In this document: positions 1 through 64,000 of the stretch, piece by piece | Numbering within the stretch: the first letter of the stretch is position 1 | How the letters are laid out: every line of letters begins with the position of its first letter | NCBI GenBank assembly: GCA_013348725.1 | Contig: CP054689.1 | Location: 1,724,501-1,788,500, forward strand | Reading direction: 5' to 3' | DNA from: Ectothiorhodospiraceae bacterium 2226 | Lineage (GTDB): Bacteria; Pseudomonadota; Gammaproteobacteria; GCA-013348725 | DNA length: 64,000 bases | Notes under the pieces: generated by a model | What the model was told of the DNA's origin: nothing | What the model saw: the letters and a program-made list of their open reading frames with translations, nothing else | Databases searched by the model: none | Program-made: the position numbers and the translations under genes

Positions 1-1
1 C

Positions 2-475
2 GACCACAGCGTGCGCTACAACGACTACGTGATGCGCGCCTTGTACGAGACCGCGCGCGGCTTCGAGAACTTCGCGGGCCTGGTCTACTTCCCCGACCAC
101 GGCGAGAGCGTCGAGTCCGGGCTGGGGCACTACGTGGGGAATTTCCGTTACGAGATGATGCACATACCGTTGTACGCGTGGTTCTCAGAGGACTATCGGG
201 CGCAGCGCCCCGAGCGGGTGGCGCGACTGCGTGCCCGTGCCGCGCGGCCGTTCACCAACGACATCATGTACGACACCTTGCTCGGCATCATGGGCATCGA
301 GACGCCCCACTACCGCGCCGGCCACGACCTCGGCGCACCGGAATACGGCATTGCCAAGGATGCGCTGCTCACCCTGCACGGCGAGCGGCGCGTGCTCGAC
401 GACCCATGGATCCGAAAAGGGGTCCGCGACGGCGTACCGGAAACCGGCGGCATGCGCCGGGTGACACACCGCTGA
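2..475 (+). CDS. Phosphoethanolamine transferase, C-terminal part (5' cut by window)
   Basis: The reading frame is already open at base 2, so the N-terminal membrane part and the nucleophile Thr lie outside the window. The visible 157 residues carry the DHGES motif of the EptA/CptA sulfatase-fold family (metal-binding Asp-His), followed by a His in MMHIPLYAWFS, where the family binds zinc. These enzymes move phosphoethanolamine from phosphatidylethanolamine to lipid A or core sugars at the periplasmic face of the inner membrane. EptA/CptA-type family membership is well supported; the exact acceptor cannot be told from this fragment. Confidence 0.82.
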   Translation, partial: DHSVRYNDYVMRALYETARGFENFAGLVYFPDHGESVESGLGHYVGNFRYEMMHIPLYAWFSEDYRAQRPERVARLRARAARPFTNDIMYDTLLGIMGIETPHYRAGHDLGAPEYGIAKDALLTLHGERRVLDDPWIRKGVRDGVPETGGMRRVTHR

Positions 476-493
476 GCCCCCTCAAAGGGGGCT
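475..493 (+). terminator. Hairpin directly after the transferase stop
   Basis: AGCCCCC (475-481), loop TCAAA, GGGGGCT (487-493). The stem starts inside the stop codon. No T-run follows, so it may be a weak terminator or an mRNA-end stabilising hairpin. Bases 494-552 hold only a 25-codon open frame (GTG at 495) that I do not call a gene. Confidence 0.45.
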
Positions 494-552
494 GGTGACC
501 ACGGCGCCGATCACCGCGTTCGGCCTCAACGCGACGAGTTTCTACTTCCTCT

Positions 553-1278
553 TCACCGGCTTGTTGTTTTAGTCGGCGATGTGGGCCGGGCGCTGGCGAG
601 CAGCAGCGCCAACACCGCCACCCAGAGCGCCGCCAGCCAGTGTGCGAGCAGCAGCGCCACCGCCCCCGCGAGCAGCGCTACCGCCACCACGTAGCGCCAG
701 GCCGCACTCCAGCGCGTTGCCCGGCGCATGTCGCCGCGCCGGGCCAGCAGCGCGCGCAATAGACGCCCGCCGTCCAGCGGATAGCCGGCCAGCAGATAGA
801 ACACCATCAGTGCGCCGTGGCCGAGCATCAGCACGAACGCCACGCCGATCGCGGGCAGCGGGGGGGTGGTGCCGAAGCCGCGCGAGAACAGCACGAAGCA
901 CAGGATCGCGAGCAGCGCGGTCACCAGCAGGTGCAGCACCGCCAACAGCGCCTCCGTGCGCGGCCGCGTGGCGGCGGCGGGCGTGTCGAACGCCGGGCCG
1001 AACAGGTACAGGGTGAGCACGCCCTCGGTGTGCAACGCGCGCGCCGCGAGCAGCAGCGCCGCGCCGCGGATCACGGTGCCGACTACGAGGCCAAGAGTGG
1101 CGACGAGGGCCATGCCCCAGTAGACGCCGGCGCCGAGCTCCGGCGCCAGCGGCGGCAGGACCCACTGGGCCAGAGTCCAGACCAGCGGTGCGAGCAGTAC
1201 CAGCGAGACGAGGTCGATACGCACGGGGGCCCCCATCGTGCGCGTAACCGTCGGGCGCAGGTCGGTCAGGCGGCGCAT
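553..1278 (-). CDS. Membrane protein related to M50 site-2 proteases, zinc motif missing
   Basis: A 241-residue hydrophobic protein with about six membrane segments. It keeps the second M50 signature, PLDGGR at residues 167-172 followed by LLRALL, but where the family has HEXXH followed by ALAAR this protein reads RGAALLLAAR (71-80), so both zinc-binding His and the catalytic Glu are absent. It is probably a non-proteolytic homologue. The start at 1278 is chosen because it overlaps the stop of the upstream hydrolase by one base (TGATG), suggesting translational coupling; an in-frame upstream extension would lie entirely inside that gene. Function unknown. Confidence 0.7.
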   Translation of the reverse strand: MRRLTDLRPTVTRTMGAPVRIDLVSLVLLAPLVWTLAQWVLPPLAPELGAGVYWGMALVATLGLVVGTVIRGAALLLAARALHTEGVLTLYLFGPAFDTPAAATRPRTEALLAVLHLLVTALLAILCFVLFSRGFGTTPPLPAIGVAFVLMLGHGALMVFYLLAGYPLDGGRLLRALLARRGDMRRATRWSAAWRYVVAVALLAGAVALLLAHWLAALWVAVLALLLASARPTSPTKTTSR

Positions 1279-2216
1279 CACGTCGGCCCGTCCTCGAACA
1301 GGAACGGACGGCTGACCTCCACCAACTCCGGGGCCGCGGTGTACACCAGGGTATGCGCGACGTCCGGGATGACGTTCAGGCGACCGCGCGGCAGCCGGCG
1401 CGTCACCTCTTCGGCCCAAGCTTGGCTGCAGATCGGATCCTCGCTGCCGCGCACCACCAGGCTGGGCGCCTGCACCTGCGGGAGCTTGTCCTCCACGGCG
1501 TCGTCCAGCGAGACCTGAAAGGTGCGCAACGCGCGCACCAGGCCGGTCTTGGCATAGTCCGCGTCGGCAATCTCCTCCATGCTGGGCGGGTTGTAAGGCG
1601 AGTTTTGGCGCCAGCGCACGAACTGCCAGAACCAGCTGCGTTCCTCGGGCGGGGTGGTCGGCCCCTGCAGCACGGTGCGGGCGACGCGTTCGGGATAACG
1701 CGCGGCGAAATCGACGATGATCTGGCAGCCGAAGGAGTTGCCGAGCAGGCTGGCGCGCGGCAGGTCCACGGCCGCCATCCAGGCGTGCAAGGCGTCGGCC
1801 AGCGCCGGTACGTCCAGTACCCGTCCCGGTTTGTCGCTGTCGCCGAAGCCGGGCAGGTCGGGGACGTACACCGGGTGCGTCTCGGCCAGCAGTTCGGCGG
1901 TGGGCATCATGTAGGTGCCGGACAGGGCCATGCCATGCACCAGCACCACCGGCGTGCGGTTCCCCGGCGCGTGGTCCGCCACGCGCGCGTGCATGCGTTG
2001 CCCGTCGACCTCCGTCCAGACGCGGCGAAAGGCGGACTCGTCCGGCGGCGATACGCGGGCGGGGGCCTGCGCCGCGACGGCCCGCGCGAGCACCGTGCCG
2101 GCGGTGAGCGCGAGCGCGCCGGCTGCCGCGCCGAGCAGGCGCCGACGCTGTGGGGAAGCGAGCGCGCCGTGGCGCGGCCGCGTGGATGAAGGCGGCGAAT
2201 GGCGGCGGTCGTCCAT
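1278..2216 (-). CDS. Tat-exported alpha/beta hydrolase
   Basis: A 312-residue alpha/beta-hydrolase. The N-terminus has a twin-arginine-type signal (RRRLLG at 24-29, then an Ala/Leu-rich stretch and an AVAAQA cleavage-like site near 50), predicting export of the folded enzyme to the periplasm. Oxyanion-loop motif VLVHG (91-95), nucleophile elbow GNSFG (Ser161), Asp260 in RGSEDP and His288 in VAHTL form a complete catalytic triad. Substrate cannot be predicted; esterase or haloperoxidase-like relatives share this architecture. It is the first gene of a coupled pair with the M50-like membrane protein. Confidence 0.8.
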   Translation of the reverse strand: MDDRRHSPPSSTRPRHGALASPQRRRLLGAAAGALALTAGTVLARAVAAQAPARVSPPDESAFRRVWTEVDGQRMHARVADHAPGNRTPVVLVHGMALSGTYMMPTAELLAETHPVYVPDLPGFGDSDKPGRVLDVPALADALHAWMAAVDLPRASLLGNSFGCQIIVDFAARYPERVARTVLQGPTTPPEERSWFWQFVRWRQNSPYNPPSMEEIADADYAKTGLVRALRTFQVSLDDAVEDKLPQVQAPSLVVRGSEDPICSQAWAEEVTRRLPRGRLNVIPDVAHTLVYTAAPELVEVSRPFLFEDGPT

Positions 2217-2331
2217 GAGTGTCCTTCGAGACGGGCGCGCCCGCGGATGCGCGCGAGTAAAAACGTTACCCGTCGAAAGCTTAGCAAATGGGTGGTGCCC
2301 GCCCGGCGCCGGCGCCCGCCGGCGCGGGCCC

Positions 2332-2532
2332 TCAGCGCGGCGGTGGCGAGGATGCCGTGAGGTCGCTCAGCAGGGCGTCGAGGTCGAGGGTCTGGATCGC
2401 GCCGAGGGCCGCCTCCCAGGCGCCCTCGCCGCACAGCCCGCTGATGGACGCCTGCTCGTGCGCCTCGCGTGCCGCGTGCAGGCAGGCCGTGCGCACCGCC
2501 TCCGCGATGAGGTGGGGATCTGTGTGGCTCAT
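2332..2532 (-). CDS. Small conserved protein of unknown function (66 aa)
   Basis: A 66-residue acidic, mostly helical protein without signal or membrane segment. The pattern around ISGLCGEGAWEAALGAI followed by an LDLDALL end resembles a short family I recall in gammaproteobacteria that is sometimes labelled acetyltransferase, but it is far too short for that fold, so I assign no function. It lies 58 bases downstream of the thioredoxin-membrane fusion on the same strand and may be the last gene of that operon. Confidence 0.55.
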   Translation of the reverse strand: MSHTDPHLIAEAVRTACLHAAREAHEQASISGLCGEGAWEAALGAIQTLDLDALLSDLTASSPPPR

Positions 2533-2590
2533 GGGGCCCTCCCGCTCGCTTGCGCCGTGTGTCAGCTAAACGAACCGCGCCCGGCCGGGT

Positions 2591-3289
2591 TCAGGGCGCG
2601 GGGTCCGCCGCCTGCGTGCCCGGCGAGGGCCGCACCAGCAGCGGCCAAACCCGCAGCAGGAACAGCGCGAGCCCGCTCAGGGCCAGTGCGCCGCCGAGGA
2701 ACACCGCGCCGTGCACGCTTACCAGCCAGCCGAACACCATGGTCAGCATACCCAGGTGAATCAGTCCCTGCGGCATCCAGGCCCATAGCAGCCCGCCGGC
2801 AATGGGGTGTCCCGTGAAGCGCGGCAGCATGTGCTCGCCGAGCCCCATGATGAGCAGGGTCAGAAAGCCGAGATTGAACAGATGCAGCGGGGCCGGGCGC
2901 GCCGGGCCGTCGGGGAGCAGCGTGCCGCTGAGGGGCAGCGCGAGCCCGGCCACCAGCAGATAGCCGACCGCCGCCAACACCGCCGCGCGACTCGAGGCCG
3001 ACAGGCCCAGGCCCACGTGGCGCGGCCCGCGGTTGGCGCGCGCCGGGGCCTCGGCCACCAACTCGGTGGCCGCCGGCAGGTCGAGCACGCCGATGTGGCG
3101 CAGGGCGCCGTCGACCACCACCGCGGGGATGGAGCGCACCCGCAGCCGCGAGGCCAACGCGCGGCCCTCGGGCTGCGCCATGTCGACCACCGCGAACTGG
3201 ATGTCCTTGGCCTCGGCCACCTGGCGCCAGATGCGCTCGGCCTGATGGCAGGAGGCGCACCATTCGGAAACCAGCAGTTCCACTTTCAT
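2591..3289 (-). CDS. Thioredoxin-like domain fused to a CcoN/NorB-like membrane domain
   Basis: Residues 1-80 form a thioredoxin-like domain with a CASC redox motif (Cys11, Cys14) and a SIPAVV cis-Pro loop. Residues ~105-225 form about four membrane helices containing GLGEHMLPRFTGHP, which matches the GxHxLPRF segment of heme-copper oxidase subunit I-type proteins and also occurs in the small membrane protein two genes upstream. The fusion suggests redox or thiol chemistry coupled to a membrane haem or metal domain. It starts 13 bases after the lipoyl H-like gene. Precise function unknown; not a complete oxidase subunit. Confidence 0.65.
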   Translation of the reverse strand: MKVELLVSEWCASCHQAERIWRQVAEAKDIQFAVVDMAQPEGRALASRLRVRSIPAVVVDGALRHIGVLDLPAATELVAEAPARANRGPRHVGLGLSASSRAAVLAAVGYLLVAGLALPLSGTLLPDGPARPAPLHLFNLGFLTLLIMGLGEHMLPRFTGHPIAGGLLWAWMPQGLIHLGMLTMVFGWLVSVHGAVFLGGALALSGLALFLLRVWPLLVRPSPGTQAADPAP

Positions 3290-3302
3290 CGCCGCTTCGC
3301 TC

Positions 3303-3755
3303 CTATTGCGCGCAGCGCATGCAGTGGATGTCGTACTGCTCGATCCAGCGCTTGAGGGCCTCGATGGCCTCGGGGCCGGTGTGCAGCTTGTCCAGCGCGC
3401 GTTCGGGGTCGTCGGGCCGCATCACCACCACCCAGGCGTCGGTGTAGGGGGCCACGTTGACCAAGCCCGGGTCCTGCTCGACCGCCGGATTGACGCGCTC
3501 GATGGTGCCGTCGAAGGGGGCCGGAATGCCGCCGGCCCATTTGCCCGACTCCAGCCGCGCCACCGGCTTGCCCGCGGCGCGGTGGGTACCGGCCGCGCGC
3601 GGGCGAAAATACTGCACGCGCCCCGCCATGGTCTGCGCGGGATCGGTGATGCCGATGGCGTAGGTGCCGTCGCCCTCGGGGCGCACCCACACGTAGTCGA
3701 GGTCGAAGAACAGGTCGTCGGGCAGTTCGCAGCCGCGGTACTCCTGCGCGCTCAT
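3303..3755 (-). CDS. Lipoyl carrier protein of the GcvH/LbpA type
   Basis: A 150-residue H-protein-like domain with the lipoylation lysine in LESGKWAGG (Lys72). The ESGKW context resembles the lipoate-binding proteins (LbpA) of sulfur oxidisers more than classical glycine-cleavage GcvH, which usually has ESVKAAS. No other glycine cleavage genes are nearby. The C-terminus ends in CMRC (Cys145, Cys148), unusual for GcvH and a possible redox or metal site. It is sandwiched between two CcoN/NorB-like membrane proteins, one of them fused to thioredoxin, so a role in thiol or sulfur redox handling is plausible but inferred. Confidence 0.7.
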   Translation of the reverse strand: MSAQEYRGCELPDDLFFDLDYVWVRPEGDGTYAIGITDPAQTMAGRVQYFRPRAAGTHRAAGKPVARLESGKWAGGIPAPFDGTIERVNPAVEQDPGLVNVAPYTDAWVVVMRPDDPERALDKLHTGPEAIEALKRWIEQYDIHCMRCAQ

Positions 3756-3756
3756 G

Positions 3757-4155
3757 TCAGGCCCCCTTCGGTCCGTAATGACGTACCGTGAGCGCGATGT
3801 TGGCCGCGAACAAGCCCATCGCGCCCCACACCAGCACGCCGCCCACGATCACCGTGGGGTTGTGCCACAGCATCCAGCCCGCGACCATGAGCCACAAGCC
3901 GAGGTTGGCCGCGTAGAGTTGGATGTTGGCCAGCCGCTCGGAGTAGAGCGGCCGCCCCGAGAAACGCGGCAGCACGTGCAGGCCCACGCCGTAGATCATC
4001 ATCATGATGAAACCGAGCAGCATCACGTGCCCGTGGATGCGCGGCACGTTGCCCGGTATGAGCAGCGGGTCGGCCACCCAGGTCAGTCCCAACAGGCCGC
4101 CGAGCAGGCTGTAGACGAGGGCCGCTAAAATGAACATTCGATTTCGAGGATGCAT
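3757..4155 (-). CDS. Small CcoN/NorB-like membrane protein
   Basis: A 132-residue protein with four predicted membrane helices. RIHGHVMLLGF and YGVGLHVLPRFSG match the histidine-bearing helices of heme-copper oxidase / NO reductase subunit I, but only about a quarter of that subunit's length is present. It is the first gene of a tight minus-strand operon, with the next start one base after its stop. The start lies ~64 bases from the centre of an FNR/DNR-like box. Possibly a haem or NO sensing/handling protein; the similarity is clear, the function is not. Confidence 0.65.
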   Translation of the reverse strand: MHPRNRMFILAALVYSLLGGLLGLTWVADPLLIPGNVPRIHGHVMLLGFIMMMIYGVGLHVLPRFSGRPLYSERLANIQLYAANLGLWLMVAGWMLWHNPTVIVGGVLVWGAMGLFAANIALTVRHYGPKGA

Positions 4156-4211
4156 GGGTCTTCGTCCGGCGAGCTTGACCGGCAGTGTGCACCAAGCCGG
4201 CGTCGCTTGTC

Positions 4212-4225
4212 TTGACCGACATCAA
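4212..4225. promoter_or_regulatory. FNR/DNR-type operator between divergent operons
   Basis: TTGACCGACATCAA matches the TTGAT-N4-ATCAA consensus of FNR/DNR/NNR regulators at 9 of 10 defined positions. It is centred ~64 bp from the minus-strand start at 4155 and ~48 bp from the plus-strand start at 4267. A class II position (-41.5) for the minus-strand operon would put its transcript start near 4177. Oxygen- or NO-responsive control is inferred from the motif and from the kinds of genes on both sides. Confidence 0.6.
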
Positions 4226-4266
4226 CGGCCGCGCATCCGAGGCGCGACGTTGGCCTGGAGGCCCCG

Positions 4267-5145
4267 ATGAAATTGTCACGCACCCCCGCCCCCGGCTTCG
4301 CCGACCCCGTGGGTATGCTGCGCGCCTGCCACGAGCGCATGCGCGCGCGCTTGGCGACCCTGGAGCGCTTGCCCGCGCACCTCGTGCGTCATGGCGTGGA
4401 TCGCGCCGCGCAGGAGGCGGCGCAGGCGGTGGTGGCCTATTTCGAACGGGCGGCCCCGCGCCACCACGCCGACGAAGAGGACGATCTGTTCCCCGCCTTG
4501 CGCGCCTGCGCCGGGCGTCCCGGATGGTTGCCCTCGCTGGCGGGGCAATTGGAGGCACTGGCCGCCGAGCACGAAGTCTTGGAGCAAGGGTGGGAGACGC
4601 TGCGCCTGGACTTACACGCCTTGGCCGCGGGCTGTGCCGCGGCGCTGGAGGCGCCGACCGTGACCGCGTGGCTCGCGGCCTACCGCCGGCACATGGAGCG
4701 CGAGGAGACCGAGATCCTGCCGCGCGTCGCCGCGCTGCTGAGCGCGTCGGAACTGGCGCGCATCGGGGCGGCGATGGAGGCGCGGCGCCTGCCGGAGCCG
4801 GCGCAACCCGCACTGCCGCCGGGCGTAGCGGCTCGTCATGTCACCGCGCCTTACACCGAGACCGATCTGCCCCAGGCCCTGCGGTTGGGTCATGTCACGG
4901 AGGCCGGTGTTTGGGTATGCATCACGGTGGAGCAGGGGCGGGTGCGGTACCGACTGCGTAGCGGGACACGGCCCGAATGGATGCTGGCGGCGGGCGACGC
5001 GGGCCCCGTGCCCCCCGGCCACCCCTATGTGGTCGAACCGTTGGGGCGGGCGCGCTTTCGCCTGACGTTCTACTGCGCCGCGAACGGCGGCTGCGACGCG
5101 GCGCTGAACCGCGCACTGACCACCCTCGCGCCCTCGGAGGCATGA
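4267..5145 (+). CDS. Hemerythrin-like domain fused to DUF1971 (YeaR-like)
   Basis: A 292-residue protein. Residues ~15-170 form an HHE hemerythrin-like four-helix bundle with candidate diiron ligands His22, His66/67 with Glu70, His102, and His142 with Glu146. Residues ~190-285 match DUF1971, the small beta-barrel of YeaR and the TehB N-terminus, with its characteristic Y-TETDLPQALRLGH opening and FYC end. YeaR is nitrate/NO-induced in E. coli. Together with the FNR/DNR-like box upstream, this fusion suggests a role in NO, nitrite or oxygen response. The fusion is read from the sequence; the role is inferred. Confidence 0.75.
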   Translation: MKLSRTPAPGFADPVGMLRACHERMRARLATLERLPAHLVRHGVDRAAQEAAQAVVAYFERAAPRHHADEEDDLFPALRACAGRPGWLPSLAGQLEALAAEHEVLEQGWETLRLDLHALAAGCAAALEAPTVTAWLAAYRRHMEREETEILPRVAALLSASELARIGAAMEARRLPEPAQPALPPGVAARHVTAPYTETDLPQALRLGHVTEAGVWVCITVEQGRVRYRLRSGTRPEWMLAAGDAGPVPPGHPYVVEPLGRARFRLTFYCAANGGCDAALNRALTTLAPSEA

Positions 5146-5176
5146 AAAGGGGGCGGACGCCGCGGCGTCCGCCCCC
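5145..5176 (-). terminator. Intrinsic terminator of the peptidoglycan-binding protein gene
   Basis: A perfect inverted repeat, GGGGGCGGACGCC (5149-5161) with GGCGTCCGCCCCC (5164-5176), preceded on the plus strand by AAAA. Read on the minus strand this is a GC-rich hairpin followed by UUUU, 9 bases after the stop at 5185. It may also end the convergent hemerythrin transcript. Confidence 0.7.
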
Positions 5177-5184
5177 AGCCGTAG

Positions 5185-5685
5185 TTACTGTGCGAAGGGT
5201 CCGCCGCCGACACCCGGTTCGCCGGGTTGGCGGGCCGGTTCGGCCGGCGGTTCCTCGACGGCTGCGAATTCGCCCGCTTCTTGTTCCAGACCCAGGGCGC
5301 GCAGCGTCTGTTCGTCAATCTGCGCGTCCGCCTGCAGGCCCTCGGCTTCCTTGAAGCGCTGCAGCGCCTGTTCGGTGCGCGGCCCCTTGATGCCGTCCAC
5401 CGGTCCGGCCTCGTGCCCCCGCTCGTTGAGCGCCTGCTGCACAGCACGAATCATCTCGCGATCCTGCGCCTGCTCGGTCACCGCGGTCCGCTCGCGCGCC
5501 GTTTCGGTCTGTTGCTGCGCCGGCCCGGCCTGTTGTTGCGGTTGCTGTTGCGCGCCGGGGCCGGCCTCAAAAGGTGTCCCGCGCACGCCGGGCCCCTGGC
5601 CCTGTCGCTCCGCGAGCGCCGTGCCGAACCCCAGGGATCCGGCTGCGAGTAGGACGACCAGCCATGCTTTGTTGTTGCGTTTCAT
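5185..5685 (-). CDS. Periplasmic peptidoglycan-binding-domain protein
   Basis: A 166-residue exported protein with a Sec signal (positive N-terminus, hydrophobic core, ALA-E cleavage near 26). A Gln/Pro-rich linker (~45-62) leads to a PG_binding_1-like helical domain (~75-133) with GPVDGIKGPRTEQALQRFK, the usual pattern of this fold. The tail is Pro/Gly-rich. It probably sits in the periplasm attached to the cell wall; no catalytic domain is present. It is a paralogue of the gene at 7442-8029. Confidence 0.75.
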   Translation of the reverse strand: MKRNNKAWLVVLLAAGSLGFGTALAERQGQGPGVRGTPFEAGPGAQQQPQQQAGPAQQQTETARERTAVTEQAQDREMIRAVQQALNERGHEAGPVDGIKGPRTEQALQRFKEAEGLQADAQIDEQTLRALGLEQEAGEFAAVEEPPAEPARQPGEPGVGGGPFAQ

Positions 5686-5859
5686 CGGTCCACCTCCTTG
5701 TGGTTCTCAACCCGTGAAACGTCGCCGTGCCGTCGGCGGCGCCCGCCGTGACAGGCGCTCCGATCGCCGTGGCGTGCTTAACTGCTTCTTCTCACAGCGT
5801 AGCAGGGGGCGTAAACGGCGCAACTGTATTCAATAGGATCGACCAATCTTTCTGATCAA

Positions 5860-5865
5860 TATAAT
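5860..5865 (+). promoter_or_regulatory. Candidate -10 box for the DUF2061 gene
   Basis: A consensus TATAAT inside a short AT-rich island (5825-5880) that stands out in GC-rich surroundings, ~65 bases before the start at 5931. The matching -35 region is poor. The rest of 5686-5930 holds no gene. Confidence 0.4.
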
Positions 5866-5930
5866 TCATTTAAACTAATAAACGCCGCGGCGTAGGCTCA
5901 AACCGAGAGCAACGTGAGGAGGTGAGAGCC

Positions 5931-6137
5931 ATGGCCAAGACACTTAGTTTTACCGCTATGCACATGAGCATCGCGTTCGGCGTCGCCTACGCGCTGACGG
6001 GGGACGTGTGGGTGGGGGGCGCCGTGGCGCTGGTGGAACCGCTGGTCAACGCCGTGGGCTACCATGTGCACGAGAAGCTTTGGAGCCGCCGCGGGAGGCG
6101 CGCCCGCGCACACGCGCACCCGCCTGTGGCGGCCTGA
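5931..6137 (+). CDS. DUF2061 small membrane protein
   Basis: A 68-residue protein. Its first ~55 residues match DUF2061 (AKTLSFTAMHMSIAFGVAYALTG, then EPLVNAVGYHVHEKLW), with two membrane helices and a His-bearing loop, and it ends in an Arg/Ala/His-rich tail. The start at 5931 is chosen for the strong ribosome site GAGGAGGTG at 5916-5924; an upstream in-frame GTG falls inside that site. Function of the family is unknown. It is followed 25 bases later by a DUF4250 gene. Confidence 0.7.
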   Translation: MAKTLSFTAMHMSIAFGVAYALTGDVWVGGAVALVEPLVNAVGYHVHEKLWSRRGRRARAHAHPPVAA

Positions 6138-6162
6138 ATCGGCACCGCGCCGGGGAGGGCGT

Positions 6163-6366
6163 ATGAGCCTCACGAACTACCAGGCCATGGACCCGAATAT
6201 GCTGTACAGCCTGGTGAACACGAAGCTGCGCAACGAGTACCGCGACCTCGACGAACTGGTGTCGGCGATGGAACTCGACCGCGCGGTGTTGGAGCGGCGG
6301 CTGGCGGCGGCGGGTTTCTATTACTGGCCCGAGCTGAACCAATTCCGCGGACAAGCGCCGCAGTAG
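6163..6366 (+). CDS. DUF4250 protein
   Basis: A 67-residue soluble protein beginning MSLTNYQAMDPNMLYSLVN and ending near YYWPELNQFR, the full length and hallmark pattern of DUF4250. The central DLDELVSAMELDRAVLERRLAAAGF looks like a helix-turn-helix-type helical pair; nucleic-acid binding is possible but unproven. The start is supported by GGGGAGGG just upstream. Confidence 0.7.
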   Translation: MSLTNYQAMDPNMLYSLVNTKLRNEYRDLDELVSAMELDRAVLERRLAAAGFYYWPELNQFRGQAPQ

Positions 6367-6400
6367 CGCCGGGGCGGCAACGCCCGCCCCAGCCGGGACC

Positions 6401-7252
6401 TCAGCGGCCGAACAAGCCGCGCACCCCGTCCCGCACGCCCTCGCGGACTCCCTCGGAGACGCCGCGCCGCGTTTCGCTGCGCGCCTCGTCGGCGGCCTCG
6501 CGGCCGATGTCGCGCGCCTCTTCGGTCGCCCAGTGCCCACCCTCCGGCGCGCTCGGCGGTTGGGCCGCGGGGGCGCGGGCGCCGGGCATCGCCATCGGTT
6601 CGGCGGGCAGCGTGAAGTGGCGGTCAGGAATGCGGTCGCGGTTCAGGCTGGTCAGGCGCCACTGGGCGCCGTAGCGCAGCACCGCCTTGTCGGCCAGTTC
6701 CGGCACGTCGCCCGGTCCTTTGTCCAGCCCCTGCTCGCCCGCCATGGCGCCGAGCACCTCCGTGATGCGCACCAGGCCGCGGTAGGCGGCACGCGCGTCG
6801 GCGTGATCGGAAAGCACGATCTCTTCCTCGGCGGCCCATTGGCCGGTCCGGGCATCGCGCTCGGCGTAGGTGTACACCTGGCCCGGGATGCCGGCCACCG
6901 TCTCGCGGCGCCCGGTGTCGCGCAGGCGCACCTCGGTGTCGACGCCGGCGCCGTCGCGCTTACCGCCGCCCCCCGCGGCGCCCACCCAAGCGGCCATGTC
7001 GTCCATCGCCACGACATGCCATCGCGAGCCCTCGCGGCCCACCATGTAAGCCTTGCCTTCTCGAATCACGAAAAACGCATCGTCGCCGGCACGCATACGG
7101 ACATGGTCATCGTCGCGGTACTCGATGGTGACTTCGCCTTCGGGCGTGGCGAACACCGCGGTGGCATCCGCCCAGGCGGCGGGGGCGGCGACCGTGGCGG
7201 CCAGAAGGGCCGCCGCGGCGGCGGAAAGGGGGCGGGAGAGCGGGACTGACAT
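6401..7252 (-). CDS. Exported protein of unknown function (DUF4412-like)
   Basis: A 283-residue protein with a Sec signal ending around WADA. The start at 7252 is fixed by GGAGG five bases upstream; the longer open frame upstream has no such support. The N-terminal half (EGEVTIEYRDDDHVRMRAGDDAFFVIREGKAY) resembles periplasmic DUF4412-type beta-sheet proteins, a tentative assignment. The C-terminal ~50 residues are Arg/Glu-rich and repetitive (EGVREGVRDGVRG), probably a charged helix. Role unknown. Confidence 0.55.
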   Translation of the reverse strand: MSVPLSRPLSAAAAALLAATVAAPAAWADATAVFATPEGEVTIEYRDDDHVRMRAGDDAFFVIREGKAYMVGREGSRWHVVAMDDMAAWVGAAGGGGKRDGAGVDTEVRLRDTGRRETVAGIPGQVYTYAERDARTGQWAAEEEIVLSDHADARAAYRGLVRITEVLGAMAGEQGLDKGPGDVPELADKAVLRYGAQWRLTSLNRDRIPDRHFTLPAEPMAMPGARAPAAQPPSAPEGGHWATEEARDIGREAADEARSETRRGVSEGVREGVRDGVRGLFGR

Positions 7253-7388
7253 AGCAACCTCCATAGGCAGGTGACGCGGCATTCTTGTTCGACGTCGCCG
7301 GCCCCAGGCGCGGCGCGTGCCGCGGGAAGCAGGCCGGTGCCCCAGCGTAACGGAAACGGCCGACGCACCCAAGCCCTTGCCTCCACGC

Positions 7389-7416
7389 AAAAAAAACGGG
7401 GAGCCGCAGCTCCCCG
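7389..7416 (-). terminator. Intrinsic terminator after the second PG-binding gene
   Basis: CGGGGAGC (7397-7404), loop CGCA, GCTCCCCG (7409-7416), with a run of eight A (7389-7396) that becomes the U-tract on the minus strand. It ends the 7442-8029 transcript 25 bases after the stop. Confidence 0.85.
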
Positions 7417-7441
7417 TCTGTCGCGCACGGCGCGGTGCTCT

Positions 7442-8029
7442 TTACAAACCGCCGCCCATGCCGGTGTCGCCACCGCCTTCCATGCCGCCCGTGTCGCCCT
7501 CGGGCTGCACGCCGACGTCACCTTCTCCTTCGGGCGCGCCCATGCCGTTCTCGGGCTGGGCGCCGATGCCGGCCTCTTCCTCGGCCGCAGCGAACTCAGC
7601 GGCCTCGTCCTCCAGGCCGAGCGCGCGCAGGGTGTCCTCGTCGATCTCGCCGCTGGCCTGCAGGCCCTCGTTCTCCTGGAACTCCTGCAGCGCCTGCGAG
7701 GTTTCCGGGCCCTGGATGCCGTCCACGGACACATCCTTGCCCTGCTCGTTGAGGGCCTCCTGCACGGAACGGACGATGTCCTCGCTCGCGCCGGCGGTGT
7801 GGTCCTCCTGCCCCATCATGCCGTCCTGAGCGCCCATACCTTCATCGCCCATCATCCCCGGCTCCTGAGCCCCCATGTCCTGGCCGCCCATCATGCCCGG
7901 CTCAGTGGTCTGGTCCTGCGCCCCGGGATAGTCCGCGGAGCCGCCGCCCATCGTCTGGTCGGCCATGACGGGGGCCGCGGCCAGCGTGCCCGCGGCGGAA
8001 ACGGCAATTAGCCAAGTCTTCAGTTTCAT
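7442..8029 (-). CDS. Exported peptidoglycan-binding-like protein with Met/Gly-rich repeats
   Basis: A 195-residue protein: Sec signal (~1-24, PVMADQ), a Met/Gly/Gln-rich low-complexity segment with repeats of EPGMMG and MGAQ (~38-75), then a PG_binding_1-like domain (~82-145) with VSVDGIQGPETSQALQEFQ, and a Gly/Glu-rich tail. It is paralogous to 5185-5685, and both share the DEDTLRALGLE/DEQTLRALGLE end. The ATG at 8029 is preferred over an in-frame GTG six bases upstream because of its spacing to GGGAG. The methionine repeats could bind copper; that is speculation. Confidence 0.65.
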   Translation of the reverse strand: MKLKTWLIAVSAAGTLAAAPVMADQTMGGGSADYPGAQDQTTEPGMMGGQDMGAQEPGMMGDEGMGAQDGMMGQEDHTAGASEDIVRSVQEALNEQGKDVSVDGIQGPETSQALQEFQENEGLQASGEIDEDTLRALGLEDEAAEFAAAEEEAGIGAQPENGMGAPEGEGDVGVQPEGDTGGMEGGGDTGMGGGL

Positions 8030-8764
8030 AGCCACTACTCCCTGTGGGTCGTCACTCGATGCTCGCCATAGCGTCTGCCGGCGAGCGTGAACTCGGAGAA
8101 AAGGTTAGCAGTGGGGGGTGGCCCCGCAAGTGTCGGCGCGCGGCGACGCACTCACCGTTTTCGTCTGCGGTGGCACGCAAGCCTTTGTGGCGGAATCAGA
8201 ATTTGCGTCAGTGCCGGCATCCCCGAACGCCAGGCGAGGGCTCGCGACCGCGTTGCGAGCTTGCAAAATGGGATGGAATCGTGATTTGAGGGGCTGGAGA
8301 TGCGTGTTTTACGTCCGGAGTGAACATTCGACGACAGGTCATCGCTGCTCATCGCGCGGTAGCGGGGCAAGGTATGACGGTGCAGGTGCAGCCGCCGGCG
8401 ATCTGGTGCGGACGGGTTCCGGCGCCACCTTCTGAAGCCACATTCCATTAGAAGCCGGCGCCGCATTTAGAAGGGCGCGTCTCCGAGCTCGTCCATCAGG
8501 CAACGCACGAGAAGCGCGCGCGGGCAGCATCACGCCGAAGTAAGGAATGACGCGGCGGTTGCAGATACCGCCCTCCGTTTCGCGAGTCCAGCGGGTGCCA
8601 CCCCGTTCAGTTCACAGCCACATCTCACTCTTGTGCCCGTGTTCCGCTTAACGCGCCCCATCGCCGGCGCGATCTCAGCCGACGTACCGGCCGGGCCGGG
8701 CGCGGGCGGCGGATCGAGCCGGCCGCGAAACTTGAGCCATACTGGGCGGAAGCGTTTAACGACT
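8030..8764. other. 735-bp stretch without a supportable gene
   Basis: Open frames here are short, Arg-rich, overlap on both strands and lack convincing ribosome sites or family patterns. The composition drops locally to a lower GC content (8160-8330). The promoter of the antiporter operon must lie in the right part, but I could not place it: the best hexamer pair (TTGAGC/TTTAAC at 8732-8760) would start transcription after the ATG. Confidence 0.5.
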
Positions 8765-9292
8765 ATGTCCGACCAAGACCCAATCCGAGTCACTAGCTTC
8801 CTGGGCGGCCAACGGCGCGGCGCCGGCCTCACCGCGCGGCTGGTGTTGTTCGCCTTTCTGTGGTGGGTGCTGAGCGGGGGCAAGCCGGAATCCTGGTTAT
8901 GGGGCCTGCCCCTGGTGCTGGCCGCCGCCCTCGTCAATCCGGGCTTACCGCGTGCGGCGCCCTGGCGCTGGCGGGTGCGCGGCTTGCTGCGCTTTCTGCC
9001 GATGTTCGCCCTGTTCTCACTGCGCAGCGGCGCCGACGTCGGTTGGCGCGCGCTATACCCGCGGCGTGCGTTGCGGCCCGCACTGGTCTGTTACCTGTGG
9101 CGCGTGCCGGCGGGCCCCGCCCGCCTGTTTCTGGCCAACGCCATCAACCTGGTGCCGGGGACGCTGAGCGCGCGCATCGAAGCCCGCGCGCTCACGGTGC
9201 ACGTCCTCCACGACCCCGAGCGCGCGCTGGAGCATCTGGACGCCCTGGAGCGGCGCGTCGCGGAGTTGTTCGGCGTGCAGGTGCGGCCATGA
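8765..9292 (+). CDS. mrpE: Mrp-type antiporter subunit E
   Basis: A 175-residue MnhE/MrpE family protein: two to three membrane helices in the first 90 residues, then the conserved cytosolic part with FLANAINLVPGTLSARIE and LTVHVLHDPE, which is diagnostic. First gene of the operon. The next gene starts four bases before its stop (ATGA). MrpE is part of the multi-subunit Na+(K+)/H+ antiporter and supports assembly or activity. Confidence 0.88.
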   Translation: MSDQDPIRVTSFLGGQRRGAGLTARLVLFAFLWWVLSGGKPESWLWGLPLVLAAALVNPGLPRAAPWRWRVRGLLRFLPMFALFSLRSGADVGWRALYPRRALRPALVCYLWRVPAGPARLFLANAINLVPGTLSARIEARALTVHVLHDPERALEHLDALERRVAELFGVQVRP

Positions 9293-9582
9293 GCGGGATC
9301 TATGCGGGCGCGGTGGTGTTCCTGCTGGTGAACATCGTGGTCGGCCTGTTGCGGGTGCTGCGCGGGCCCACGGCCGCGGATCGCATGCTGGCGGCGGACC
9401 TGTTCGCCACCGCCGCGGTGGCCATCATGCTGCTGTTGTCGGTGGTTGCGGCGGAGCCGGCGCTGGTGGACGTGGCGCTGGTGTTCGCGCTGGTGTCGGT
9501 GCTGGCGGCGGTCACGTTCGTGAGCCGTCTATGGTCCGAGCAAGAGCGCGAGAAGGAGCGGGACGATGGCCCTGCTGCATAA
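9289..9582 (+). CDS. mrpF: Mrp-type antiporter subunit F
   Basis: A 97-residue MnhF/MrpF protein with three helices and the conserved RVLRGPTAADRMLAADL loop. The start at 9289 overlaps the mrpE stop (ATGA) and gives the usual family length. The charged C-terminal tail overlaps the start of mrpG by 17 bases. Confidence 0.88.
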   Translation: MSGIYAGAVVFLLVNIVVGLLRVLRGPTAADRMLAADLFATAAVAIMLLLSVVAAEPALVDVALVFALVSVLAAVTFVSRLWSEQEREKERDDGPAA

Positions 9583-9865
9583 CCTCGGGACGCTGCTGGT
9601 TCTGGCCGGCATCGGGTTCTTCTTCGCCGGCACCGTCGGGCTGCTGCGCTTTCCCGACGTCTACACCCGGCTGCACGCCTTGAGCAAGGCCGACAACCTG
9701 GGTCTGGGTCTGGTGTGCGCCGGCCTCGCCCTGCAGGCCGAAAGCCTCGCGCTGGGGCTGAAGTTCGTGCTCATCTGGGTGCTGGTGTTGCTGGCGGGCG
9801 CCACCGCCACCAGCCTCATCGCCCGTACGGCACTCGCGCGCGGCGTGCGCCCCTGGGGCGTGTGA
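9566..9865 (+). CDS. mrpG: Mrp-type antiporter subunit G
   Basis: A 99-residue MnhG/MrpG protein with three membrane helices and the hallmark LLRFPDVYTRLHALSKADNLG segment. It overlaps mrpF and is followed seven bases later by the A/B-type fusion. Small subunit of the antiporter membrane complex. Confidence 0.88.
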   Translation: MALLHNLGTLLVLAGIGFFFAGTVGLLRFPDVYTRLHALSKADNLGLGLVCAGLALQAESLALGLKFVLIWVLVLLAGATATSLIARTALARGVRPWGV

Positions 9866-9871
9866 GCCGAC

Positions 9872-10795
9872 GTGCTGGCGCTGGCGTTCGACGGCGTACT
9901 CGCCCTGGGTCTGTTGGCCGTCGCGTGGCAGGCGCTGCACAGCGCCGACCTGTTTCGCGCGGTGATCAGCTTCATGGTCTTCGGCGTGCTGATGGCGGTG
10001 GCGTGGGTGCGGCTGCAGGCGCCCGACATCGCGCTGGCGGAGGCCGCGATCAGCGCCGGGATCACCGGTGCGCTGCTGCTGTCGGCGCTCGGTCGCCTGC
10101 CGAGCGGTGGGCCGCGTCCCCCGCTGCGTGTCGGATGGCAGGAGGTGCTGGTGTGGGGCCCGCTCGGCGCGCTGTTCGTGCTCGCGCTCGGGATCACGGC
10201 GGTGCGCTTGCCGGCGCCCGGCCTCGGCCATGAAGTGCACGAGGCCTTGGCGCGCGCGGGCGCCGAGAATCCCGTGACCGCGGTGCTGATGAACATCCGC
10301 GCCTTGGACACCTTGCTGGAGGTGACCATCCTGCTGCTCGCGGTGGTGGTGGGTTGGTCGTTCCGCTCCTCGGTCTCCGCCGCCGCGGCACGCGTCCCGT
10401 CCCCGGCCCTGCCCGCCCTCGCGCGCCTGGTGTTTCCGGTGTTCCTGCTCGCCGCGGGCTACCTGTTGTGGGCCGGCACCCACGCGCCGGGCGGCGCCTT
10501 CCCCGCCGGCGCCGTGATCGCCGCCGGCGGGGTGTTGCTGCTGCTCGCGGGGGCCGCACCGGCGCTCGAGAACGGGCCGCCCCTGCGCTGGGCGCTCGCT
10601 TCCGGCGTCCTCGCCTTCCTGCTGGTCGCGCTGGGTGTGATGCTCGCCGGCCAAAGCTTTTTCAGCTATCCGCCCGCGCACGCGCGCGGCCTGATCGCGG
10701 CGCTGGAAGTGGCCATCAGCCTCGCCATCGGCTTCATGTTGATCGCCTTGTACGTGGGCGGTGAACCCGCGCTGCGGCGCAGGCGGTGGTCGTGA
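9872..10795 (+). CDS. MrpA C-terminal-like (DUF4040/MbhD) and MrpB fusion subunit
   Basis: A 307-residue membrane protein joining a DUF4040/MbhD-like unit (residues ~1-75; LQAPDIALAEAAISAGITGALLL, the conserved Pro-Asp-Ala-Glu helix), an MbhE-like linker with two helices (~88-170) and an MnhB domain (~185-300; GTHAPGGAFPAGAVIAAG). In standard Mrp operons the first part is the C-terminus of MrpA; here it is fused to MrpB and the large antiporter-like N-terminus of MrpA is absent. GTG start at 9872. Confidence 0.8.
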   Translation: MLALAFDGVLALGLLAVAWQALHSADLFRAVISFMVFGVLMAVAWVRLQAPDIALAEAAISAGITGALLLSALGRLPSGGPRPPLRVGWQEVLVWGPLGALFVLALGITAVRLPAPGLGHEVHEALARAGAENPVTAVLMNIRALDTLLEVTILLLAVVVGWSFRSSVSAAAARVPSPALPALARLVFPVFLLAAGYLLWAGTHAPGGAFPAGAVIAAGGVLLLLAGAAPALENGPPLRWALASGVLAFLLVALGVMLAGQSFFSYPPAHARGLIAALEVAISLAIGFMLIALYVGGEPALRRRRWS

Positions 10796-11064
10796 TCTAT
10801 GCGTTCCTCGCGGCGGCCTTGTTCGGCTTGGGCTTGCACGGCCTGGTGGCGAACCGTCATCTGCTGCGCAAGATCCTCGCCCTGAACGTGATGACCAGCG
10901 CGGTGTTCCTGATGCTGGTCGTTGTCGCCCACGCCGCGCCGGTGGTCGATCCGGTGCCCCACGCGATGGTGCTCACCGGTATCGTGGTGACCGTGAGCAC
11001 GACCGCGGCGGCGCTGGCGCTGCTGGTGCGCCTGCACAGCGGACACCGCGGCGCCGCCGAATGA
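10792..11064 (+). CDS. mrpC: Mrp-type antiporter subunit C (NuoK-like)
   Basis: A 90-residue MnhC/MrpC protein homologous to NuoK: three membrane helices, the conserved NVMTSAVFLML helix and DPVPHAMVLTGIVV, which is diagnostic. The GTG start at 10792 gives a GTGA overlap with the previous stop; an in-frame GTG two codons upstream is possible. Its stop overlaps the next start (ATGA). Confidence 0.88.
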   Translation: MIYAFLAAALFGLGLHGLVANRHLLRKILALNVMTSAVFLMLVVVAHAAPVVDPVPHAMVLTGIVVTVSTTAAALALLVRLHSGHRGAAE

Positions 11065-12557
11065 GCGGCGCGGCATGGTGGCACGGCGGCGAGCCGTGGC
11101 TGGTGCTCCTGCTGGTGATTCCGCTCGCCGGCGCCCTGCTGTGCTTCGCCCATGCGAACTGGGCGCGGGCGGTGGCGCTCGGCGCGGCCACGCTCACGGC
11201 CGTTGCCGCGGTGTTCTTGAGCGCGGCCGTGGCGCGCACGGGAAGCGTCGCCTACGCCGTCGGCGCATGGCCCGCGCCGCTCGGCATCCAGTGGCACGTA
11301 GACCCCCTCGGGGTGTGGATGCTCCTGTTGTCGGCGGCGGTGGGCTGGGCCGGCGTGGTGTACGCGCTGGGCTACTACTCGCCGCGCGGCGAGCATACCG
11401 CGGGCAGCCGTCAGGCGCGTTTCTTCTGGCCGCTGTGGCTGTTCCTGTGGGCCTCGCTCAATGCGATGTTCATGTCGGCGGACTTGTTCAACCTCTACCT
11501 CGCGCTGGAGCTGACCGGCCTGGCGGCCGTGGGACTAACCGCGCTGCCGGGGGTGGACCAGGCCCTGCGCGCGGCCATGCGCTATTTCCTCGCGAGCCTG
11601 CTCGGGTCGCTGGCGTATCTGCTCGGCGTGGCGCTGTTGTATGGGCGTTATGGCGTGCTGGACATCGGTCTGCTGGGCGAGCGCTTCGTGCTCGACTGGC
11701 CGGGAGTGCTCGCGGCCGCACTGATCACCCTGGCGCTGCTGCTCAAGTCGGCCATCTTCCCGTTGCACTTCTGGCTGCCCGCCGCGCACGGCCGCGCGCC
11801 CACGCCGGTGAGTGCGGTGCTCTCGGCGGTGGTGGTGGCGGCCACCTTCTACCTGCTGGTGCGCTTGTGGTTCGGCCCCTTGGACGCGCTGTTGCGGACG
11901 CCGGCGGCCAACTTGCTGGGCGCACTGGGCGCGGTGGCCATCGTGTGGGGGGCTATGCAGGCCCTGCGCCAGCGCCGCCTCAAGATGCTGATCGCCTACT
12001 CGACGGTCTCCCAGCTCGGCTACGGCATGCTGCTGTTTCCGCTCGCCGCGGCCGGTGCCGAGGCCGGGCTGGCCTGGTCCGGCGCCTTGCTGGTGGTGTT
12101 CGCCCATGGTTTGGCGAAGGCGGGGCTGTTCTTCGCCGCGGGCTGCATCGCGCTGCACTACGGCCACGACCGCATTGAGCGCCTGCTCGGCATGTGGGGC
12201 TCGGTGGCGTGGGCGTGGCTCGCCTTCGCGCTCGCCTCCGCGAGCCTGGTGGGGCTGCCGCCGAGCGGCGGATTCGCCGGCAAGTGGCTCATGCTGCAGG
12301 CGGCGATCGCCACCGAGGCGTGGCTGTGGGCGGGCGTCATCGTGGCGGGCACGCTGCTGACCGCGCTGTACCTGTTCCGCATCCTGGAGCGCGCCCTGCG
12401 GCCCGGCCCGCGGGTGCGGGAGGTGCGCCCGCTGCCGGCGCCTATGCTGGCGCTGGCGGTGATCCCCGCCGCCGGCGCCTTCCTGTTGGGGCTGTTCATG
12501 GCCCCCCTCGGCGACCTGCTCACGCTGGACGCGCCCTACGGGAGCGGCGGCCCGTGA
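11061..12557 (+). CDS. mrpD: Mrp-type antiporter subunit D (NuoM/N-like proton channel subunit)
   Basis: A 498-residue antiporter-like subunit with about 14 helices and the Proton_antipo_M core. The conserved helix-5 glutamate is present in LYLALELTGLAAVG, the helix-7 lysine in LLLKSAIFPLHFWLP, and the broken helix-12 lysine in FAHGLAKAGLFFAAG, so the proton path looks intact. ATGA overlap upstream, GTGA overlap downstream. Part of the cation/proton antiporter complex in the inner membrane. Confidence 0.88.
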   Translation: MSGAAWWHGGEPWLVLLLVIPLAGALLCFAHANWARAVALGAATLTAVAAVFLSAAVARTGSVAYAVGAWPAPLGIQWHVDPLGVWMLLLSAAVGWAGVVYALGYYSPRGEHTAGSRQARFFWPLWLFLWASLNAMFMSADLFNLYLALELTGLAAVGLTALPGVDQALRAAMRYFLASLLGSLAYLLGVALLYGRYGVLDIGLLGERFVLDWPGVLAAALITLALLLKSAIFPLHFWLPAAHGRAPTPVSAVLSAVVVAATFYLLVRLWFGPLDALLRTPAANLLGALGAVAIVWGAMQALRQRRLKMLIAYSTVSQLGYGMLLFPLAAAGAEAGLAWSGALLVVFAHGLAKAGLFFAAGCIALHYGHDRIERLLGMWGSVAWAWLAFALASASLVGLPPSGGFAGKWLMLQAAIATEAWLWAGVIVAGTLLTALYLFRILERALRPGPRVREVRPLPAPMLALAVIPAAGAFLLGLFMAPLGDLLTLDAPYGSGGP

Positions 12558-14212
12558 CGGAGCACGCCTGGGCGCTCCTGCTCGCCGTGGCCGCGCCCTG
12601 GGTCGCGTTGCTGCTGCTCGCGGGCCGTCGCACGCGTGGCTATCTCCCGCGCTGGGGCGCCTTGGCGGCCGTGCCCGCACTGGGCGTCGCGCTGTGGTTG
12701 CCGGATGGCGCGTTCACGCTCGGGCACCCGCTGTACGCGGCACGTTTCGGGATCGACCCGCTGGGACGTGCGTTCCTGCTGCTCGCCGCGCTGGTGTGGG
12801 CGGCGGCCGCGTTGTTCGCGCGCGGATGGCTGCCGCCCGGCGCGCGGCCCGCGCGCTTCATGGGTTTCTTTGTGCTGTGCATGGGCGCCAACTTCGGCCT
12901 GGCGCTGGCGCAAGACCTGCTCACCTTCTATGTGTTCTTCGCGTTGATGAGCTTCGCCGCGTACGGCTTGATCGTGCACGACGGCCGGCGCGCCTCGCGG
13001 CAGGCGGGGCGCATGTACGTGCTGATGATGGTGCTGGGCGAAGCGTGCCTGTTCACGGCGGTTGCGCTGGTTGCCTTGCGTGGCCCGGCGCTGGCCTTCT
13101 CCGGCCTGGACGTGGCGGCGGCGGGCCCGGTCGCGCTGCTGTTGTTCGTGCTGGGCTTCGGGATCAAATTCGGTCTGTTCGGCGCGCACCGTTGGCTGGC
13201 GCTGGCGCATCCGGCCGCGCCGGTGCCGGCCAGTGCGGTGCTGAGCGGCACCATGATCAAGGCGGGCCTGCTCGGTTGGCTGCGCGTGGCGGATGCGGCT
13301 CCTGCGTTGGAAACGGTCGGCTGGGTGCTGGTGGCGGTGGGTTTCGCGGGCGCCTTCTATGCCGCGCTGGTCGGTGCGCTGCGCGAGGACCCCAAGGCGC
13401 TGCTGGCGTACTCCAGCATCAGTCAGATGGGCCTCATCACGGCATTGAGCGGCGTGGCGCTGGCGGTGCCCGAGGCGCGTGCGGTGGCGCTGGCGGCGGC
13501 CGCGCTGTTCGCGCTGCACCACGCCCTCGCCAAGGGCGCCTTGTTCCTCAGCGTGGGTCATGCCGTGGCGGTCGCGGGCGGCGGCCGCATGCTGCTGGGG
13601 CTCGGCGTCCTGTTCTTGGCGTTGGCTCTCGCGGGCGCGCCCGGCACCGGCGGCGCGCTCGTTAAAGTGGCGGCCACCGAGGTACTGGACCGCGCGCCGC
13701 ATCCGCAGTTGCTCGGCGGGGCGTTCAGCTTGGCCTCGGCGGCCACGGCGCTGCTCATGACGCGCTTCCTGATCGTGTTGCGCGCGTATCGCGCCCCGAA
13801 TCCTGCGCGCGAGGCGCGCGCGCTGTGGTGGGGCTGGGGCGTATTGGTCGTCGCGGCCGCGGCGGTGCCGTGGTGGTGGGCGCCCGAGGCGCAGTGGCGG
13901 GCGCAGGCATGGCGGCCGGCGGAGCTGTGGGGCGCCGCTTGGCCGGTGCTGCTGGGCGCCGCGGGCGCCCCGCTCGCGGCGCGGATGGCGCGGATGGCGC
14001 GCGGCGGCTGGCGTCCGCTGCGCGCCATTGCCGCACTCGCGCGGGCTGCGAGCCGCGGCCTGGCGACGCGCTTCGCATCGGCCGCTCGGCGCGTGCTGCG
14101 TGTCGAGCCGCTGCTGCACGAGTGGCGCCTGGTCGGCAAGCTGCTGGCAGCCATCGGCGCAACACTGCTCGTGCTCCTGTGGTGGGGCGCGAACGGTTAC
14201 CATGGGACATGA
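12554..14212 (+). CDS. Second antiporter-like (NuoL/MrpA/MrpD-type) subunit lacking the helix-5 Glu
   Basis: A 552-residue Proton_antipo_M protein with about 14 helices plus a C-terminal extension. The helix-7 lysine (GFGIKFGLFGAHRWL), a second lysine in GTMIKAGLLG and the helix-12 lysine (ALHHALAKGALFL) are present, but the position equivalent to the conserved helix-5 glutamate reads FFALMSFAAYGLI, so Glu is replaced by Ala. It takes the place of the large MrpA N-terminus in this operon. The GTG start overlaps the mrpD stop. Its C-terminus ends with one more helix (LLVLLWWGAN). Confidence 0.8.
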   Translation: MTEHAWALLLAVAAPWVALLLLAGRRTRGYLPRWGALAAVPALGVALWLPDGAFTLGHPLYAARFGIDPLGRAFLLLAALVWAAAALFARGWLPPGARPARFMGFFVLCMGANFGLALAQDLLTFYVFFALMSFAAYGLIVHDGRRASRQAGRMYVLMMVLGEACLFTAVALVALRGPALAFSGLDVAAAGPVALLLFVLGFGIKFGLFGAHRWLALAHPAAPVPASAVLSGTMIKAGLLGWLRVADAAPALETVGWVLVAVGFAGAFYAALVGALREDPKALLAYSSISQMGLITALSGVALAVPEARAVALAAAALFALHHALAKGALFLSVGHAVAVAGGGRMLLGLGVLFLALALAGAPGTGGALVKVAATEVLDRAPHPQLLGGAFSLASAATALLMTRFLIVLRAYRAPNPAREARALWWGWGVLVVAAAAVPWWWAPEAQWRAQAWRPAELWGAAWPVLLGAAGAPLAARMARMARGGWRPLRAIAALARAASRGLATRFASAARRVLRVEPLLHEWRLVGKLLAAIGATLLVLLWWGANGYHGT

Positions 14213-14233
14213 TTCGAGTGGCGGGAGGGTGAC

Positions 14234-14443
14234 ATGGACGCGCAGGCGCGCATCGAAGAATTGGAGATACGCTCGGCCCATCAGGAGCGCGCATTGGAGC
14301 AGTTGTCGGAGCAGGTCGCGGCGCAACAGCAGCGTCTGGACGCCCTCGAAGCGCAGTTGGAGCGGCTGCGTGAGCTGTTGCGCGCGGTGGCGCCCTCCGA
14401 CATTGCGCCCGAGGCGGAGGAGCGGCCGCCGCCGCATTACTGA
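14234..14443 (+). CDS. slyX: SlyX family protein
   Basis: A 69-residue coiled-coil protein with heptads from IEELEIR to LERLRELLR and the typical PPPHY C-terminus of SlyX. The ribosome site GGAGGG is well spaced. It starts 22 bases after the antiporter operon and may be co-transcribed. Function of SlyX is unknown. Confidence 0.85.
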   Translation: MDAQARIEELEIRSAHQERALEQLSEQVAAQQQRLDALEAQLERLRELLRAVAPSDIAPEAEERPPPHY

Positions 14444-14452
14444 GCGGTGCGG

Positions 14453-14824
14453 TCAGGCCGCGCCGAGGAAGCGCACGAACGGCATCAGGCTGAAGTAGAG
14501 GATGCCGGCCGCGCCGGCGAGGTAGAGCAGGCTGCGCAGCGGGTGGCGCATGAGCCGCGCGACCAGGGTCTCGTGCTCGCCGCGGCGGCGCCGCTCGGCG
14601 TACTCGGTCTGCATTCGCCGCGCGTGTTCGGCCTGCCAGTCGTCCAGCAGGCGCCGCGCCGCGGCCACGTCCGCCCCGTCGCGTAGCCAGATGGCGGCCA
14701 CCGAGATGCCCCACGGCCCGGCTTGGGTCTCGTAGAAGTCGATACCGTGCTCGCTCAGCAGCGCGCGCACCGCGTCGGCTTCGTCCTCGGGGACGCTGTT
14801 GAGCCTGAATAGAAGTGTGGGCAC
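14453..14824 (-). CDS. DUF6164-type membrane protein
   Basis: A 123-residue protein starting with a ferredoxin-like half (TLLFRLNSVPEDEADAVRALL, then GIDFYETQAGPWGISVAAIWL) resembling DUF2007/DUF6164, and ending in one or two membrane helices (LRSLLYLAGAAGILYFSLM). The GTG start at 14824 has GGGAG upstream. Function unknown; possibly a signal-transducing or binding domain anchored at the membrane. Confidence 0.6.
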   Translation of the reverse strand: MPTLLFRLNSVPEDEADAVRALLSEHGIDFYETQAGPWGISVAAIWLRDGADVAAARRLLDDWQAEHARRMQTEYAERRRRGEHETLVARLMRHPLRSLLYLAGAAGILYFSLMPFVRFLGAA

Positions 14825-14897
14825 CGCACGGCTCCCGGGCGCGACAAGGGGCGACGAAACGCCCAGCATACCCGAGCGATCGCGCGTGCCGCGAGTC

Positions 14898-15284
14898 TCA
14901 GCGGGCGTGCGACGCCGAGGCCAGGGCCTGGATGCAGGCCTCGATCTCGTCGAACTTCGCCGGCTTGTGCAGGATGCGCACCCCGTGGGACTTGGCCGCT
15001 TCGGCAAACGCCACGTCCTTGTTGCCCGTGATCATCAGGCACTGGGTGTCGGCGTGGGCGCGTATGCCTTCGATCACCTCGAGCCCGGTCTTGTCCGGCA
15101 GGTAGTAGTCGGTGAGGACCACGTCAGGGCGAAAGCCTTGCTCCACCAGCGCGATGGCCGCCCGGCCGGTGGACGCGTAGCGCGCCTTGAAGCCGGCCTC
15201 CCGGAACAGAATCTTCCAAATGGCAACCAGGTCGTCCGAGTCCTCGACGACCAACAGGTGCGTCTCATTCCGAGGCGGCGCCAT
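14898..15284 (-). CDS. Single-domain response regulator (CheY-like)
   Basis: A 128-residue receiver domain with acidic pocket Glu14/Asp15, phosphoacceptor Asp59 (VLTDYYLPDKTG), Thr86 and Lys107, all five key positions intact; no output domain. Its start overlaps the end of the large kinase gene by 20 bases, so it is co-transcribed and is the likely phosphotransfer partner of that kinase. Confidence 0.85.
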   Translation of the reverse strand: MAPPRNETHLLVVEDSDDLVAIWKILFREAGFKARYASTGRAAIALVEQGFRPDVVLTDYYLPDKTGLEVIEGIRAHADTQCLMITGNKDVAFAEAAKSHGVRILHKPAKFDEIEACIQALASASHAR

Positions 15285-18200
15285 CCTTCCTCCCGACTTT
15301 GGGAATGGTGAGTTCGAAACAGGTGTTGTGGTGCTGGGTGTCGACCCGCAAGTCGCCACGGTGCGCCTTCATGATAGACCGCGCGAGGCTGAGGCCGAGC
15401 CCGGTGCCTTCCTCCTTGGTCGTGAAGAACGGCGTCATCACCATCGCGGCGATCTTGCCGGAAATGCCACCGCCGCTGTCGATCACCCGCACCACGGCCG
15501 TATCATCCTCCTCCTCGATCTCGATTCGAATCCACTTGTCTTCGAGGTTGCGTACCGCGTCGATGGCGTTGTTGATCAGGTTCACGAACACCTGGCTGAG
15601 CTGCGTCGGATGGCAACGGACCGGCAGCGCCTCGCGAGCGGGGTCGAACTCGAGACGCACACCCTTGTTGCGCAGGTGGAAGTCGCACATGGTGATCACG
15701 TCGCGTATCAGTGCAATCACGTCGCAGGGGCGCGTGTCGTGGTTGCTGTCCACGCGTGCAAAAGAGCGTAGCCCCACCACAATCTCCGAAATGCGCGCCA
15801 CGGTGTCCTCGATAGCATCGATGGCCTTATCCGTGTATTCCGGGTGCAGCTTTCCCTCCACCCGCGTCTTGCGGATAAGGTCGACGTAATTCTGGATTGT
15901 GTTGAGCGGGGTGTTGAGCTCGTGCGCGATGCCCGCCGCCATCTCGCCCAACGAGGCGAGGCGAGCGGTCTTCAACACCTCTTCCTGCTTGCTACGGATT
16001 TGCGTCTCCTGCGCGCGACGCTCGGTCGACTCCACGATCACCAGGATGAGGTGGCGTGCGGGCCGGCGCCCGCGCGGATGGTGTGTGGCGCGGATCTCGA
16101 AGTAACGGGTCTGCTCGCCACGTGCCTCGACCTCGATGGGACCGCCGCCCGCACGGGCGAGGCGGGTGGTCAATGCGTCCGCTTGAGTATCGCCAAAGGC
16201 CGCCGCCAATACATCACGCAGCGAGGCGCCGTGCAGGTCGACCTCGGGTGCATTGAAGGTGCTGCCAAAGGCGTGCGAGATGAAATCGGCGCGGTAGCCC
16301 TGACGGCCGCGGCCGCGATTGAAGATCAGGATGGTCTGGTTGGAGGCGGCGATGACGTCGTGGAACAGCTTAAGCGTGCGGTGCGCCTCGACGCGTTCGG
16401 TGATGTCCACGGCGATGGTGCAGAGGGCGTGGGAGGTATCGTGCTCACCCTCGACCAGCGGGAAACGCGTGGCGAGCTTCATGCGCGCACCGCCGGGATA
16501 AGGGACGCGCTCCTCGTAGCTGCGGGCGCGCAGTGCGCTCAGGACTTCGAGGTCGCGTTTGTGCATCAGGTCCGCGGTATGGGTGTCGAACAAATCGCGG
16601 TCGGTGTTGCCGATAATCTGTTCCTTGTCGCGGCCCAAGGCGCGCGCGAAGTGGTCGTTCACGTAGGTGTAACGGCCTGAGGCGTCCTTCACCGTCAGCA
16701 CCGCGGGCACGTTCTCGAAAATGGTCGCGAGCGTGCGCTCCGAGGCCTCCGCGCGGCGCAGGCTCGCGGCGATTGCGGTGTAGTCCATGAACGAGGCGAC
16801 CACGCCGTCCACGCGCCCGGTGTGGCCCCGAATAGGGCGGCAGGTGACCTCCAGGTCGTACTGTTCACTCTGCACCGCCACCGTCTGCGGCCGGTCGTCG
16901 TGCAGGCTGCGCTCTATCGCCGCCAGGGCGTCACGCAACGAGTCCTTGTTCGGAATCAGGTGGACGCTCTTGCCCTTGTGGTGCGGATGGACCTCGAGCA
17001 GCTTCTCGGCGCCGCGGTTGAAGTCGACCAGGTTGAGGTTCTTGTCCACCATCAGAATCGGGTACTGCGTGGCGTCCTGCACCGCGTGCAGGTAGTTGTT
17101 CATGTCGAGCAGTTCGTTCGACTTGATGTTGAGCTCTTCGTTGAGCGTGGTCAGTTCCTCGTTGGTCGACTGTAGTTCTTCATTGGAGGTCTCGAGTTCC
17201 TCGTTGGTCGATTGCAGTTCCTCGTTGGCCGAGTGCAGTTCCTCGTTCAGGGCCTGCAACTCTTCGTTGGCGGTCTCCTGCTCCTGGATGACCGTCTGCA
17301 GGTGCTCGCGGGTGGCGGCCAGCTCCCGCTCGAGTTCCTCGATCTCACCGGTTCCGGCGGGCTCGCCAGCCGAGGTGGGGGCATGCTGCGGTGTGCTCGG
17401 CAGGGCGTCGAAGCTCAGGACCAGCCGCCCTGCATCCTGTATCTGCACCGGGTAGACGCGGGGCTGCACGATGCGCCGACCGTCCGCGCACGCCATCTCG
17501 AGATGCGTGCCGAGCGCCATGCGCCTGCTGCGCTTGGCGCGGTGCAGCAGCGTAACGATCTTGTTCTTGATGTCGTCGGCCAGCAGCCTCTCCACCGAAT
17601 GGGTGACCGTGCCCTCGGGAAAGCGCAAGTATTGGCGCGCGTTGCCATAGATCTCCCGGACCATCAGGTCTTCGTCGAGCACCAGCGAATCGGGCGCGAA
17701 GGCGCGGATCAGCGCGAGGAGCTGCTCCTGGGTGGCGCGCGCCTGGTGGAAGCGCTCGGCGGCGCGGCGCGCGCTGCGCTCGAGCGGCAGGCTGGAAAAG
17801 GAGATCTCGGGATCGACCGGGCGATCACTACGCTGATAGAGCTTGTTGTCCACCGGGCGGAAGTAGGCCTTGGTGCTGCCGAGCGACTCCGCCTTGCCGA
17901 GGAACAGCAGCCCGTTCGGACTGAGCGCGTAGTGGAACAGCTTGATGATGCGTTCCTGCAGGGCGCCGCTGAAGTAGATGAACACGTTGCGGCAGGAGAT
18001 CAGGTCCATGCGTAGAAACGGCGGGTCGCGGGTCAGGTCGTGGCGCGAGAACACCACCCGTTCACGCACCAGGCGCTTGATCTGGTAGACGCCGTCCAGC
18101 TTCTCGAAGTAGCGCGTCACCAGCGCCTTGGGCATGTTCTCCAGCGAGGTCTCGGAGTAGATGCCACGCCGCGCCGCGCTCATCGCCTCCTCGTCGATGT

Positions 18201-19317
18201 CGGTGGCGAAGATCTGGATATCGAGGTTGAGCTTCAACTCGTCCAGCAGCTCGAGCAGCATGATGGCCAGAGAGTAGGGCTCTTCGCCCGTGGCGCATCC
18301 GGCGCTCCATACGCGCACCGGCGTGTCCAGTCCGCGGTGCGGTAGCGTGCGGCGCAGTGCCTCGCGCAGCGACTCGTACTGCTCCTGGTCGCGAAAAAAC
18401 GAGGTGGCGGAGATCAGCACGTCCTGGAACAGCCGTTTGACCTCCGCGTCGTTCTCATCCACAAACTTCAGGTAGTCCGGCAGGCTCTTGATCCGGTTGG
18501 CATTCATCCGCCGCTGGATGCGGCGGTGGAGCGTGTTCGGCTTGTACAGCGCGAAGTCTACCTGGGAGTGTTGCTTGAGCCGATCGAGGATGCGTCGAAA
18601 GGGCTCGTCCGCGTCGGGCGCCTCGGTGAGGTCGTCCAAGCGGTTCTGACGCAGATGCTCCAGGATGCCGCCGAGCTGCGCCGCGATATCGCCCGGGGCG
18701 AGCACCAGATCGACCACCCCGGTGTTGATCGCGGCGCGGGGCATGCTGTCGTACTTGGCGGTGGTGGGATCCTGGGCGATCACGAAGCCGCCGGCGGCGC
18801 GGATCGCGCGCGCGCCCTGCGCGCCGTCGCTGCCGGTGCCGGACAGGATGATCCCGCCGCAGCGGGGCCCGAGCTCCTCGGCCATCGAGCTGAAGCAGCG
18901 GTCGATGGAGGGCTTGGGCCCGATGCGGTCGTGCAGGTCCAACAGACGCAGGCGCCCGTCGCGCAGCACGATGTCGTAGTTGGGCGGGGTCACGTAGAGT
19001 ACGTTGACCTTGAGCGCCTCGCCATCGACCGCCTCGCGCACCTCCATGCGGCTGTCGCGCGCGAGCAGCTCCGCGAGCATGCTGCGGTGATGGGGCGCCA
19101 TGTGCTGCACGACGATGAAGGCCGCGCCGACCTCCTGATCCAGGCGCGCGAGCAGCGCCCGCTGCGCCTCCAAGCCGCCGGCGGAGGCGCCGATGGCGAC
19201 CACGAACGGCGCTGCCGGAACGTTGGTGCTGGGCTGCGGGGCGGGGGTGTCCGGTGAGGTCGCGTCGGGGGCCGCGCCCTCCACCGCTTCGGCGGATTCG
19301 TTCCCTATCTCGCTCAT
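15265..19317 (-). CDS. CheB-CheR-PAS-histidine kinase fusion
   Basis: A 1350-residue soluble signalling protein. Domains in order: CheB-like methylesterase (~35-225; GASAGG Ser, HMAPHH His, GTGSDG Asp), CheR-like methyltransferase (~235-500; WSAGCATGEEPYS), a long Glu/Asn-rich coiled coil (repeats of NEELQSTNEELETS), then PAS domains (~790-1110), HisKA (LGEMAAGIAHELNTPLNTI) and HATPase_c (NLINNAIDAV, GTGLGLSLA). The start at 19317 has GGAG upstream; longer frames do not. No other chemotaxis genes are near, so it probably controls another output through the receiver encoded just downstream. Confidence 0.88.
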   Translation of the reverse strand: MSEIGNESAEAVEGAAPDATSPDTPAPQPSTNVPAAPFVVAIGASAGGLEAQRALLARLDQEVGAAFIVVQHMAPHHRSMLAELLARDSRMEVREAVDGEALKVNVLYVTPPNYDIVLRDGRLRLLDLHDRIGPKPSIDRCFSSMAEELGPRCGGIILSGTGSDGAQGARAIRAAGGFVIAQDPTTAKYDSMPRAAINTGVVDLVLAPGDIAAQLGGILEHLRQNRLDDLTEAPDADEPFRRILDRLKQHSQVDFALYKPNTLHRRIQRRMNANRIKSLPDYLKFVDENDAEVKRLFQDVLISATSFFRDQEQYESLREALRRTLPHRGLDTPVRVWSAGCATGEEPYSLAIMLLELLDELKLNLDIQIFATDIDEEAMSAARRGIYSETSLENMPKALVTRYFEKLDGVYQIKRLVRERVVFSRHDLTRDPPFLRMDLISCRNVFIYFSGALQERIIKLFHYALSPNGLLFLGKAESLGSTKAYFRPVDNKLYQRSDRPVDPEISFSSLPLERSARRAAERFHQARATQEQLLALIRAFAPDSLVLDEDLMVREIYGNARQYLRFPEGTVTHSVERLLADDIKNKIVTLLHRAKRSRRMALGTHLEMACADGRRIVQPRVYPVQIQDAGRLVLSFDALPSTPQHAPTSAGEPAGTGEIEELERELAATREHLQTVIQEQETANEELQALNEELHSANEELQSTNEELETSNEELQSTNEELTTLNEELNIKSNELLDMNNYLHAVQDATQYPILMVDKNLNLVDFNRGAEKLLEVHPHHKGKSVHLIPNKDSLRDALAAIERSLHDDRPQTVAVQSEQYDLEVTCRPIRGHTGRVDGVVASFMDYTAIAASLRRAEASERTLATIFENVPAVLTVKDASGRYTYVNDHFARALGRDKEQIIGNTDRDLFDTHTADLMHKRDLEVLSALRARSYEERVPYPGGARMKLATRFPLVEGEHDTSHALCTIAVDITERVEAHRTLKLFHDVIAASNQTILIFNRGRGRQGYRADFISHAFGSTFNAPEVDLHGASLRDVLAAAFGDTQADALTTRLARAGGGPIEVEARGEQTRYFEIRATHHPRGRRPARHLILVIVESTERRAQETQIRSKQEEVLKTARLASLGEMAAGIAHELNTPLNTIQNYVDLIRKTRVEGKLHPEYTDKAIDAIEDTVARISEIVVGLRSFARVDSNHDTRPCDVIALIRDVITMCDFHLRNKGVRLEFDPAREALPVRCHPTQLSQVFVNLINNAIDAVRNLEDKWIRIEIEEEDDTAVVRVIDSGGGISGKIAAMVMTPFFTTKEEGTGLGLSLARSIMKAHRGDLRVDTQHHNTCFELTIPKVGRKDGAASE

Positions 19318-19578
19318 CTGGTCTCCGTGCACGGGCTTTCCTGCGCCCAGCGCGCACCCTGCCGGCGACGCCGGAAGAGATTTCCGAAAGGCGGGGTGAG
19401 CACGCGGGGGAGGCGCGGGCAAAGCGTCAGGGGAAAGGATTCTGCCGCAGAGCGCCGGGCGCGGGCATTGGGGAAATACCTGATAGCGGCACGACGCCCG
19501 GGGGGGCTGTGAATCAGCGGCTTGCGCCGAGCGCCGCCTTTCTGCCCGGCGATGCGGCGTACGGCCCGGCGGGTGGAC

Positions 19579-21393
19579 TCAGTCCCGTCCCTCGGTCGAC
19601 GCGTCGCTGTGCCGCGTCTGTTGCTGAACCGCCCACAGGCGGGCGTAATGGCCGCCGCCGGCCAGCAGCGCCTGATGGTCGCCCACCTCGACGATGCGCC
19701 CGTGCTCCATCACCAGGATGCGGTCGGCGTCCACCACGGTGGACAGGCGGTGGGCGATCACCAGCGTGGTGTGGTCGGCCGAGACCTCTCGTAGGGCTTG
19801 CAGAATGCCCTGCTCGGCGGTGCTGTCGAGCGCCGAGGTAGCTTCGTCGAACACCAGGATGCGCGGGCGCTTGAGCAGCGCGCGGGCGATGGCGACGCGC
19901 TGCTTCTCGCCGCCGGAGAGCTTCAGGCCCCGCTCACCCACCACGGTGTCGTAGCCCTGCGGCAGGCTGGCGATGAAGTGGTCGATGTGCGCGAGGCGCG
20001 CCGCTTCTCGAATCTCCGCGCGGGTCGCGTCGGGGCGTGCGTAGGCGAGGTTGTAGTACAGCGTCTCGTTGAACAACACGGTGTCCTGCGGCACGATGCC
20101 GATCGCTGCGCGCAGGCTGGACTGGCTGACCTCGCGAATGTCCTGCCCGTCGATCAGGATGCGGCCGCGGTTCACGTCGTAAAAGCGGAACAGCAGCCGC
20201 ACCAGGGTCGATTTGCCCGCCCCGCTCGGGCCCACCACCGCGAGCTTGCCGCCCGGCGGAATGGTGAAGTCCACGTCGCGCAGGTTGACCCGGTCGCCGC
20301 GGTAGTCGAAGTCCACGTGCTCGAAGCGGACCTCGCCGCGTGTCACGCGCAGCGGCGGCGCGTCGGGGCGGTCGCGGATCTCCGGCCGCTCGTCCAGCAG
20401 CGTCACCAGGCGGTCCATATCGACCAGCGCGTACTTGATCTGCCGGTACACGATGCCCAGCATGCCGAGCGGGATGAACAGCTGCAGCAGCATGGCGTTG
20501 ACCAGCACCAGGTCGCCCAAGGTCATGGTGCCGGCGCGCACGCCGGCGGCGGCAAACAGCATGATGAGCGTCACGCCGACGGCGATGATGGCCGCCTGGC
20601 CGAAGTTCAGCACCGACATCGACGTGGTGGCGCGCACCGCCGTGTCCTCCCACTGGCGCAGGGTGTCGTCGCAGCGGCGCGCCTCCAGCGCCTCGTTGCC
20701 GAAGTATTTCACCGTCTCGTAGTTGATCAGCCCGTCCATGGCCTCGTTGTTGGCTTGCGACTCCAGGCGGTTCATCGCGTGGCGGTGCTCCATGCGCCAG
20801 TTGCTGACTGCGATGGTGAACAGCACGTAGGCGACGATGCTGGCGATGACGATAAGCCCGAACACCGCCTCGTAGCGCCACAGCAAGACCCCCAGCACCA
20901 ACCCGAGCTCGACCAGCACCGGCAGGATGCTGAACACCAGGTAGTTGAGCAGGCTGCTGAGGCTGCCGGCGGCACGCTGCAGGTCGCGCCCGATGGCGCC
21001 GGTCTTGCGCTCCAGGTGGAAGCGCAGCGCGAGTCGGTGCAGGTGCTCGACGGTGCGCAGGGTGAGGCGCCGCATGGCGCGATAGCGCACCCGCGCAAAC
21101 AGCGCGTCGCGCAGTTCGTTGAATCCGGCACTGGCCAGGCGCAGCGCGCCGTAGCCCATCAGCAGCGCCACCGGCAGCACCACCTCGGGGGTCAGCGTGG
21201 CATCCAGCGCGTCGACGATCTCCTTGAGCACCAGCGGCACGCCCACGTTGGCCACCTTGGCCAGGATCAGGAAACCGAGCGCGAGCGCCGCGCGGCCGCG
21301 GTACTCCCACAGGTAGGGCAGCAGATTGCGGAGGTTGTGCCAGTCGCGGCGGGTGCGGTGCAGATCGTCGCGCGGCGAGGCGGAGGGACGCAT
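19579..21393 (-). CDS. Atm1/HMT1-type ABC exporter (half transporter)
   Basis: A 604-residue half transporter: six membrane helices (~30-310), then an ATPase domain with Walker A GPSGAGKST, Q-loop VPQDTVLF, signature LSGGEKQR, Walker B ILVFDEATSALD and H-loop IAHRLST. NYETVKYFGNE in the membrane domain is typical of the Atm1/ABCB7/HMT1 group, which exports glutathione-linked metal or persulfide species. It presumably works as a homodimer in the inner membrane. Substrate inferred from the family only. Confidence 0.85.
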   Translation of the reverse strand: MRPSASPRDDLHRTRRDWHNLRNLLPYLWEYRGRAALALGFLILAKVANVGVPLVLKEIVDALDATLTPEVVLPVALLMGYGALRLASAGFNELRDALFARVRYRAMRRLTLRTVEHLHRLALRFHLERKTGAIGRDLQRAAGSLSSLLNYLVFSILPVLVELGLVLGVLLWRYEAVFGLIVIASIVAYVLFTIAVSNWRMEHRHAMNRLESQANNEAMDGLINYETVKYFGNEALEARRCDDTLRQWEDTAVRATTSMSVLNFGQAAIIAVGVTLIMLFAAAGVRAGTMTLGDLVLVNAMLLQLFIPLGMLGIVYRQIKYALVDMDRLVTLLDERPEIRDRPDAPPLRVTRGEVRFEHVDFDYRGDRVNLRDVDFTIPPGGKLAVVGPSGAGKSTLVRLLFRFYDVNRGRILIDGQDIREVSQSSLRAAIGIVPQDTVLFNETLYYNLAYARPDATRAEIREAARLAHIDHFIASLPQGYDTVVGERGLKLSGGEKQRVAIARALLKRPRILVFDEATSALDSTAEQGILQALREVSADHTTLVIAHRLSTVVDADRILVMEHGRIVEVGDHQALLAGGGHYARLWAVQQQTRHSDASTEGRD

Positions 21394-21479
21394 GGAGCGC
21401 GAGTATATCAGGGGCGCCGCGTCGCCTAGCCTTGGTGGAGTTCGAGCGTCCAGCGCGGCGCGCTACGTTAGGGAGGCCC

Positions 21480-22337
21480 ATGACCCGCAGGGCGTACTAC
21501 GGCTATATGGGCGTCGCCGTGCTCGCCCTCGGCGCCATGCCGTTCTTCAAGAAGGCGGCGGTGGAGGCGGGGCTGGGCGCCTATCCGCTTGCCTTGGTGG
21601 TGGCGCTCGCCGCCGCGCTCGGCGCCTGGGTCCTGGTGCGGGCGACCGGCGCGCCCGCCTACCTGCCGCGCCGGGTCTGGCCGCACCTCGCGCTGATCGG
21701 CGTGCTGGCGGCCGGGGTGGTGGTGTTGATCAATGCGCTCGCGCTGACCAGCACCAGCGCCACCAATCAAAGTCTGTTCCAGGCCATGTACCCGAGTTCC
21801 ACCTTATTGTTCGCCTGGCTGGTGCTCGGCGAGCGCCTGCGACCGGCGCACTACGCCATGATCGTGGTGATGAGCCTCGGGGTGCTGCTGGTCAACAGCG
21901 ACGACGGTGCGCTGGCGCTGGGCGCCGGCTTCTGGCTGTTGCTCGCGACGCTGCCGATCATGGGATTCTGCGACGCCTACGCCAAGCGCACCATGGCGCA
22001 GGTGGGCCCGGACCAGGTGGCGGTGGGACGGTTCGCCTTCGGCGCACTGCTGCTGGTGCTGCTGTTCCCCATGGCGCGCGCCGGGGATTGGGACGCGCTC
22101 GGGGTTGCCTGGCCCTGGGCCGCGCTGGGCGGGGCCATGACGGCGCTGGGGGTGTTCGCGCTCTACCGCGCGCTGCGGGTGCAGAAGGCCGGCGTGGTCG
22201 GCGCGCTGGTGGCCACTGCGCCGGTGCTCACCGCACTGCTGGAGGCGACGTTCCTCGGCCAGGTGTTCGCGCCGTGGCAGGTGGCGGGCGTGGCGCTGGT
22301 GGTCGCCGGTGCGGCGCTGCTGGCGCTACGCGCCTGA
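21480..22337 (+). CDS. EamA/DMT-family transporter
   Basis: A 285-residue membrane protein with ten predicted helices in two EamA repeats (ALALTSTSATNQSLFQAMYPSSTLLFAWLVLGERL and ALYRALRVQKAGVVGALVATAPVLTALLEATFLG), the usual layout of drug/metabolite exporters. The start at 21480 has GGGAGG seven bases upstream. Substrate unknown. Confidence 0.8.
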   Translation: MTRRAYYGYMGVAVLALGAMPFFKKAAVEAGLGAYPLALVVALAAALGAWVLVRATGAPAYLPRRVWPHLALIGVLAAGVVVLINALALTSTSATNQSLFQAMYPSSTLLFAWLVLGERLRPAHYAMIVVMSLGVLLVNSDDGALALGAGFWLLLATLPIMGFCDAYAKRTMAQVGPDQVAVGRFAFGALLLVLLFPMARAGDWDALGVAWPWAALGGAMTALGVFALYRALRVQKAGVVGALVATAPVLTALLEATFLGQVFAPWQVAGVALVVAGAALLALRA

Positions 22338-22464
22338 CCTCGGCGGTGAGCGACGCCAGCAAGCTGCCGCTCACGAAGCGGAGCGCAATGCCCCGCTGTG
22401 TGTCGAACGTCACGGCCCACGGCGCAATGCACTGCGCTTTGCGCCTACACCGCGCAGTCAGGAG

Positions 22465-23973
22465 TCAGTGCCCGCCGGGCGAGAGATCGACGCCCTTGTC
22501 GTGTAGCGCGAGGCGGTCGTGCAGGTCGCCGCCGCTCTCCTGCCGGGGTCTGAGTACCTCCACCGCGATGCCGTTGCGGCGCAGCTTGCCGACCACCTTG
22601 TCGATGGCGGCCACCGCGGAGCTGTCCCACAGCCAAGCGTGACGTAGATCGATCACCACGCGCTTCACGTCTTCGTCGTAGTCGAAGGCGGCAATGAACT
22701 TGTCGGCCGCCACGAAGAACAACTGGCCGTGTACGCGGTAAGTGCGCTCGGGGCTGCCGGGCGCGCGTTCGGTTTCGATGTCGATGCTCTGCGCGATCTT
22801 GCGCGCGAAGAACACCGCCGACAGCAGCACGCCGGCGAACACGCCCTTGGCGAGATCGTGGGTGACGACCACGGTGCCCACGGTCACGATGAGCACGAAG
22901 GCGTCGGTGCGCGGGAGCTTCGCGAGCGCCGGTATGGAGGTCCAGTCGAAGGTGCCGATGGACACCATGATCATCACCGCGACCAGCGCCGCCATGGGGA
23001 TCATGGACACGAGGTCTCCGAGCACCAGGATGAAGAACAACAGGTAGAGACCGGCGGCGAGCGTGGAGAGCCGCCCCAGCCCGCCCGATTTGATGTTGAT
23101 CACCGACTGGCCGATCATCGCGCAGCCCGCCATGCCGCCCAGGAAGCCGGTGGCGATGTTGGCGATGCCCTGCCCCTGCGCCTCGCGGTTCTTGTCGCTG
23201 GGCGTGTCGGTCAGGTCGTCCACGATGGAGGCGGTCAGCAGCGACTCCAGCAGGCCGACGATGGCCAGGGTGAGCGACACCGGGAAGATGATCTGCAGCG
23301 TCTCCCAGGTGAGGGGCACGTCCGGCAGCAGGAAGAAGGGCAGCCCGTCCGGCAACTCGCCCATGTCCCCGACGTTGGACAGCGGCAGGCCGAAGAAAAA
23401 GGCGGCGGCGGTGAGCAGTACGATGGCAATCAGCGGCGGCGGCAGCATGCGCGGGTAGCCGGGGAGGTAGGGCAGGCCGTAGATGAGCGCGAGCCCCGCC
23501 GCGACCATGGCATACATGATCCAGCCGGCGTCCACGAAGTGCGGCAGCTGTGCCATGAAGATGAGGATCGCCAGCGCGTTGACGAAGCCCACCATCACCG
23601 TGCGCGGGATGAACATCATGTAGCGCGCGAGCCGGAACCAGGCGAACAGCAATTGGATGACGCCCGTGAGCAGCGTTGCGGCGAGCAGGTATTGCAGCCC
23701 GTGTTCGGCCACCAGGGTGACCATGAGCAGCGCCATGGCGCCGGTGGCGGCGGAGATCATGCCGGGGCGCCCACCCGCGAAGGCGATCACCACCGCCATG
23801 GAGAACGAGGCGTACAGGCCGACCTTGGGATCGACGCCCGCGATGATGGAAAAGGCGATGGCTTCGGGGATCAGCGCCAGGGCGACCACCACGCCGGCGA
23901 TCAGGTCCCCGCGAACGTTGAAGAACCACGTCTCGCGGATCGAGCCCCACGTGCGGCGTATCGCCTTGTGCAT
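22465..23973 (-). CDS. SulP-family anion transporter with STAS domain
   Basis: A 502-residue SulP transporter: ten to fourteen helices with [35 protein letters not shown] at the start, the family signature. A cytosolic STAS domain follows (~390-480; [37 protein letters not shown]). SulP proteins carry sulfate, bicarbonate or other anions, often with Na+ or H+. It is divergent from a uspA-like gene, a pairing I associate with bicarbonate- or sulfate-type SulP systems; the ion is not determinable here. Confidence 0.85.
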
Positions 23974-24164
23974 CTATCACCCCTCGGAAAAGCGAAACAC
24001 CGGCCCCGCCACCTCGTCCCGCGACGCGGCGCTGCCGGAAAACTCGAAACTCGGGATATTCAGCGCCCGCCTTGTCGGCGGGGAGGCGCAACCCGGAGGG
24101 GCACGCCGTAGAGGGAATCCTTGCAACCCTGCACCGCAACCGAAACCATGCAGGGGAGACGGTG

Positions 24165-24219
24165 TTTATCTCAATAAAGATGTGCGAATATACTAATTAT
24201 CTTATTCTTGAGTATCAAG
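24165..24219 (+). promoter_or_regulatory. Candidate promoter and inverted repeat upstream of the UspA gene
   Basis: In an AT-rich island of otherwise GC-rich DNA, TATACT (24189-24194) is a good -10 with a weak -35 (TTTATC, 24165-24170). CTTGAGTATCAAG (24207-24219), a perfect 5-bp inverted repeat around a 3-bp centre, lies just downstream of the predicted start and could be an operator. The spacing does not fit FNR. Confidence 0.35.
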
Positions 24220-24265
24220 TTCCGCGCACGGCGCGCGCGGGACGTCCGTCCCGCGGAGATCAACC

Positions 24266-24727
24266 ATGTTGCGTCGCATCCTGATTCCGGTCGATTTTTC
24301 CTCCGCCTCCGCCGAGGCCTTGGCCATCGCGCGCCAGTATTGCCCCGGCGGCACCAAGCGCCTGCTGCATGTGCTCGATCCCAAGACGCTCGCGAGCGAC
24401 ACGGCTAATCCGCGCCTGTCGCCCATCCACGCCAAGGACATCCGGCGCGAGGCCGAAGAGGCCGGCTTCGAGAAGCTGCGCCGCTGGGCGCTGGACTCCG
24501 ACGAGGTGGCGCTGGCGGTCGGTAATGCCGCCGAGGCGATCTTGAAGCACGCCGAGGAGTGGAACGCCGACATGATTGTGATCGGCACCCGCGGGCGCCG
24601 CGGCATCGCCAACTTCCTGTCCGGCTCGGCCACCGAGTGGCTGGTGCGTCATGCCAAACTGCCTGTGCTGGTGGTGCACGACGTGCCGCTGGACGCCGAG
24701 ACGGCCTGCCGGCTGCCGCCCCAGTAG
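24266..24727 (+). CDS. Universal stress protein (UspA family)
   Basis: A 153-residue single Usp domain starting RRILIPVDFSSAS, with the ATP-binding pattern GTRGRRG...SGSATEWLVR (G-x2-G-x9-G-S/T) near the C-terminus and ending LPVLVVHD. A nucleotide-binding type UspA is therefore likely. It is divergent from the SulP transporter and may be coregulated with it. Confidence 0.85.
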   Translation: MLRRILIPVDFSSASAEALAIARQYCPGGTKRLLHVLDPKTLASDTANPRLSPIHAKDIRREAEEAGFEKLRRWALDSDEVALAVGNAAEAILKHAEEWNADMIVIGTRGRRGIANFLSGSATEWLVRHAKLPVLVVHDVPLDAETACRLPPQ

Positions 24728-24745
24728 CCGCCGACACGCTGTTGT

Positions 24746-26008
24746 TCAGCCAACCTGCTGCGGTGCGCGCACGTCGAGCGGCGGTGGCGGGTGGCTGGCT
24801 TCAGTCGATGCCCCCGGCCCTGACGCATGGCGGGGCAGGCGCACCCGGAACACCGTCCCCAGCTCCTCCCCCGACTCCACTTCGATAGCGCCGCCATGGG
24901 CGCGCACGATCTGATCGCTGATATGCAGCCCCAGCCCGAGCGAGCCACAGCTGCCGCCCGAACCCTGCCGAAAGGCCTCGAACAGGTGCGGCATGCAGTC
25001 CGACGGGATGGGCGGGCCATCGTTGTGCACTTCGATGCGGCAGTCGTCCTCCGCCGCGTTGACCACCCGCACCTCGACCACGCCGCCGGCACCGTGCTCC
25101 ACCGCATTGCGAATCAGGTTGCCGATGGCGTCGGTCAGGCGCTGGGCATCCCACACGCCGGGTGCGGGCTCGGTGCACACCTGGATGCTGTGCTGGGGAT
25201 AGGCCGCGCGCACCTCGTCCGCCGCGGCGGCGCACACCTCGTCGAGGCGCGCGGTGTGCACGCTGAGCGGCCAGCCCTCGCGCTGCAGCTTGGCGTAGTG
25301 CATCAGGTGGTTGACCAGGTGGGTCGCGTGCGCGGTGCTGCGTCGAATGCGCGTCAGCGCCGCCTGCATCTCGCCCTCTGAACCGGCTACGGCATTGCGC
25401 GCGAGGGTTTCGGTCGTATTGCTGACCGCCGCCAGCGGCGTGCGCAGGTCGTGCGCCACCATGGCGAGCACGCGCAGTCCGCCGTTCGCACCATCCATGT
25501 CGGCCGCCGCTCGGGCGCGGCAGCAACGCAGCGCGAGGTGGGCGCTTTGGGCGATGCGGCCCAGCAGGAACAGCTCGCGACGGGTCGCCCGATGGGGCTG
25601 CGCCCAATAGACGCCCAGCGCGCCGAGCGGATCATCCCAACCGAGCGGCAACGCCGCCAGGCTCTTCACGAAGGTCGGCCGGTAGGCGTCGACCAGGATG
25701 CGCGGGTCGGCGAACACGTCTTCGACCACGGTGGCGGCCCGGTGGTGCATCACCCAGCCCGAGATGGATTGCGAGGCGTCGAAGCGCCGCCCCTTCCAGA
25801 GCGGGCCGACGGCGTCCTCGTCGGCGTAGTGGACCCGCTCTCCTTCACTTAGCACGAAGCTGACCCCGTCCACTCCTAGCAGCAAGCGGGTGCAGCGGCA
25901 GGTACGATGCGCGAGGCCGGCGGTGTCGGTGGCTTCGGCGAGACTGTGCAGGACGTCTGCCAGCGCCAATGCATCTTCGGTGGAGATCTCTGTGGCCGTC
26001 CTTGGCAC
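24746..26008 (-). CDS. GAF-domain sensor histidine kinase (copy 1)
   Basis: A 420-residue soluble kinase. GAF domain ~25-165 (FVLSEGERVHYADEDAVGPLWKG, ISGWVMHHRAATVVEDVFADPRI), HisKA with phosphorylatable His186 (MVAHDLRTPL), HATPase_c with NLIRNAVEHG, GLGLHISDQIVRAHGG. No membrane segment. It is a close paralogue of the next gene upstream (26154-27386). The ligand of the GAF domain is unknown and no response regulator is adjacent. Confidence 0.85.
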   Translation of the reverse strand: MPRTATEISTEDALALADVLHSLAEATDTAGLAHRTCRCTRLLLGVDGVSFVLSEGERVHYADEDAVGPLWKGRRFDASQSISGWVMHHRAATVVEDVFADPRILVDAYRPTFVKSLAALPLGWDDPLGALGVYWAQPHRATRRELFLLGRIAQSAHLALRCCRARAAADMDGANGGLRVLAMVAHDLRTPLAAVSNTTETLARNAVAGSEGEMQAALTRIRRSTAHATHLVNHLMHYAKLQREGWPLSVHTARLDEVCAAAADEVRAAYPQHSIQVCTEPAPGVWDAQRLTDAIGNLIRNAVEHGAGGVVEVRVVNAAEDDCRIEVHNDGPPIPSDCMPHLFEAFRQGSGGSCGSLGLGLHISDQIVRAHGGAIEVESGEELGTVFRVRLPRHASGPGASTEASHPPPPLDVRAPQQVG

Positions 26009-26153
26009 GGAAGCGCCCTCGGCGAGCTTTCAAAGTGTGATGTATTTCACGATATGCGCGCGTCAAGCCGGGGTCAATGTCGTGCGTGCCGCATCCTGCG
26101 CTCGTCGCCGGTCGTTTTGCCGCGCCTGCGCTATGCGCCGGGGAGCGAGCCGC

Positions 26154-27386
26154 TCAGACTTGGCTTTGGGCGGGTGGCGTAGCGTGTTCCGGCTCCAGCA
26201 CGCCGTGCCGCTGAGGGAGCCGTACGATGAACTGGGTGCCGTCGCGCGGCGAGGAGGCCACCTCGATGCGCCCGCCGTGCGCCCGCACGATCTGCGCGGC
26301 GATGTGCAGGCCGAGCCCCAGCGAGGTGTTACCCGCCGCCGGGCCGTGATGAAAGGCGTCGAACAAATGCGGGAGCTGGTCGACCGGAATGGCGGGGCCG
26401 CTGTTGTGTACCCGGATACGGCATTCTTCGTCTCCAGACTCGACGTGGATGTCGATGGCCGCGTCTTGGGCGCCGTGCTCCACGGCGTTGCGCAGCAGAT
26501 TGCCGATGGCGTCGGTGAGCCGGTGGGCGTCGCACAGGGCGGCTGTTTCCACGCCGTGGACGCGGATGAGCCGATCCGGATGCGCGGCGCGTACCTCGTC
26601 GGCCGCGGCGCCGCAGATGGCATCCACCCGCGCCTCGCGCACCGACAAATCGAGCGATCCGCGCCCGAGCTTGGCGTACTGCAGGAGCTGATCGACCAAG
26701 TGCGCGGCATGGGCGGTACTGTGCATGATGCGCAGCGCCGCCTTGCGCTGCGCCCCATTGGCCGCGCCGTAAGCCAGCGCTTGGCTGGAGTTGGCCACCG
26801 CCGCCAGCGGGTTGCGCAGATCGTGCGCCACCGTTGCCAGGGCGTGCAGGTCGTTCTCGCGGGCCTGCGCAACATCGGTGGCGGCGGCCGTGAGGCAGCG
26901 ACGCAGCGCCGCGTGGATGCCGCGCGCGGCGCGCTCCACGAGAAAGCGCTCGCGCGGCGTCGCCTGATGGCGGTGCGCCCAGTAGACGCCCAGCGCCCCC
27001 AGCGGTTCGTCGCGGTCGAGGGGCGTCATGATGAGGCTCTTCACGAAGGTGGGCCGATAGGCCTCCAGCGGGATGCGAGGGTCCGCCTCGATGTCCTCGA
27101 TGACGGCCGCGACGCGGTGCTCGATGGCCCAGCCGGAGATGCAGGCGGCGGCGGGAAAGCGCCGTCCCTTCCAGAGTCGGCTGGCGGCGTCCTCTTCCGC
27201 GTAATAGACCTGCGTGCCCTCGGCCAGCACGAAGGTGACGCCATCGGCGCCGAGCAGGCGGCGCACGCCGTGGCAAGCGGTGCGTGCGAGCTCCGCGGTG
27301 TCGGTGGCCCCGGCCACTTGCTGCAGCATATCGGCGAGCGTGAGCGCGTCGTCGACGGATACCGCGGCCTGCCCTGGCTCGATCAT
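26154..27386 (-). CDS. GAF-domain sensor histidine kinase (copy 2)
   Basis: A 410-residue soluble kinase with the same plan as copy 1: GAF (~25-165), HisKA with His188 (TVAHDLRNPL), HATPase_c with NLLRNAVEHG and GLGLHIAAQIVRAHGG. Start at 27386 (MIEPGQ) chosen for GGAG eight bases upstream; a longer frame to 27443 lacks support. The GAF domain also resembles that of the GGDEF protein at 35728-36894, so a shared ligand is possible. Tandem duplication with copy 1. Confidence 0.83.
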   Translation of the reverse strand: MIEPGQAAVSVDDALTLADMLQQVAGATDTAELARTACHGVRRLLGADGVTFVLAEGTQVYYAEEDAASRLWKGRRFPAAACISGWAIEHRVAAVIEDIEADPRIPLEAYRPTFVKSLIMTPLDRDEPLGALGVYWAHRHQATPRERFLVERAARGIHAALRRCLTAAATDVAQARENDLHALATVAHDLRNPLAAVANSSQALAYGAANGAQRKAALRIMHSTAHAAHLVDQLLQYAKLGRGSLDLSVREARVDAICGAAADEVRAAHPDRLIRVHGVETAALCDAHRLTDAIGNLLRNAVEHGAQDAAIDIHVESGDEECRIRVHNSGPAIPVDQLPHLFDAFHHGPAAGNTSLGLGLHIAAQIVRAHGGRIEVASSPRDGTQFIVRLPQRHGVLEPEHATPPAQSQV

Positions 27387-27450
27387 CCGCTTACTCCGGC
27401 GTGAGGAAGCCACACTATAACCACGCCGGCGGAAGTTGGTCAAAAATCGA

Positions 27451-28827
<1,377 letters not shown>

Positions 28828-28834
28828 GGCTTCC

Positions 28835-29305
28835 TCAGCGTTGCGCGCGGGCGAGCGCCGCGCCGGCGCCGAGGCCCAGCGCCAGGGCCCCGAAGGCCAG
28901 CGCCAGCGAGCGGTGGGAGATGCGGTGCTCCCAGCCGGGGGTGAGGCGGCGGGGCACGAGGTGATAGTCGGTCAAATAGGCCAGCGCCGCGGTGGCGGCC
29001 GCCGCGACGGGGGCAGCGGCCTTGCCGCGCGCGTCGAGGCGGGCCCCGAACAGCCGCTCCATGACCAGCGCCCAGAAGCCCGTCGCGCCCGCATTGATGA
29101 GCAGGCCCGGCAGTGTATGGTTTACGGTGACGCGGCCGCTGGCCGCAGCGCGCGGCCCCCACAGCACGTGGCTGGTGGCGTTGATGGGCGCGAGCGCGCT
29201 GCCGCTGTCGTGGCGCCCGCGCAGCGCGACCGTGAGCAGCGTGGTCACGGTCGCGAGCGCGGTGGGCGCGGCGGCGTCCCGCATCGACTGGCGCCAGGGT
29301 TTCAT
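28835..29305 (-). CDS. Small membrane protein of unknown function
   Basis: A 156-residue protein with three to four hydrophobic helices and the conserved-looking loop [21 protein letters not shown], then [27 protein letters not shown]. The start at 29305 has GGAGG right upstream. I recognise the pattern from uncharacterised proteobacterial membrane proteins but know no function. It precedes sdaA in an apparent operon. Confidence 0.6.
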
Positions 29306-29388
29306 GCGCACCTCCATGTCGTTGTGGACCAGCCGAAGTATAGGTAGCCAGCCGCCGCCAGGGCGGCCGCCGGACAACGAGGCTCGTC

Positions 29389-30021
29389 ATGCAGCCCGAC
29401 GAGGGTGTGATCAAATTCGACTTGCGCCATCGGTCGGCGCCGCCGCTGCCGGCACCGACCCTGCGCGCGCTGAACGGTTGGCGCAGCCTGCTGTTTCGGC
29501 TCGGACTGATCGGCCGCGACCCGGCGCGCTACGATGGCGCGGGCTACGGCAACGTGAGCCGGCGCCTCGGCGCCGGCCGCCCGCCGCGCTTTGCGATCAG
29601 CGGCAGCCAGACGGGGCACCTGCCGACGCTCGCGCCCGCGCATTACGCGGTGGTCACCGACTGCGACGCGGCCCGCAATCGCGTGGTGGCGCAAGGGCCC
29701 GTGGCGCCGTCGTCCGAATCTCTGACCCATGACATGCTCTACCGCCTCGACCCGCGGATCGGCTACGTGTTCCACGTGCACGCGCCCTGCATCTGGGCCC
29801 GGCGCGCCTCCCTCGGGATGCCGAGCACCGACCCAGCGATCCCCTATGGAACCGTGGCGATGGCCGAAGCCGTGGCGGCGCTCTTTGACGACCCGGCGGT
29901 TCGCCGGGCGCGCGTGTTCGCCATGGGCGGTCACGAGGATGGCCTCGTCGCCTTCGGGCGCACCGCCGACCAAGCCGGCGCGCCGCTGGTGAGCCTGCTC
30001 GCCCGCGCGCTCGCCGGGTAG
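29389..30021 (+). CDS. Class II aldolase/adducin-like protein
   Basis: A 210-residue single-domain protein with the class II aldolase fold signature: GYGNVSRRL near the N-terminus, SGSQTGHL, and metal-binding His in VFHVHAPCIW with a further His in MGGHEDG. Related enzymes act on sugar phosphates (fuculose-, ribulose-phosphate), but the substrate-specific residues cannot be assigned. Stands alone between divergent/convergent genes. Confidence 0.7.
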   Translation: MQPDEGVIKFDLRHRSAPPLPAPTLRALNGWRSLLFRLGLIGRDPARYDGAGYGNVSRRLGAGRPPRFAISGSQTGHLPTLAPAHYAVVTDCDAARNRVVAQGPVAPSSESLTHDMLYRLDPRIGYVFHVHAPCIWARRASLGMPSTDPAIPYGTVAMAEAVAALFDDPAVRRARVFAMGGHEDGLVAFGRTADQAGAPLVSLLARALAG

Positions 30022-30054
30022 CCGCCGCGCCCCGGCGCCCGCGCGGGCGGGATC

Positions 30055-30420
30055 TTACGCCGTCGGCCCTTCGTCCCAGGCCTGTACATCCACCTCGCGT
30101 GAGATCTTGCCGCCCCGCAGGTGGATGGTGCTATTCATGAAGACCCGCGCCCCGTCCGGGTAGCGGCATTCCTCGGTGAGCGCGAAGCCCTTGTCGCTGA
30201 CGATTTCGTCCAGCACGCGGTGCTGCATGTCGCGGCCCATCACGTCGCGCAGGTAAGTCTCGATGGCGCGCTTGCCGTGCAGCTCCATCGGCCGGCTGGG
30301 CGGATGATCGCGGTCGACGACCTTCAGTTCGGCGTCATCGGCGTACAGCGAGAGCATCTGCTCGATATCCCGCGACTCGAGCGCGGTGTGCAGCGACTGA
30401 CAGATCGATTGGGTGTTCAT
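30055..30420 (-). CDS. SnoaL/NTF2-like protein
   Basis: A 121-residue protein of the SnoaL-like fold: MNTQSICQSLHTALESRDIEQMLSLYADDAELKVVDRD, then RPMELHGKRAIETYLRDVMGRDM, a typical cone-shaped pocket domain. Start at 30420 chosen by GAGG spacing. Function unknown; members bind or convert small molecules. Confidence 0.65.
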   Translation of the reverse strand: MNTQSICQSLHTALESRDIEQMLSLYADDAELKVVDRDHPPSRPMELHGKRAIETYLRDVMGRDMQHRVLDEIVSDKGFALTEECRYPDGARVFMNSTIHLRGGKISREVDVQAWDEGPTA

Positions 30421-30748
30421 GGGGAGGTCCTCAGGGTGAGTGGGGGGCACACCCCGCGCGGCGGGCCCCTTGGTCCCGCTCGGCCCGCCGGCGGAACGCT
30501 CATTTCAAAGTATAGGCGCGGCAAGCAGCCGCCACTGACCCAGGCACGGCCGGCCTGCGCGTGCTTTCGAGGTGCACGTGGGGCGAGCGACGGCCAATCC
30601 GCATCAACGTCAGGCTATGGCGAGCCGCTCCCGCTTGATCGGCTATCGCTTTGCGTTCTCGTTCGCCCTGGGGAGGTTGGCGCCTCTTGTGGTACCTTGG
30701 CCGCCTGCTTAGGCTTGTGTGCGCCGGCACGGCGCCGGAAGAAGTTCG
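30421..30748. other. Intergenic region, no gene seen
   Basis: 328 bases between divergent genes. No convincing open frame, repeat or clean promoter is seen; the promoters of the SnoaL-like gene and of the hybrid kinase must lie here. Confidence 0.5.
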
Positions 30749-32764
30749 ATGGACAAGGAACAGACCATGTCGGACGATTCTTTGCTTGATCCCGCAGGGG
30801 CAGCGCTCGATCCCGCGGGGGCACCGCTCGATCCTGCAGGCGCGGAAGCCCTGTTGGCCGCCATCGTGGATTCCTCCACCGACGCCATCATCAGCAAGGA
30901 CCTCAGCGGGCGCATCCTCACCTGGAACCGCGCCGCCGAACGTCTGTTCGGCTACACCGCCGCCGAGGCGATCGGCCAGCCGATTTTCATCATCATACCG
31001 CCCGAGCGGGCGGACGAGCCCACGCAAATCCTGACGCGCATCAAGGCCGGCGAGCGCGTGGCGCATTTCGACACGGTGCGCGTGGCCAAGGACGGCACGC
31101 GGATCGACATCTCCCTCACCGTCTCCCCGATCAAGGACGCCGCGGGGCGCACCATTGGTGCCTCCAAGATTGCGCGCGACATCCGTGAGCGGCGGGCCGC
31201 CGAGGCCACGCTGCGCGAGCGCGAGGCGCGCCTCGCGGCGCGGGCGGCCGAACTGCAGACGCTGATGGACGAGGTGCCGGCGGTGGTGTTCATCGCCGAC
31301 GACCCGGAGTGCCACCTGATCCGCGCCAACCGGGCGGGGCACGAGCTCCTGCGCGTGCCGCCGGGCGACAATACCTCCAAGACGGCGGCCGATCCCCGCG
31401 AGCGGCCCGCCAACTTTCGCGTGTACCGCGACGGCGCGGAACTCGCGCCCGAGGATTTGCCGGTGCAGCGGGCGGCGCGCGGCGAGTACATCCGCAACTT
31501 CGAGGAGGAGATCCGCTTCGACGACGGCGAGGTGCGCCAGATGCTGGGCAATGCCGCGCCGCTGTTCGACGAGGCGGGCCAACCTCGCGGTGCCGTGGCC
31601 GCCTTCGTGGACGTCACCGCCCTCAAGCGCGTGGAACAGGCGCTACGCGACGACCACCGCCGCAAGGATGAATTCCTCGCGGTGCTCGGTCATGAACTGC
31701 GCAATCCGCTCGCCCCGATCGCCAATGCCGTGGAGTTGCTCCTGGTCAAGCGCGGTCAGGAGCCCGACGTGCGTTGGGCGGCGGATCTCATCCAGCGGCA
31801 GCTCAAACACATCGGCCGCCTGGTCGACGACCTGCTCGACCTGTCGCGCGTCAGCCGCGGCACGCTGGAGCTGCGCCGCGAGTCGGTGGATGCGCGCGAG
31901 CTCGCGAGCCAGGCGGCCGAGACCGTCACGCCGCTGCTCAAGGCGCGCGGCCATACCCTGGAGCTCGAACTTCCGCCGGAGCCGATGCGCGTCTACGTCG
32001 ATCCGCACCGCTTGGTGCAGGTGCTGCTGAACCTGCTCAACAACGCGGTGAAGTACACGCCTGAAGGCGGGCGCATCGGCCTGCAGGTGGCGCAGGAGGA
32101 CGGCCGTCTGGTGTGTCGGGTACGCGACAACGGCATCGGCATTGCGCCACAGGACCTCACGCGCGTGTTCGAGCTCTTCACGCGCGCGCCCGGCGCGGCC
32201 GCGCAGTCGCCGGGCTTGGGCATCGGCCTGACCCTGGTCCGGCGCGTGGTGGAACTGCACGGCGGGCGCGTGGATGTCGTGAGCGAGGGTCCCGGCCACG
32301 GGAGCGAGTTCACCGTGAGCCTGCCGATCTTGCAGGCCGACCCGCTGCCGGTGGTGGTGGGCGGTACGTCGGCCGAGCGCGCGCGGGTATCGCGGCGCAT
32401 CCTGGTGGTGGACGATAACGAGGACGGGGCGCTATCCCTCGCCATGCTACTGAACGGCCTGGGGCATCAGGCGGAGGTCGCGCTGACCGGCGTCGAGGCG
32501 TGCGAGAGCGCACGCGCGCAGCAGCCCGAGGTGGTGTTCCTGGACATCGATCTGCCGGACCTCAGCGGTTATGAGGTCGCGCGCGAACTGCGCGCGCTGC
32601 TGGGGCGGCGCGTGCGCCTGATCGCACTGACCGGCTATGGCGGCGAGGATGCGGCGCAGCGCGCCCACGATGCGGGGTTCGACGTGTACCTGATGAAGCC
32701 CCTGCTCGGCGAGCGCCTGCACGCCATCGTGGAAGGATCCGCGCCCGATTGGGCGGCGGGCTGA
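30749..32764 (+). CDS. PAS-PAS hybrid histidine kinase with C-terminal receiver
   Basis: A 671-residue cytosolic hybrid kinase. PAS domain 1 (~33-150, FGYTAAEAIGQPI), a PAS-like domain 2 (~165-295), HisKA with His315 (VLGHELRNPLAP), HATPase_c (NLLNNAVKYT, GLGIGLTLVRRVV) and a receiver (~550-665) with the phosphoacceptor in FLDIDLPDLSG and Lys in LMKPL. The N-terminus has three tandem 7-residue repeats of LDPAGA plus one residue (13-33). ATG at 30749 is preferred; MSDD six codons later is possible. Confidence 0.88.
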   Translation: MDKEQTMSDDSLLDPAGAALDPAGAPLDPAGAEALLAAIVDSSTDAIISKDLSGRILTWNRAAERLFGYTAAEAIGQPIFIIIPPERADEPTQILTRIKAGERVAHFDTVRVAKDGTRIDISLTVSPIKDAAGRTIGASKIARDIRERRAAEATLREREARLAARAAELQTLMDEVPAVVFIADDPECHLIRANRAGHELLRVPPGDNTSKTAADPRERPANFRVYRDGAELAPEDLPVQRAARGEYIRNFEEEIRFDDGEVRQMLGNAAPLFDEAGQPRGAVAAFVDVTALKRVEQALRDDHRRKDEFLAVLGHELRNPLAPIANAVELLLVKRGQEPDVRWAADLIQRQLKHIGRLVDDLLDLSRVSRGTLELRRESVDARELASQAAETVTPLLKARGHTLELELPPEPMRVYVDPHRLVQVLLNLLNNAVKYTPEGGRIGLQVAQEDGRLVCRVRDNGIGIAPQDLTRVFELFTRAPGAAAQSPGLGIGLTLVRRVVELHGGRVDVVSEGPGHGSEFTVSLPILQADPLPVVVGGTSAERARVSRRILVVDDNEDGALSLAMLLNGLGHQAEVALTGVEACESARAQQPEVVFLDIDLPDLSGYEVARELRALLGRRVRLIALTGYGGEDAAQRAHDAGFDVYLMKPLLGERLHAIVEGSAPDWAAG

Positions 32765-32769
32765 GGGGA

Positions 32770-33186
32770 CTAGTCCTCCAGCTCGCCCTTGGGTACCACC
32801 CGGTGAGACGGCACTTGCTGACCGCGCCGCCAGGCGCGCTCCAACTCGCGTGCCTCCTCATAGCTGCGCAGGGCGCGCGCTACTTGCGGATGTGTGGCAG
32901 CCTCGGTGTTGCGCACCGCCCGCACCACGTCCGCGGACGCCAGCCGCAGATCGGTCTCCACGATCCAGTCTTCCTTTTCGCGGCGCATCCGCAGCCGACG
33001 GCCGGCCCAGACCCCCAGCGCGCCGAGCCCGCCGAACACCGCCGCTGCCTGGATGACCATCTCCGGTGCCACGGGCAATGCGTCGCCGAGGTAGCCCCAT
33101 AGCAGCAGGACCATCACCAAGAGGAAGGCGTTGGAGGCGTAAGCCAGCGCTTCGAACAACACTTCCGGGACACGCGCGATCAGCAT
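32770..33186 (-). CDS. Membrane protein of unknown function
   Basis: A 138-residue protein with two N-terminal helices (VLFEALAYASNAFLLVMVLLLWGYLG and PEMVIQAAAVFGGLGALGVWAG), followed by a ~65-residue charged helical cytosolic tail (DWIVETDLRLASADVVRAVRNTE, YEEARELERAWRRG). Start at 33186 is supported by AAAGG. I do not recognise the family. Confidence 0.5.
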   Translation of the reverse strand: MLIARVPEVLFEALAYASNAFLLVMVLLLWGYLGDALPVAPEMVIQAAAVFGGLGALGVWAGRRLRMRREKEDWIVETDLRLASADVVRAVRNTEAATHPQVARALRSYEEARELERAWRRGQQVPSHRVVPKGELED

Positions 33187-33368
33187 GGGTCGAACCTTTT
33201 GAAACCTGTGCAAGTGCGCGTCGTACTTTAGAGTCGGCCGCCGGCCGCCGCTGTGAAGCGCACTCCAAAGACTGGCGCGCGCTTAAGGTGCCGATGCACC
33301 GCAAAGCCCGTAGACTAACCCTAAACTTCCGGGCACGGCTGCCCTAAGCATTGGGACGGTAAGGTGAA

Positions 33369-33815
33369 ATGAATATCTGGGTGGATGCGGACGCCTGTCC
33401 CGGCGCGATCAAGGAGATTTTGTACCGCGTCGCGCAGCGCCGACAGTTAGCGGTGACGCTGGTCGCCAACCGCGCGTTGCGCGTGCCGCGCTCGCCCTAC
33501 ATCAAGGCGGTGCAGGTGGGGGCCGGTTTCGACGTAGCCGACAACCACATCGCCGCGGAGGCCGCGCCGGGCGACCTGGTGGTGACCGCCGATATTCCGC
33601 TCGCGGCCGCGGTGATCGCCCAGGGCGCGCACGCGCTCAACCCGCGCGGCGAACTCTACACCACCGAGAACATCGGCGAGCGGCTCGGCATGCGGGACTT
33701 CATGGACGAACTGCGCGGCACGGGCGTGGCGACCGGTGGGCCGCCGCCGCTCGGGCCGCGTGAGCGGCAGGCCTTCGCCAATGCGCTCGACCGGCTGCTG
33801 GCGCGTTGTGGTTGA
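33369..33815 (+). CDS. UPF0178/YaiI-YqxD family protein (DUF188)
   Basis: A 148-residue PIN-like domain protein: [20 protein letters not shown] at the start and [15 protein letters not shown] in the middle are the DUF188 signatures, with acidic residues in a nuclease-like arrangement. Probably a cytosolic nuclease-related protein; activity unproven. The next gene starts inside its last codons. Confidence 0.88.
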
Positions 33816-34257
33816 GCGCAACAGGGCCGCCGCGCTGCTGCTGGCGCTGCTGCTCGGGCTCGGCGCCAACGCTCTGGCGGCGTCGGAGCGGGCCGTGGTG
33901 GGGCTCGCGGACACGCAGTTCCGGGTGGAGGTGGTGCGCGAGCCGCCCGACCGCGAGCGCGGCCTCATGTTCCGCGACACGCTGCCGCCGGGCACCGGCA
34001 TGTTGTTCGTGATCGACCCGAGTGAGCCCGTCGCGTTTTGGATGAAGAACGTCCGCTTCCCGCTCGACATTCTGTACTTCGATGACCGGGGGCGGTTGGT
34101 GGAGGTGGCCGCCGAGGTGCCGCCGTGTCGCCGCCGTCCGTGTCCCGTCTACCCCAGCCCCGGCCCGGTACGCTACGTGCTGGAACTGCCCGCCGGCGAG
34201 GCGGCGCGCCTTGGGCTTGCCCCGGGTGCCCCGCTACACCTGCGGAATGAGCCATGA
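33808..34257 (+). CDS. Exported DUF192 protein
   Basis: A 149-residue protein with a Sec signal ([18 protein letters not shown]) and a complete DUF192 domain: [41 protein letters not shown]. The GTG start at 33808 overlaps the upstream UPF0178 gene by eight bases and places the signal peptide correctly; an upstream ATG would bury it. Function of DUF192 proteins is unknown. Confidence 0.8.
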
Positions 34258-34279
34258 GGCGCGGGCCTCGCCGCGCCGC

Positions 34280-35452
34280 CTAGGCGTGGTACAACCCATA
34301 GCGGTCCCCGTCGGCACGCTTGGCGGCGTACATGGCGGCATCGGCGCGCCGCATCAAGGCGTCCGCATCGACATCGGCGGCGCCCGTAAATGGGTAGATG
34401 CCGATGCTGGCGCTCACCGTCACCGTCTGCTCCGGACGCGCGGGATCGATGGCGATGGGTTGAGCGAGCGCCTGCAGGATCTTGCGCGCCACGAGCTCCG
34501 CCTCCTCGACGCCGTGTAGATTGCGCACGATCACGAAGAACTCGTCGCCGCCGACGCGCCCTACCGTGTCGCCCAGGCGCAGGCAGGCGCGCAGGGCGCG
34601 CGCGAGTTCGCACAGCACGCGGTCGCCCACCACGTGCCCGTAGGTGTCGTTGATCGGCTTGAAACGGTCGAGGTCGATGAACATTGCCGCGTGCAGACTG
34701 CCGTCGCGCTGTGCCTGAGCGATTGTCTCTCTCAGCCGTCGGCGGATGTAGGCGCGGTTGGGCAAGCCGGTGAGAAGGTCATGCAGGGAGAGTTTCTCGT
34801 GGTGCTGACGCTCGGCCTCCAGGGCCAAGGTGTCGCGCACCATCAGTCGGCGCTGGCGTTCCGACAGGTAGGATGCCCCGCCGCCGATCACGTGGGCCCC
34901 AAGCAGCAGGAAGTTCTGTGTCGCCAGCAGCGCGAGGTCCGGCGGTTGTTGTAGCAACAGCGCCGCGTTGTACGCGACGCTCGTGATCAGGCCGGTCGCC
35001 AGGGCGTAGACGAACGCGAGCCCCGACAGCAGGTAACTCCAGAACAGCACCAGCAACAGCAGTGCGAGGTAATAGGGCGCGGCATCTGCGCCCAGGATGG
35101 CGGCCTTGAGCGCGACGCCGGCCCCCGCTGCGATCGCGCCCAGCCCCAGGGCGAGCTGGTTCCAGCGTACGAAGTGGGCAGTGTAGCTGAGGGCGAGGAT
35201 GCCCAGACCCGTCAGCATCACTACCGCGCGGGTGCCCCACAGGTACCATGGCGACACGCCGGCCGCCAGCCAAGGATCCAACACGCCCGCGGCGAGATAC
35301 AGCGCCAGTCCGATCACCAGTGCCACGCGCGCGTGCGGACGCAGCCGTTCGGCATGGTGCGAGGCGTAGGTCGCTTCCATCCGCCGCTCGGCGAACTGCA
35401 GGGTGAACTTATGGAGGCCTTCGGCCGCCGCTCCGCGCGTTCGGTGCTTCAT
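34280..35452 (-). CDS. Membrane-bound diguanylate cyclase (GGDEF)
   Basis: A 390-residue protein: five to six N-terminal membrane helices (~40-195, MASE-like sensor) followed by a GGDEF domain (~225-385) with DLLTGLPNRAYIRRRL and the active-site RVGGDEFF. Predicted to make c-di-GMP at the inner membrane. No RxxD inhibitory site is evident before GGDEF. The start at 35452 is a choice among weakly supported ATGs (35482 also possible). Divergent from another GGDEF gene. Confidence 0.82.
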   Translation of the reverse strand: MKHRTRGAAAEGLHKFTLQFAERRMEATYASHHAERLRPHARVALVIGLALYLAAGVLDPWLAAGVSPWYLWGTRAVVMLTGLGILALSYTAHFVRWNQLALGLGAIAAGAGVALKAAILGADAAPYYLALLLLVLFWSYLLSGLAFVYALATGLITSVAYNAALLLQQPPDLALLATQNFLLLGAHVIGGGASYLSERQRRLMVRDTLALEAERQHHEKLSLHDLLTGLPNRAYIRRRLRETIAQAQRDGSLHAAMFIDLDRFKPINDTYGHVVGDRVLCELARALRACLRLGDTVGRVGGDEFFVIVRNLHGVEEAELVARKILQALAQPIAIDPARPEQTVTVSASIGIYPFTGAADVDADALMRRADAAMYAAKRADGDRYGLYHA

Positions 35453-35727
35453 GTGTGCTCGAAAACGTGACGAGCATCGCATTTTGATGCCTGCGGGGCG
35501 ATTACGAAAGGATTTTCGCTTTCTTTCGTGAGCGCTTTGGAATATTGCGCACACACTCTTGCGTTGCATCGAGGATGCTTGTGTGGTCTCGATGGCCGTG
35601 TTGCGAAAACGCGTGCACGCCGGACGCGAACACATGGCGCAATACCGCAAGACGCCTACGGGAAACATCTAATCGTCCCGTCTGCGGCGCTCCCTTATAC
35701 TCGCCGTCACGACAGGAGGTCGGGTAC

Positions 35728-36894
35728 ATGGACGAACAACGCAAAGGGCAGGGACAGCCGGCGGCGCAGGACGCGCCACTCTCTTATCAGCAGGCGCTCG
35801 AGCGCTTGGTGGAGGCCGTGCAGGCCTTGTCCCTGGCGCGCGACGTAAGCGCCATCGGACGCATCGTCGCCGCCGCCGCGCGGGAGCTCATCGGCGCGCA
35901 AGGGGCGACCGTGGTGCTGCGCGAGGGCAGCGCCTGTTACTTCCTCGAAGCCTCCGCGATGCCCGCCGACTGGAGTGCCAAGCGCTTCGCGCTCGACAGC
36001 TGCATCAGCGGCCGGGTCATCGAGCAGCGCACGGCCTGCGCCATCGAGGATGTGCAGGCCGATCCGCGCATCGCGGCCGAGTCCGACGTCTGCCGCTCCG
36101 TCAAGAGCTTGGCCATGGTGCCGGTGCGCTCGGCCGAGCCGCTGGGCGCCATGGCTGCCTACTGGCGCACTCAGCACCACATCACACCCCCCGAGATGCG
36201 CCTGCTGCAAGCCTTGGCCGATGCCACCGCCGTGGCGATGGAGAACATTCGCGTCTACCGCTCGCTGGAAGAGCGTGTGCGCGCACGCACGGCGGAGCTG
36301 GAGGCCTCCAATCGGCGCTTGCAGCATGAGGTGGCCGAGCGTCAGCGTGCCGAGGCCGCGGTGCGCAAGCTGGCACTCACGGACTCACAGACCGGTCTGG
36401 CCAACCGGCGCGGTTTCTTCCACGACGCGCGGCAGAAACTCGAACTCGCCGAGCGTCACGGGCTCGACTGCGCGCTGCTGTTCGTGGACGTCGACGGCCT
36501 GAAAGCGGTCAACGACACCCATGGCCATCAGGCCGGCGACAAGCTGGTGGGGGCTGCCGCGAGCGTGTTGCAGCAGACCTTTCGTCAAAGCGACGTGGTG
36601 GGCCGCATCGGCGGCGACGAGTTCGCCGTGCTGGTGGTCGAGGGCTGCGACGCGAGCGCCGCCTGCAGCCGTGTGCAGCAGGCGGTGCGCCGTTTCAATC
36701 GCCACAGCGAGCTCGGCTTTACCCTCTCGCTCAGTATCGGCGTGGTGCCCTACAGCGCGGGCGACGCGCTCGACCTCGAAACCCTGCTCGACCAGGCCGA
36801 TGCGCGCATGTACCGCCACAAGCACGCCAAGCGCGCGGCGCGCCAGTGCGCGCCCTTGGCTCCCGCGCCCGCTCCTCTCGTCAAGCACCTTTAG
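35728..36894 (+). CDS. GAF-GGDEF diguanylate cyclase
   Basis: A 388-residue soluble protein: GAF domain (~25-170; CISGRVIEQRTACAIEDVQADPRI), a short coiled coil (RVRARTAELEASNRRLQHEVAERQR), and a GGDEF domain (~210-370) with DSQTGLANRRGFF and RIGGDEFAVL. The start is fixed by AGGAGG eight bases upstream. The GAF domain resembles those of the two tandem kinases at 24.7-27.4 kb, suggesting the same kind of signal. Confidence 0.85.
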   Translation: MDEQRKGQGQPAAQDAPLSYQQALERLVEAVQALSLARDVSAIGRIVAAAARELIGAQGATVVLREGSACYFLEASAMPADWSAKRFALDSCISGRVIEQRTACAIEDVQADPRIAAESDVCRSVKSLAMVPVRSAEPLGAMAAYWRTQHHITPPEMRLLQALADATAVAMENIRVYRSLEERVRARTAELEASNRRLQHEVAERQRAEAAVRKLALTDSQTGLANRRGFFHDARQKLELAERHGLDCALLFVDVDGLKAVNDTHGHQAGDKLVGAAASVLQQTFRQSDVVGRIGGDEFAVLVVEGCDASAACSRVQQAVRRFNRHSELGFTLSLSIGVVPYSAGDALDLETLLDQADARMYRHKHAKRAARQCAPLAPAPAPLVKHL

Positions 36895-37006
36895 GGCGGC
36901 CTGAGGCAATTCGCGCGGCGCGGATTAGAATGAGGATGCGGGCCCGAGCGCCTGCATCCGCTGTACGCGGCGCCCCGATCGCCGCGGCCGCACGCGAGGA
37001 GGTCTC

Positions 37007-37426
37007 ATGCGGACTCAGGAACGCTTCTACCGCCCGGCCGAGACAGGCCGTGAACCGCGCTGCTTGCCCGCCGCCTTGTACAACGGCCTGAGGCTGTTGC
37101 AGCAGCGCGCCCCCGAGGGCTACGCCTTTCTTCCCCTCCGCTCCATGCAGTACCTCGCCGTTATCGACCCCGAGGAGATGTTGTTCGTGGACGGTATGGG
37201 GCCGCGCATCATCGAGATCGCCTGGCAGCGGTTTCGCCCGCAACGCCGCGCCGGCCTCAATGAACCCGTGCCGTTCGAAGTGGTGTATTACGCCGCGGGC
37301 GCAGCGCGCACCATGGAGCGCTTGCTCGCGGAACTCGGCCCGGCGCTGCGGCTGCGGCATCATAAGGACCGTGCCCGCCCGGCGCCCCCCGCGCCGGTGG
37401 TGCGGCTGCGAGACCGCGCCCGATGA
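37007..37426 (+). CDS. Conserved-looking protein of unknown function
   Basis: A 139-residue soluble protein (ERFYRPAE, PEGYAFLPLRSMQYLAVIDPEEMLFVDG, PFEVVYYAAGAARTMERLLAEL). GAGGAGG precedes the ATG, and the methyltransferase start overlaps its stop (ATGA), so both form an operon. I do not recognise the family; no motif gives a function. Confidence 0.55.
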   Translation: MRTQERFYRPAETGREPRCLPAALYNGLRLLQQRAPEGYAFLPLRSMQYLAVIDPEEMLFVDGMGPRIIEIAWQRFRPQRRAGLNEPVPFEVVYYAAGAARTMERLLAELGPALRLRHHKDRARPAPPAPVVRLRDRAR

Positions 37427-38022
37427 GCCTGAGCTGGAACGAACGCTACGCCGAGCCGGGTTACGCATACGGCACCGAGCCCAATACCTTTGTGGTCAGC
37501 GTGGCCGACCGCATCCCGCCGGGGCCGGTGCTGTCGCTGGGGGAGGGCGAAGGGCGCAACGCGGTGTACCTGGCCGGGCGCGGCCACGACGTCACGGCGG
37601 TGGATGCCTCGGACGTCGGTCTGGCCAAGGCGCGGCAGCTTGCCGCCGAGGCGGGGGTGACGGTGGCGACGGAGGTCGCGGACCTCGCCGACTTCGAGCT
37701 GGGCGAGGGCGCCTGGAGCGCCATCGTGTCCATCTTCTGCCATGTGCCGCCGCCGGTGCGCCGGCGCGTGCACGGGGCCCTCGCGCGTGCCCTGGCACCG
37801 GGCGGCCTGTTCGTCTTCGAGGCCTACGGGCCCGAGCAGCTGCAGCACGGCACGGGCGGGCCGCGCGACCTCGCCTTCCTACCCGATCTCGACACCTTGC
37901 TCGCGGAGCTCGGTGATCTGGAGATCGTCAGCGCACAGGCGCTCGAGCGCGAGGTGCGCGAGGGCCGCTATCACACCGGCCCCGGCGCGGTGATCCAGAT
38001 TCTGGCCAGGCGCGCGCCTTAA
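37423..38022 (+). CDS. Class I SAM-dependent methyltransferase
   Basis: A 199-residue methyltransferase of the TehB/thiopurine-like group: WNERYAEPGYAYGTEPN opening, SAM-binding motif I VLSLGEGEGRNAVYLA, acidic motif VTAVDASDVGLAKA, and post-I DLADFELGEGAWSAIVSIF. Acceptor unknown; relatives methylate oxyanions or small thiols. Translationally coupled to the upstream gene. Confidence 0.82.
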   Translation: MSLSWNERYAEPGYAYGTEPNTFVVSVADRIPPGPVLSLGEGEGRNAVYLAGRGHDVTAVDASDVGLAKARQLAAEAGVTVATEVADLADFELGEGAWSAIVSIFCHVPPPVRRRVHGALARALAPGGLFVFEAYGPEQLQHGTGGPRDLAFLPDLDTLLAELGDLEIVSAQALEREVREGRYHTGPGAVIQILARRAP

Positions 38023-38162
38023 GCAGCGGCGGGGCACGAAGGCCGCGCCCGCAACTCGCAGGTGGGGTTGGAGTCAGTGCCGCCGCGCCCGGACACACGC
38101 CGGACGCGGCTGTTTGAACACGGCGAGACGGCCCTTTTGCAGCCGCCTAACGGCGCCGCCGA

Positions 38163-39278
38163 TCAGTGGGCCCGCAGGCGCGGGTCGTAGCTGCCGTTCG
38201 GTTTGCGCATGACGTAGTAGTCATTCTGGAAGTCATGCTCGAGCTGATGCACCTGGATGTCCTCGAAGCCGGCGCGGCGCAGGTAGTCGGTCGCCTTCTC
38301 GCGTCCCCACATGGTACCCAGGCCCTCGCCCCCCTGCGCGAGCGAGACGCTCATGCAATGCATGCACGAGATCGCGTATAGCGCCGGCCCGATGGGGTGC
38401 TCCATGTTGTTCTGCAGGTCGCTGGAGCCGTGGATGTCCTGCATGAGGTACACACCGCCGGGGCGCAGGGCGCGATAGATCCCGCGCAACAGTTCGAGCG
38501 GCTGGGCCTGGTCGTGCACGGCATCGAAGGTGGTGATGAGGTCGAAGGCCTGCGCCGGTGCCTCCTCGGCGAAGCGGCTGAGATCGCGCGCCTCGAAGTG
38601 GACGTTGCCGAGTCCGCGCGAGAAGGCCTCGCCGCGTGCCCGCTGTACCGCCTCATCGGAAAGGTCGTAGCCCACGAAGCGGCTGCGCGGAAACTGCTGC
38701 GCCATGAGGTTGAGCGCGCGTCCGCTGCCGCAGCCGGCATCCAGCACATCGATCCCCTCCTGCAGCCGTGAGGTCAGTCCCGGGGCGAGCGGCAGGATGT
38801 GGTCCATGAGCGCGGGGAGCACGGTCTGGCCGCTGTCTTCCGCCATCACGTCGTGGAAACGGGGATAGCGCTCGTAAGGCACACCGCCGCCATCGCGAAA
38901 ACACGCGAGGACATCGTCCTCCACCGAACCCAGTACCGAGATGTACTGCATGAACACGGCAATATTCTCGCCGCCGCGGGTGAGAGAGGCCGCATGCTCC
39001 GGGGGCAACGCATAGCGGCCGGTGACCGGATCGTAGCTGACGATGCGCCCGGTGGTCATTGCGCCGAGCCACTCGCGCACGTAACGCTCGTTCAGGTTCG
39101 CGCGCTGCGCGATCTCGGCGCTGGTGGCGGGCGGGGCGGCGGCCATGGTGTCGAACAGGCCGCTGCGGTGCCCGAGGGAAATCATCAAGCTCAGCGCGGC
39201 CTCATTGAAGGTGCCGATGAGGCGATTGGCGAACGCCTCGGTGCGTTCGTTCTGACTCTGCTGTGCGGCCTGTTGCAT
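38163..39278 (-). CDS. SAM-dependent methyltransferase with winged-helix N-terminus
   Basis: A 371-residue protein: N-terminal helical/winged-helix region (~15-90; TSAEIAQRANLNERYVREWLGAM) and a Rossmann methyltransferase (~165-300) with DVLDAGCGSGRALNLMA and DAVHDQAQPLELLRGIYRALRPGGVYLMQDI. The start at 39278 follows AAGGAGG. The plan matches small-molecule O-/N-methyltransferases; substrate unknown. Confidence 0.82.
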   Translation of the reverse strand: MQQAAQQSQNERTEAFANRLIGTFNEAALSLMISLGHRSGLFDTMAAAPPATSAEIAQRANLNERYVREWLGAMTTGRIVSYDPVTGRYALPPEHAASLTRGGENIAVFMQYISVLGSVEDDVLACFRDGGGVPYERYPRFHDVMAEDSGQTVLPALMDHILPLAPGLTSRLQEGIDVLDAGCGSGRALNLMAQQFPRSRFVGYDLSDEAVQRARGEAFSRGLGNVHFEARDLSRFAEEAPAQAFDLITTFDAVHDQAQPLELLRGIYRALRPGGVYLMQDIHGSSDLQNNMEHPIGPALYAISCMHCMSVSLAQGGEGLGTMWGREKATDYLRRAGFEDIQVHQLEHDFQNDYYVMRKPNGSYDPRLRAH

Positions 39279-39413
39279 GACCGGCCTCCTTGCGTCGCAG
39301 ACGGGGGGTCCTTCTGAATACGCCCTCTGCGTTAGCCCGGTCAAGGGCCGGATGCACAAGCATTATTTGCCAAAATTTCCCTTATGTCCTTGCGGCGATA
39401 AGAGGCCGGCGCC

Positions 39414-39716
39414 TCACTCCTCGTCCTTGCTCGGCAGCGCCTCCGGCGGCTCGCGCGGCGGGTCGCCGGGGCGCGTGTCGCCCTGCTGGACGGGCGGCGC
39501 CGCCGGCGCCTTGCGTACCCCGGCCCGCTCGCGCTCCTCCTCCGGGGCGGCGGTGCCAAACGGCTCGCCGGGTTGGGTGGCCGCCGCCGAGCCGCCGGTG
39601 CCGCCGGGCGGGGCGGCGCCGCCCGGGCCGAGTCCCGCGCCGGAGGCGGGGCGGCTGGTGCCGCCGATGCCGGGGTCCGGCGTCTGTTCCTGATCCTTGT
39701 CGGGTCGTTTGTCCAT
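39414..39716 (-). CDS. Disordered Pro/Gly/Ala-rich hypothetical protein
   Basis: A 100-residue protein almost wholly of low complexity (Pro, Gly, Ala, Glu), MDKRPDKDQEQTPDPGIGG to EALPSKDEE, with no signal or membrane segment. The ribosome site AAGGAAGGG supports translation. No family recognised; composition alone means it could be a chance frame. Confidence 0.4.
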   Translation of the reverse strand: MDKRPDKDQEQTPDPGIGGTSRPASGAGLGPGGAAPPGGTGGSAAATQPGEPFGTAAPEEERERAGVRKAPAAPPVQQGDTRPGDPPREPPEALPSKDEE

Positions 39717-39790
39717 GGCCCTTCCTTGTGGCTACGGAGTACGAACCTTCAGTGTAGGCAAGTCGGTCCCGGTGCGGGTGGGCGCGGGGC

Positions 39791-40873
39791 CTAGCGCCGG
39801 GCGCGCCGCGCCAGCCAGCCCAAGGGGTCGGCCGGGTCCACGCCGGCCATGAACGGCACGCGCCGGTCGTTGTTGGTGGTCTGGTACACCTTGCCGACCC
39901 AGTTGTTGATGATGGCCTCGGCGGTGTCGTGCCAGGTGTTGTCCAGGCGCGGCGCCATCAAGGCCTCGGGCAGCGCGGGCGGTGTCGCGCCGCGCGCGAG
40001 CGCGGCATCGAGCTGGTCGCGGTACTCGTCCAGCATGGCCTGCGTCTGCAGGGTGAAGTAGTTCTCGGGGAAGGGCGGGTAGTCGGCGCGGTCGCCGGCG
40101 ACGTAGCGGCCCACCTCGCGCTTGTACTCCTTCAGCAGGCTGATGGTGTCGTACTCGGGGTGGCCTTGGAAGAACACCAGGCGAAAGCCGTCCTCGCTCA
40201 CCGCGAGGTGCACGCCCGCCTCGGCGCTCTCGGCCAGCACGTGCAGCCCGGCGGCCTCGAACTGGGCGCGCGAGATGTCGTTGAACCGCGAGTGCGGCAC
40301 GTCGAAGCGGGTGTTCACGCCGGCCACCAGCGGGTGCGTCGCGGCCACCCGATGGCTGTACACGCCCCAACGCTTGTAGCCCATGGGACGGCGCCGCTCG
40401 CCGTAACGAAACTGCATCACGGCGTGGGTGGCGAGGCAGGAGCAGAGGGTGGAGGTGACGTTCTCGTAGGCCCAGTCGATCACCCGGATCAAGGGCTCCC
40501 AGAACGGCTGGGTGGCCAGCTCCGGCCCGACCACGTTGGCGCCGGTGATGATGAGCGCATCGAGGCCCTGCTCGCGCACTTGGTCGAAGGTCTCGTAGTA
40601 CCGCTCGACATGTGCGCGCGCCTCGTCGCCGCGCGGCAGCTCGGGCAGCGTGAAGGGGTGCACGTAAAACTGCGCGATCTGGTTGCTCTCACCCACCAAG
40701 CGGAAGAACTGACGCTCGGTGGCGGCCAGCGCCGCGTCGGGCATCATGTTGAGCAGCCCGATGTGCATCTCGCGGATGTCCTGGTGCAGCGCGACGTCGC
40801 GCGGGACGACCGTCTCGCCCTCCTGGCGCAGGCGCTCGAAGGCCGGCAGATCGGTGTTGGCAACCAATGGCAT
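39791..40873 (-). CDS. metA: Homoserine O-succinyltransferase (MetA family)
   Basis: A 360-residue MetA-type glutamine-amidotransferase-like acyltransferase: HIGLLNMMPDAALAATERQFFRLVG at the start, the nucleophile elbow in STLCSCLATHA, and FFQGHPEYDT carrying the catalytic His and Glu. Acylates L-homoserine in methionine biosynthesis in the cytoplasm. Succinyl versus acetyl use cannot be fixed from motifs alone. It lies 15 bases downstream of a P-loop ATPase gene on the same strand. Confidence 0.88.
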   Translation of the reverse strand: MPLVANTDLPAFERLRQEGETVVPRDVALHQDIREMHIGLLNMMPDAALAATERQFFRLVGESNQIAQFYVHPFTLPELPRGDEARAHVERYYETFDQVREQGLDALIITGANVVGPELATQPFWEPLIRVIDWAYENVTSTLCSCLATHAVMQFRYGERRRPMGYKRWGVYSHRVAATHPLVAGVNTRFDVPHSRFNDISRAQFEAAGLHVLAESAEAGVHLAVSEDGFRLVFFQGHPEYDTISLLKEYKREVGRYVAGDRADYPPFPENYFTLQTQAMLDEYRDQLDAALARGATPPALPEALMAPRLDNTWHDTAEAIINNWVGKVYQTTNNDRRVPFMAGVDPADPLGWLARRARR

Positions 40874-40888
40874 GAATCGCTCCCTCGT

Positions 40889-41752
40889 TCAGACCGCGCG
40901 CGGCGGGCCGTCCTCGCGCTCGAGCACGCGCTCGATCAGCGCGAGGAAATCCTCGTCGCTCCGCACCGCGGCCATCTCCTGCGTGGTGACCGTATACCCG
41001 TATTGCGCGGCGATCGCCTGATAGCGCGGAATGCGCGCGTAGAAAAGGCGCGGAAACATCCAGCGCACGAAATCGTCCGGGTCGATCATCGCGACATACG
41101 GCAGCTCGCGCTCCTTCATATAGATCGCGAGCTGCTCGTCCAGGAACTCTTCGCGGTAGTAGAGCGGCTTGGGGTCGCTCTCGGCGCGGCGGATCAGTTC
41201 GTGCTCGTCGTGCTCGGTCGCCTTGATATAGAGGATCAGCGTGTGCTCGGCGAGCTCGCGCAGCACCTCGGGGTCGTCCAGCTCGCACACGCTGCCGCCG
41301 GCGTCGTTCACGAAGTGGCGGTAGCCGTAGATCGCCTGCGCTTTGCGGATGAACTCCGGCACGTCGCGCATGGCCTCGACCTCGGCCGCGTGGTGCAGCG
41401 CCTGGCGGCGCTTGAACTCCGCCAGCGGCAGGCCGCCCTGCTCGGGATTGCCGAGCTTGCCGAGGAAGCTCGACACCGGGTGCAGGTTGTCCACTGTGAT
41501 GTTGTTGCAGAAATAGATCGAATCCGAGCGCAACAGATCCCGCAGGAACGGCACCTGCATCGCCTGCTGCTTGATGTTGTCCAGAATCGGCTCGTCCAGG
41601 TAGCGGGTGCCGATGCGGTAGTCGCCCGAGTAATGGAACCAGTCGTTACGGCGCAGCATGTGCGCCAGGCGCGTCTTGCCCACGCCCGACATGCCGAGCA
41701 GGGTGATGCACTTGTGCGGACTGTCGCGGAACTCGCGCGCGCTGAGTTTCAT
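40889..41752 (-). CDS. P-loop ATPase of unknown function, cotranscribed with metA
   Basis: A 287-residue protein with Walker A GMSGVGKT near the N-terminus (ITLLGMSGVGKTRLAHML), then a long mixed domain (HYSGDYRIGTRYLDEPILDNI, FVNDAGGSVCELDDPEVLREL) and ending near the metA start. It looks like a kinase-like or zeta-type P-loop NTPase with no signal peptide. I recall similar proteins next to methionine genes in gammaproteobacteria; substrate unknown. The start at 41752 is the best of several weak choices. Confidence 0.68.
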   Translation of the reverse strand: MKLSAREFRDSPHKCITLLGMSGVGKTRLAHMLRRNDWFHYSGDYRIGTRYLDEPILDNIKQQAMQVPFLRDLLRSDSIYFCNNITVDNLHPVSSFLGKLGNPEQGGLPLAEFKRRQALHHAAEVEAMRDVPEFIRKAQAIYGYRHFVNDAGGSVCELDDPEVLRELAEHTLILYIKATEHDEHELIRRAESDPKPLYYREEFLDEQLAIYMKERELPYVAMIDPDDFVRWMFPRLFYARIPRYQAIAAQYGYTVTTQEMAAVRSDEDFLALIERVLEREDGPPRAV

Positions 41753-42148
41753 GGAGGCCCCCGGGTTGGTGAAGCGGCTATTGTAGGGCATGCCCCGGCG
41801 CCACGTCAGCGCGGGGGGCAGCCGCTAACGAACGGCCCCTGCGCTGCCGTTCCCGCCGACTCGCCGCGTCGGGCGGGTTCAGGAGCCACGTCAGTCTCGC
41901 CGGTCAATGTTTGTAGGCCAATGCTTACACTGGAGCTCATGCGGCACGTAGGTGATTGACGTGCCGGATTAATGCTCCGGCCCGCGCATGAACCCCCCGA
42001 AATCCTGTTGGTTGCCCACTGCGCTACCGGCACTGTAAAAAGCCGCCTTCCACGACTGTCGGAACCGCGTGTGATGAGGACGCCGCGCGCCCAACTCAAA
42101 AGGGCGCGCACCCCGCCGGTCGAACAATAACAACAAAGGGCGGCGACC
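41753..42148. other. Intergenic region with a candidate promoter and leader hairpin for the accessory operon
   Basis: 396 bases between divergent operons. TTGCCC (42012-42017) and TGTAAA (42034-42039), 16 bases apart, are a possible promoter for the secreted-protein operon. Downstream, GCGCGCCC (42085-42092) pairs with GGGCGCGC (42102-42109) around a 9-base loop in the putative leader. No gene is seen. Confidence 0.4.
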
Positions 42149-44869
42149 ATGGGTCGGCTTTTCATCGAGCCAGCACGCGTGCTGGTTACTCTTCTACTGC
42201 TGCTTACGGCCGCACCGGTGCTTGCCGCAAGTGCCCAGGCGCTCGCCTGGTTGGATGCGCAACGCCAGGCCGACGGCATCTACCACACAGCAGACTCGGT
42301 GGCGCTCGAACCCCAGGTGCTGACCGAAATCCTGCTCGCGCGCGCGGCACACGGCGATGACCTTGCCGCGACGCCCGCTTCGATCTGGACCCGGTTCAGC
42401 GCCTGGGCCGAGGCAGATACCGAATTTCTCGCGGGCTGGATCCGCGCGGCGGCTGCCGCAGGCCATGACCATGCCGTAGCGCTCGGCCAATTGCGCGCGC
42501 GCCAGAACGAAGACGGCGGCTTTGCCGACCAACCTGACGGCCCCAGCACGGTGTTGGCAACGGCCTTTGCGCTGCAGGCGCTGCACGCCGCCGGCGTGGA
42601 CAGCGGCGCCGTGCTAGGCCCTGCGGTCGGTTTTCTTATGAGCCGCGCGCGCAGCAGCGGCGGTTGGGCGGTGGGCACCAATATCTCCACCGTCTATACG
42701 AGCGCGCTCGCCCTCCAGGCGCTGGCGCCCTTGGCGGGGCGCTACAACCTCGTCGCGACCATCGATGGCGCCGTCACCTACTTGCTGAACCAGCGCGTCG
42801 GCGGCGGAGCGTATGCGTCCGACTGGGAGACCGCGCACGCCTTGCTCGCCCTCATGCCGGTGCTCGCCGACCCGGGACGCTACGGCACCACCTTGCGCGC
42901 GCTCGACGACGCACAAGACCTCCACGGCAGTTGGTCGGATGATCCGTATCCGACGGCGCTGGCGGTACGCGCCCTCTCCCTGGCCGAGCGCCTCTCCGAT
43001 CCCCAGGCCCCGCCGATACCGCCGGCCCCCACCCACGGCACGATGAGCGGCACGCTGGTCGGCGACGCCGACGGCGCCCCCTTGAGCGGCGCCCAGATCA
43101 CGGTGCAGGAATTGCCGGAACTGCAGGCCGCCAGCCTGTCGACCGGCCGCTTCGAGCTCGCCCTGCCCGCGGGTGAGCCCCTCACCCTGGTTTACCAGGC
43201 GGCGGGGTATCTGCAGGCCACGCAGCCGGTGATGGTCGCGCCGGGGGAGGTCACCAGCGTCGGCACCGTGCGCCTCACCCCCATGCCCGACCACGGCCGG
43301 TTGTTCGGGATGGTTTCGGCAAAGGACACGGGCGCCGCGCTTGCCACCGCGGTGCTGCGTCTCTCAGGGGATGTCGCGCTGGATACTCCGGTAGGAGGCG
43401 ACGGCGCATTCGATGTGGCGTTGCCCGGCGGCAACTACGCCATCGCCGTCGAAGCGCCGGGCTATCACCCGGTGGCGGGCAGCTTGAGTCTGCAAGTCGG
43501 GCAGGCGATCCATTTCGCGCCGGTGCTGGTTCCTGAATCCGAGCCGCTCGACGGCACACCTGCGGCAGTGATGGGTGTCGTCCAGAACGCCGAGACCGGG
43601 GCGCCACTTGCCGGCGTATCGGTGGAGGCACCGGCCGCCGGGCTGGTGGTGCTCACCGATGCGGCGGGGCGTTTTCATTTTGAAGGGCTAGTCGCCGGTA
43701 GCTACACCTTCTCGCTAAGCCGCGACGGTTACCACGGCGCCAGCATCATGGTGGGCCTGGTGCCTTCCATTACGGCGGATCTCGGCATCATCGCTCTCCC
43801 GCCCGTTCAAGAGTCCGCCGGTCTTAGCACCGTGGTCGGTGTGGTCGTTCATGCGGACGACGGAGCGCCCGTGCCGGGCGCTCGTGCCTCGGCAGGAGCC
43901 CAATCCACCACGACCGACGGGCAGGGGCAGTTCCGCTTGGAAGGCATCACCGAGCAAGACTTCAGCTTGCTCGTCACGGCAGACGGATTCGCCTCGCGCG
44001 AATATGCGATCCAGCTGCCGGAACCCGGCACCCTGCAGATCTCCGTGGGACTGACGCCGTACGACCGCGGCGGCCTGCGCCTGAGCGGCCTGCGCGCCGC
44101 ACAACCCGCGTACGAGGCCCACAGTGAGGCGTCGCTCGAGATCGACCTGGCCAACACAGCGCAGGAAGCGCAGATCGTGCGCCTCTACCTGGAGGTCAAC
44201 GACCCCAGCGGGGACTCGCTGGGTGAGCAACCCGTCGCGCCGATAATGCGCGAGGAGGGGGCGCTCGATGCCGCCCACGTCACCGTCGAGCCGGGTGGCC
44301 AGCTGACCGAGCGCTTCTCCTGGTTCACCGAAGCGCATCCGCCGGGCGACTACCGGCTGAGCCTGCGCGCCTATCAGGCGTTCAACGGCGAGCTGCTGGG
44401 GGAGCGCTCGCTCGTGCTGCGCATCCTCGAGACCCGACGCATCGAACTCGTGTCGGTCAGGCCGAACCCGCTGTACCTCACCCAGGGTGCCGTTGAGGAA
44501 GTGGGCTTCGACGTCTTGGTGCAACACCGCTCCAACGTGCCGTTCCCGCTCGAGGTGACGTTCCAGCTCGCCGATCCGCAGGCGCAGGTGCTACACACCG
44601 GCACGGTGGCGCTCGAACTCCGCCCCGAGCAGACGAATCGCCTGGAAACGCTCGAGGGCACCGCGGTCGACGCGGCGTTACCCGGCGCACACCCGATCGA
44701 GGTGTTCGAGACCTCCGGCTACGCGCCAGCGGTGGTGCACGGACAGCCCCTGTACGTCGCGCCCGGCACACGCGTCGAGATTCGACAACGCCGAACGCCC
44801 GGCGTCATCGCGCCGGACGGCAGCAACCCGATCGACATCGAGATCAAGCTGGAAGGGAAGGATCAATGA
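42149..44869 (+). CDS. Secreted alpha/alpha-barrel protein with carboxypeptidase-regulatory-like repeats
   Basis: A 906-residue protein. Sec signal 1-27 (VTLLLLLTAAPVLAAS). Residues ~28-290 contain prenyltransferase/squalene-cyclase-like repeats (ARQNEDGGFADQPDGPSTVLATAFALQAL and three similar units), forming an alpha/alpha toroid. Residues ~300-630 hold four carboxypeptidase-regulatory-like beta-sandwich repeats (GTLVGDADGAPLSGA, GVVQNAETGAPLAGV, GVVVHADDGAPVPGA). The rest is beta-rich. The stop overlaps the next start. First gene of a three-gene set of large exported proteins; binding or scaffolding role inferred. Confidence 0.72.
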   Translation: MGRLFIEPARVLVTLLLLLTAAPVLAASAQALAWLDAQRQADGIYHTADSVALEPQVLTEILLARAAHGDDLAATPASIWTRFSAWAEADTEFLAGWIRAAAAAGHDHAVALGQLRARQNEDGGFADQPDGPSTVLATAFALQALHAAGVDSGAVLGPAVGFLMSRARSSGGWAVGTNISTVYTSALALQALAPLAGRYNLVATIDGAVTYLLNQRVGGGAYASDWETAHALLALMPVLADPGRYGTTLRALDDAQDLHGSWSDDPYPTALAVRALSLAERLSDPQAPPIPPAPTHGTMSGTLVGDADGAPLSGAQITVQELPELQAASLSTGRFELALPAGEPLTLVYQAAGYLQATQPVMVAPGEVTSVGTVRLTPMPDHGRLFGMVSAKDTGAALATAVLRLSGDVALDTPVGGDGAFDVALPGGNYAIAVEAPGYHPVAGSLSLQVGQAIHFAPVLVPESEPLDGTPAAVMGVVQNAETGAPLAGVSVEAPAAGLVVLTDAAGRFHFEGLVAGSYTFSLSRDGYHGASIMVGLVPSITADLGIIALPPVQESAGLSTVVGVVVHADDGAPVPGARASAGAQSTTTDGQGQFRLEGITEQDFSLLVTADGFASREYAIQLPEPGTLQISVGLTPYDRGGLRLSGLRAAQPAYEAHSEASLEIDLANTAQEAQIVRLYLEVNDPSGDSLGEQPVAPIMREEGALDAAHVTVEPGGQLTERFSWFTEAHPPGDYRLSLRAYQAFNGELLGERSLVLRILETRRIELVSVRPNPLYLTQGAVEEVGFDVLVQHRSNVPFPLEVTFQLADPQAQVLHTGTVALELRPEQTNRLETLEGTAVDAALPGAHPIEVFETSGYAPAVVHGQPLYVAPGTRVEIRQRRTPGVIAPDGSNPIDIEIKLEGKDQ

Positions 44870-47800
44870 TGGCAAGCGCAATGAGGAACGCCCGCATCGT
44901 CATGCTCCTCGCGGCGCTGGCCGTGCTGCTGGGCATGGTCTCCCAGGAAGCGCAGGCCTCGCACTTTCGCTTCGGCCACGTGTACTGGGAGTCACGACCG
45001 GAAGTGAGTCCAAATACGGTTGAGTTCATGGTGGTCGTGGCGTTCCGGCGCAATGGTTACCGCGGTACTGCTCCGGATGGTCGCGTTCAGGTTGGCGATA
45101 TCATGTCTGTCGCCACCGGCGGACTCATCAAGCCGCGCCTCAATTTCGGCGATGGCTCCGTCTCCAGTGTTCTCGAATTCGTAGTGACCGCCTACAGCGT
45201 GGAAGAGAATTGGGCGATCGGACTAGGGAGGGTTCCGGGCACTGCCGGCCCAGGAATACTGAAGACGTATGCTGCTCCAACCGCGGCAGGCGGATCGCCA
45301 TGGACGGCGTTCATCAGCGACGACTGCAGGCTTACGTCGATTCGGAACTACTCATGCCGTTATCGAGTCGAGACGAAGGTCAATCTTGCATCGAGTCATC
45401 GCTCACCGCGGAGCAACCTGCCATCGATCGTTTCGTGCGGTCGTGGGCGTACGTGTCAGTTTCATGTGCCTGCGACCCAGGAAGTCGGCATCGCGACGCG
45501 GTGGAGGCTGTCGACGCGGCAGGAATCCGGCATCGCGACTCCTCCCGGGCCTCCCTATTCACAAGCCCCGCTGACCGTCGACTCGCTGACGGGCGTGGTG
45601 ACATGGGAGATCGATTCGACGACCCCGCTCGGTCTCTACAGCACCGCGGTCACCATGGAGAGCTCGGATAATGGGGTACTTACGAGTGCCTCAGCGATCG
45701 AGTTCCTGGTGCACGTTGTTGATGAGGACGTCAACCAACCGCCGGCCTTCGACGTGCCGCCCACTCCTCAAGCAAACGAGACTATCTCCGTTCCAATAGG
45801 TGCGCCGCTTGAGTTTGTTGTTCAGGCCGGCGATCCCGACCTCAGCGATAATGTCACGCTCAATCACGTTGGACTACCCAACGGCGCCGAGTTCATCGCC
45901 GCGCCCGGCAATCCGGCGACCGCAACCTTCCGCTGGACGCCGACCGAGGCACAGCTCGGCGAACACCTGGTAACTTTCACCGCCATCGATAACCGCGGGC
46001 GTGCCGCTCTTCCGCATCAATTGCGCATTGCGGTCATCGACCCGGCCATCCGCGATGTCTCGGTGGTCGCCGAGGTGAACGACGACAATCTCCGCATCGC
46101 CGGCGGCTCGTTCACACGCCCACCCACCCAGATCGATCAGCACGCCGGTTTCACACGCGTGGAGTGGTATTTCCCGACCCTCACGCCGCAGGATGCCGAG
46201 GACCTCAACTTCACCGTCGATCTGCAGGCGCCTATCGGCGGCGAGCGCCGGCTCGTGACCCGCACGGTGTTCCTCGAGTACACCGACATCAACGGCAACC
46301 GCATTCGTCAGGAGTTGGACCCCCAGTACGTCGACGTGTTGCCCGGCATCTTCGCTGTCGACGTCGCCACCGACCGCCCGGTATACGGCGCCAGCGAGAC
46401 GGCGCAGATTTCCTCCACGCTCGACAACCTCAGCCGCTTCACGGCGACGGCGCAGGTCGACCTCGCCGTGGTGGACGAGGTGGGCGCGTTGGTGGCGGAC
46501 CTCGGCCTGTACGATGCGCCGGACCTGCTCTCGGGCGAGAGCCGCGCGTTTGAGCATCTGACCTTCGAGACCGGGATGGTGTACATGGGCCACTACGGAG
46601 TGCGCGCGCGGGCTCTTGATGCGACCGGCATCCAGGTCGCCGAAGCGTTCGCACCGTTTGAAATCCGCGCCGACCTTGCCACCAGTGTGGGGGCGCAGGT
46701 CGGCACCGACCGCCCGCTGTACCAGGCCGGGGAGACCGTGGAGATCCGGGACCGGGTGCACAACCTCGCCGCGAACCTGCTCATGCAGGACCTGAGGGTG
46801 GACACCGCCGTTCGCGATCCCGCGGGCGAGGCGCTGTGGGAGGCGAGCGCGTCGCTCGCGCAGCTGCGCCCGAACACCTTCAGCGATCTAGTCTACAACC
46901 TGCCGTTGGGGCGCGCGGCCCCGGGCACCTACAGCATTACGCTGGACGTGCATCATCCCGACGGCGCGCTCGCTGCCCGCGACATCACCACTTTCGAGGT
47001 CGCCTCCACGGCGGAGACCGGCGTCGGCCTTGCGGGCGATGTCAGCGCCTATCCCATGCCGGTGCTACGCACCGAGCGCGTGGCCTTGGCGTATCGCGTC
47101 ACCAACGACGGCAACGCGCCGCTGAGCGACCTGCCGATCACCTTGTCGATCCTCGACATGGCCACCGAGCAGGTCTATGCCAGTTGGACACGCGAACTGG
47201 CATCTTTGGCCCAGGGAGCCACGGCCGATTTCGACCAGGCCTGGGATGCGGTGGTGCCGAGCTCCGGCGGCCAGTATGTCGCCGTGCTCACCGCGCAGGT
47301 CGGCGACGAGCAACGGATTCTTGCGACAGCCCCCGTGCTGGTGGCCGAGAAGCTCGAGACCGCTATCCTCCCCGAGTACCGGGGGCGCCTGCTGGCCCTG
47401 GTCGATGGCCCCACCGCGCTCATGGATGCCGAGGCCTGCCCCGGCGCGCAGGAGCTGGAGTTCGCTTTGAGCGCCCCGGTTGGGCTGCACGCGGACCACC
47501 ACGTTACGGTCGATCTCTACGATGCCGCGGGCGGCCTGCTCGATCAGGAGACGGCGGTGGTGGGCGGTTTCCATTCCGCCTGGATGAACCGCGGCGCCGA
47601 AGGTCGGTTCCTCGCCCTGTCGCGCCTCGACGCCGGGCGTCTGCAGTGGAGCCTGATGAACCTATCGGCGCCGGCTGTCACGCCGCAGTTGCGCGTGGCG
47701 GTCACCGTGCAGGGGCCGGAGGGCGATCTGCAGTTCGACAGCGGCTACTTCACGCATGCCTGTGCGCCGGGGGAGGCCGACAGCCACGGTGACTTCACGC

Positions 47801-48726
47801 TGATCAATGCCTGGGGTGCCGATGCGGCCGATCCGCTCGGCCCGCGCGACGCCGCGAGCCTGGCGACCCAACGCCGTTACCTGGAAGCCATGCTGCGCGC
47901 CCGTGGTTGGGCGTACACCTTGGTGAGCAGTGCCGAGGCGTTCGAGCAGCAGTTCGACGCGGCGACCTATACCGCCTACGCCCTGTTCAGCGAGCACATC
48001 AAACTGCCCGAAGCACTCCTGCACGCGTTGGTTGACGCGGTCGATCAAGGCGCGGGACTGCTCGTTGCCGGCGCGCATGATCAGCGCAACGGGCGTGTCG
48101 ACCAGTCGCTGGGTATCGACTTCCGCGGGCGCTTGCCGAACATCGCCGGCATCGAAGTCGACCCCCACGGCACCTTCGCCGGCGGCAACGCCGAGTTCCT
48201 GAGCGGCCTGATGCCATTGCGCGCACGCTTGGCGGGCGCCGCCCCCGTGGCCACCTACACGCCGCCGCCGCCGAATGGTGAGGCAACCGCCGCTGCGCAT
48301 CACAGCTACGGGGACGGGCGCTCGGCCTACATCGGCTTCGATGTGCTGGCCGAAGGCGCACTCACCGGCTCGGCGTTCCACGCGGGCCTCCTGGACGCCG
48401 CCTTGATGCATGTGGTGGGTGTTCCACCGACGCCCGCCGCGCGCGGCCTTGCTATCGAGATCCGCAACCACGGCCACGCGGCCGACGGGGAACTCATCCT
48501 GCCCGCAGCATTCGGCGTGCAGGTGCTCGACCTCGGGCTGGCACGCCTCGACAGCGCCGGAAATCTCGTCTGGGCCTTCCACCTGGAAGAGGGGGGCATC
48601 GCCCGTCTGCCCTTGTGGCTGCGCCGCGAACCGGATGGCCCCGACGAAGTCGCTGCGCTGCTGCGGATTACGACCACCGGCGGCGTGCTGGTCGACTACG
48701 GCACAGTCATCGTCCCGCTGCCATGA
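44866..48726 (+). CDS. Large secreted multi-domain protein (Ig/CARDB-like, amidotransferase-like end)
   Basis: A 1286-residue protein with a Sec signal (~1-31, cleavage near AQAS). N-terminal domain starts SHFRFGHVYWESRP; a cadherin/Ig-like domain follows (~285-390; NQPPAFDVPP, DPDLSDNVTL, FRWTPTEAQLGEHLVTFTA). Several CARDB/DUF11-like beta domains (~480-900) precede a Rossmann-like region (~985-1190; LGPRDAASLATQRRYLEAML, LVDAVDQGAGLLVAGAHD) resembling class I amidotransferase/ThuA-like folds. ATG overlaps the upstream stop. Residues ~205-230 contain a small internal duplication (VGIATRWRLSTRQESGIAT). Probably cell-surface or periplasmic; function unknown. Confidence 0.68.
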   Translation: MMASAMRNARIVMLLAALAVLLGMVSQEAQASHFRFGHVYWESRPEVSPNTVEFMVVVAFRRNGYRGTAPDGRVQVGDIMSVATGGLIKPRLNFGDGSVSSVLEFVVTAYSVEENWAIGLGRVPGTAGPGILKTYAAPTAAGGSPWTAFISDDCRLTSIRNYSCRYRVETKVNLASSHRSPRSNLPSIVSCGRGRTCQFHVPATQEVGIATRWRLSTRQESGIATPPGPPYSQAPLTVDSLTGVVTWEIDSTTPLGLYSTAVTMESSDNGVLTSASAIEFLVHVVDEDVNQPPAFDVPPTPQANETISVPIGAPLEFVVQAGDPDLSDNVTLNHVGLPNGAEFIAAPGNPATATFRWTPTEAQLGEHLVTFTAIDNRGRAALPHQLRIAVIDPAIRDVSVVAEVNDDNLRIAGGSFTRPPTQIDQHAGFTRVEWYFPTLTPQDAEDLNFTVDLQAPIGGERRLVTRTVFLEYTDINGNRIRQELDPQYVDVLPGIFAVDVATDRPVYGASETAQISSTLDNLSRFTATAQVDLAVVDEVGALVADLGLYDAPDLLSGESRAFEHLTFETGMVYMGHYGVRARALDATGIQVAEAFAPFEIRADLATSVGAQVGTDRPLYQAGETVEIRDRVHNLAANLLMQDLRVDTAVRDPAGEALWEASASLAQLRPNTFSDLVYNLPLGRAAPGTYSITLDVHHPDGALAARDITTFEVASTAETGVGLAGDVSAYPMPVLRTERVALAYRVTNDGNAPLSDLPITLSILDMATEQVYASWTRELASLAQGATADFDQAWDAVVPSSGGQYVAVLTAQVGDEQRILATAPVLVAEKLETAILPEYRGRLLALVDGPTALMDAEACPGAQELEFALSAPVGLHADHHVTVDLYDAAGGLLDQETAVVGGFHSAWMNRGAEGRFLALSRLDAGRLQWSLMNLSAPAVTPQLRVAVTVQGPEGDLQFDSGYFTHACAPGEADSHGDFTLINAWGADAADPLGPRDAASLATQRRYLEAMLRARGWAYTLVSSAEAFEQQFDAATYTAYALFSEHIKLPEALLHALVDAVDQGAGLLVAGAHDQRNGRVDQSLGIDFRGRLPNIAGIEVDPHGTFAGGNAEFLSGLMPLRARLAGAAPVATYTPPPPNGEATAAAHHSYGDGRSAYIGFDVLAEGALTGSAFHAGLLDAALMHVVGVPPTPAARGLAIEIRNHGHAADGELILPAAFGVQVLDLGLARLDSAGNLVWAFHLEEGGIARLPLWLRREPDGPDEVAALLRITTTGGVLVDYGTVIVPLP

Positions 48727-48804
48727 CCGATGGCCGGCCTCGTCGGCCGGCCGCCCAGAACACCAACAAGAACCCACGACCAGAACAATAACAGGGACAT
48801 CGCT

Positions 48805-51798
48805 ATGACCTCGCTCCGCTACTGCCGCGACGGCGCACCGCCGGCCTACCAGGCGCCCGCTATCCTTTCGCTCCTGCGGCAGAGCTACCTGAGTCGAACG
48901 CTGGCCGCGCTGGTGATCGTCGCGTTCACGATGCTCATCACGCAGCCGGTTGCGGCCGCCTTCCAGGGCGCAGCACAAACCCCGCCCGCGCCGCAACCGG
49001 TGCCCCCGAGCAAGGCGGACCAACTCTCGCGGGCGCTGCAGAAAGCGCGCGACGTCTCCGCCGTGGCCGTCGACCGCGCGGCGCGCGGGCAGGCCATCGC
49101 CGAGGAGCGCCGCGAACTCGCTACGCTGCGTCGCCAGCTGGTGGACCTGCGCGCCGAGGCCATGGCCGACTTTGCCTCCGTCGGCGCTATGCTGCAGGCG
49201 CGCGAGGTCCCGGAGGTCATCCACCAGCGTCAACGCGACGCGGTGGCCGCGTTCAATGCCGAAATGGACGGCCTGCTCGAAGAACTCGCCGAGGTGGAGG
49301 CCGCGGATACCGATGAGGGCGTGCGGCGCGGCCTCGAGCGCGCCAAGCAACGCCTGACCGAGCGTCAGCTCGAGCGCAGTCAGCACCCTTTCAATCCCAA
49401 CGAGCTGCCCCACGGCCCGCAGCTCCCGAATCCGGACAATCGCCCCAAGCTCGAGGAGCACGAGTTCCGCGCCGCCGGCCTCTACAGCAACCCCCTGGTC
49501 CAGCTCGCGGCGCTGGAGAACTACCGCTTCGACACCCTGCCAGGCGCCGCCGATCCCGCCTACCTGGGCGAGACGGTCGAGGTGCCGCTCACGCCCGCCA
49601 TCCGCGCCAAGGCCGAAGAACTCGGTTACGAGCCGGTCAACATCTACCACTGGGTGCGCAATCACGTCGAATGGGTCCCATCCTGGGGCGCGGTGCAGGA
49701 CGCCGACCTCACGCTGTCGGCGCAGCGCGGCAACGCCATGGATACCGCCAGCCTGCTCATTGCCCTGCTGCGCGCCTCCGGCGTGCCGGCGCGCTATGTT
49801 CACGGCACCATCGAGGTCCCCGAAGCGCGCTTCCGCAATTGGGCCGGCGGCTTCGAGAGCATCGAAGCCGCCATGAACTACGCGTCCTCCGGCGGTATCC
49901 CCACCACTGGCATCACTCAGGGCGGGCGCGTGGTCACAGTGCGTATGGAACACGTCTGGGCTGAGGCGGCAGTGGACTTCCTCCCCTCCCGTGCCGCCAT
50001 CATGCGCGAGGCCGACACCTGGCTCGCGCTCGATGCCAGCTACAAACAGTACGAATACCTGGAAGGGCTCGATGTGGCCGCCATCGCCAACCTCGACGGC
50101 GAGGCCTTGGCCGCGAGCTTCATGGCCAGCGGTGCCGTAGACGAGGCGGCCGGCTGGGTGCAGGGGCTGGACGCCTCCATTATCGAGGCCGCGCAGCAAG
50201 ACGCCCGCCAGGCGCTGGAAGCCCACATCGAGCAAATGACCGATCCCACGGTGGGCGACGTCATCGGCGGCCGTAAGGTCGTCATCCGCGAGGCACCCGT
50301 GCTGCCCTCCGCCATGCCCTTTGCGCGCATCGTCGAAGGCGCCCGCTACGCTGCGCTACCGGCCGCCCTGCAGCCCACCATCACCTTCGGTCTGGGTGCC
50401 GACATCCTCGGCACGCCACTCGCCCAGGCCCAGTTCCCCTGGGCGCAGCTCAACAACCGCAAGGTGACCCTCTCCTTCCGTCCCGCCACGCAGGCCGATG
50501 AGGATGCGCTGCACGCGCTCCTGCCCGAAGGCGAAATCACCGACATCAGCCAGCTGCCCAGCAGCATCCCCGCCTACCTCATCAAGGTCGTGCCCGAGCT
50601 AAAGGTCGAGGGCGAGACGGAGCTTGCGGGCGCAGCCATGAAGCTGGGCGAAGAACTGGCCTTCCGGTACAGCGTGCGCGATCCGGTCCACGGCATGCGC
50701 CATTATCCAAATAAAGTGTTAGCCGGTTCGTACATTGCTGTAGGCGTGATAGGCGGCAATGTGGCCCCAAGCAGTCTGCGGGATGCTCAGAGTGAGCTGG
50801 AATCTACCCGCACGAAGCTTGGGTCAGGAGAGGATGGGCAACTCGAAGGGTTGACCCGCGAAGACTTGCTGGGCGAGATGTTTCATGCTGGGTTATTAGG
50901 CTATTTCGCGCAGTATAATGCTGTAGGACGTCTGATTGCCCAGAGTCGAGGGGGTCATTTCCAGCTCGTCAATTCGGCAGGAAGCTATGGTTACGTGCCA
51001 ACCGTCACGTACTTTTTTGGTGTCCCTCGTGCTGTTATCCCTGGTGGCGTAGAAATGGACCTCGACCGGGTGGCGCATGTGTCGAATGTGGATCAACAGC
51101 CCCCCTCCATGTGGGCTGCCTTCAACTTTCATGTTGGCGCCGTAGCTTCGGCACTTGAGCATGTACTGCCCGAACAGATGTTCAAAAGGAACGGCGGCAC
51201 CGGCGGGGCGGTTTCTGCAGTGAAGGCACTGCAGCTTGCCGCCGCACAGGGCCAGCGAATCTACCACATCACCAAGGCAAATCAGGGCATCATGTTGCCG
51301 GATGTCCGGCAAAGCCAAGTGGTAATGAATGACATTTCTGCGGCGCTGGCGGTAGGTAAAGAGGTTGTTGTGCACGCGAGCCCGATCAGTGTGCCAGGCT
51401 GGGTTGGTGCGGGCTATGTGATTGTCGATCCAAGTACGGGCGCCGGTGCGTGGAAGATCGGGGGAGGCGCAAATGGGGGCTTTCTCTCGGAAGATGCGGC
51501 AGGAATACTTGGGTTTATGGGGTTTGCCCTCGGGATGATAGGCGCTGGATTTGGCGCGCCCATCCTCGTGTTTCTCGCAGCTGCTATCGCTATGATCATA
51601 GCCGTTAACCTAATCCTCGAATATTTAACCGTAGATCATAACTGCTCGGGTCTTGATTACCTTATCGGTCTCGCAGTGCTGGCCGCGTTTGCTGGTATAT
51701 TTGCGTCGGGTATCGGGGCGATAATTGTCATGTATGTCGGTCTAATCGCCGGAGGGGCAGCCTTAGCAACCGCTAAATCTAGCGTTTGTGCAAACTAG
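48805..51798 (+). CDS. Secreted pseudo-transglutaminase protein with variable hydrophobic C-terminal tail (full-length copy)
   Basis: A 997-residue protein: signal/anchor helix (~32-52), coiled coil (~65-170), transglutaminase-like core (~270-420) in which His383 and Asp410 are kept but the usual Cys position reads RGNAMD (Ala311). A conserved module (~345-889) ends with GAWKIGGGA; the last ~108 residues form about four Gly-rich membrane helices with no match to the other tails. From ~50,700 the DNA turns AT-richer and departs from the cassettes, which are near-identical upstream. Similar transglutaminase modules precede variable ends in RHS/polymorphic-toxin proteins (recalled family knowledge). 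Start at 48805; an earlier frame lacks a signal at the right place. Confidence 0.75.
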   Translation: MTSLRYCRDGAPPAYQAPAILSLLRQSYLSRTLAALVIVAFTMLITQPVAAAFQGAAQTPPAPQPVPPSKADQLSRALQKARDVSAVAVDRAARGQAIAEERRELATLRRQLVDLRAEAMADFASVGAMLQAREVPEVIHQRQRDAVAAFNAEMDGLLEELAEVEAADTDEGVRRGLERAKQRLTERQLERSQHPFNPNELPHGPQLPNPDNRPKLEEHEFRAAGLYSNPLVQLAALENYRFDTLPGAADPAYLGETVEVPLTPAIRAKAEELGYEPVNIYHWVRNHVEWVPSWGAVQDADLTLSAQRGNAMDTASLLIALLRASGVPARYVHGTIEVPEARFRNWAGGFESIEAAMNYASSGGIPTTGITQGGRVVTVRMEHVWAEAAVDFLPSRAAIMREADTWLALDASYKQYEYLEGLDVAAIANLDGEALAASFMASGAVDEAAGWVQGLDASIIEAAQQDARQALEAHIEQMTDPTVGDVIGGRKVVIREAPVLPSAMPFARIVEGARYAALPAALQPTITFGLGADILGTPLAQAQFPWAQLNNRKVTLSFRPATQADEDALHALLPEGEITDISQLPSSIPAYLIKVVPELKVEGETELAGAAMKLGEELAFRYSVRDPVHGMRHYPNKVLAGSYIAVGVIGGNVAPSSLRDAQSELESTRTKLGSGEDGQLEGLTREDLLGEMFHAGLLGYFAQYNAVGRLIAQSRGGHFQLVNSAGSYGYVPTVTYFFGVPRAVIPGGVEMDLDRVAHVSNVDQQPPSMWAAFNFHVGAVASALEHVLPEQMFKRNGGTGGAVSAVKALQLAAAQGQRIYHITKANQGIMLPDVRQSQVVMNDISAALAVGKEVVVHASPISVPGWVGAGYVIVDPSTGAGAWKIGGGANGGFLSEDAAGILGFMGFALGMIGAGFGAPILVFLAAAIAMIIAVNLILEYLTVDHNCSGLDYLIGLAVLAAFAGIFASGIGAIIVMYVGLIAGGAALATAKSSVCAN

Positions 51799-51809
51799 AG
51801 GAGACATTC

Positions 51810-52049
51810 TTGCAATCTGGGTTAGCCAACTTTCTGCTGTTTCTTACCGACGCGGCTATTGTAGTCTTCGCGGGCATGGCGATCTTTGGGGCGCTGAAAG
51901 GAAGAGCGTACGCGTTAGGGCGTTGGTACACCGCCGCGGAGGGGAGATCTGCATATTGGCAAGTGATTATCGGCTATGTTTTTCTCGTGATCGTGTTGGC
52001 GTATATTCGGTTCGCTGTTTATCCCGAGGCACTTTACCCCCATCTGTAA
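51810..52049 (+). CDS. Small membrane protein following the full-length variable tail (candidate partner 1)
   Basis: A 79-residue protein with two to three helices (LANFLLFLTDAAIVVFAGMAIFG, WQVIIGYVFLVIVLAYIRFAV). A TTG start at 51810 is proposed because GAGGAG lies seven bases upstream; an earlier TTG (51786) would overlap the upstream stop. It sits 11 bases after the variable tail, the position of immunity genes in toxin modules. No sequence relation to the other partners is visible. Partner function is inference. Confidence 0.5.
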   Translation: MQSGLANFLLFLTDAAIVVFAGMAIFGALKGRAYALGRWYTAAEGRSAYWQVIIGYVFLVIVLAYIRFAVYPEALYPHL

Positions 52050-52128
52050 TAATTGATGCTTGGCTATAGGTAACGTGAGGAAAAAGGGGTGGAAAAAGGG
52101 GGCGGTGCGTTCAACCGGTCGATGCAAC

Positions 52129-52310
52129 AGCCCGCGTAGGTTGGGCTGACGAAAGGAAGCCCAACGTTGTTCCCGATCGCGCCGGATCGGACTACTCAGT
52201 CTGATCAGTTTTTTGCATCGCTAAAGGCGACGAGCACGCGTACGAGGGGCATGCACATCGAGAGCTTGAGGGGTGTTGGGCTTCCTTCGTCAGCCCAACC
52301 TACGTGAACT
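52129..52310. repeat. Palindromic interspersed repeat, copy 1 (full length, 182 bp)
   Basis: Each end is a hairpin: GTTGGGCT...AGCCCAAC on the left (52141-52165) and GTTGGGCT...AGCCCAAC on the right (52275-52299), together forming ~29-bp terminal inverted repeats around a ~110-bp centre that codes for nothing. Right terminus CTACGTGAACT (52300-52310) supplies the GTG start of the next frame. Translating the ends gives MLGFLRQPNL-type peptides, not genes. Confidence 0.8.
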
Positions 52311-54316
52311 GGGCCGGCGGCTTCGAGAGCATCGAGGCGGCGATGGACTACGCCTCCTCGGGCGGGATCCCCGCCACCAGCCTCACCCAGGGCGGCAGCG
52401 TCGTGATGGTGCGCATGGAGCACGTCTGGGTCGAGGCGGCGGTGGACTTTCTGCCCTCGCGCGCTGCCATCATGCGCGAAGCCGACACCTGGCTCGCGCT
52501 CGATGCCAGCTACAAGCAGTACGAATACCTGGAAGGGCTCGATGTGGCCGCCATCGCCAACCTCGACGGCGAGGCCTTGGCCGCGAGCTTCATGGCCAGC
52601 GGTGCCGTAGACGAGGCGGCCGGCTGGGTGCAGGGGCTGGACGCCTCCATTATCGAGGCCGCGCAGGAAGACGCCCGTCAGGCGCTGGAAGCCCATATCG
52701 AGCAAATGACCGACCCGACCGTGGGCGACGTCATTGGCGGTCGCAAGGTCATCATTCGCGAGGCGCCCGTGCTGCCCTCCGCCATGCCCTATGACCGCGT
52801 CGTCGATGGCGCCCGCTACGCCGCGCTGCCGGCCGCCCTGCAGCCCACCATCGCCTTCGGTCTCGGCGCCGACATCCTCGGCACGCCACTCGCCCAGGCC
52901 CAGTTCCCCTGGGCGCAACTCAACAACCGCAAGGTAACGCTCTCCTTCCGTCCCGCCACGCAGGCCGATGAGGATGCGCTGCACGCGCTCCTGCCCGAAG
53001 GCGAGATCACCGACATCAGCCAGCTGCCGAGCAGCATCCCCGCCTACCTCATCAAGGTCGTGCCCGAGCTAAAGGTCGAGGGCGAGACGGTGCTGGCAGG
53101 CGCAGCGATGAACCTGGGAGAGGAGCTGGCGTTCAGGTACAGCGTGCGCGACCCGATCCACGGTCTGCGCCATTATCCGAACAAGGTAGTGGCGGGTTCC
53201 TACCTCGCGGTGGCGGTGGTCGGCGGCGGGGTGGCAACGGGCAGCCTACGAGAGGCGCAGGCCCGCCTCGAAGCCACCGGCGGCGCGTTGGCCTCGACGG
53301 ACGATACATTGCTCGCCGGGCTCACTCGCGAAGACCTACTGGGGGACATGTTCTACGCAGGACTTCTGGGGTACTTCGCGCAGTACCAAGCCCTGGGACA
53401 CCTCTCCGCCCTAAGCCAGAGCGCGCACTTCCAACTCGCAACCTCGGCGGGGACCTATGGCTACGTTCCCCAGGTGAGCTATTTCTTCGGCCTGCCCCGC
53501 GCAATCACACCGGGGGGAGTCGAGATGGACCTGGACAGGGTGGCACACACCTCCAGCGTTGACGGTCAGGGCGCCGATGCCTGGCGCCAGTTCAACTTCC
53601 AGCTCGGCGCGCTGTCCTCAGCCCTGGAGCACGCCGTGCCCGAGCAGATGTTCGTGACGCCCGAGAACCCCGGCGAGGCGGTCTCGGCGGTCAAGGCTCT
53701 GCAGCTCGCCGCCCAAGGGGGTCAACGGGTTTATCATGTCAATCAGGCCAATCAGGCCGAGGCTCTCACGAACATCCGCCAGAACAGTCTGACCATGAGC
53801 GAAATCCGCGCAGCGTTGGCGGTGGGTAAGGAGGTGATCGTGCACACCGACCCAATCAGCGTGCCGGGGTGGAGCGGCGCGGGGTATGTGATCATTGATG
53901 CGGAGACGGGAGCGGGGGCTTGGAAGATTGGGGGTGGAGCAAAGGGTAGCTTCTTCGAGGATGTGGGGGTGGGGCTGTGGATATTGCTGCAAGCCCTAAT
54001 CTCCAATGCGGAGAATGCTGCTTTACGCGCTCTCGGCGCGCTCAGCCAAGCAATAGAATTCATAGAGAACGTATACTCAGCGATCACTAGTTGCCCATCG
54101 AATGCCTTGCCGCTCGTCGTTTTCGCGATCGTTGCATCTACTTTGATTTCAATTGCGTTCGTGGCGGCGGCCGCCGCGGTGGGTGGTGTGTTTGCGGCTA
54201 TCGCTGCGAGCATATTCGTTTCGTCAATATTTCATTGGGCGATTGGGAGCATGTTGAACATATGTCGTCTGGTCGCAGTGAGGAGCGAAAATGATTCGAC
54301 CGCTGCTACTGCGTAG
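52304..54316 (+). CDS. Cassette 1: 5'-truncated pseudo-transglutaminase module with its own hydrophobic tail
   Basis: An open frame of 670 codons that begins at the repeat terminus (GTG AAC TGG) and matches the full-length protein from its residue 346 on, so signal peptide, coiled coil and first half of the transglutaminase-like domain are missing. It runs to GAWKIGGGAKG, then ends in ~122 unrelated residues with two or three membrane helices (PLVVFAIVASTLISIAFVAAAAAVGG). No promoter or good ribosome site is seen, so it is probably silent as such. Residues up to the motif are ~98% identical to cassette 2. Confidence 0.7.
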   Translation: MNWAGGFESIEAAMDYASSGGIPATSLTQGGSVVMVRMEHVWVEAAVDFLPSRAAIMREADTWLALDASYKQYEYLEGLDVAAIANLDGEALAASFMASGAVDEAAGWVQGLDASIIEAAQEDARQALEAHIEQMTDPTVGDVIGGRKVIIREAPVLPSAMPYDRVVDGARYAALPAALQPTIAFGLGADILGTPLAQAQFPWAQLNNRKVTLSFRPATQADEDALHALLPEGEITDISQLPSSIPAYLIKVVPELKVEGETVLAGAAMNLGEELAFRYSVRDPIHGLRHYPNKVVAGSYLAVAVVGGGVATGSLREAQARLEATGGALASTDDTLLAGLTREDLLGDMFYAGLLGYFAQYQALGHLSALSQSAHFQLATSAGTYGYVPQVSYFFGLPRAITPGGVEMDLDRVAHTSSVDGQGADAWRQFNFQLGALSSALEHAVPEQMFVTPENPGEAVSAVKALQLAAQGGQRVYHVNQANQAEALTNIRQNSLTMSEIRAALAVGKEVIVHTDPISVPGWSGAGYVIIDAETGAGAWKIGGGAKGSFFEDVGVGLWILLQALISNAENAALRALGALSQAIEFIENVYSAITSCPSNALPLVVFAIVASTLISIAFVAAAAAVGGVFAAIAASIFVSSIFHWAIGSMLNICRLVAVRSENDSTAATA

Positions 54317-54536
54317 TATTCTCTGGATCCTGGCAGGATTGCTTTTCATCTGGCCACTGGCGTTGATGATGGCGGGGGGGCAAACTGTGGCGTTCGTGAT
54401 CGCTTCCATCGGTTGGGGGCTATTCATTCCAGCGCTTGATCACGTGGATATGAAGCCGATTCGAACGCCGCGACAGCGCTACGTAATCAGCATATCGCTC
54501 CTCATGCTTAGCGTTCTTCTTGTGCGCCCCGGCTAG
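54291..54536 (+). CDS. Small membrane protein paired with cassette 1 (candidate partner 2)
   Basis: An 81-residue protein with three helices (LLRSILWILAGLLFIWPLALMM, TVAFVIASIGWGLFIPALDH, YVISISLLMLSVLLV). The ATG lies 26 bases inside the cassette 1 frame and has GAGGAG just upstream, so it can be translated independently. Unrelated to the other partners in sequence but equal in position and type. Confidence 0.55.
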   Translation: MIRPLLLRSILWILAGLLFIWPLALMMAGGQTVAFVIASIGWGLFIPALDHVDMKPIRTPRQRYVISISLLMLSVLLVRPG

Positions 54537-54602
54537 AACCCCGCATACATGGCGATACAAAGGGGGTGGACGTACTTCTGTGGAATCTCTGAATACCTCC
54601 CG

Positions 54603-54745
54603 CGCCTTCGGCAAATCGTTGCATCGCGCGTTCATCCCAAGAAACCATGCCCTGAGACAGCAGCATCCGGTAGCTTCGGATAGCGCCCTGCATGGATAAA
54701 TGAACGCTGACTCATAAGAGAGAAGATGCCGAATGGCTCGCCTTC
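54603..54745. repeat. Diverged second repeat (copy a)
   Basis: Shares with 63473-63625 the blocks AATCGTTGCATCGC, CCCTGAG-CAGCATC and GAGAGAAGATGCCGAATGG in the same order. The minus strand of both can be read as a similar short peptide (GAIRSYRMLLSQGMV / GAIRIYLMMLAQGMV), perhaps a gene remnant. No intact gene. Confidence 0.4.
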
Positions 54746-54825
54746 GGCTTGGAAGACAGTCATGAGCACAGAGTCGTCCACGCTTATGCGGCCCGGAGCA
54801 CGCATGCCCTGGCGCTGCAGCGGGA

Positions 54826-54990
54826 GCCCGCGTAGATGGGCTGAAGAAAGGAAGCCCAACGTTGTTCCCTGTCGCGCCGGATCGGATTACTCGGTCTGAT
54901 CAACTATCTGCATCGCTCGACGAGCACGCGTACGAGGGGCATTCACATCAAGAGCTTGAGGGGCGTGGGGCTTCCTTCGTCAGCCCAACC
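54826..54990. repeat. Palindromic interspersed repeat, copy 2 (degenerate)
   Basis: Same centre as copy 1 (GCACGCGTACGAGGGGCAT present) but the outer left hairpin is mutated and the right end reads CCCAACCCAAG instead of CCTACGTGAACT. It stands back to back with copy 3. Confidence 0.65.
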
Positions 54991-55099
54991 CAAGCCCGCG
55001 TAGGTTGATGTGATGGTCTCCTCCCCTTTCTAACCGGCGTCATGTGCGCCACGATGGAGATGTTAAGCAACCATCGAAACGAAAGAAGAGGAGACCGCC

Positions 55100-56111
55100 A
55101 TGAAGATTACAACGGTCGGGCTGGACCTGGCAAAGAGCGTGTTCCATGTGGTGTGTTTTGATGCCTCACACCACGAGGTTGGCAAGCGGATGCTGCGTCG
55201 AAGCGAGGTCATGAAGTACTTTTCCCACCTGGAGCCCTGCCGGGTGGCGATGGAGGCCTGCGCCGGCGCTCATTATTGGGGACGTGAGCTGCAGCGGTTG
55301 GGTCACCGGGTAAAGCTGATTGCGCCGCAATTCGTGAAGCCGTACGTGCAGGGCAACAAGAATGACTACAACGATGCCCGGGCGATAGCGGAGGCCGCGA
55401 CCCGGCCGGCGATGCGCGCAGTGAGCATCAAGAGCGTCGAGCAACAGGACATCCAGGCGCTACATCGCCTGCGGGCGCAGCGCATCAAGGAACGCACTGC
55501 CCTGTGCAACCAGCTGCGGGCGTTGGTGGCGGAGTATGGACTGGTGATGAACAAGGGTGGCCTCGGTACGACGTGCTGTGCCGCAGTTGCTGGAAGACGC
55601 TGAAAACGGCCTGAGCACCCTGTTTCGCGGCCTCCTGAAGCGGGGTTATGACCAGCTTGTCGAGTTAGAGGGCCACATTGACTTCTACACTGGTCAGATT
55701 GAGCAAACCAGCCGTCAGGACGAGCGTTGCAGGCGCTTGCAGGCCGTGCCGGGATTCGGACCGATCGTGGCCAGCGTCTTTGTCGGCCAGGTGGGCGATG
55801 GCAAGGCTTTCCGGCGGGGGCGCGACGTGTCAGCGGCGCTGGGTCTGGTGCCGCGCCAGCACAGCAGCGGCGGCAAGGAGGTATTGCTGGGGATCAGCAA
55901 GAAGGGCGACGGCTATTTACGCAGCCTGCTAGTCCACGGCGCGCGCAGTGTGGTGCTGCACGCCAAGGCCAAGGACGATAAATTGAGTCAATGGATTAAC
56001 CGACTGTGCGAACGACGGGGCATCAACAAAACCGCCGTCGCGCTGGCCAACAAACTGGCCCGTATGGGCTGGGCGCTGTTACGGAACGACACCAAATATT
56101 GCCCCGCCTGA
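55100..56111 (+). pseudogene. IS110-family transposase, frameshifted (copy A)
   Basis: N-terminal DEDD/RuvC-like part (55100-55603) with GLDLAKSVFHVV and KNDYNDARAIAEA; C-terminal transposase_20 part in the +1 frame (55557-56111) with LQAVPGFGPIVAS and LGLVPRQHSSGG, including the region that carries the conserved serine of the family. The break lies near 55555: one base too many, or a +1 shift, since a single frame would read on as ASVRRAVPQLLEDAENG. No obvious slippery run. The identical break occurs in copy B. Confidence 0.8.
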
Positions 56112-56379
56112 GCGGATACGATAACGATACTGAGTTTGAGGTAACCTGCCGACGATTGCGAAGATAACGTGAAGTGATGACATCACAGGTAAGACCGGCG
56201 TATTGAAAACCTGCTATGCCCATAGGCTGATTCAAGCCGATAGGTTGATGAGGACGATACGCGCAGCTCACATCAAGGCCAGAGAAGACATCTCCTCATC
56301 AACAGGCCGGATATATGGAAGCAATCCTGTCACTGTCTGAAACACACGGTATCTTGCAAGCGGGGAGGAGACCATATAT
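56112..56379 (+). ncRNA. Candidate bridge RNA region of IS copy A
   Basis: IS1111-group elements carry their bridge RNA in the noncoding right end. This 268-bp end contains an 11-bp stem, GTTGATGAGGA (56244-56254) with TCCTCATCAAC (56293-56303), and TAGGTTGATG (56241-56250), which equals the ten bases spanning the left insertion junction (55001-55010). Exact RNA ends unknown. Confidence 0.45.
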
Positions 56380-56547
56380 GGGCTGACGAAAGGAAGCCCA
56401 ACGTTGTTCCCGATCGCGCCGGATCGGACTACTCGGTCTGATCAGCTTTTTGCATCGCTAAAGGCGACGAGCACGCGTACGAGGGGCATGCACATCGAGA
56501 GCTTGAGGGGTGTTGGGCTTCCTTCGTCAGCCCAACCTACGTGAACT
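56380..56547. repeat. Palindromic interspersed repeat, copy 3, right part
   Basis: Rest of copy 3 after the IS insertion; the left part is AGCCCGCGTAGGTT at 54993-55006. It is nearly identical to copy 1 and ends with CTACGTGAACT at the start of cassette 2. Confidence 0.75.
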
Positions 56548-58475
56548 GGGCCGGCGGCTTCGAGAGCATCGAGGCGGCGATGGACTACGCCTCCTCGGGC
56601 GGGATCCCCGCCACCAGCCTCACCCAGGGCGGCAGCGTCGTGATGGTGCGCATGGAGCACGTCTGGGTCGAGGCGGCGGTGGATTTTCTGCCCTCGCGCG
56701 CTGCCATCATGCGCGAGGCCGACACCTGGCTCGCGCTGGATGCGAGCTACAAGCAGTACGAATACCTGGAAGGGCTCGATGTGGCCGCCATCGCCAACCT
56801 CGACGGCGAGGCCTTGGCCGCGAGCTTCATGGCCAGCGGTGCCGTAGACGAGGCGGCCGGCTGGGTGCAGGGGCTGGACGCCTCCATTATCGAGGCCGCG
56901 CAGGAAGACGCCCGTCAGGCGCTGGAAGCCCATATCGAGCAAATGACCGACCCGACCGTGGGCGACGTCATTGGCGGTCGCAAGGTCATCATTCGCGAGG
57001 CGCCCGTGCTGCCCTCCGCCATGCCCTATGACCGCGTCGTCGATGGCGCCCGCTACGCCGCGCTGCCGGCCGCCCTGCAGCCCACCATCGCCTTCGGTCT
57101 CGGCGCCGACATCCTCGGCACGCCACTCGCCCAGGCCCAGTTCCCCTGGGCGCAACTCAACAACCGCAAGGTAACGCTCTCCTTCCGTCCCGCCACGCAG
57201 GCCGATGAGGATGCCCTGCACGCACTTCTGCCCGAAGGCGACATCACCGACATCAGCCAGCTGCCGAGCAGCATTCCCGCCTACCTCATCAAGGTCGTGC
57301 CCGAGCTAAAGGTCGAGGGCGAGACCGTTCTTGCAGGCGCAGCGATGAACCTCGGCGAGGAGCTGGCGTTCAGGTACAGCGTGCGCGACCCGATCCACGG
57401 CCTGCGCCATTACCCGAACAAGGTCGTCGCGGGCTCCTACCTGGCGGTGGCGGTGGTCGGCGGCGGGGTGGCAACGGGCAGTCTACAAGAGGTGCAGGCC
57501 CGCCTCGAAGCCACCGGCGGCGCGTTGGCCTCGACGGACGATACATTGCTCGCCGGGCTCACTCGCGAAGACCTACTGGGGGACATGTTCTACGCAGGAC
57601 TTCTGGGGTACTTCGCGCAGTACCAAGCCCTGGGACGCCTCTCCGCCCTAAGCCAGAGCGCGCACTTCCAACTCGCAACCTCGGCGGGGACCTATGGCTA
57701 CGTTCCCCAGGTGAGCTATTTCTTCGGCCTGCCCCGCGCAATCACACCGGGGGGAGTCGAGATGGACCTGGACAGGGTGGCACACTCCTCCAGTGTTGAC
57801 GTCCAGGGCGCCGACGCATGGCGTCAGTTCAACTTCCAGCTCGGTGCACTGTCGTCAGCGCTGGAACACGCCGTGCCCGAGCAAATGTTCGTGACGCCCG
57901 AGAACCCCGGCGAGGCGGTCTCGGCGGTCAAGGCTCTGCAGATCGCCGCCCAAGGGGGTCAACGGGTTTATCATGTCAATCAGGCCAATCAGGCCGAGGC
58001 TCTCACGAACATCCGCCAGAACAGTCTGACCATGAGCGAAATCCGCGCAGCGTTGGCGGTGGGTAAGGAGGTGATCGTGCACACCGACCCAATCAGCGTC
58101 CCGGGGTGGAGCGGCGCGGGGTATGTGATCTTTGATGCGGAGACGGGAGCGGGGGCTTGGAAGCTTGGGGGTGGGGCGAACGGGGGAGTGCTGGTCGGCG
58201 GTGTCGCGATACTCGGCATTGGGCTCGTGGCGCTGATGGGGGCGGCCGCCGGCGTTCTTATATCGCCGATGCTGATTGCTTTAACAATTGCGTTGGCGCT
58301 GCATATCATCCTCCTAGAGATCGCATTTAACCCAGATCTGAAATGGACCGACGTGAAGTCTCAGGTATTGGCTATCACGGCCATTGTTGCTACGTTCTTT
58401 TTCGCACTGCCAGCCACCGTAAAGACGCTGGTGGGTTTGATAATAGCCGAGGTTTTGACGTTATGGTCACTGTGA
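56541..58475 (+). CDS. Cassette 2: 5'-truncated pseudo-transglutaminase module with a different tail
   Basis: An open frame of 644 codons starting at the same residue as cassette 1 (equivalent to residue 346 of the full-length protein) and ~98% identical to it up to GAWKLGGGANG. The last ~96 residues are unrelated and hydrophobic (VAILGIGLVALMGAAAGVLISPMLIALTIALALHIILLE), with about three or four helices. No promoter or ribosome site is visible. Lies between the two inverted IS copies. Confidence 0.7.
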   Translation: MNWAGGFESIEAAMDYASSGGIPATSLTQGGSVVMVRMEHVWVEAAVDFLPSRAAIMREADTWLALDASYKQYEYLEGLDVAAIANLDGEALAASFMASGAVDEAAGWVQGLDASIIEAAQEDARQALEAHIEQMTDPTVGDVIGGRKVIIREAPVLPSAMPYDRVVDGARYAALPAALQPTIAFGLGADILGTPLAQAQFPWAQLNNRKVTLSFRPATQADEDALHALLPEGDITDISQLPSSIPAYLIKVVPELKVEGETVLAGAAMNLGEELAFRYSVRDPIHGLRHYPNKVVAGSYLAVAVVGGGVATGSLQEVQARLEATGGALASTDDTLLAGLTREDLLGDMFYAGLLGYFAQYQALGRLSALSQSAHFQLATSAGTYGYVPQVSYFFGLPRAITPGGVEMDLDRVAHSSSVDVQGADAWRQFNFQLGALSSALEHAVPEQMFVTPENPGEAVSAVKALQIAAQGGQRVYHVNQANQAEALTNIRQNSLTMSEIRAALAVGKEVIVHTDPISVPGWSGAGYVIFDAETGAGAWKLGGGANGGVLVGGVAILGIGLVALMGAAAGVLISPMLIALTIALALHIILLEIAFNPDLKWTDVKSQVLAITAIVATFFFALPATVKTLVGLIIAEVLTLWSL

Positions 58476-58720
58476 TCGTAAAAGTCATTCCCCACGTCTT
58501 GGTTCTACTGCTTGCGATTATCGCGTTGAACAACGCAGATGATTTTTCTGTGCCCGCGGCCGCAGTCGCGGGCTTGTTGATAGCCTGTATAATGGGGGCG
58601 GCGAAGGGAATGTCATCGTTCGTGACATACTCGTGGCCCTGGGTGTTAAGTTTGTTTTACTTTCTCGCAATCATTGGGTTCCTCGCTCTGCAGTTATTGA
58701 CGCTAATGATTTATTCCTGA
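58463..58720 (+). CDS. Small membrane protein paired with cassette 2 (candidate partner 3)
   Basis: An 85-residue protein with three helices (IPHVLVLLLAIIALNN, AAAVAGLLIACIMGAA, WPWVLSLFYFLAIIGFLALQLLTLMI). ATG at 58463 overlaps the last codons of cassette 2 by 13 bases and has GAGG upstream. AT-richer than neighbouring DNA. No relation in sequence to the other partners. Confidence 0.55.
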   Translation: MVTVIVKVIPHVLVLLLAIIALNNADDFSVPAAAVAGLLIACIMGAAKGMSSFVTYSWPWVLSLFYFLAIIGFLALQLLTLMIYS

Positions 58721-58745
58721 ATTAAAAGAGCCATAATAAGCACGT

Positions 58746-58789
58746 GTAGGTTGGGGGTGACGAAGGAATCCCAACGTTGTTCCAGATCA
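58746..58789. repeat. Palindromic interspersed repeat, copy 4 (left 44 bp only)
   Basis: Left hairpin of the repeat (GTAGGTTGGGGGTGACGAAG, then CCCAACGTTGTTCC), cut off by the end of the IS3 remnant at 58790. Confidence 0.65.
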
Positions 58790-59509
58790 TGAGCTTCCCC
58801 CAATAAAACGGACGGTTTAATTGCTCGCGTACCGGGCTTCGTATTCTACCGGCGTCAGATACCTTAGCGAAGCGTGCCGGCGTTGCCGGTTGTAGAATAC
58901 CTCGATGTACTCGAAGAGGCTTTGTTTGGCTTCTGCCCGCGTGTTGTAGTCCTCGTGGTGCACCAGTTCGTTCTTCAGGGAGCCGAAGAAGCTTTCGGCC
59001 ACGGCGTTGTCGAGACATTCGCCCTTGCGGCTCATGCTGCAGCGCAGACCGTTCTCATGTAACTGCTGCTGGTACGCTGTCGAGGCATAGGTGCTGCCCT
59101 GGTCGGAGTGGACGATGAGGCTGTCGACCTTCTTTCGGCGCCACAGCGCCATCGTCAGGGCCTGCTGCACCAGTTCGGCGTCGTTGCGCTCGCCCATGGC
59201 CCAGCCGATCACCTGACGGGAGAACAGGTCCAGGAGGACAGCGAGGTAGAGCCAGCCCTCGCGGCTGGGGATGAAGGTGGTATCAGACACCCAGGCAGTG
59301 TCCGGCTGGCCGACCGTGAATTGTCGCTGTAGCAGGTCTGACGCGGCCTTGAGGGTGTACTTCGAATCCGTGGTGATGACGAACTTGCGGGCCATTCGGG
59401 ATTGGATGTCCGCCGCCCTCATCAGGCGCGCCATGGCGACCAGGTCCGCGTAGATCTTCGGCGAGCCATAGAGTTGGCGGGGACGCTGATGATAGTGGGC
59501 AATCTTCTC
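58790..59509 (-). mobile_element. IS3-family insertion sequence remnant
   Basis: The right terminus begins TGAGCTTCCCCCAATAAA at 58790, the typical end of IS3-group elements (minus-strand orientation). The left end, orfA and the 5' part of orfB are missing; the sequence is cut at ~59510 by repeat copy 5. Confidence 0.75.
58817..59509 (-). pseudogene. IS3-family transposase orfB fragment
   Basis: An rve-type DDE integrase core: Asp in WVSDTTFI, Asp in VHSDQGSTYAS, Glu in AVAESFFGSLKNE, ending RHASLRYLTPVEYEARYA. The 5' end is lost at the repeat boundary, and about a dozen residues seem deleted between YGSPKIYADLV and ARLMRAADIQ. All three catalytic residues survive, but the gene cannot be functional. 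Confidence 0.8.
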
Positions 59510-59644
59510 AGCCCGCGTAGGTTGGGCTGACGAAGGAAGCCCAACGTTGTCCCTGTCTGCACCACTAAAGGAGAGGAGCACGCGTACGAGGGGTATGTAT
59601 TCACATCGACAGCTTGAGGGGTGTTGGGCTTCCTTCGTCAGCCC
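59510..59644. repeat. Palindromic interspersed repeat, copy 5, left part (short variant)
   Basis: AGCCCGCGTAGGTTGGGC at the left, then a centre ~33 bp shorter than copy 1, and the right hairpin cut by IS copy B at GGGC. The last seven bases (AACCTAC, 61018-61024) plus GTGAACT lie on the other side of the IS. Confidence 0.7.
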
Positions 59645-59912
59645 ATATATGGTCTCCTCCCCGCTTGCAAGATACCGTGTGTTTCAGACAGTGACAGGAT
59701 TGCTTCCATATATCCGGCCTGTTGATGAGGAGATGTCTTCTCTGGCCTTGATGTGAGCTGCGCGTATCGTCCTCATCAACCTATCGGCTTGAATCAGCCT
59801 ATGGGCATAGCAGGTTTTCAATACGCCGGTCTTACCTGTGATGTCATCACTTCACGTTATCTTCGCAATCGTCGGCAGGTTACCTCAAACTCAGTATCGT
59901 TATCGTATCCGC
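59645..59912 (-). ncRNA. Candidate bridge RNA region of IS copy B
   Basis: Reverse complement of the copy A right end, with the same 11-bp stem and junction-like decamer. RNA ends unknown. Confidence 0.4.
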
Positions 59913-60924
59913 TCAGGCGGGGCAATATTTGGTGTCGTTCCGTAACAGCGCCCAGCCCATACGGGCCAGTTTGTTGGCCAGCGCGACGGCGGTTTTGTTG
60001 ATGCCCCGTCGTTCGCACAGTCGGTTAATCCATTGACTCAATTTATCGTCCTTGGCCTTGGCGTGCAGCACCACACTGCGCGCGCCGTGGACTAGCAGGC
60101 TGCGTAAATAGCCGTCGCCCTTCTTGCTGATCCCCAGCAATACCTCCTTGCCGCCGCTGCTGTGCTGGCGCGGCACCAGACCCAGCGCCGCTGACACGTC
60201 GCGCCCCCGCCGGAAAGCCTTGCCATCGCCCACCTGGCCGACAAAGACGCTGGCCACGATCGGTCCGAATCCCGGCACGGCCTGCAAGCGCCTGCAACGC
60301 TCGTCCTGACGGCTGGTTTGCTCAATCTGACCAGTGTAGAAGTCAATGTGGCCCTCTAACTCGACAAGCTGGTCATAACCCCGCTTCAGGAGGCCGCGAA
60401 ACAGGGTGCTCAGGCCGTTTTCAGCGTCTTCCAGCAACTGCGGCACAGCACGTCGTACCGAGGCCACCCTTGTTCATCACCAGTCCATACTCCGCCACCA
60501 ACGCCCGCAGCTGGTTGCACAGGGCAGTGCGTTCCTTGATGCGCTGCGCCCGCAGGCGATGTAGCGCCTGGATGTCCTGTTGCTCGACGCTCTTGATGCT
60601 CACTGCGCGCATCGCCGGCCGGGTCGCGGCCTCCGCTATCGCCCGGGCATCGTTGTAGTCATTCTTGTTGCCCTGCACGTACGGCTTCACGAATTGCGGC
60701 GCAATCAGCTTTACCCGGTGACCCAACCGCTGCAGCTCACGTCCCCAATAATGAGCGCCGGCGCAGGCCTCCATCGCCACCCGGCAGGGCTCCAGGTGGG
60801 AAAAGTACTTCATGACCTCGCTTCGACGCAGCATCCGCTTGCCAACCTCGTGGTGTGAGGCATCAAAACACACCACATGGAACACGCTCTTTGCCAGGTC
60901 CAGCCCGACCGTTGTAATCTTCAT
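59913..60924 (-). pseudogene. IS110-family transposase, frameshifted (copy B)
   Basis: Same as copy A: N-terminal part 60421-60924, C-terminal part 59913-60467 in the +1 frame, with the break at the same base. The sharing means the shift arose before duplication, or that it is bypassed by frameshifting. Confidence 0.8.
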
Positions 60925-61098
60925 GGCGGTCTCCTCTTCTTTCGTTTCGATGGTTGCTTAACATCTCCATCGTGGCGCACATGACGCCGGTTAGAAAGGG
61001 GAGGAGACCATCACATCAACCTACGTGAACTGCCCGAAGGCGACATCACCGACATCAGTCAGCTGCCGAGCAGCATCCCCGCCTACCTCATCAAGGTC

Positions 61099-62160
61099 GT
61101 GCCCGAGCTAAAGGTCGAGGGCGAGACGGTGCTCGCAGGTGCAGCCATGAACCTGGGCGAGGAGCTGGCGTTCAGGTACAGCGTGCGGGAGCCGATCCAT
61201 GGTCTGCGCCACTATCCCAATAAGGTCGTGTCGGGCTCCTACCTCGCGGTGGCGGTGGTCGGCGGCGGGGTGGCAACGGGCAGCCTACGAGAGGCGCAGG
61301 CCCGCCTCGAAGCCACCGGCGGCGCGTTGGCCTCGACGGACGATACATTGCTCGCCGGGCTCACTCGCGAAGACCTACTGGGGGACATGTTCTACGCAGG
61401 ACTACGTGAACTGTCCTCAGCCTTGGAACACGCCGTGCCCGAGCAGATGTTTGTGACGCCCGAGAACCCAGGCGAGGCGGTGTCGGCTGTCAAGGCTCTG
61501 CAAAAGGCTGCCGCGCAAGGCCAGCGCATCTACCACGTCACGCCCGCGAATCAGGATACCGCTCTTGCTGACCTGGGCCACAGCGCCCAGACCCTCAACG
61601 ACATCCGCAGTGCGCTGGCGATGGGGCGGGAAGTGATTGTGCATACGGATCCCATCGAAGTATCCGGCTGGCACGGCTCGGGCTACGTGATCTTCGACCC
61701 GCAGGTCGGCGACGGCGCCTGGCGGATTGAAGGCGGTGCGTCCGGGTCGTGGATATATGCGTTAATCGGCGCGTTCTTCTCCGCAGTCTTAGATGGTCTG
61801 CTCGCGAAATACCGTTCGCCAACCTCGATGTTCGGCCCACGTGATGAGATCACGTTCTCTAGAGTGGTTAACTTCGCAGCCAAGGCTTTGACGGTGCTGG
61901 GATTTGCCTACGCCACCTTTTCAACTGTTGCGAGTGATGAGTTAGGAACGGATCAGAAGGTAATAACGATATTGGCGAATCTCGGAGCTGCAATAGGCAT
62001 AATGAAAGCGACCTCTTGGATAATGGCCTCCGCTCTCGTGTTCCCAGTGTCGGTTCTAGTGGCCGCGGTTGTCGCAGTTGCTATCGCCGCAATTACGCTT
62101 GCCATTTTGACGGTTCTTGTCGCTAGCAAAGGGAACCGTGATCGTTACGCGTTCGGGTAG
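61099..62160 (+). CDS. Cassette 3: further truncated module with a third tail and an internal deletion
   Basis: The frame is open from the repeat terminus at 61021 and matches the full-length protein from its residue ~573 (LPEGDITDISQLPSS); the first possible start is the GTG at 61099. After GDMFYAGL, 82 residues present in cassettes 1 and 2 are replaced by RE, encoded by a 12-base copy of the repeat terminus (CTACGTGAACTG, 61402-61413). After GAWRIEGGASG comes a third hydrophobic tail of ~137 residues (VINFAAKAL-like, PVSVLVAAVVAVAIAAITLAILTVLV). Not expected to be expressed alone. Confidence 0.65.
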   Translation: MPELKVEGETVLAGAAMNLGEELAFRYSVREPIHGLRHYPNKVVSGSYLAVAVVGGGVATGSLREAQARLEATGGALASTDDTLLAGLTREDLLGDMFYAGLRELSSALEHAVPEQMFVTPENPGEAVSAVKALQKAAAQGQRIYHVTPANQDTALADLGHSAQTLNDIRSALAMGREVIVHTDPIEVSGWHGSGYVIFDPQVGDGAWRIEGGASGSWIYALIGAFFSAVLDGLLAKYRSPTSMFGPRDEITFSRVVNFAAKALTVLGFAYATFSTVASDELGTDQKVITILANLGAAIGIMKATSWIMASALVFPVSVLVAAVVAVAIAAITLAILTVLVASKGNRDRYAFG

Positions 62161-62170
62161 CAGGTATAGC

Positions 62171-62440
62171 ATGCGCTTTTTCATCGCGATAGTATTCTTC
62201 CCCGCCGGCTTGTTAGTGGGCGCTGGCGTGTATGCCGCCGTAATCTGGCTCGGTCTGGTTGGCGCACACAACGCGCTGTATATCGCCGTCGCGTTGGTGG
62301 CCGCCTTCGTCACCAACATGCTCGAAGCGCGATTTCTGTGGGGTACACGATTGCCTGATGTTGACGACCTCAGCCTCTGTCCAGTGTCAATCGGTTGGTT
62401 CACAGGTTTCTCGTTACTTATGATGGTTGCTAACCATTGA
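62171..62440 (+). CDS. Small membrane protein paired with cassette 3 (candidate partner 4)
   Basis: An 89-residue protein with three helices (FFIAIVFFPAGLLVGAGVYAAVIWLGLVG, LYIAVALVAAFVTNML, SIGWFTGFSLLMMVA). ATG at 62171, ten bases after the cassette 3 stop, preceded by AGCAGG; longer upstream frames overlap the tail without a ribosome site. Unrelated to other partners in sequence. Confidence 0.55.
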   Translation: MRFFIAIVFFPAGLLVGAGVYAAVIWLGLVGAHNALYIAVALVAAFVTNMLEARFLWGTRLPDVDDLSLCPVSIGWFTGFSLLMMVANH

Positions 62441-62498
62441 TGGTTCACAACGGATGGGCGCTACATCGAGAGCTTGAGGGCGTCGGGCTTCCTTCCTC

Positions 62499-62680
62499 AG
62501 CCCGCGTAGGTTGGGCTGACGAAAGGAAGCCCAACGTTGTTCCCGATCGCGGCGGATCGAACTACTAGGTATGATCAGCGTTTTGCATCGCTAAAGGCGA
62601 CGAGCACGCGTACGAGGGGCATTCACATCGAGAGATTGAGGGGTGTTGGGCTTCCTTCGGCAGCCCAACCTACGTGAACT
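62499..62680. repeat. Palindromic interspersed repeat, copy 6 (full length, 182 bp)
   Basis: Same ends and centre as copy 1, ending CTACGTGAACT at 62670-62680. A partial right half of another copy (62464-62498) is joined directly to its left end. Confidence 0.8.
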
Positions 62681-62747
62681 GACGAGTGAGACGGCGCAGG
62701 CAAGGATCCGCCAGGCGGCGGAGGGCTGGAAGGTACGCAGTGACTCT

Positions 62748-63302
62748 ATGATGACACGCTATTGGTCGTTGGTGCTTCTTTGGTTCGCAATGTACGTCGC
62801 TCCGTACCTAGCCGTACTGATGGCGTTCATCGCCGTTTATGAGTGGCATGCCCTCGAGCGCGCGCTCGACGAGATGTTCTGGTCCATCCTTTTGTTTTTC
62901 GTGTTTCTCATCGCTACCGTCATCATCGCTCTTTCGATGAAGAGACTCACGCTGTCTCCGGCCACCTTGGTCGCAATGCTCGAGCAACACGGCTTCCGAG
63001 TGACTACCACAGGACGGCGATTGCAAGGACGCTCAAGTAGAGGCGTCGTCGTCGAAGCGCGCTTCGACCATCCAGTGTGGGATGCGTGGCCCATTCCGTC
63101 GCGCCGGATGCTCTCCGGCTCAACGGTCCGTTTTGTAGCGAGGAGACCATCGCCGACTTTCCCCTTCTTGTCCGACCCCAAGGTGGCGATTGAACAAACG
63201 GCGGGCGGATGCGCCGTGACCGTCACTGGAGGGACCTGGGAGGGCGAGGAGTATGCACGGCGCATCGCACACGTGCTCGAAGCATTGGATGAGCCCATGT
63301 AG
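62748..63302 (+). CDS. Membrane-anchored protein of unknown function, orphan between two repeats
   Basis: A 184-residue protein with two N-terminal helices (WSLVLLWFAMYVAPYLAVLMAFIAVYEW, MFWSILLFFVFLIATVIIALSM) and a ~110-residue soluble domain (LSPATLVAMLEQHGFRVTTTGRRL, FDHPVWDAWPIPSRRM, GGCAVTVTGGTWEGEEYARRIAHVLEAL). The frame is open back to the repeat end at 62681; the ATG pair at 62748/62751 is the likely start. Its stop TAG is formed by the first bases of the next repeat, so the original C-terminus may have been longer. No family recognised; the position suggests an orphan partner gene. Confidence 0.5.
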   Translation: MMTRYWSLVLLWFAMYVAPYLAVLMAFIAVYEWHALERALDEMFWSILLFFVFLIATVIIALSMKRLTLSPATLVAMLEQHGFRVTTTGRRLQGRSSRGVVVEARFDHPVWDAWPIPSRRMLSGSTVRFVARRPSPTFPFLSDPKVAIEQTAGGCAVTVTGGTWEGEEYARRIAHVLEALDEPM

Positions 63303-63467
63303 GCGGCGGGTTGACGAAGGAAGCCCAACGATGTTCCCGATCACGTTCCATCAGATGGGCTTGCTCGGGCCCGGCAGCCTCTTGCAGCGAGCGCATGTGC
63401 GAGAGGCGTCCACGTCGAGAGCTTCAGGGGCGTCGGCCTTCCTTCGTCAGCCCAACCTACGTGAACT
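63299..63467. repeat. Palindromic interspersed repeat, copy 7 (diverged)
   Basis: Left GTAGGCGGCGGGTTGACGAA, right hairpin TTCCTTCGTCAGCCCAAC and terminus CTACGTGAACT are recognisable; most of the centre is replaced. Confidence 0.65.
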
Positions 63468-63472
63468 GAAAA

Positions 63473-63700
63473 TCGTTGCATCGCACGGTCACCGGAGGAC
63501 CATTCCCTGAGCCAGCATCATCAGGTAGATTCTAATGGCGCCCCTTTTGCATCGATAAGCGATATCGGTAGTGCCTGTCGGAATCATGAGAAGTACACGA
63601 GAGAAGATGCCGAATGGCGTGCATTCCGCGGCTATCGAGGGACGCTCATAAGAGCGGAGTGGGCCAGCGGGAACACGCAAGCGCTGGGCGCCGCACATGG
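63473..63700. repeat. Diverged second repeat (copy b)
   Basis: Counterpart of 54603-54745, with the same blocks in the same order; here it directly follows the right terminus of repeat copy 7. No intact gene. Confidence 0.4.
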
Positions 63701-63716
63701 AAGAAGGTTAACCGTC

Positions 63717-63974
63717 ATGAACGCTCCCTTGATTCTGTCATTGCTTGTTTGCGTGACCACAGCGGCAATGGTTACGTTTGCATCAAAGGACCTACGCAAC
63801 GTGGATGGCGCTGTATATGCGGTGTTTGCGGGGTTCGTGTCATTCCTGCTTGCGTTGTTGGTCAATGCGGCAGGTATCGAGTACTGGATGTTAGAGGAGA
63901 TCGTAGTGACCGCTGCATACTCACTAGCGATGAAGGGTTGGTGGACTCGTGTGTACGTAAGAGAAGCCAAGTGA
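63717..63974 (+). CDS. Small membrane protein, orphan (candidate partner 5)
   Basis: An 85-residue protein with two or three helices (APLILSLLVCVTTAAMVTFA, AVYAVFAGFVSFLLALLVNAAG) and a basic C-terminus. ATG preceded by AAGAAGG. It has the size and type of the other partners but no variable module in front of it, only the second repeat. It closes the visible part of the array, which may continue beyond the window. Confidence 0.5.
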   Translation: MNAPLILSLLVCVTTAAMVTFASKDLRNVDGAVYAVFAGFVSFLLALLVNAAGIEYWMLEEIVVTAAYSLAMKGWWTRVYVREAK

Positions 63975-64000
63975 AGGGCTGGACAGGGAGTCTTGAGAGG

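What the first reader, a model, noticed from the sequence alone, without database searches (positions are those of the whole stretch)
50600..51798. The full-length gene is a mosaic with a breakpoint near 50,690
From 49,840 to ~50,690 the full-length gene and the cassettes are nearly identical in DNA; from ~50,700 the full-length gene becomes visibly AT-richer (for example CATTATCCAAATAAAGTG) and its conserved module differs at many residues although the homologous domain goes on for ~190 more residues. This is what is expected if a 3' segment carrying module end, tail and partner was swapped in from a diverged donor.
Basis: partly seen in the sequence, partly recalled or inferred. Interest (0 to 1): 0.72.

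Follow-up and report, generated by a model that had tools for sequence, protein, structure and literature searches.

The report
Toxin gene with a swapped tip
A bacterial gene that looks like a weapon against competing bacteria has had the last third of its coding sequence, with the neighbouring protection gene, replaced from a distant relative, leaving a sharp seam in its DNA; such swaps are known in other toxin families, and this is a clear example in a little-described one.

Summary
The step is real. Against cassette c1, the full-length gene (48730-51798) is 99% identical at 49996-50196, 92% at 50197-50708 and 63% at 50709-51465. The breakpoint is 50709 (50694-50715; log-likelihood gain 103; a step beats a gradient). 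GC3 of the full gene alone changes at 50701 (0.855 to 0.551), and synonymous divergence rises from 0.27 to saturation.

The gene belongs to a polymorphic-toxin family: an inactive transglutaminase domain, a conserved module without RHS repeats, then a hypervariable hydrophobic tail and a small membrane partner (immunity-like). Relatives carry NucA/NucB, CDI-EC869-like or DUF6310 tips on the same module, and arrays of orphan cassettes. Module mosaicism recurs in three other genomes.

Best explanation: recombination inside the module brought in the module end, tip and partner (50.7-52.1 kb) from a diverged, AT-richer homologue. Tip swapping is known (Rhs, CDI); the family variant is little described. 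Extra: units are separated by REPIN-like repeats that abut truncated modules here and in a second genome. Donor not found; the monophyly test of the 3' segment was not significant (p 0.11).

The parts
48730..51798 (+). Full-length gene, 1022 aa: hydrophobic N-terminal segment, helical region, inactive transglutaminase-like domain, conserved module, hydrophobic variable tail
   Evidence: Pfam Transglut_core E 1.8e-14 at residues 291-436; catalytic Cys position is Ala (GNAMDTA) and non-Cys in the four aligned full-length homologues
49996..50196 (+). 99% identical tract shared with cassettes (recent conversion tract)
   Evidence: change points 49996 and 50197; dS 0.045
50197..50708 (+). 92% identical part of the module shared with c1/c2
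50694..50715 (+). Breakpoint interval (best 50709); falls inside a predicted beta strand, not at a domain edge
   Evidence: identity change point, GC3 change point 50701, module model m6c621e970fc1 strand 111-120
50709..51471 (+). Imported end of the conserved module (63% to c1, GC3 ~0.55)
51472..51798 (+). Variable tail (toxin tip), four TM-like windows
   Evidence: module-tail border shared by the family
51786..52049 (+). Partner (immunity-like) gene, 87 aa, two TM-like windows, overlaps the end of the toxin gene
   Evidence: no Pfam match
52128..52311 (+). REPIN-like repeat (two inverted GTAG-tagged palindromes); right end GTGAACTG abuts the truncated module of c1
52304..54316 (+). Orphan cassette c1: module from residue ~371 plus a different tail
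54291..54536 (+). Partner of c1, 81 aa, TM
54825..54990 (+). REPIN-like repeat next to the IS110-type element
54999..56378 (+). IS110-type element inserted in the repeat; transposase ORF interrupted (55100-55603 and 55557-56111)
   Evidence: 99.9% inverted copy at 59623-61025; ends lie in the palindrome
56379..56548 (+). REPIN-like repeat abutting c2
56541..58475 (+). Orphan cassette c2 (97% to c1 in the module, different tail)
58463..58720 (+). Partner of c2, 85 aa, TM
61030..62160 (+). Orphan cassette c3: c1-like module to ~61404, repeat end CTACGTGAACTG (61402-61413), then a diverged module end and another tail
62168..62440 (+). Partner of c3, ~90 aa, TM
62498..62681 (+). REPIN-like repeat
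62751..63302 (+). Small membrane-protein gene with no toxin fragment (possible leftover immunity gene)
   Evidence: position and TM windows
63308..63469 (+). REPIN-like repeat
63717..63974 (+). Small membrane-protein gene, 85 aa (possible leftover immunity gene)
42149..44869 (+). Upstream operon gene (CarboxypepD_reg repeats, weak terpenoid-cyclase-like toroid matches)
44866..48726 (+). Upstream operon gene (MG2, He_PIG Ig-like domains); large surface-type proteins with Ig-like, CarboxypepD_reg, VWA or MG2 domains lie directly upstream in several relatives

Best explanation
The locus is a polymorphic-toxin operon. A secreted or surface protein (inactive transglutaminase domain plus conserved module) carries at its C terminus an exchangeable tip, here a hydrophobic, probably membrane-inserting toxin, and the short overlapping gene after it encodes a membrane immunity protein. 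Downstream lie orphan cassettes, each a 3' piece of the module with another tip and another immunity gene. At some time homologous recombination with a crossover in the module at about 50709 replaced the end of the module, the tip and the immunity gene (about 50.7-52.1 kb) by the matching block of a diverged, AT-richer homologue; the right-hand junction most likely lies in the repeat at 52128-52311. Another exchange with a cassette homogenised 49996-50196. Shown: the step, its position, the composition shift, the polymorphic architecture, recurrence in other genomes. Inferred: membrane toxicity, immunity function, the right-hand junction, the order of events.
For: Breakpoint 50709 with log-likelihood gain 103 and an independent GC3 change point at 50701; dS 0.27 to saturation; low GC continues to the repeat at 52.1 kb. 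Conservation across outside homologues is only slightly lower after the break than before it, so selection does not explain the step. The full gene is the odd copy downstream only. Same module with NucA/NucB DNase, CDI-EC869-like and DUF6310 C-termini in relatives, orphan arrays with partner genes in G355 and Ottowia, and module mosaics in G169, Ottowia, G355 and in c3, with tails diverging at residue ~913-918. Polymorphic toxins with inactive N-terminal transglutaminase domains, and tip exchange with standalone cassettes, are described in PMC3482391; main-orphan recombination through 522 bp of 95% identity is described for Salmonella Rhs, PMC3967940.
Against: No donor sequence was found among the ~780 genomes searched or the other collections. 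The AU test does not reject one clade for full, c1 and c2 in the 3' segment (p 0.11). dS is already rising just before the breakpoint (0.46 at 50590-50706). The window's own tails have no Pfam match, so toxicity is inferred from relatives and hydrophobicity. Only one genome of this lineage is held, so no pre-swap allele can be shown.
Confidence: 0.85

Rival explanations
1. The 3' parts are simply old paralogues, and only the 5' part (49996-50708) was recently homogenised by gene conversion between the main gene and a cassette; nothing was imported.
For: There is a clear conversion-like tract at 49996-50196 (99%, dS 0.045) between 82% and 92% flanks. The AU test does not exclude a single origin of the 3' segments.
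Against: The full gene changes composition at the same point while c1 keeps native GC3 until near its tail; downstream of the break the full gene is the odd copy relative to outsiders; old paralogy in the same genome does not predict GC3 0.55 in a region of 67% GC.
Confidence: 0.1
2. Intrachromosomal deletion swap as in Salmonella Rhs (a mechanistic sub-case of the best explanation): an orphan cassette that used to lie in this array fused with the main gene by a single crossover in the module, deleting what lay between; the cassette had come from elsewhere before.
For: Orphan cassettes with the same module stand directly downstream, and the known Rhs mechanism works this way (PMC3967940).
Against: A diverged cassette (63% to the main module) offers little homology for a crossover at 50709 unless its own upstream arm was more similar; no remnant of the deleted part was found.
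Confidence: 0.4
3. Relaxed or diversifying selection on the last ~250 residues of the module produces the divergence without recombination.
For: The module end lies next to the variable tip, and its mean conservation in the family is slightly lower.
Against: Synonymous sites jump as well (0.27 to saturation), GC3 shifts, and the step is within ~20 bases.
Confidence: 0.02
4. Assembly chimera between two similar loci.
For: The array is repetitive, and repeats are a usual cause of misassembly.
Against: The genome is a single contig, 100% complete; the imported block occurs once in the genome; the reading frame is intact across the junction; similar mosaics occur in other genomes.
Confidence: 0.03

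Closest known systems
Polymorphic toxins with an N-terminal inactive transglutaminase domain (Zhang et al. 2012, PMC3482391)
   Same: Transglutaminase domain with a lost catalytic residue towards the N terminus, variable C-terminal toxin, partner gene, standalone cassettes
   Different: There the domain is said to be always followed by RHS repeats; here RHS is absent and a ~540-residue module leads directly to the tip. The RHS-bearing form exists among distant relatives (DUF6531 + RHS_repeat).
Rhs main/orphan rearrangement in Salmonella (PMC3967940)
   Same: Truncated orphan toxin genes with immunity genes downstream of a main gene; recombination through shared homology puts a new tip on the main gene
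   Different: Not Rhs: no RHS repeats. The exchange here is fossil and the donor block is 63% identical to the cassettes; the observed Salmonella event used 95% identity over 522 bp.
CdiA-CT/CdiI modules and orphans (PMC3150448)
   Same: Exchangeable toxin-immunity pairs and downstream orphans
   Different: No CdiA-type secretion domain or CdiB partner matched here; upstream genes are Ig-like and alpha-2-macroglobulin-like proteins instead.
REPIN / GTAG-tagged REP elements and their RAYT transposases (PMC3733652, PMC8266576)
   Same: GTAG-tagged palindromes in inverted pairs at the cassette borders
   Different: Known REPs are usually numerous and scattered in intergenic space; here there are 17 by the strict pattern in the genome, 14 of them in two toxin arrays. 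The nearby RAYT-like ORFs match Y1_Tnp only below the Pfam cut-off.

Membership tests
Polymorphic toxin systems | Conserved N-terminal part with alternative C-terminal tips | tested here: met
   Nearly all within-genome pairs in five genomes diverge at residue ~913-928; the exception is G355_3/G355_4, two orphans with similar tips
Polymorphic toxin systems | Known toxin domains among the tips | tested here: met
   NucA/NucB, CDI_toxin_EC869_like, DUF6310 in relatives; not in the window's own tips
Polymorphic toxin systems | Small immunity gene directly after each tip | tested here: inconclusive
   Small TM-protein genes follow each tip in the window and small genes follow each in G355; protection cannot be tested here
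Polymorphic toxin systems | Standalone orphan cassettes | tested here: met
   Window c1-c3; G355, Ottowia, G031 arrays
Polymorphic toxin systems | Tip is toxic and partner protects | not testable with these tools
   Needs expression tests
Inactive-transglutaminase polymorphic toxins | Transglutaminase fold with lost catalytic residue | tested here: met
   Transglut_core match; the Cys position is not Cys in any of five full-length homologues aligned (GNAMD, GNAVD, GGAID, GNDYD, GNATD)
Inactive-transglutaminase polymorphic toxins | Followed by RHS repeats | tested here: not met
   No RHS match in the window gene or in the close relatives scanned
[quoted passage not shown]
   A hydrophobic stretch is visible near residues 57-76; no signal-peptide predictor was run
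Rhs | RHS/YD repeats | tested here: not met
CDI (CdiA) | CdiA secretion domain and CdiB | tested here: not met
   No such Pfam match in the full gene or in the two genes directly upstream
REPIN | Two GTAG-tagged palindromes in inverted orientation with a spacer | tested here: met
   52136-52165 (+) with 52275-52303 (-); 62506-62535 (+) with 62645-62673 (-)
REPIN | Cognate RAYT transposase in the genome | tested here: inconclusive
   Three RAYT-like ORFs by eye in the 2.94-Mb array; two scanned, Y1_Tnp E 7e-4 and 1.8e-3, below cut-off; three better Y1_Tnp matches elsewhere in the genome

The most novel reading that the evidence does not exclude
REP-type palindromic repeats act as movable borders of toxin cassettes: REPIN insertion or processing inside the module creates the orphan cassettes, each ending up as repeat - module piece - tip - immunity - repeat, and the repeats then serve as portable right-hand arms for putting new tips on the main gene. 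The evidence is that truncated modules abut the same repeat end (GTGAACTG) at three different module positions, that a second genome (G031) has repeat-bordered cassettes of the same family, and that 14 of the 17 repeats of this genome lie in two toxin arrays.
Probability: 0.2. Interest if true: 0.72.

Novelty: new variant of a known kind. Interest (0 to 1): 0.45.

Why it matters
It shows a clear fossil of a tip exchange in a toxin family that has no RHS or CdiA scaffold, and shows that the exchange need not happen at the module-tip border but anywhere in ~540 residues of shared module. It also adds a possible link between REP elements and toxin cassettes that can be tested in sibling genomes.

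Tried and rejected
Integron reading: the ~180-base repeats with inverted ends first looked like attC sites, but they are GTAG-tagged palindromes of REP type; no integrase search was made. Rfam: nothing. Donor search with the imported block in the families of G336 and G205 and in 398 genomes of the phylum: nothing closer than c1/c2. Viral and plasmid collections: no useful relative. Repeats at cassette borders in the other arrays (G355, Ottowia, Nitrospiraceae): no convincing REP-like pairs, so the repeats are not a general feature of the family. Tree-based rejection of a single origin of the 3' segment: not significant. CTG at all three repeat-module junctions: present in intact copies at two of them, while the full gene has ATTG at the first, so it stays a lead. 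Whole-protein structure model too weak (pLDDT 53; its PDB search gave nothing); the second half of the module alone folds well (pLDDT 86) but has no significant match in PDB or BFVD. PADLOC and NCBIfam: nothing informative for the toxin or the cassettes.

Full report
Observation. The full-length gene (48730-51798) and the cassettes c1 (52304-54316) and c2 (56541-58475) align without gaps from 49837 to about 51465. A change-point analysis against c1 gives four blocks: 49837-49995 82%, 49996-50196 99%, 50197-50708 92%, 50709-51465 63%. The main step is at 50709 (50694-50715), log-likelihood gain 103, never reached in 200 shuffles. A step fits far better than a smooth gradient (lnL -641.6 against -674.6 linear and -660.1 quadratic). 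Synonymous distance goes from 0.045 and 0.27 to saturation, and nonsynonymous distance from 0.03 to 0.24. Base composition, which needs no alignment, breaks at the same spot in the full gene: GC3 0.855 before 50701, 0.551 after; in c1 the drop comes only near the tail. Low GC then continues to about 52.1 kb, where a repeat begins.

Which copy is odd. Outside homologues were taken from genomes in the same class and from named records. Before the break, full and c1 are equally far from them; after it, c1 is closer to nearly every one of the nearer relatives. Counts of sites at which one copy alone departs from the outsider are 30 v 13 (Nitrospiraceae), 18 v 7 (G336) and 26 v 7 (G205) after the break, and about even before it where that could be counted. 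A likelihood test for a separate origin of the 3' segment is not significant (p-AU 0.11); the orphan relatives are short and give little resolution. No donor was found.

What the gene is. The protein has a transglutaminase-like domain that lacks the catalytic Cys in the window and in the four aligned full-length homologues. It is followed by a conserved module ending in a G-A-(W/Y)-K-I-x-G-G-x-N-G-G-like motif; after this the sequences of paralogues stop being alike. The tails of the window and of most relatives are strongly hydrophobic; others match known enzymes or toxin families: NucA/NucB-type DNase (G143), CDI-EC869-like (Bacillaceae MAG) and DUF6310 (G109). Distant relatives carry the same region in front of DUF6531 and RHS repeats. 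Short genes, mostly for membrane proteins, follow the tips. G355 has a main gene and four further tip-partner pairs plus a module remnant; Ottowia sp. oral taxon 894 has a main gene and four orphans. Zhang et al. 2012 (PMC3482391) described polymorphic toxins with inactive transglutaminase domains, always followed by RHS repeats; the form here has none. A large surface-type protein (Ig-like, CarboxypepD_reg, VWA or alpha-2-macroglobulin-like domains) is encoded directly upstream in the window and in several relatives, which suggests surface display; this was not tested.

Recurrence. The same kind of internal step occurs between the two full-length genes of G169 (99.3% falling to 34-64%), between Ottowia main and orphan (98%, 60%, 89-100%), in G355 (61% to 96%), and in c3 of this window (94% to 61%). 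The positions differ (residues ~207-227, 673, 747, 799, 835, here 660), so there is no fixed recombination site. The breakpoint here falls inside a predicted beta strand of the module. Tip exchange between main and orphan toxin genes has been observed in Salmonella Rhs (PMC3967940); I read the window as a fossil of the same process with a more diverged partner.

Repeats. Units of the array are separated by ~140-184-base repeats, the complete ones made of two inverted GTAG-tagged palindromes, that is REPIN-like elements. Their right end GTGAACTG abuts the truncated modules of c1, c2 and, at two other module positions, c3. The genome has 17 such palindromes by a strict pattern: six in this array, eight in an Rhs orphan array at 2.94 Mb, three at 0.83 Mb. 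Cassettes of the same family in genome G031 are also bordered by palindromic repeats of this type with a different sequence, but arrays in G355, Ottowia and others are not. IS110-type elements sit inside these palindromes, a habit known from ISPpu9 of the IS110/IS492 family (PMC8450116). Published RAYT enzymes cut at CT dinucleotides next to such palindromes (PMC8266576), which would suit the ...AACTG ends; this stays a hypothesis.

Structure. The second half of the module (c1 52832-53938) folds with good confidence (pLDDT 85.8, pTM 0.81) and has no match with E below 0.001 in PDB or in the viral model library; no library of cellular protein models was available.

Verdict. The phenomenon is a known one in a new variant of a known kind of system.

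Noticed in passing
52128-52311, 54825-54990, 56379-56548, 59507-59645, 62498-62681, 63308-63469: REPIN-like repeats separate the units of the toxin array; the same palindrome is otherwise found (strict pattern) only at an Rhs orphan array (2.94 Mb) and at 0.83 Mb in this genome.
   Followed up: partly
L065:4247-13354: Rhs orphan array of the same genome with RHS fragments, small membrane partners, REP palindromes, three RAYT-like ORFs and an uninterrupted IS110-type transposase ORF (4247-5260).
   Followed up: partly
54999-56402 and 59623-61025: Two 99.9% identical inverted IS110-type elements inserted in the palindromes; in both, the transposase ORF is split, unlike the copy in L065.
   Followed up: no
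61402-61413: c3 carries a repeat end (CTACGTGAACTG) fused in frame inside its module, a former cassette border now read as protein.
   Followed up: partly
52832-53938 (module, second half, in c1): Confident predicted fold (pLDDT 86) without a significant PDB or BFVD match; possibly an undescribed fold of a pre-toxin module.
   Followed up: partly
L062:340-5473: Genome G031: array of tips and lone membrane-protein genes, with palindromic repeats between units, one of them abutting a truncated module directly.
   Followed up: partly
L055:12797-15964: Second full-length gene of G169 has a long, mostly non-hydrophobic C-terminus that looks like an enzyme but has no Pfam match.
   Followed up: no

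What the first reader, a model, noticed from the sequence alone, without database searches (positions are those of the whole stretch)
55000..61024. Two IS1111-type elements inserted at the identical base of the repeat
Copies A and B both split GTAGGTT / GGGCTGAC. For copy A the flanks reassemble to exactly the 168 bp of an intact repeat core, so insertion is precise and without duplication. IS110-family elements are known to target REP palindromes and integron attC sites using a bridge RNA; this repeat appears to be the programmed target here.
Basis: partly seen in the sequence, partly recalled or inferred. Interest (0 to 1): 0.6.

Follow-up and report, generated by a model that had tools for sequence, protein, structure and literature searches.

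The report
RNA-guided IS1111-type insertions into REPs
A jumping gene of a known RNA-guided kind has landed three times in this bacterium, each time at exactly the same base of a short palindromic repeat, and the RNA that the jumping gene appears to encode carries the matching address; this is a well-supported new case of a known behaviour.

Summary
Confirmed, extended and mechanistically supported; a new member of a known kind. Copies A and B (1371 bp between core dinucleotides, identical, opposite orientation) split the same site. A whole-genome search found one further copy (C), and it splits that site too: 3 of 3. The target is a REP palindrome (GTAG head plus hairpin), not the 168-bp repeat, which is two inverted REPs; A rejoins to 168 bp (2 substitutions against an intact copy), B to 135 bp, and C lies in a lone REP. 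RAYT genes sit among the REPs. Junctions fit a shared TG core. The downstream non-coding region holds a predicted seekRNA/bridge RNA with target and donor guides in IS1111 order. In 29 elements a blind scan of 246 alignment windows picks exactly the two predicted guide columns as co-varying with the flanking targets (z 11.9 and 8.7); the RNA structure has two-sided changes in 13 of 28 pairs. A and B carry a shared 2-nt deletion in tnp; only C is intact. REP targeting by IS110/IS1111 elements and its RNA guidance are published (ISPa11, IS621). Modestly new: REP-reading guides recur in separate transposase lineages in one register.

The parts
55008..56378 (+). IS copy A, between the two TG core dinucleotides (55006-55007 and 56379-56380)
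59646..61016 (-). IS copy B, identical to A over 1371 bases, opposite orientation; cores (CA on +) at 59644-59645 and 61017-61018
55100..55603 (+). copy A transposase, N-terminal piece (DEDD_Tnp_IS110), 167 aa; frame broken by a 2-nt deletion at 55558 relative to copy C
55557..56111 (+). copy A transposase, C-terminal piece (Transposase_20), 184 aa
60421..60924 (-). copy B transposase, N-terminal piece, same break
59913..60467 (-). copy B transposase, C-terminal piece
55013..55026 (+). copy A left sub-terminal inverted repeat ATGGTCTCCTCCCC
56362..56375 (+). copy A right sub-terminal inverted repeat GGGGAGGAGACCAT
56151..56324 (+). copy A predicted seekRNA/bridge RNA region downstream of tnp (RNA ends not mapped)
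   Evidence: RNA itself not observed
56214..56222 (+). copy A right-target guide CTATGCCCA (GCCCA pairs with target top strand TGGGC)
56240..56247 (+). copy A left-target guide ATAGGTTG (TAGGTTG equals target top strand)
56268..56275 (+). copy A right-donor guide TCACATCA, complement of the left end TGATGTGA (55006-55013)
   Evidence: donor guides not tested statistically
56311..56317 (+). copy A left-donor guide ATATATG, equal to the right end 56374-56380
   Evidence: donor guides not tested statistically
59802..59810 (-). copy B right-target guide
59777..59784 (-). copy B left-target guide
55000..55006 (+). REP occupied by A, left fragment GTAGGTT
56380..56402 (+). REP occupied by A, right fragment GGGCTGACGAAAGGAAGCCCAAC
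61018..61024 (-). REP occupied by B, left fragment (GTAGGTT on the - strand)
59623..59644 (-). REP occupied by B, right fragment
52136..52303 (.). intact 168-bp inverted REP pair, the empty-site reference for A

Best explanation
A and B are two copies of an IS1111-group insertion sequence that was steered into REP palindromes by its own guide RNA. The RNA is read from the non-coding region downstream of tnp. One internal loop pairs with the REP (GCCCA with the top strand right of the cut, TAGGTTG with the bottom strand left of it); a second region pairs with the joined ends of the circular element (TCACATCA and ATATATG). The DEDD/serine recombinase exchanges strands at the shared TG dinucleotide, so the element always enters after base 6 of the REP (GTAGGT|TG|GGC), in one orientation, without a target duplication beyond the core. 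Shown here: the common site in 3 of 3 copies, the guide sequences, their covariation with targets across relatives, a conserved RNA fold. Inferred: RNA expression, circle formation, catalysis. A and B share a frameshift, so their last moves were probably driven by transposase supplied in trans by copy C or another intact copy, or the deletion was spread by gene conversion.
For: Three of three genomic copies at the same REP base. IS110 RNA-guided transposase family, sTIRs, 3' non-coding region. Guides: 14 hand-aligned elements give LTG 71 of 84 and RTG 68 of 98 pairs against 36.2 and 41.8 in shuffles, 0 of 100,000 shuffles as high. Automated scan with 29 elements: of 246 windows the best for the left target is exactly the LTG column (137 of 174 against 55.1, z 11.9; next 2.7) and the best for the right target exactly the RTG column (107 of 174 against 47.9, z 8.7; the next, 4.6, is the neighbouring column). 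Guide order (top-strand complement 5' of bottom-strand complement) is the IS1111 order stated in PMC11187229 (section 9 read). Structure: 97.4% of cells paired against 85.7% shuffled and 19-40% when slid; 13 of 28 pairs with changes on both sides; the stem 48-55/124-131 that closes the target loop has 6 of 8.
Against: The window element's own right-target guide matches only 4 of 7 non-core bases, and the left one 5 of 6, so the match is short; the case rests on covariation. The shuffles do not keep relatedness, and some rows are near-copies (Shewanella loci). The single-sequence fold is not more stable than shuffles (z -1.0). No Rfam family matched. RNA, circle and transposition were not observed.
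Confidence: 0.94

Rival explanations
1. The transposase protein itself recognises the REP hairpin (as proposed for IS3-type REP occupants), and the RNA similarity to the target is incidental.
For: All three targets are hairpin-forming REPs with the same sequence; structure and sequence cannot be separated on these three copies alone.
Against: Relatives with 46-66% identical transposases land in sites that do not look like REPs and still match their own guides (for example L028, L061, L072, L076); the target-matching columns are the variable columns of an otherwise conserved RNA.
Confidence: 0.04
2. A and B are not independent insertions but one insertion copied by duplication or recombination of the REP-bounded modules.
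For: A and B are identical over 1371 bases and share the same 2-nt deletion; the surrounding array is full of duplications.
Against: A lies in the left REP of a 168-bp pair and B in the right REP (in + orientation) of a 135-bp pair, in opposite orientation with different outer flanks; C is about 1.15 Mb away at the same REP base.
Confidence: 0.1
3. The repeat end and the IS end only look like a target: the flanking heptamers are part of the IS.
For: Every copy in this genome has the same flanks.
Against: The same REP occurs without the IS at 24 places, an empty 168-bp pair stands at 52136-52303, and the 78% identical element in G337 has the same left but a different right REP half.
Confidence: 0.01

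Closest known systems
ISPa11 (IS1111 group, Pseudomonas aeruginosa)
   Same: IS1111 group; [quoted passage not shown] seekRNA shown experimentally (PMC11187229, sections 6, 9, 13 and passages). Here too the element enters after base 6 of a REP.
   Different: Different REP sequence; the element was not aligned with ISPa11 here.
IS621 / ISCro4 (IS110 group)
   Same: REP targeting and four-guide bridge RNA in IS621 (PMC11208160, passages); the C-terminal domain of our transposase matches the solved ISCro4 and IS621 proteins (E 6.7e-6 and 1.1e-4).
   Different: In the IS110 group the RNA lies upstream of tnp and the guide order is reversed; here it is downstream, in IS1111 order. That ISCro4 is of the IS110 group is recalled, not from a call.
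IS1111 of Coxiella burnetii
   Same: Founder of the group (reference list). Coxiella has a REP listed as GTAGGTTGGGCTGAGCTTGCGAAGCCCAAC (PMC2817692 Table 1, passage), the same head and arms as the REP here.
   Different: Where Coxiella's own IS1111 copies lie was not tested; no Coxiella sequence was fetched.
IS1111 elements that target integron attC (ISKpn4, ISPst6)
   Same: Same RNA-guided mechanism with fixed entry point in a foldable repeat (PMC11187229).
   Different: Target is attC, not REP.

Membership tests
IS1111 group of IS110-family elements | DEDD N-terminal domain and Transposase_20 C-terminal domain with GL-P----S(T)G motif, 330-350 aa | tested here: met
   Copy C 337 aa, NF033542 331 bits (cut-off 140), both Pfam domains; GLVPRQHSSG read in the translation. 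A and B carry the two halves in two frames.
IS1111 group of IS110-family elements | sub-terminal inverted repeats of 7-17 bp | tested here: met
   14 bp exact
IS1111 group of IS110-family elements | long non-coding region downstream of tnp | tested here: met
   92 bp upstream (55008-55099), 267 bp downstream (56112-56378)
IS1111 group of IS110-family elements | seekRNA with top-strand complement 5' of bottom-strand complement, matching the target | tested here: met
   sequence evidence only
IS1111 group of IS110-family elements | no target duplication on insertion | tested here: met
   nothing beyond the 2-bp shared core
IS1111 group of IS110-family elements | circular intermediate; RNA bound by the transposase | not testable with these tools
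   needs the bench
REP / BIME of a RAYT | GT(A/G)G head followed by a GC-rich palindrome | tested here: met
   GTAG + GTTGGGCT..AGCCCAAC; compare PMC2817692
REP / BIME of a RAYT | RAYT gene flanked by two inverted REPs | tested here: met
   Two NF047646 hits in L087; the one at L087:5879-6331 lies between REPs of opposite strand, 2941846(+) and 2942432(-, 3 mismatches). The other RAYT has same-strand REPs nearest to it. Both ORFs start about 28 positions into the profile, so the N-termini may be broken.
REP / BIME of a RAYT | high copy number (usually over 100) | tested here: not met
   24 unoccupied places in three clusters; published cases as low exist (Coxiella 29/38/40)

The most novel reading that the evidence does not exclude
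REP targeting is a recurring specialisation of IS1111 guides: in separate transposase lineages the two target guides have come to read whichever REP family the host carries, always in one register (the six bases GTAGNN of the REP head left of the core). The IS would thus track RAYT-made repeats as renewable harmless landing pads, and copies with a dead transposase gene keep spreading in trans because guide and ends stay intact.
Probability: 0.45. Interest if true: 0.45.

Novelty: new member of a known kind. Interest (0 to 1): 0.32.

Why it matters
It gives a natural demonstration, from sequence alone, that target guides and target sites of IS1111 elements change together (29 elements), adds natural guide-target pairs of use for bridge-RNA tools, and shows REP-like targets with several different heads entered at one register. 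For this genome it explains why the repeats of the array are interrupted where they are.

Tried and rejected
Rejected: the 168-bp repeat as the unit recognised (C sits in a lone REP, B in a 135-bp pair). Rejected: target site duplication (none beyond the 2-bp shared core). Rejected as unlikely: programmed frameshift of A and B (copy C has one 337-aa frame). Led nowhere: Rfam (0 matches at E up to 1); viral contigs (2 pattern matches, 0 relatives); the REP at L055's insertion was not found again in its genome G337 (0 hits of the typed 29-mer; 1 hit of the looser pattern with other arms); G127 and G322 gave 0 hits for the pooled REP pattern, so the targets of L060 and L075 look like REPs but are not shown to be multi-copy. 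The order-level search held only the window's own genome. The plasmid search gave 2,105 records, all under 60% identity, not analysed further.

Choice of rows: searches used 14 elements that I picked as alignable from those with readable ends. One search took all 56 loci L027-L082 automatically: 4 pieces of A/B set aside, 1 duplicate, 22 dropped (incomplete transposase match, no ATGG-type inverted repeat, or N), 29 used. L029, which I had re-anchored by hand, is among the 22.

Full report
What is there. Window 55000-61024 holds two copies of one insertion sequence in opposite orientation. Measured between the core dinucleotides each is 1371 bp, and the two are identical. The transposase is an IS110-family RNA-guided transposase (NF033542) with the DEDD domain and the Transposase_20 domain. 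In A and B it is split into 167 and 184 aa by a 2-nt deletion. The genome (one contig, 2,956,257 bases) has one further copy, C, at 2937979-2939352, which has the two bases and an intact 337-aa frame and otherwise equals A and B.

Same base. A, B and C all read GTAGGT-TG-ATGTGATGGTCTCC...GGAGACCATATA-TG-GGCTGACG. The empty site is GTAGGTTGGGCTGACG. Left flank identity reaches GTAGGTTG and right flank identity starts at TGGGC, so two bases, TG, are shared. That is what a core dinucleotide would leave (PMC11208160, passages).

What the target is. The 168-bp repeat is a pair of inverted palindromes; as single-stranded DNA it folds far better than shuffles (z -6.7). Each palindrome has a GTAG head and a GTTGGGCT...AGCCCAAC hairpin, the build of a REP (compare PMC2817692, passages). 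Two REP-associated tyrosine transposase ORFs (NF047646, 148.6 and 167.6 bits, cut-off 80) lie among REPs near copy C. There are 24 unoccupied places in the genome, counting (20 places, up to 3 mismatches, 0 in the reversed-pattern control; 18 places, 4 of them not), in three clusters near 826 kb, 1776-1788 kb and 2940-2946 kb. Copy C sits in a REP without the 168-bp partner, and B's pair rejoins to 135 bp, so the REP is the target and the longer repeat is not required.

How it works. In IS1111 elements a short RNA from the region downstream of tnp picks the target, with the segment complementary to the top strand lying 5' of the one complementary to the bottom strand (PMC11187229, abstract and sections 6, 9, 13 read). 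The 267 bp downstream of tnp in copy A hold, in that order, CTATGCCCA (56214-56222; GCCCA pairs with TGGGC), ATAGGTTG (56240-56247; TAGGTTG equals the left target), then TCACATCA (56268-56275; complement of the left end) and ATATATG (56311-56317; equal to the right end). The predicted fold puts the first two on the two sides of one loop closed by GCGUAUUG/CGAUACGC.

Test by relatives. Relatives came from 23 loci of the genome collection and from 28 of 369 genomes of the class, the window's own among the 28. With 14 elements aligned by hand, own guides pair with own targets far better than shuffled ones: 71 of 84 against 36.2 and 68 of 98 against 41.8, 0 of 100,000 shuffles as high. A column scan on the same 14 finds those columns first among 264 windows (z 7.0 and 6.2). 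An automated run on the 56 loci L027-L082 used 29 and again finds exactly the two columns first among 246 windows (z 11.9 and 8.7). Weak cases are there too: in L074, L078 and L035 the right guide matches poorly, and L080 has no right flank. Shuffles ignore kinship; the sharp peak at one column is the better control.

RNA structure. On alignment A1 (14 sequences) 97.4% of 389 cells form standard pairs against 85.7% in shuffles and at most 39.6% when slid; 13 of 28 pairs change on both sides, 6 of 8 in the stem that closes the target loop. The structure was derived from the same alignment, which favours it in the slide control. The single-sequence fold of copy A is not unusually stable (z -1.0).

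REP reading in several lineages. In 7 of the 29 elements the left target begins GTAG and the flanks read together as a REP-like palindrome: L030, L031, L050 (= C), L055, L059, L060, L075 (judged by eye). In all 7 the register is the same. The same or a closely similar REP is found again in the host genomes of L030 (G369: 14 places), L059 (G360: 9) and L031 (G370: 4); in G337, G127 and G322 it was not found again. On a tree of the 29 transposases the REP label needs at least 4 changes (2 forced by well supported branches), and holding the 7 as one clade is rejected (p-AU 5.6e-6; the group was named before this tree was built but after the targets were seen). ISPa11 also enters between the sixth and seventh REP bases (PMC1525189, passage). 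Whether the common register has been remarked on in print I did not settle: my searches show REP targeting and RNA guidance as known but were not aimed at the register.

Dead copies. A and B share the deletion, lie at different REPs and point opposite ways. Either a dead copy moved with transposase from C, or gene conversion spread the deletion. Supply of transposase and RNA in trans works in the laboratory for ISEc11 (PMC11187229, passages). I cannot tell the two apart here.

Verdict.

Noticed in passing
window 52300, 56537, 61021, 61402, 62670, 63457: The 12-mer CTACGTGAACTG occurs exactly 6 times in the whole genome, all here and on one strand. At the first four it stands where a displaced 3' piece of the 48730-51798 gene begins, at different points of the parent (49837, 50521, about 51200). 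Five have a REP end just upstream (at 61021 now split off by IS copy B); the one at 61402 has none. It looks like a module-boundary or recombination mark.
   Followed up: partly
window 48730-63302: A transglutaminase-like gene (PF01841) is followed by several N-terminally truncated copies with differing C-terminal tips, separated by REP pairs: the layout of displaced modules in polymorphic-toxin arrays (inference).
   Followed up: partly
L087 (genome 2936000-2950000) 6893-8767 and 10335-11354: The REP cluster around copy C lies in an array of RHS/YD-repeat gene pieces, so two of the three REP clusters sit in repeated, toxin-like arrays.
   Followed up: partly
window 58746-59545: An IS3-family piece (one ORF of 254 aa, NF033516) lies inside another REP pair, about 45 bp into it at one end and abutting a REP at the other.
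   Followed up: no
window 17131-17277: Tandem 21-bp repeats (family D8).
   Followed up: no
L087 4297-4746 and 5879-6331: Two RAYT ORFs that both begin about 28 positions into the family profile; the N-termini may be broken, yet REPs remain.
   Followed up: no
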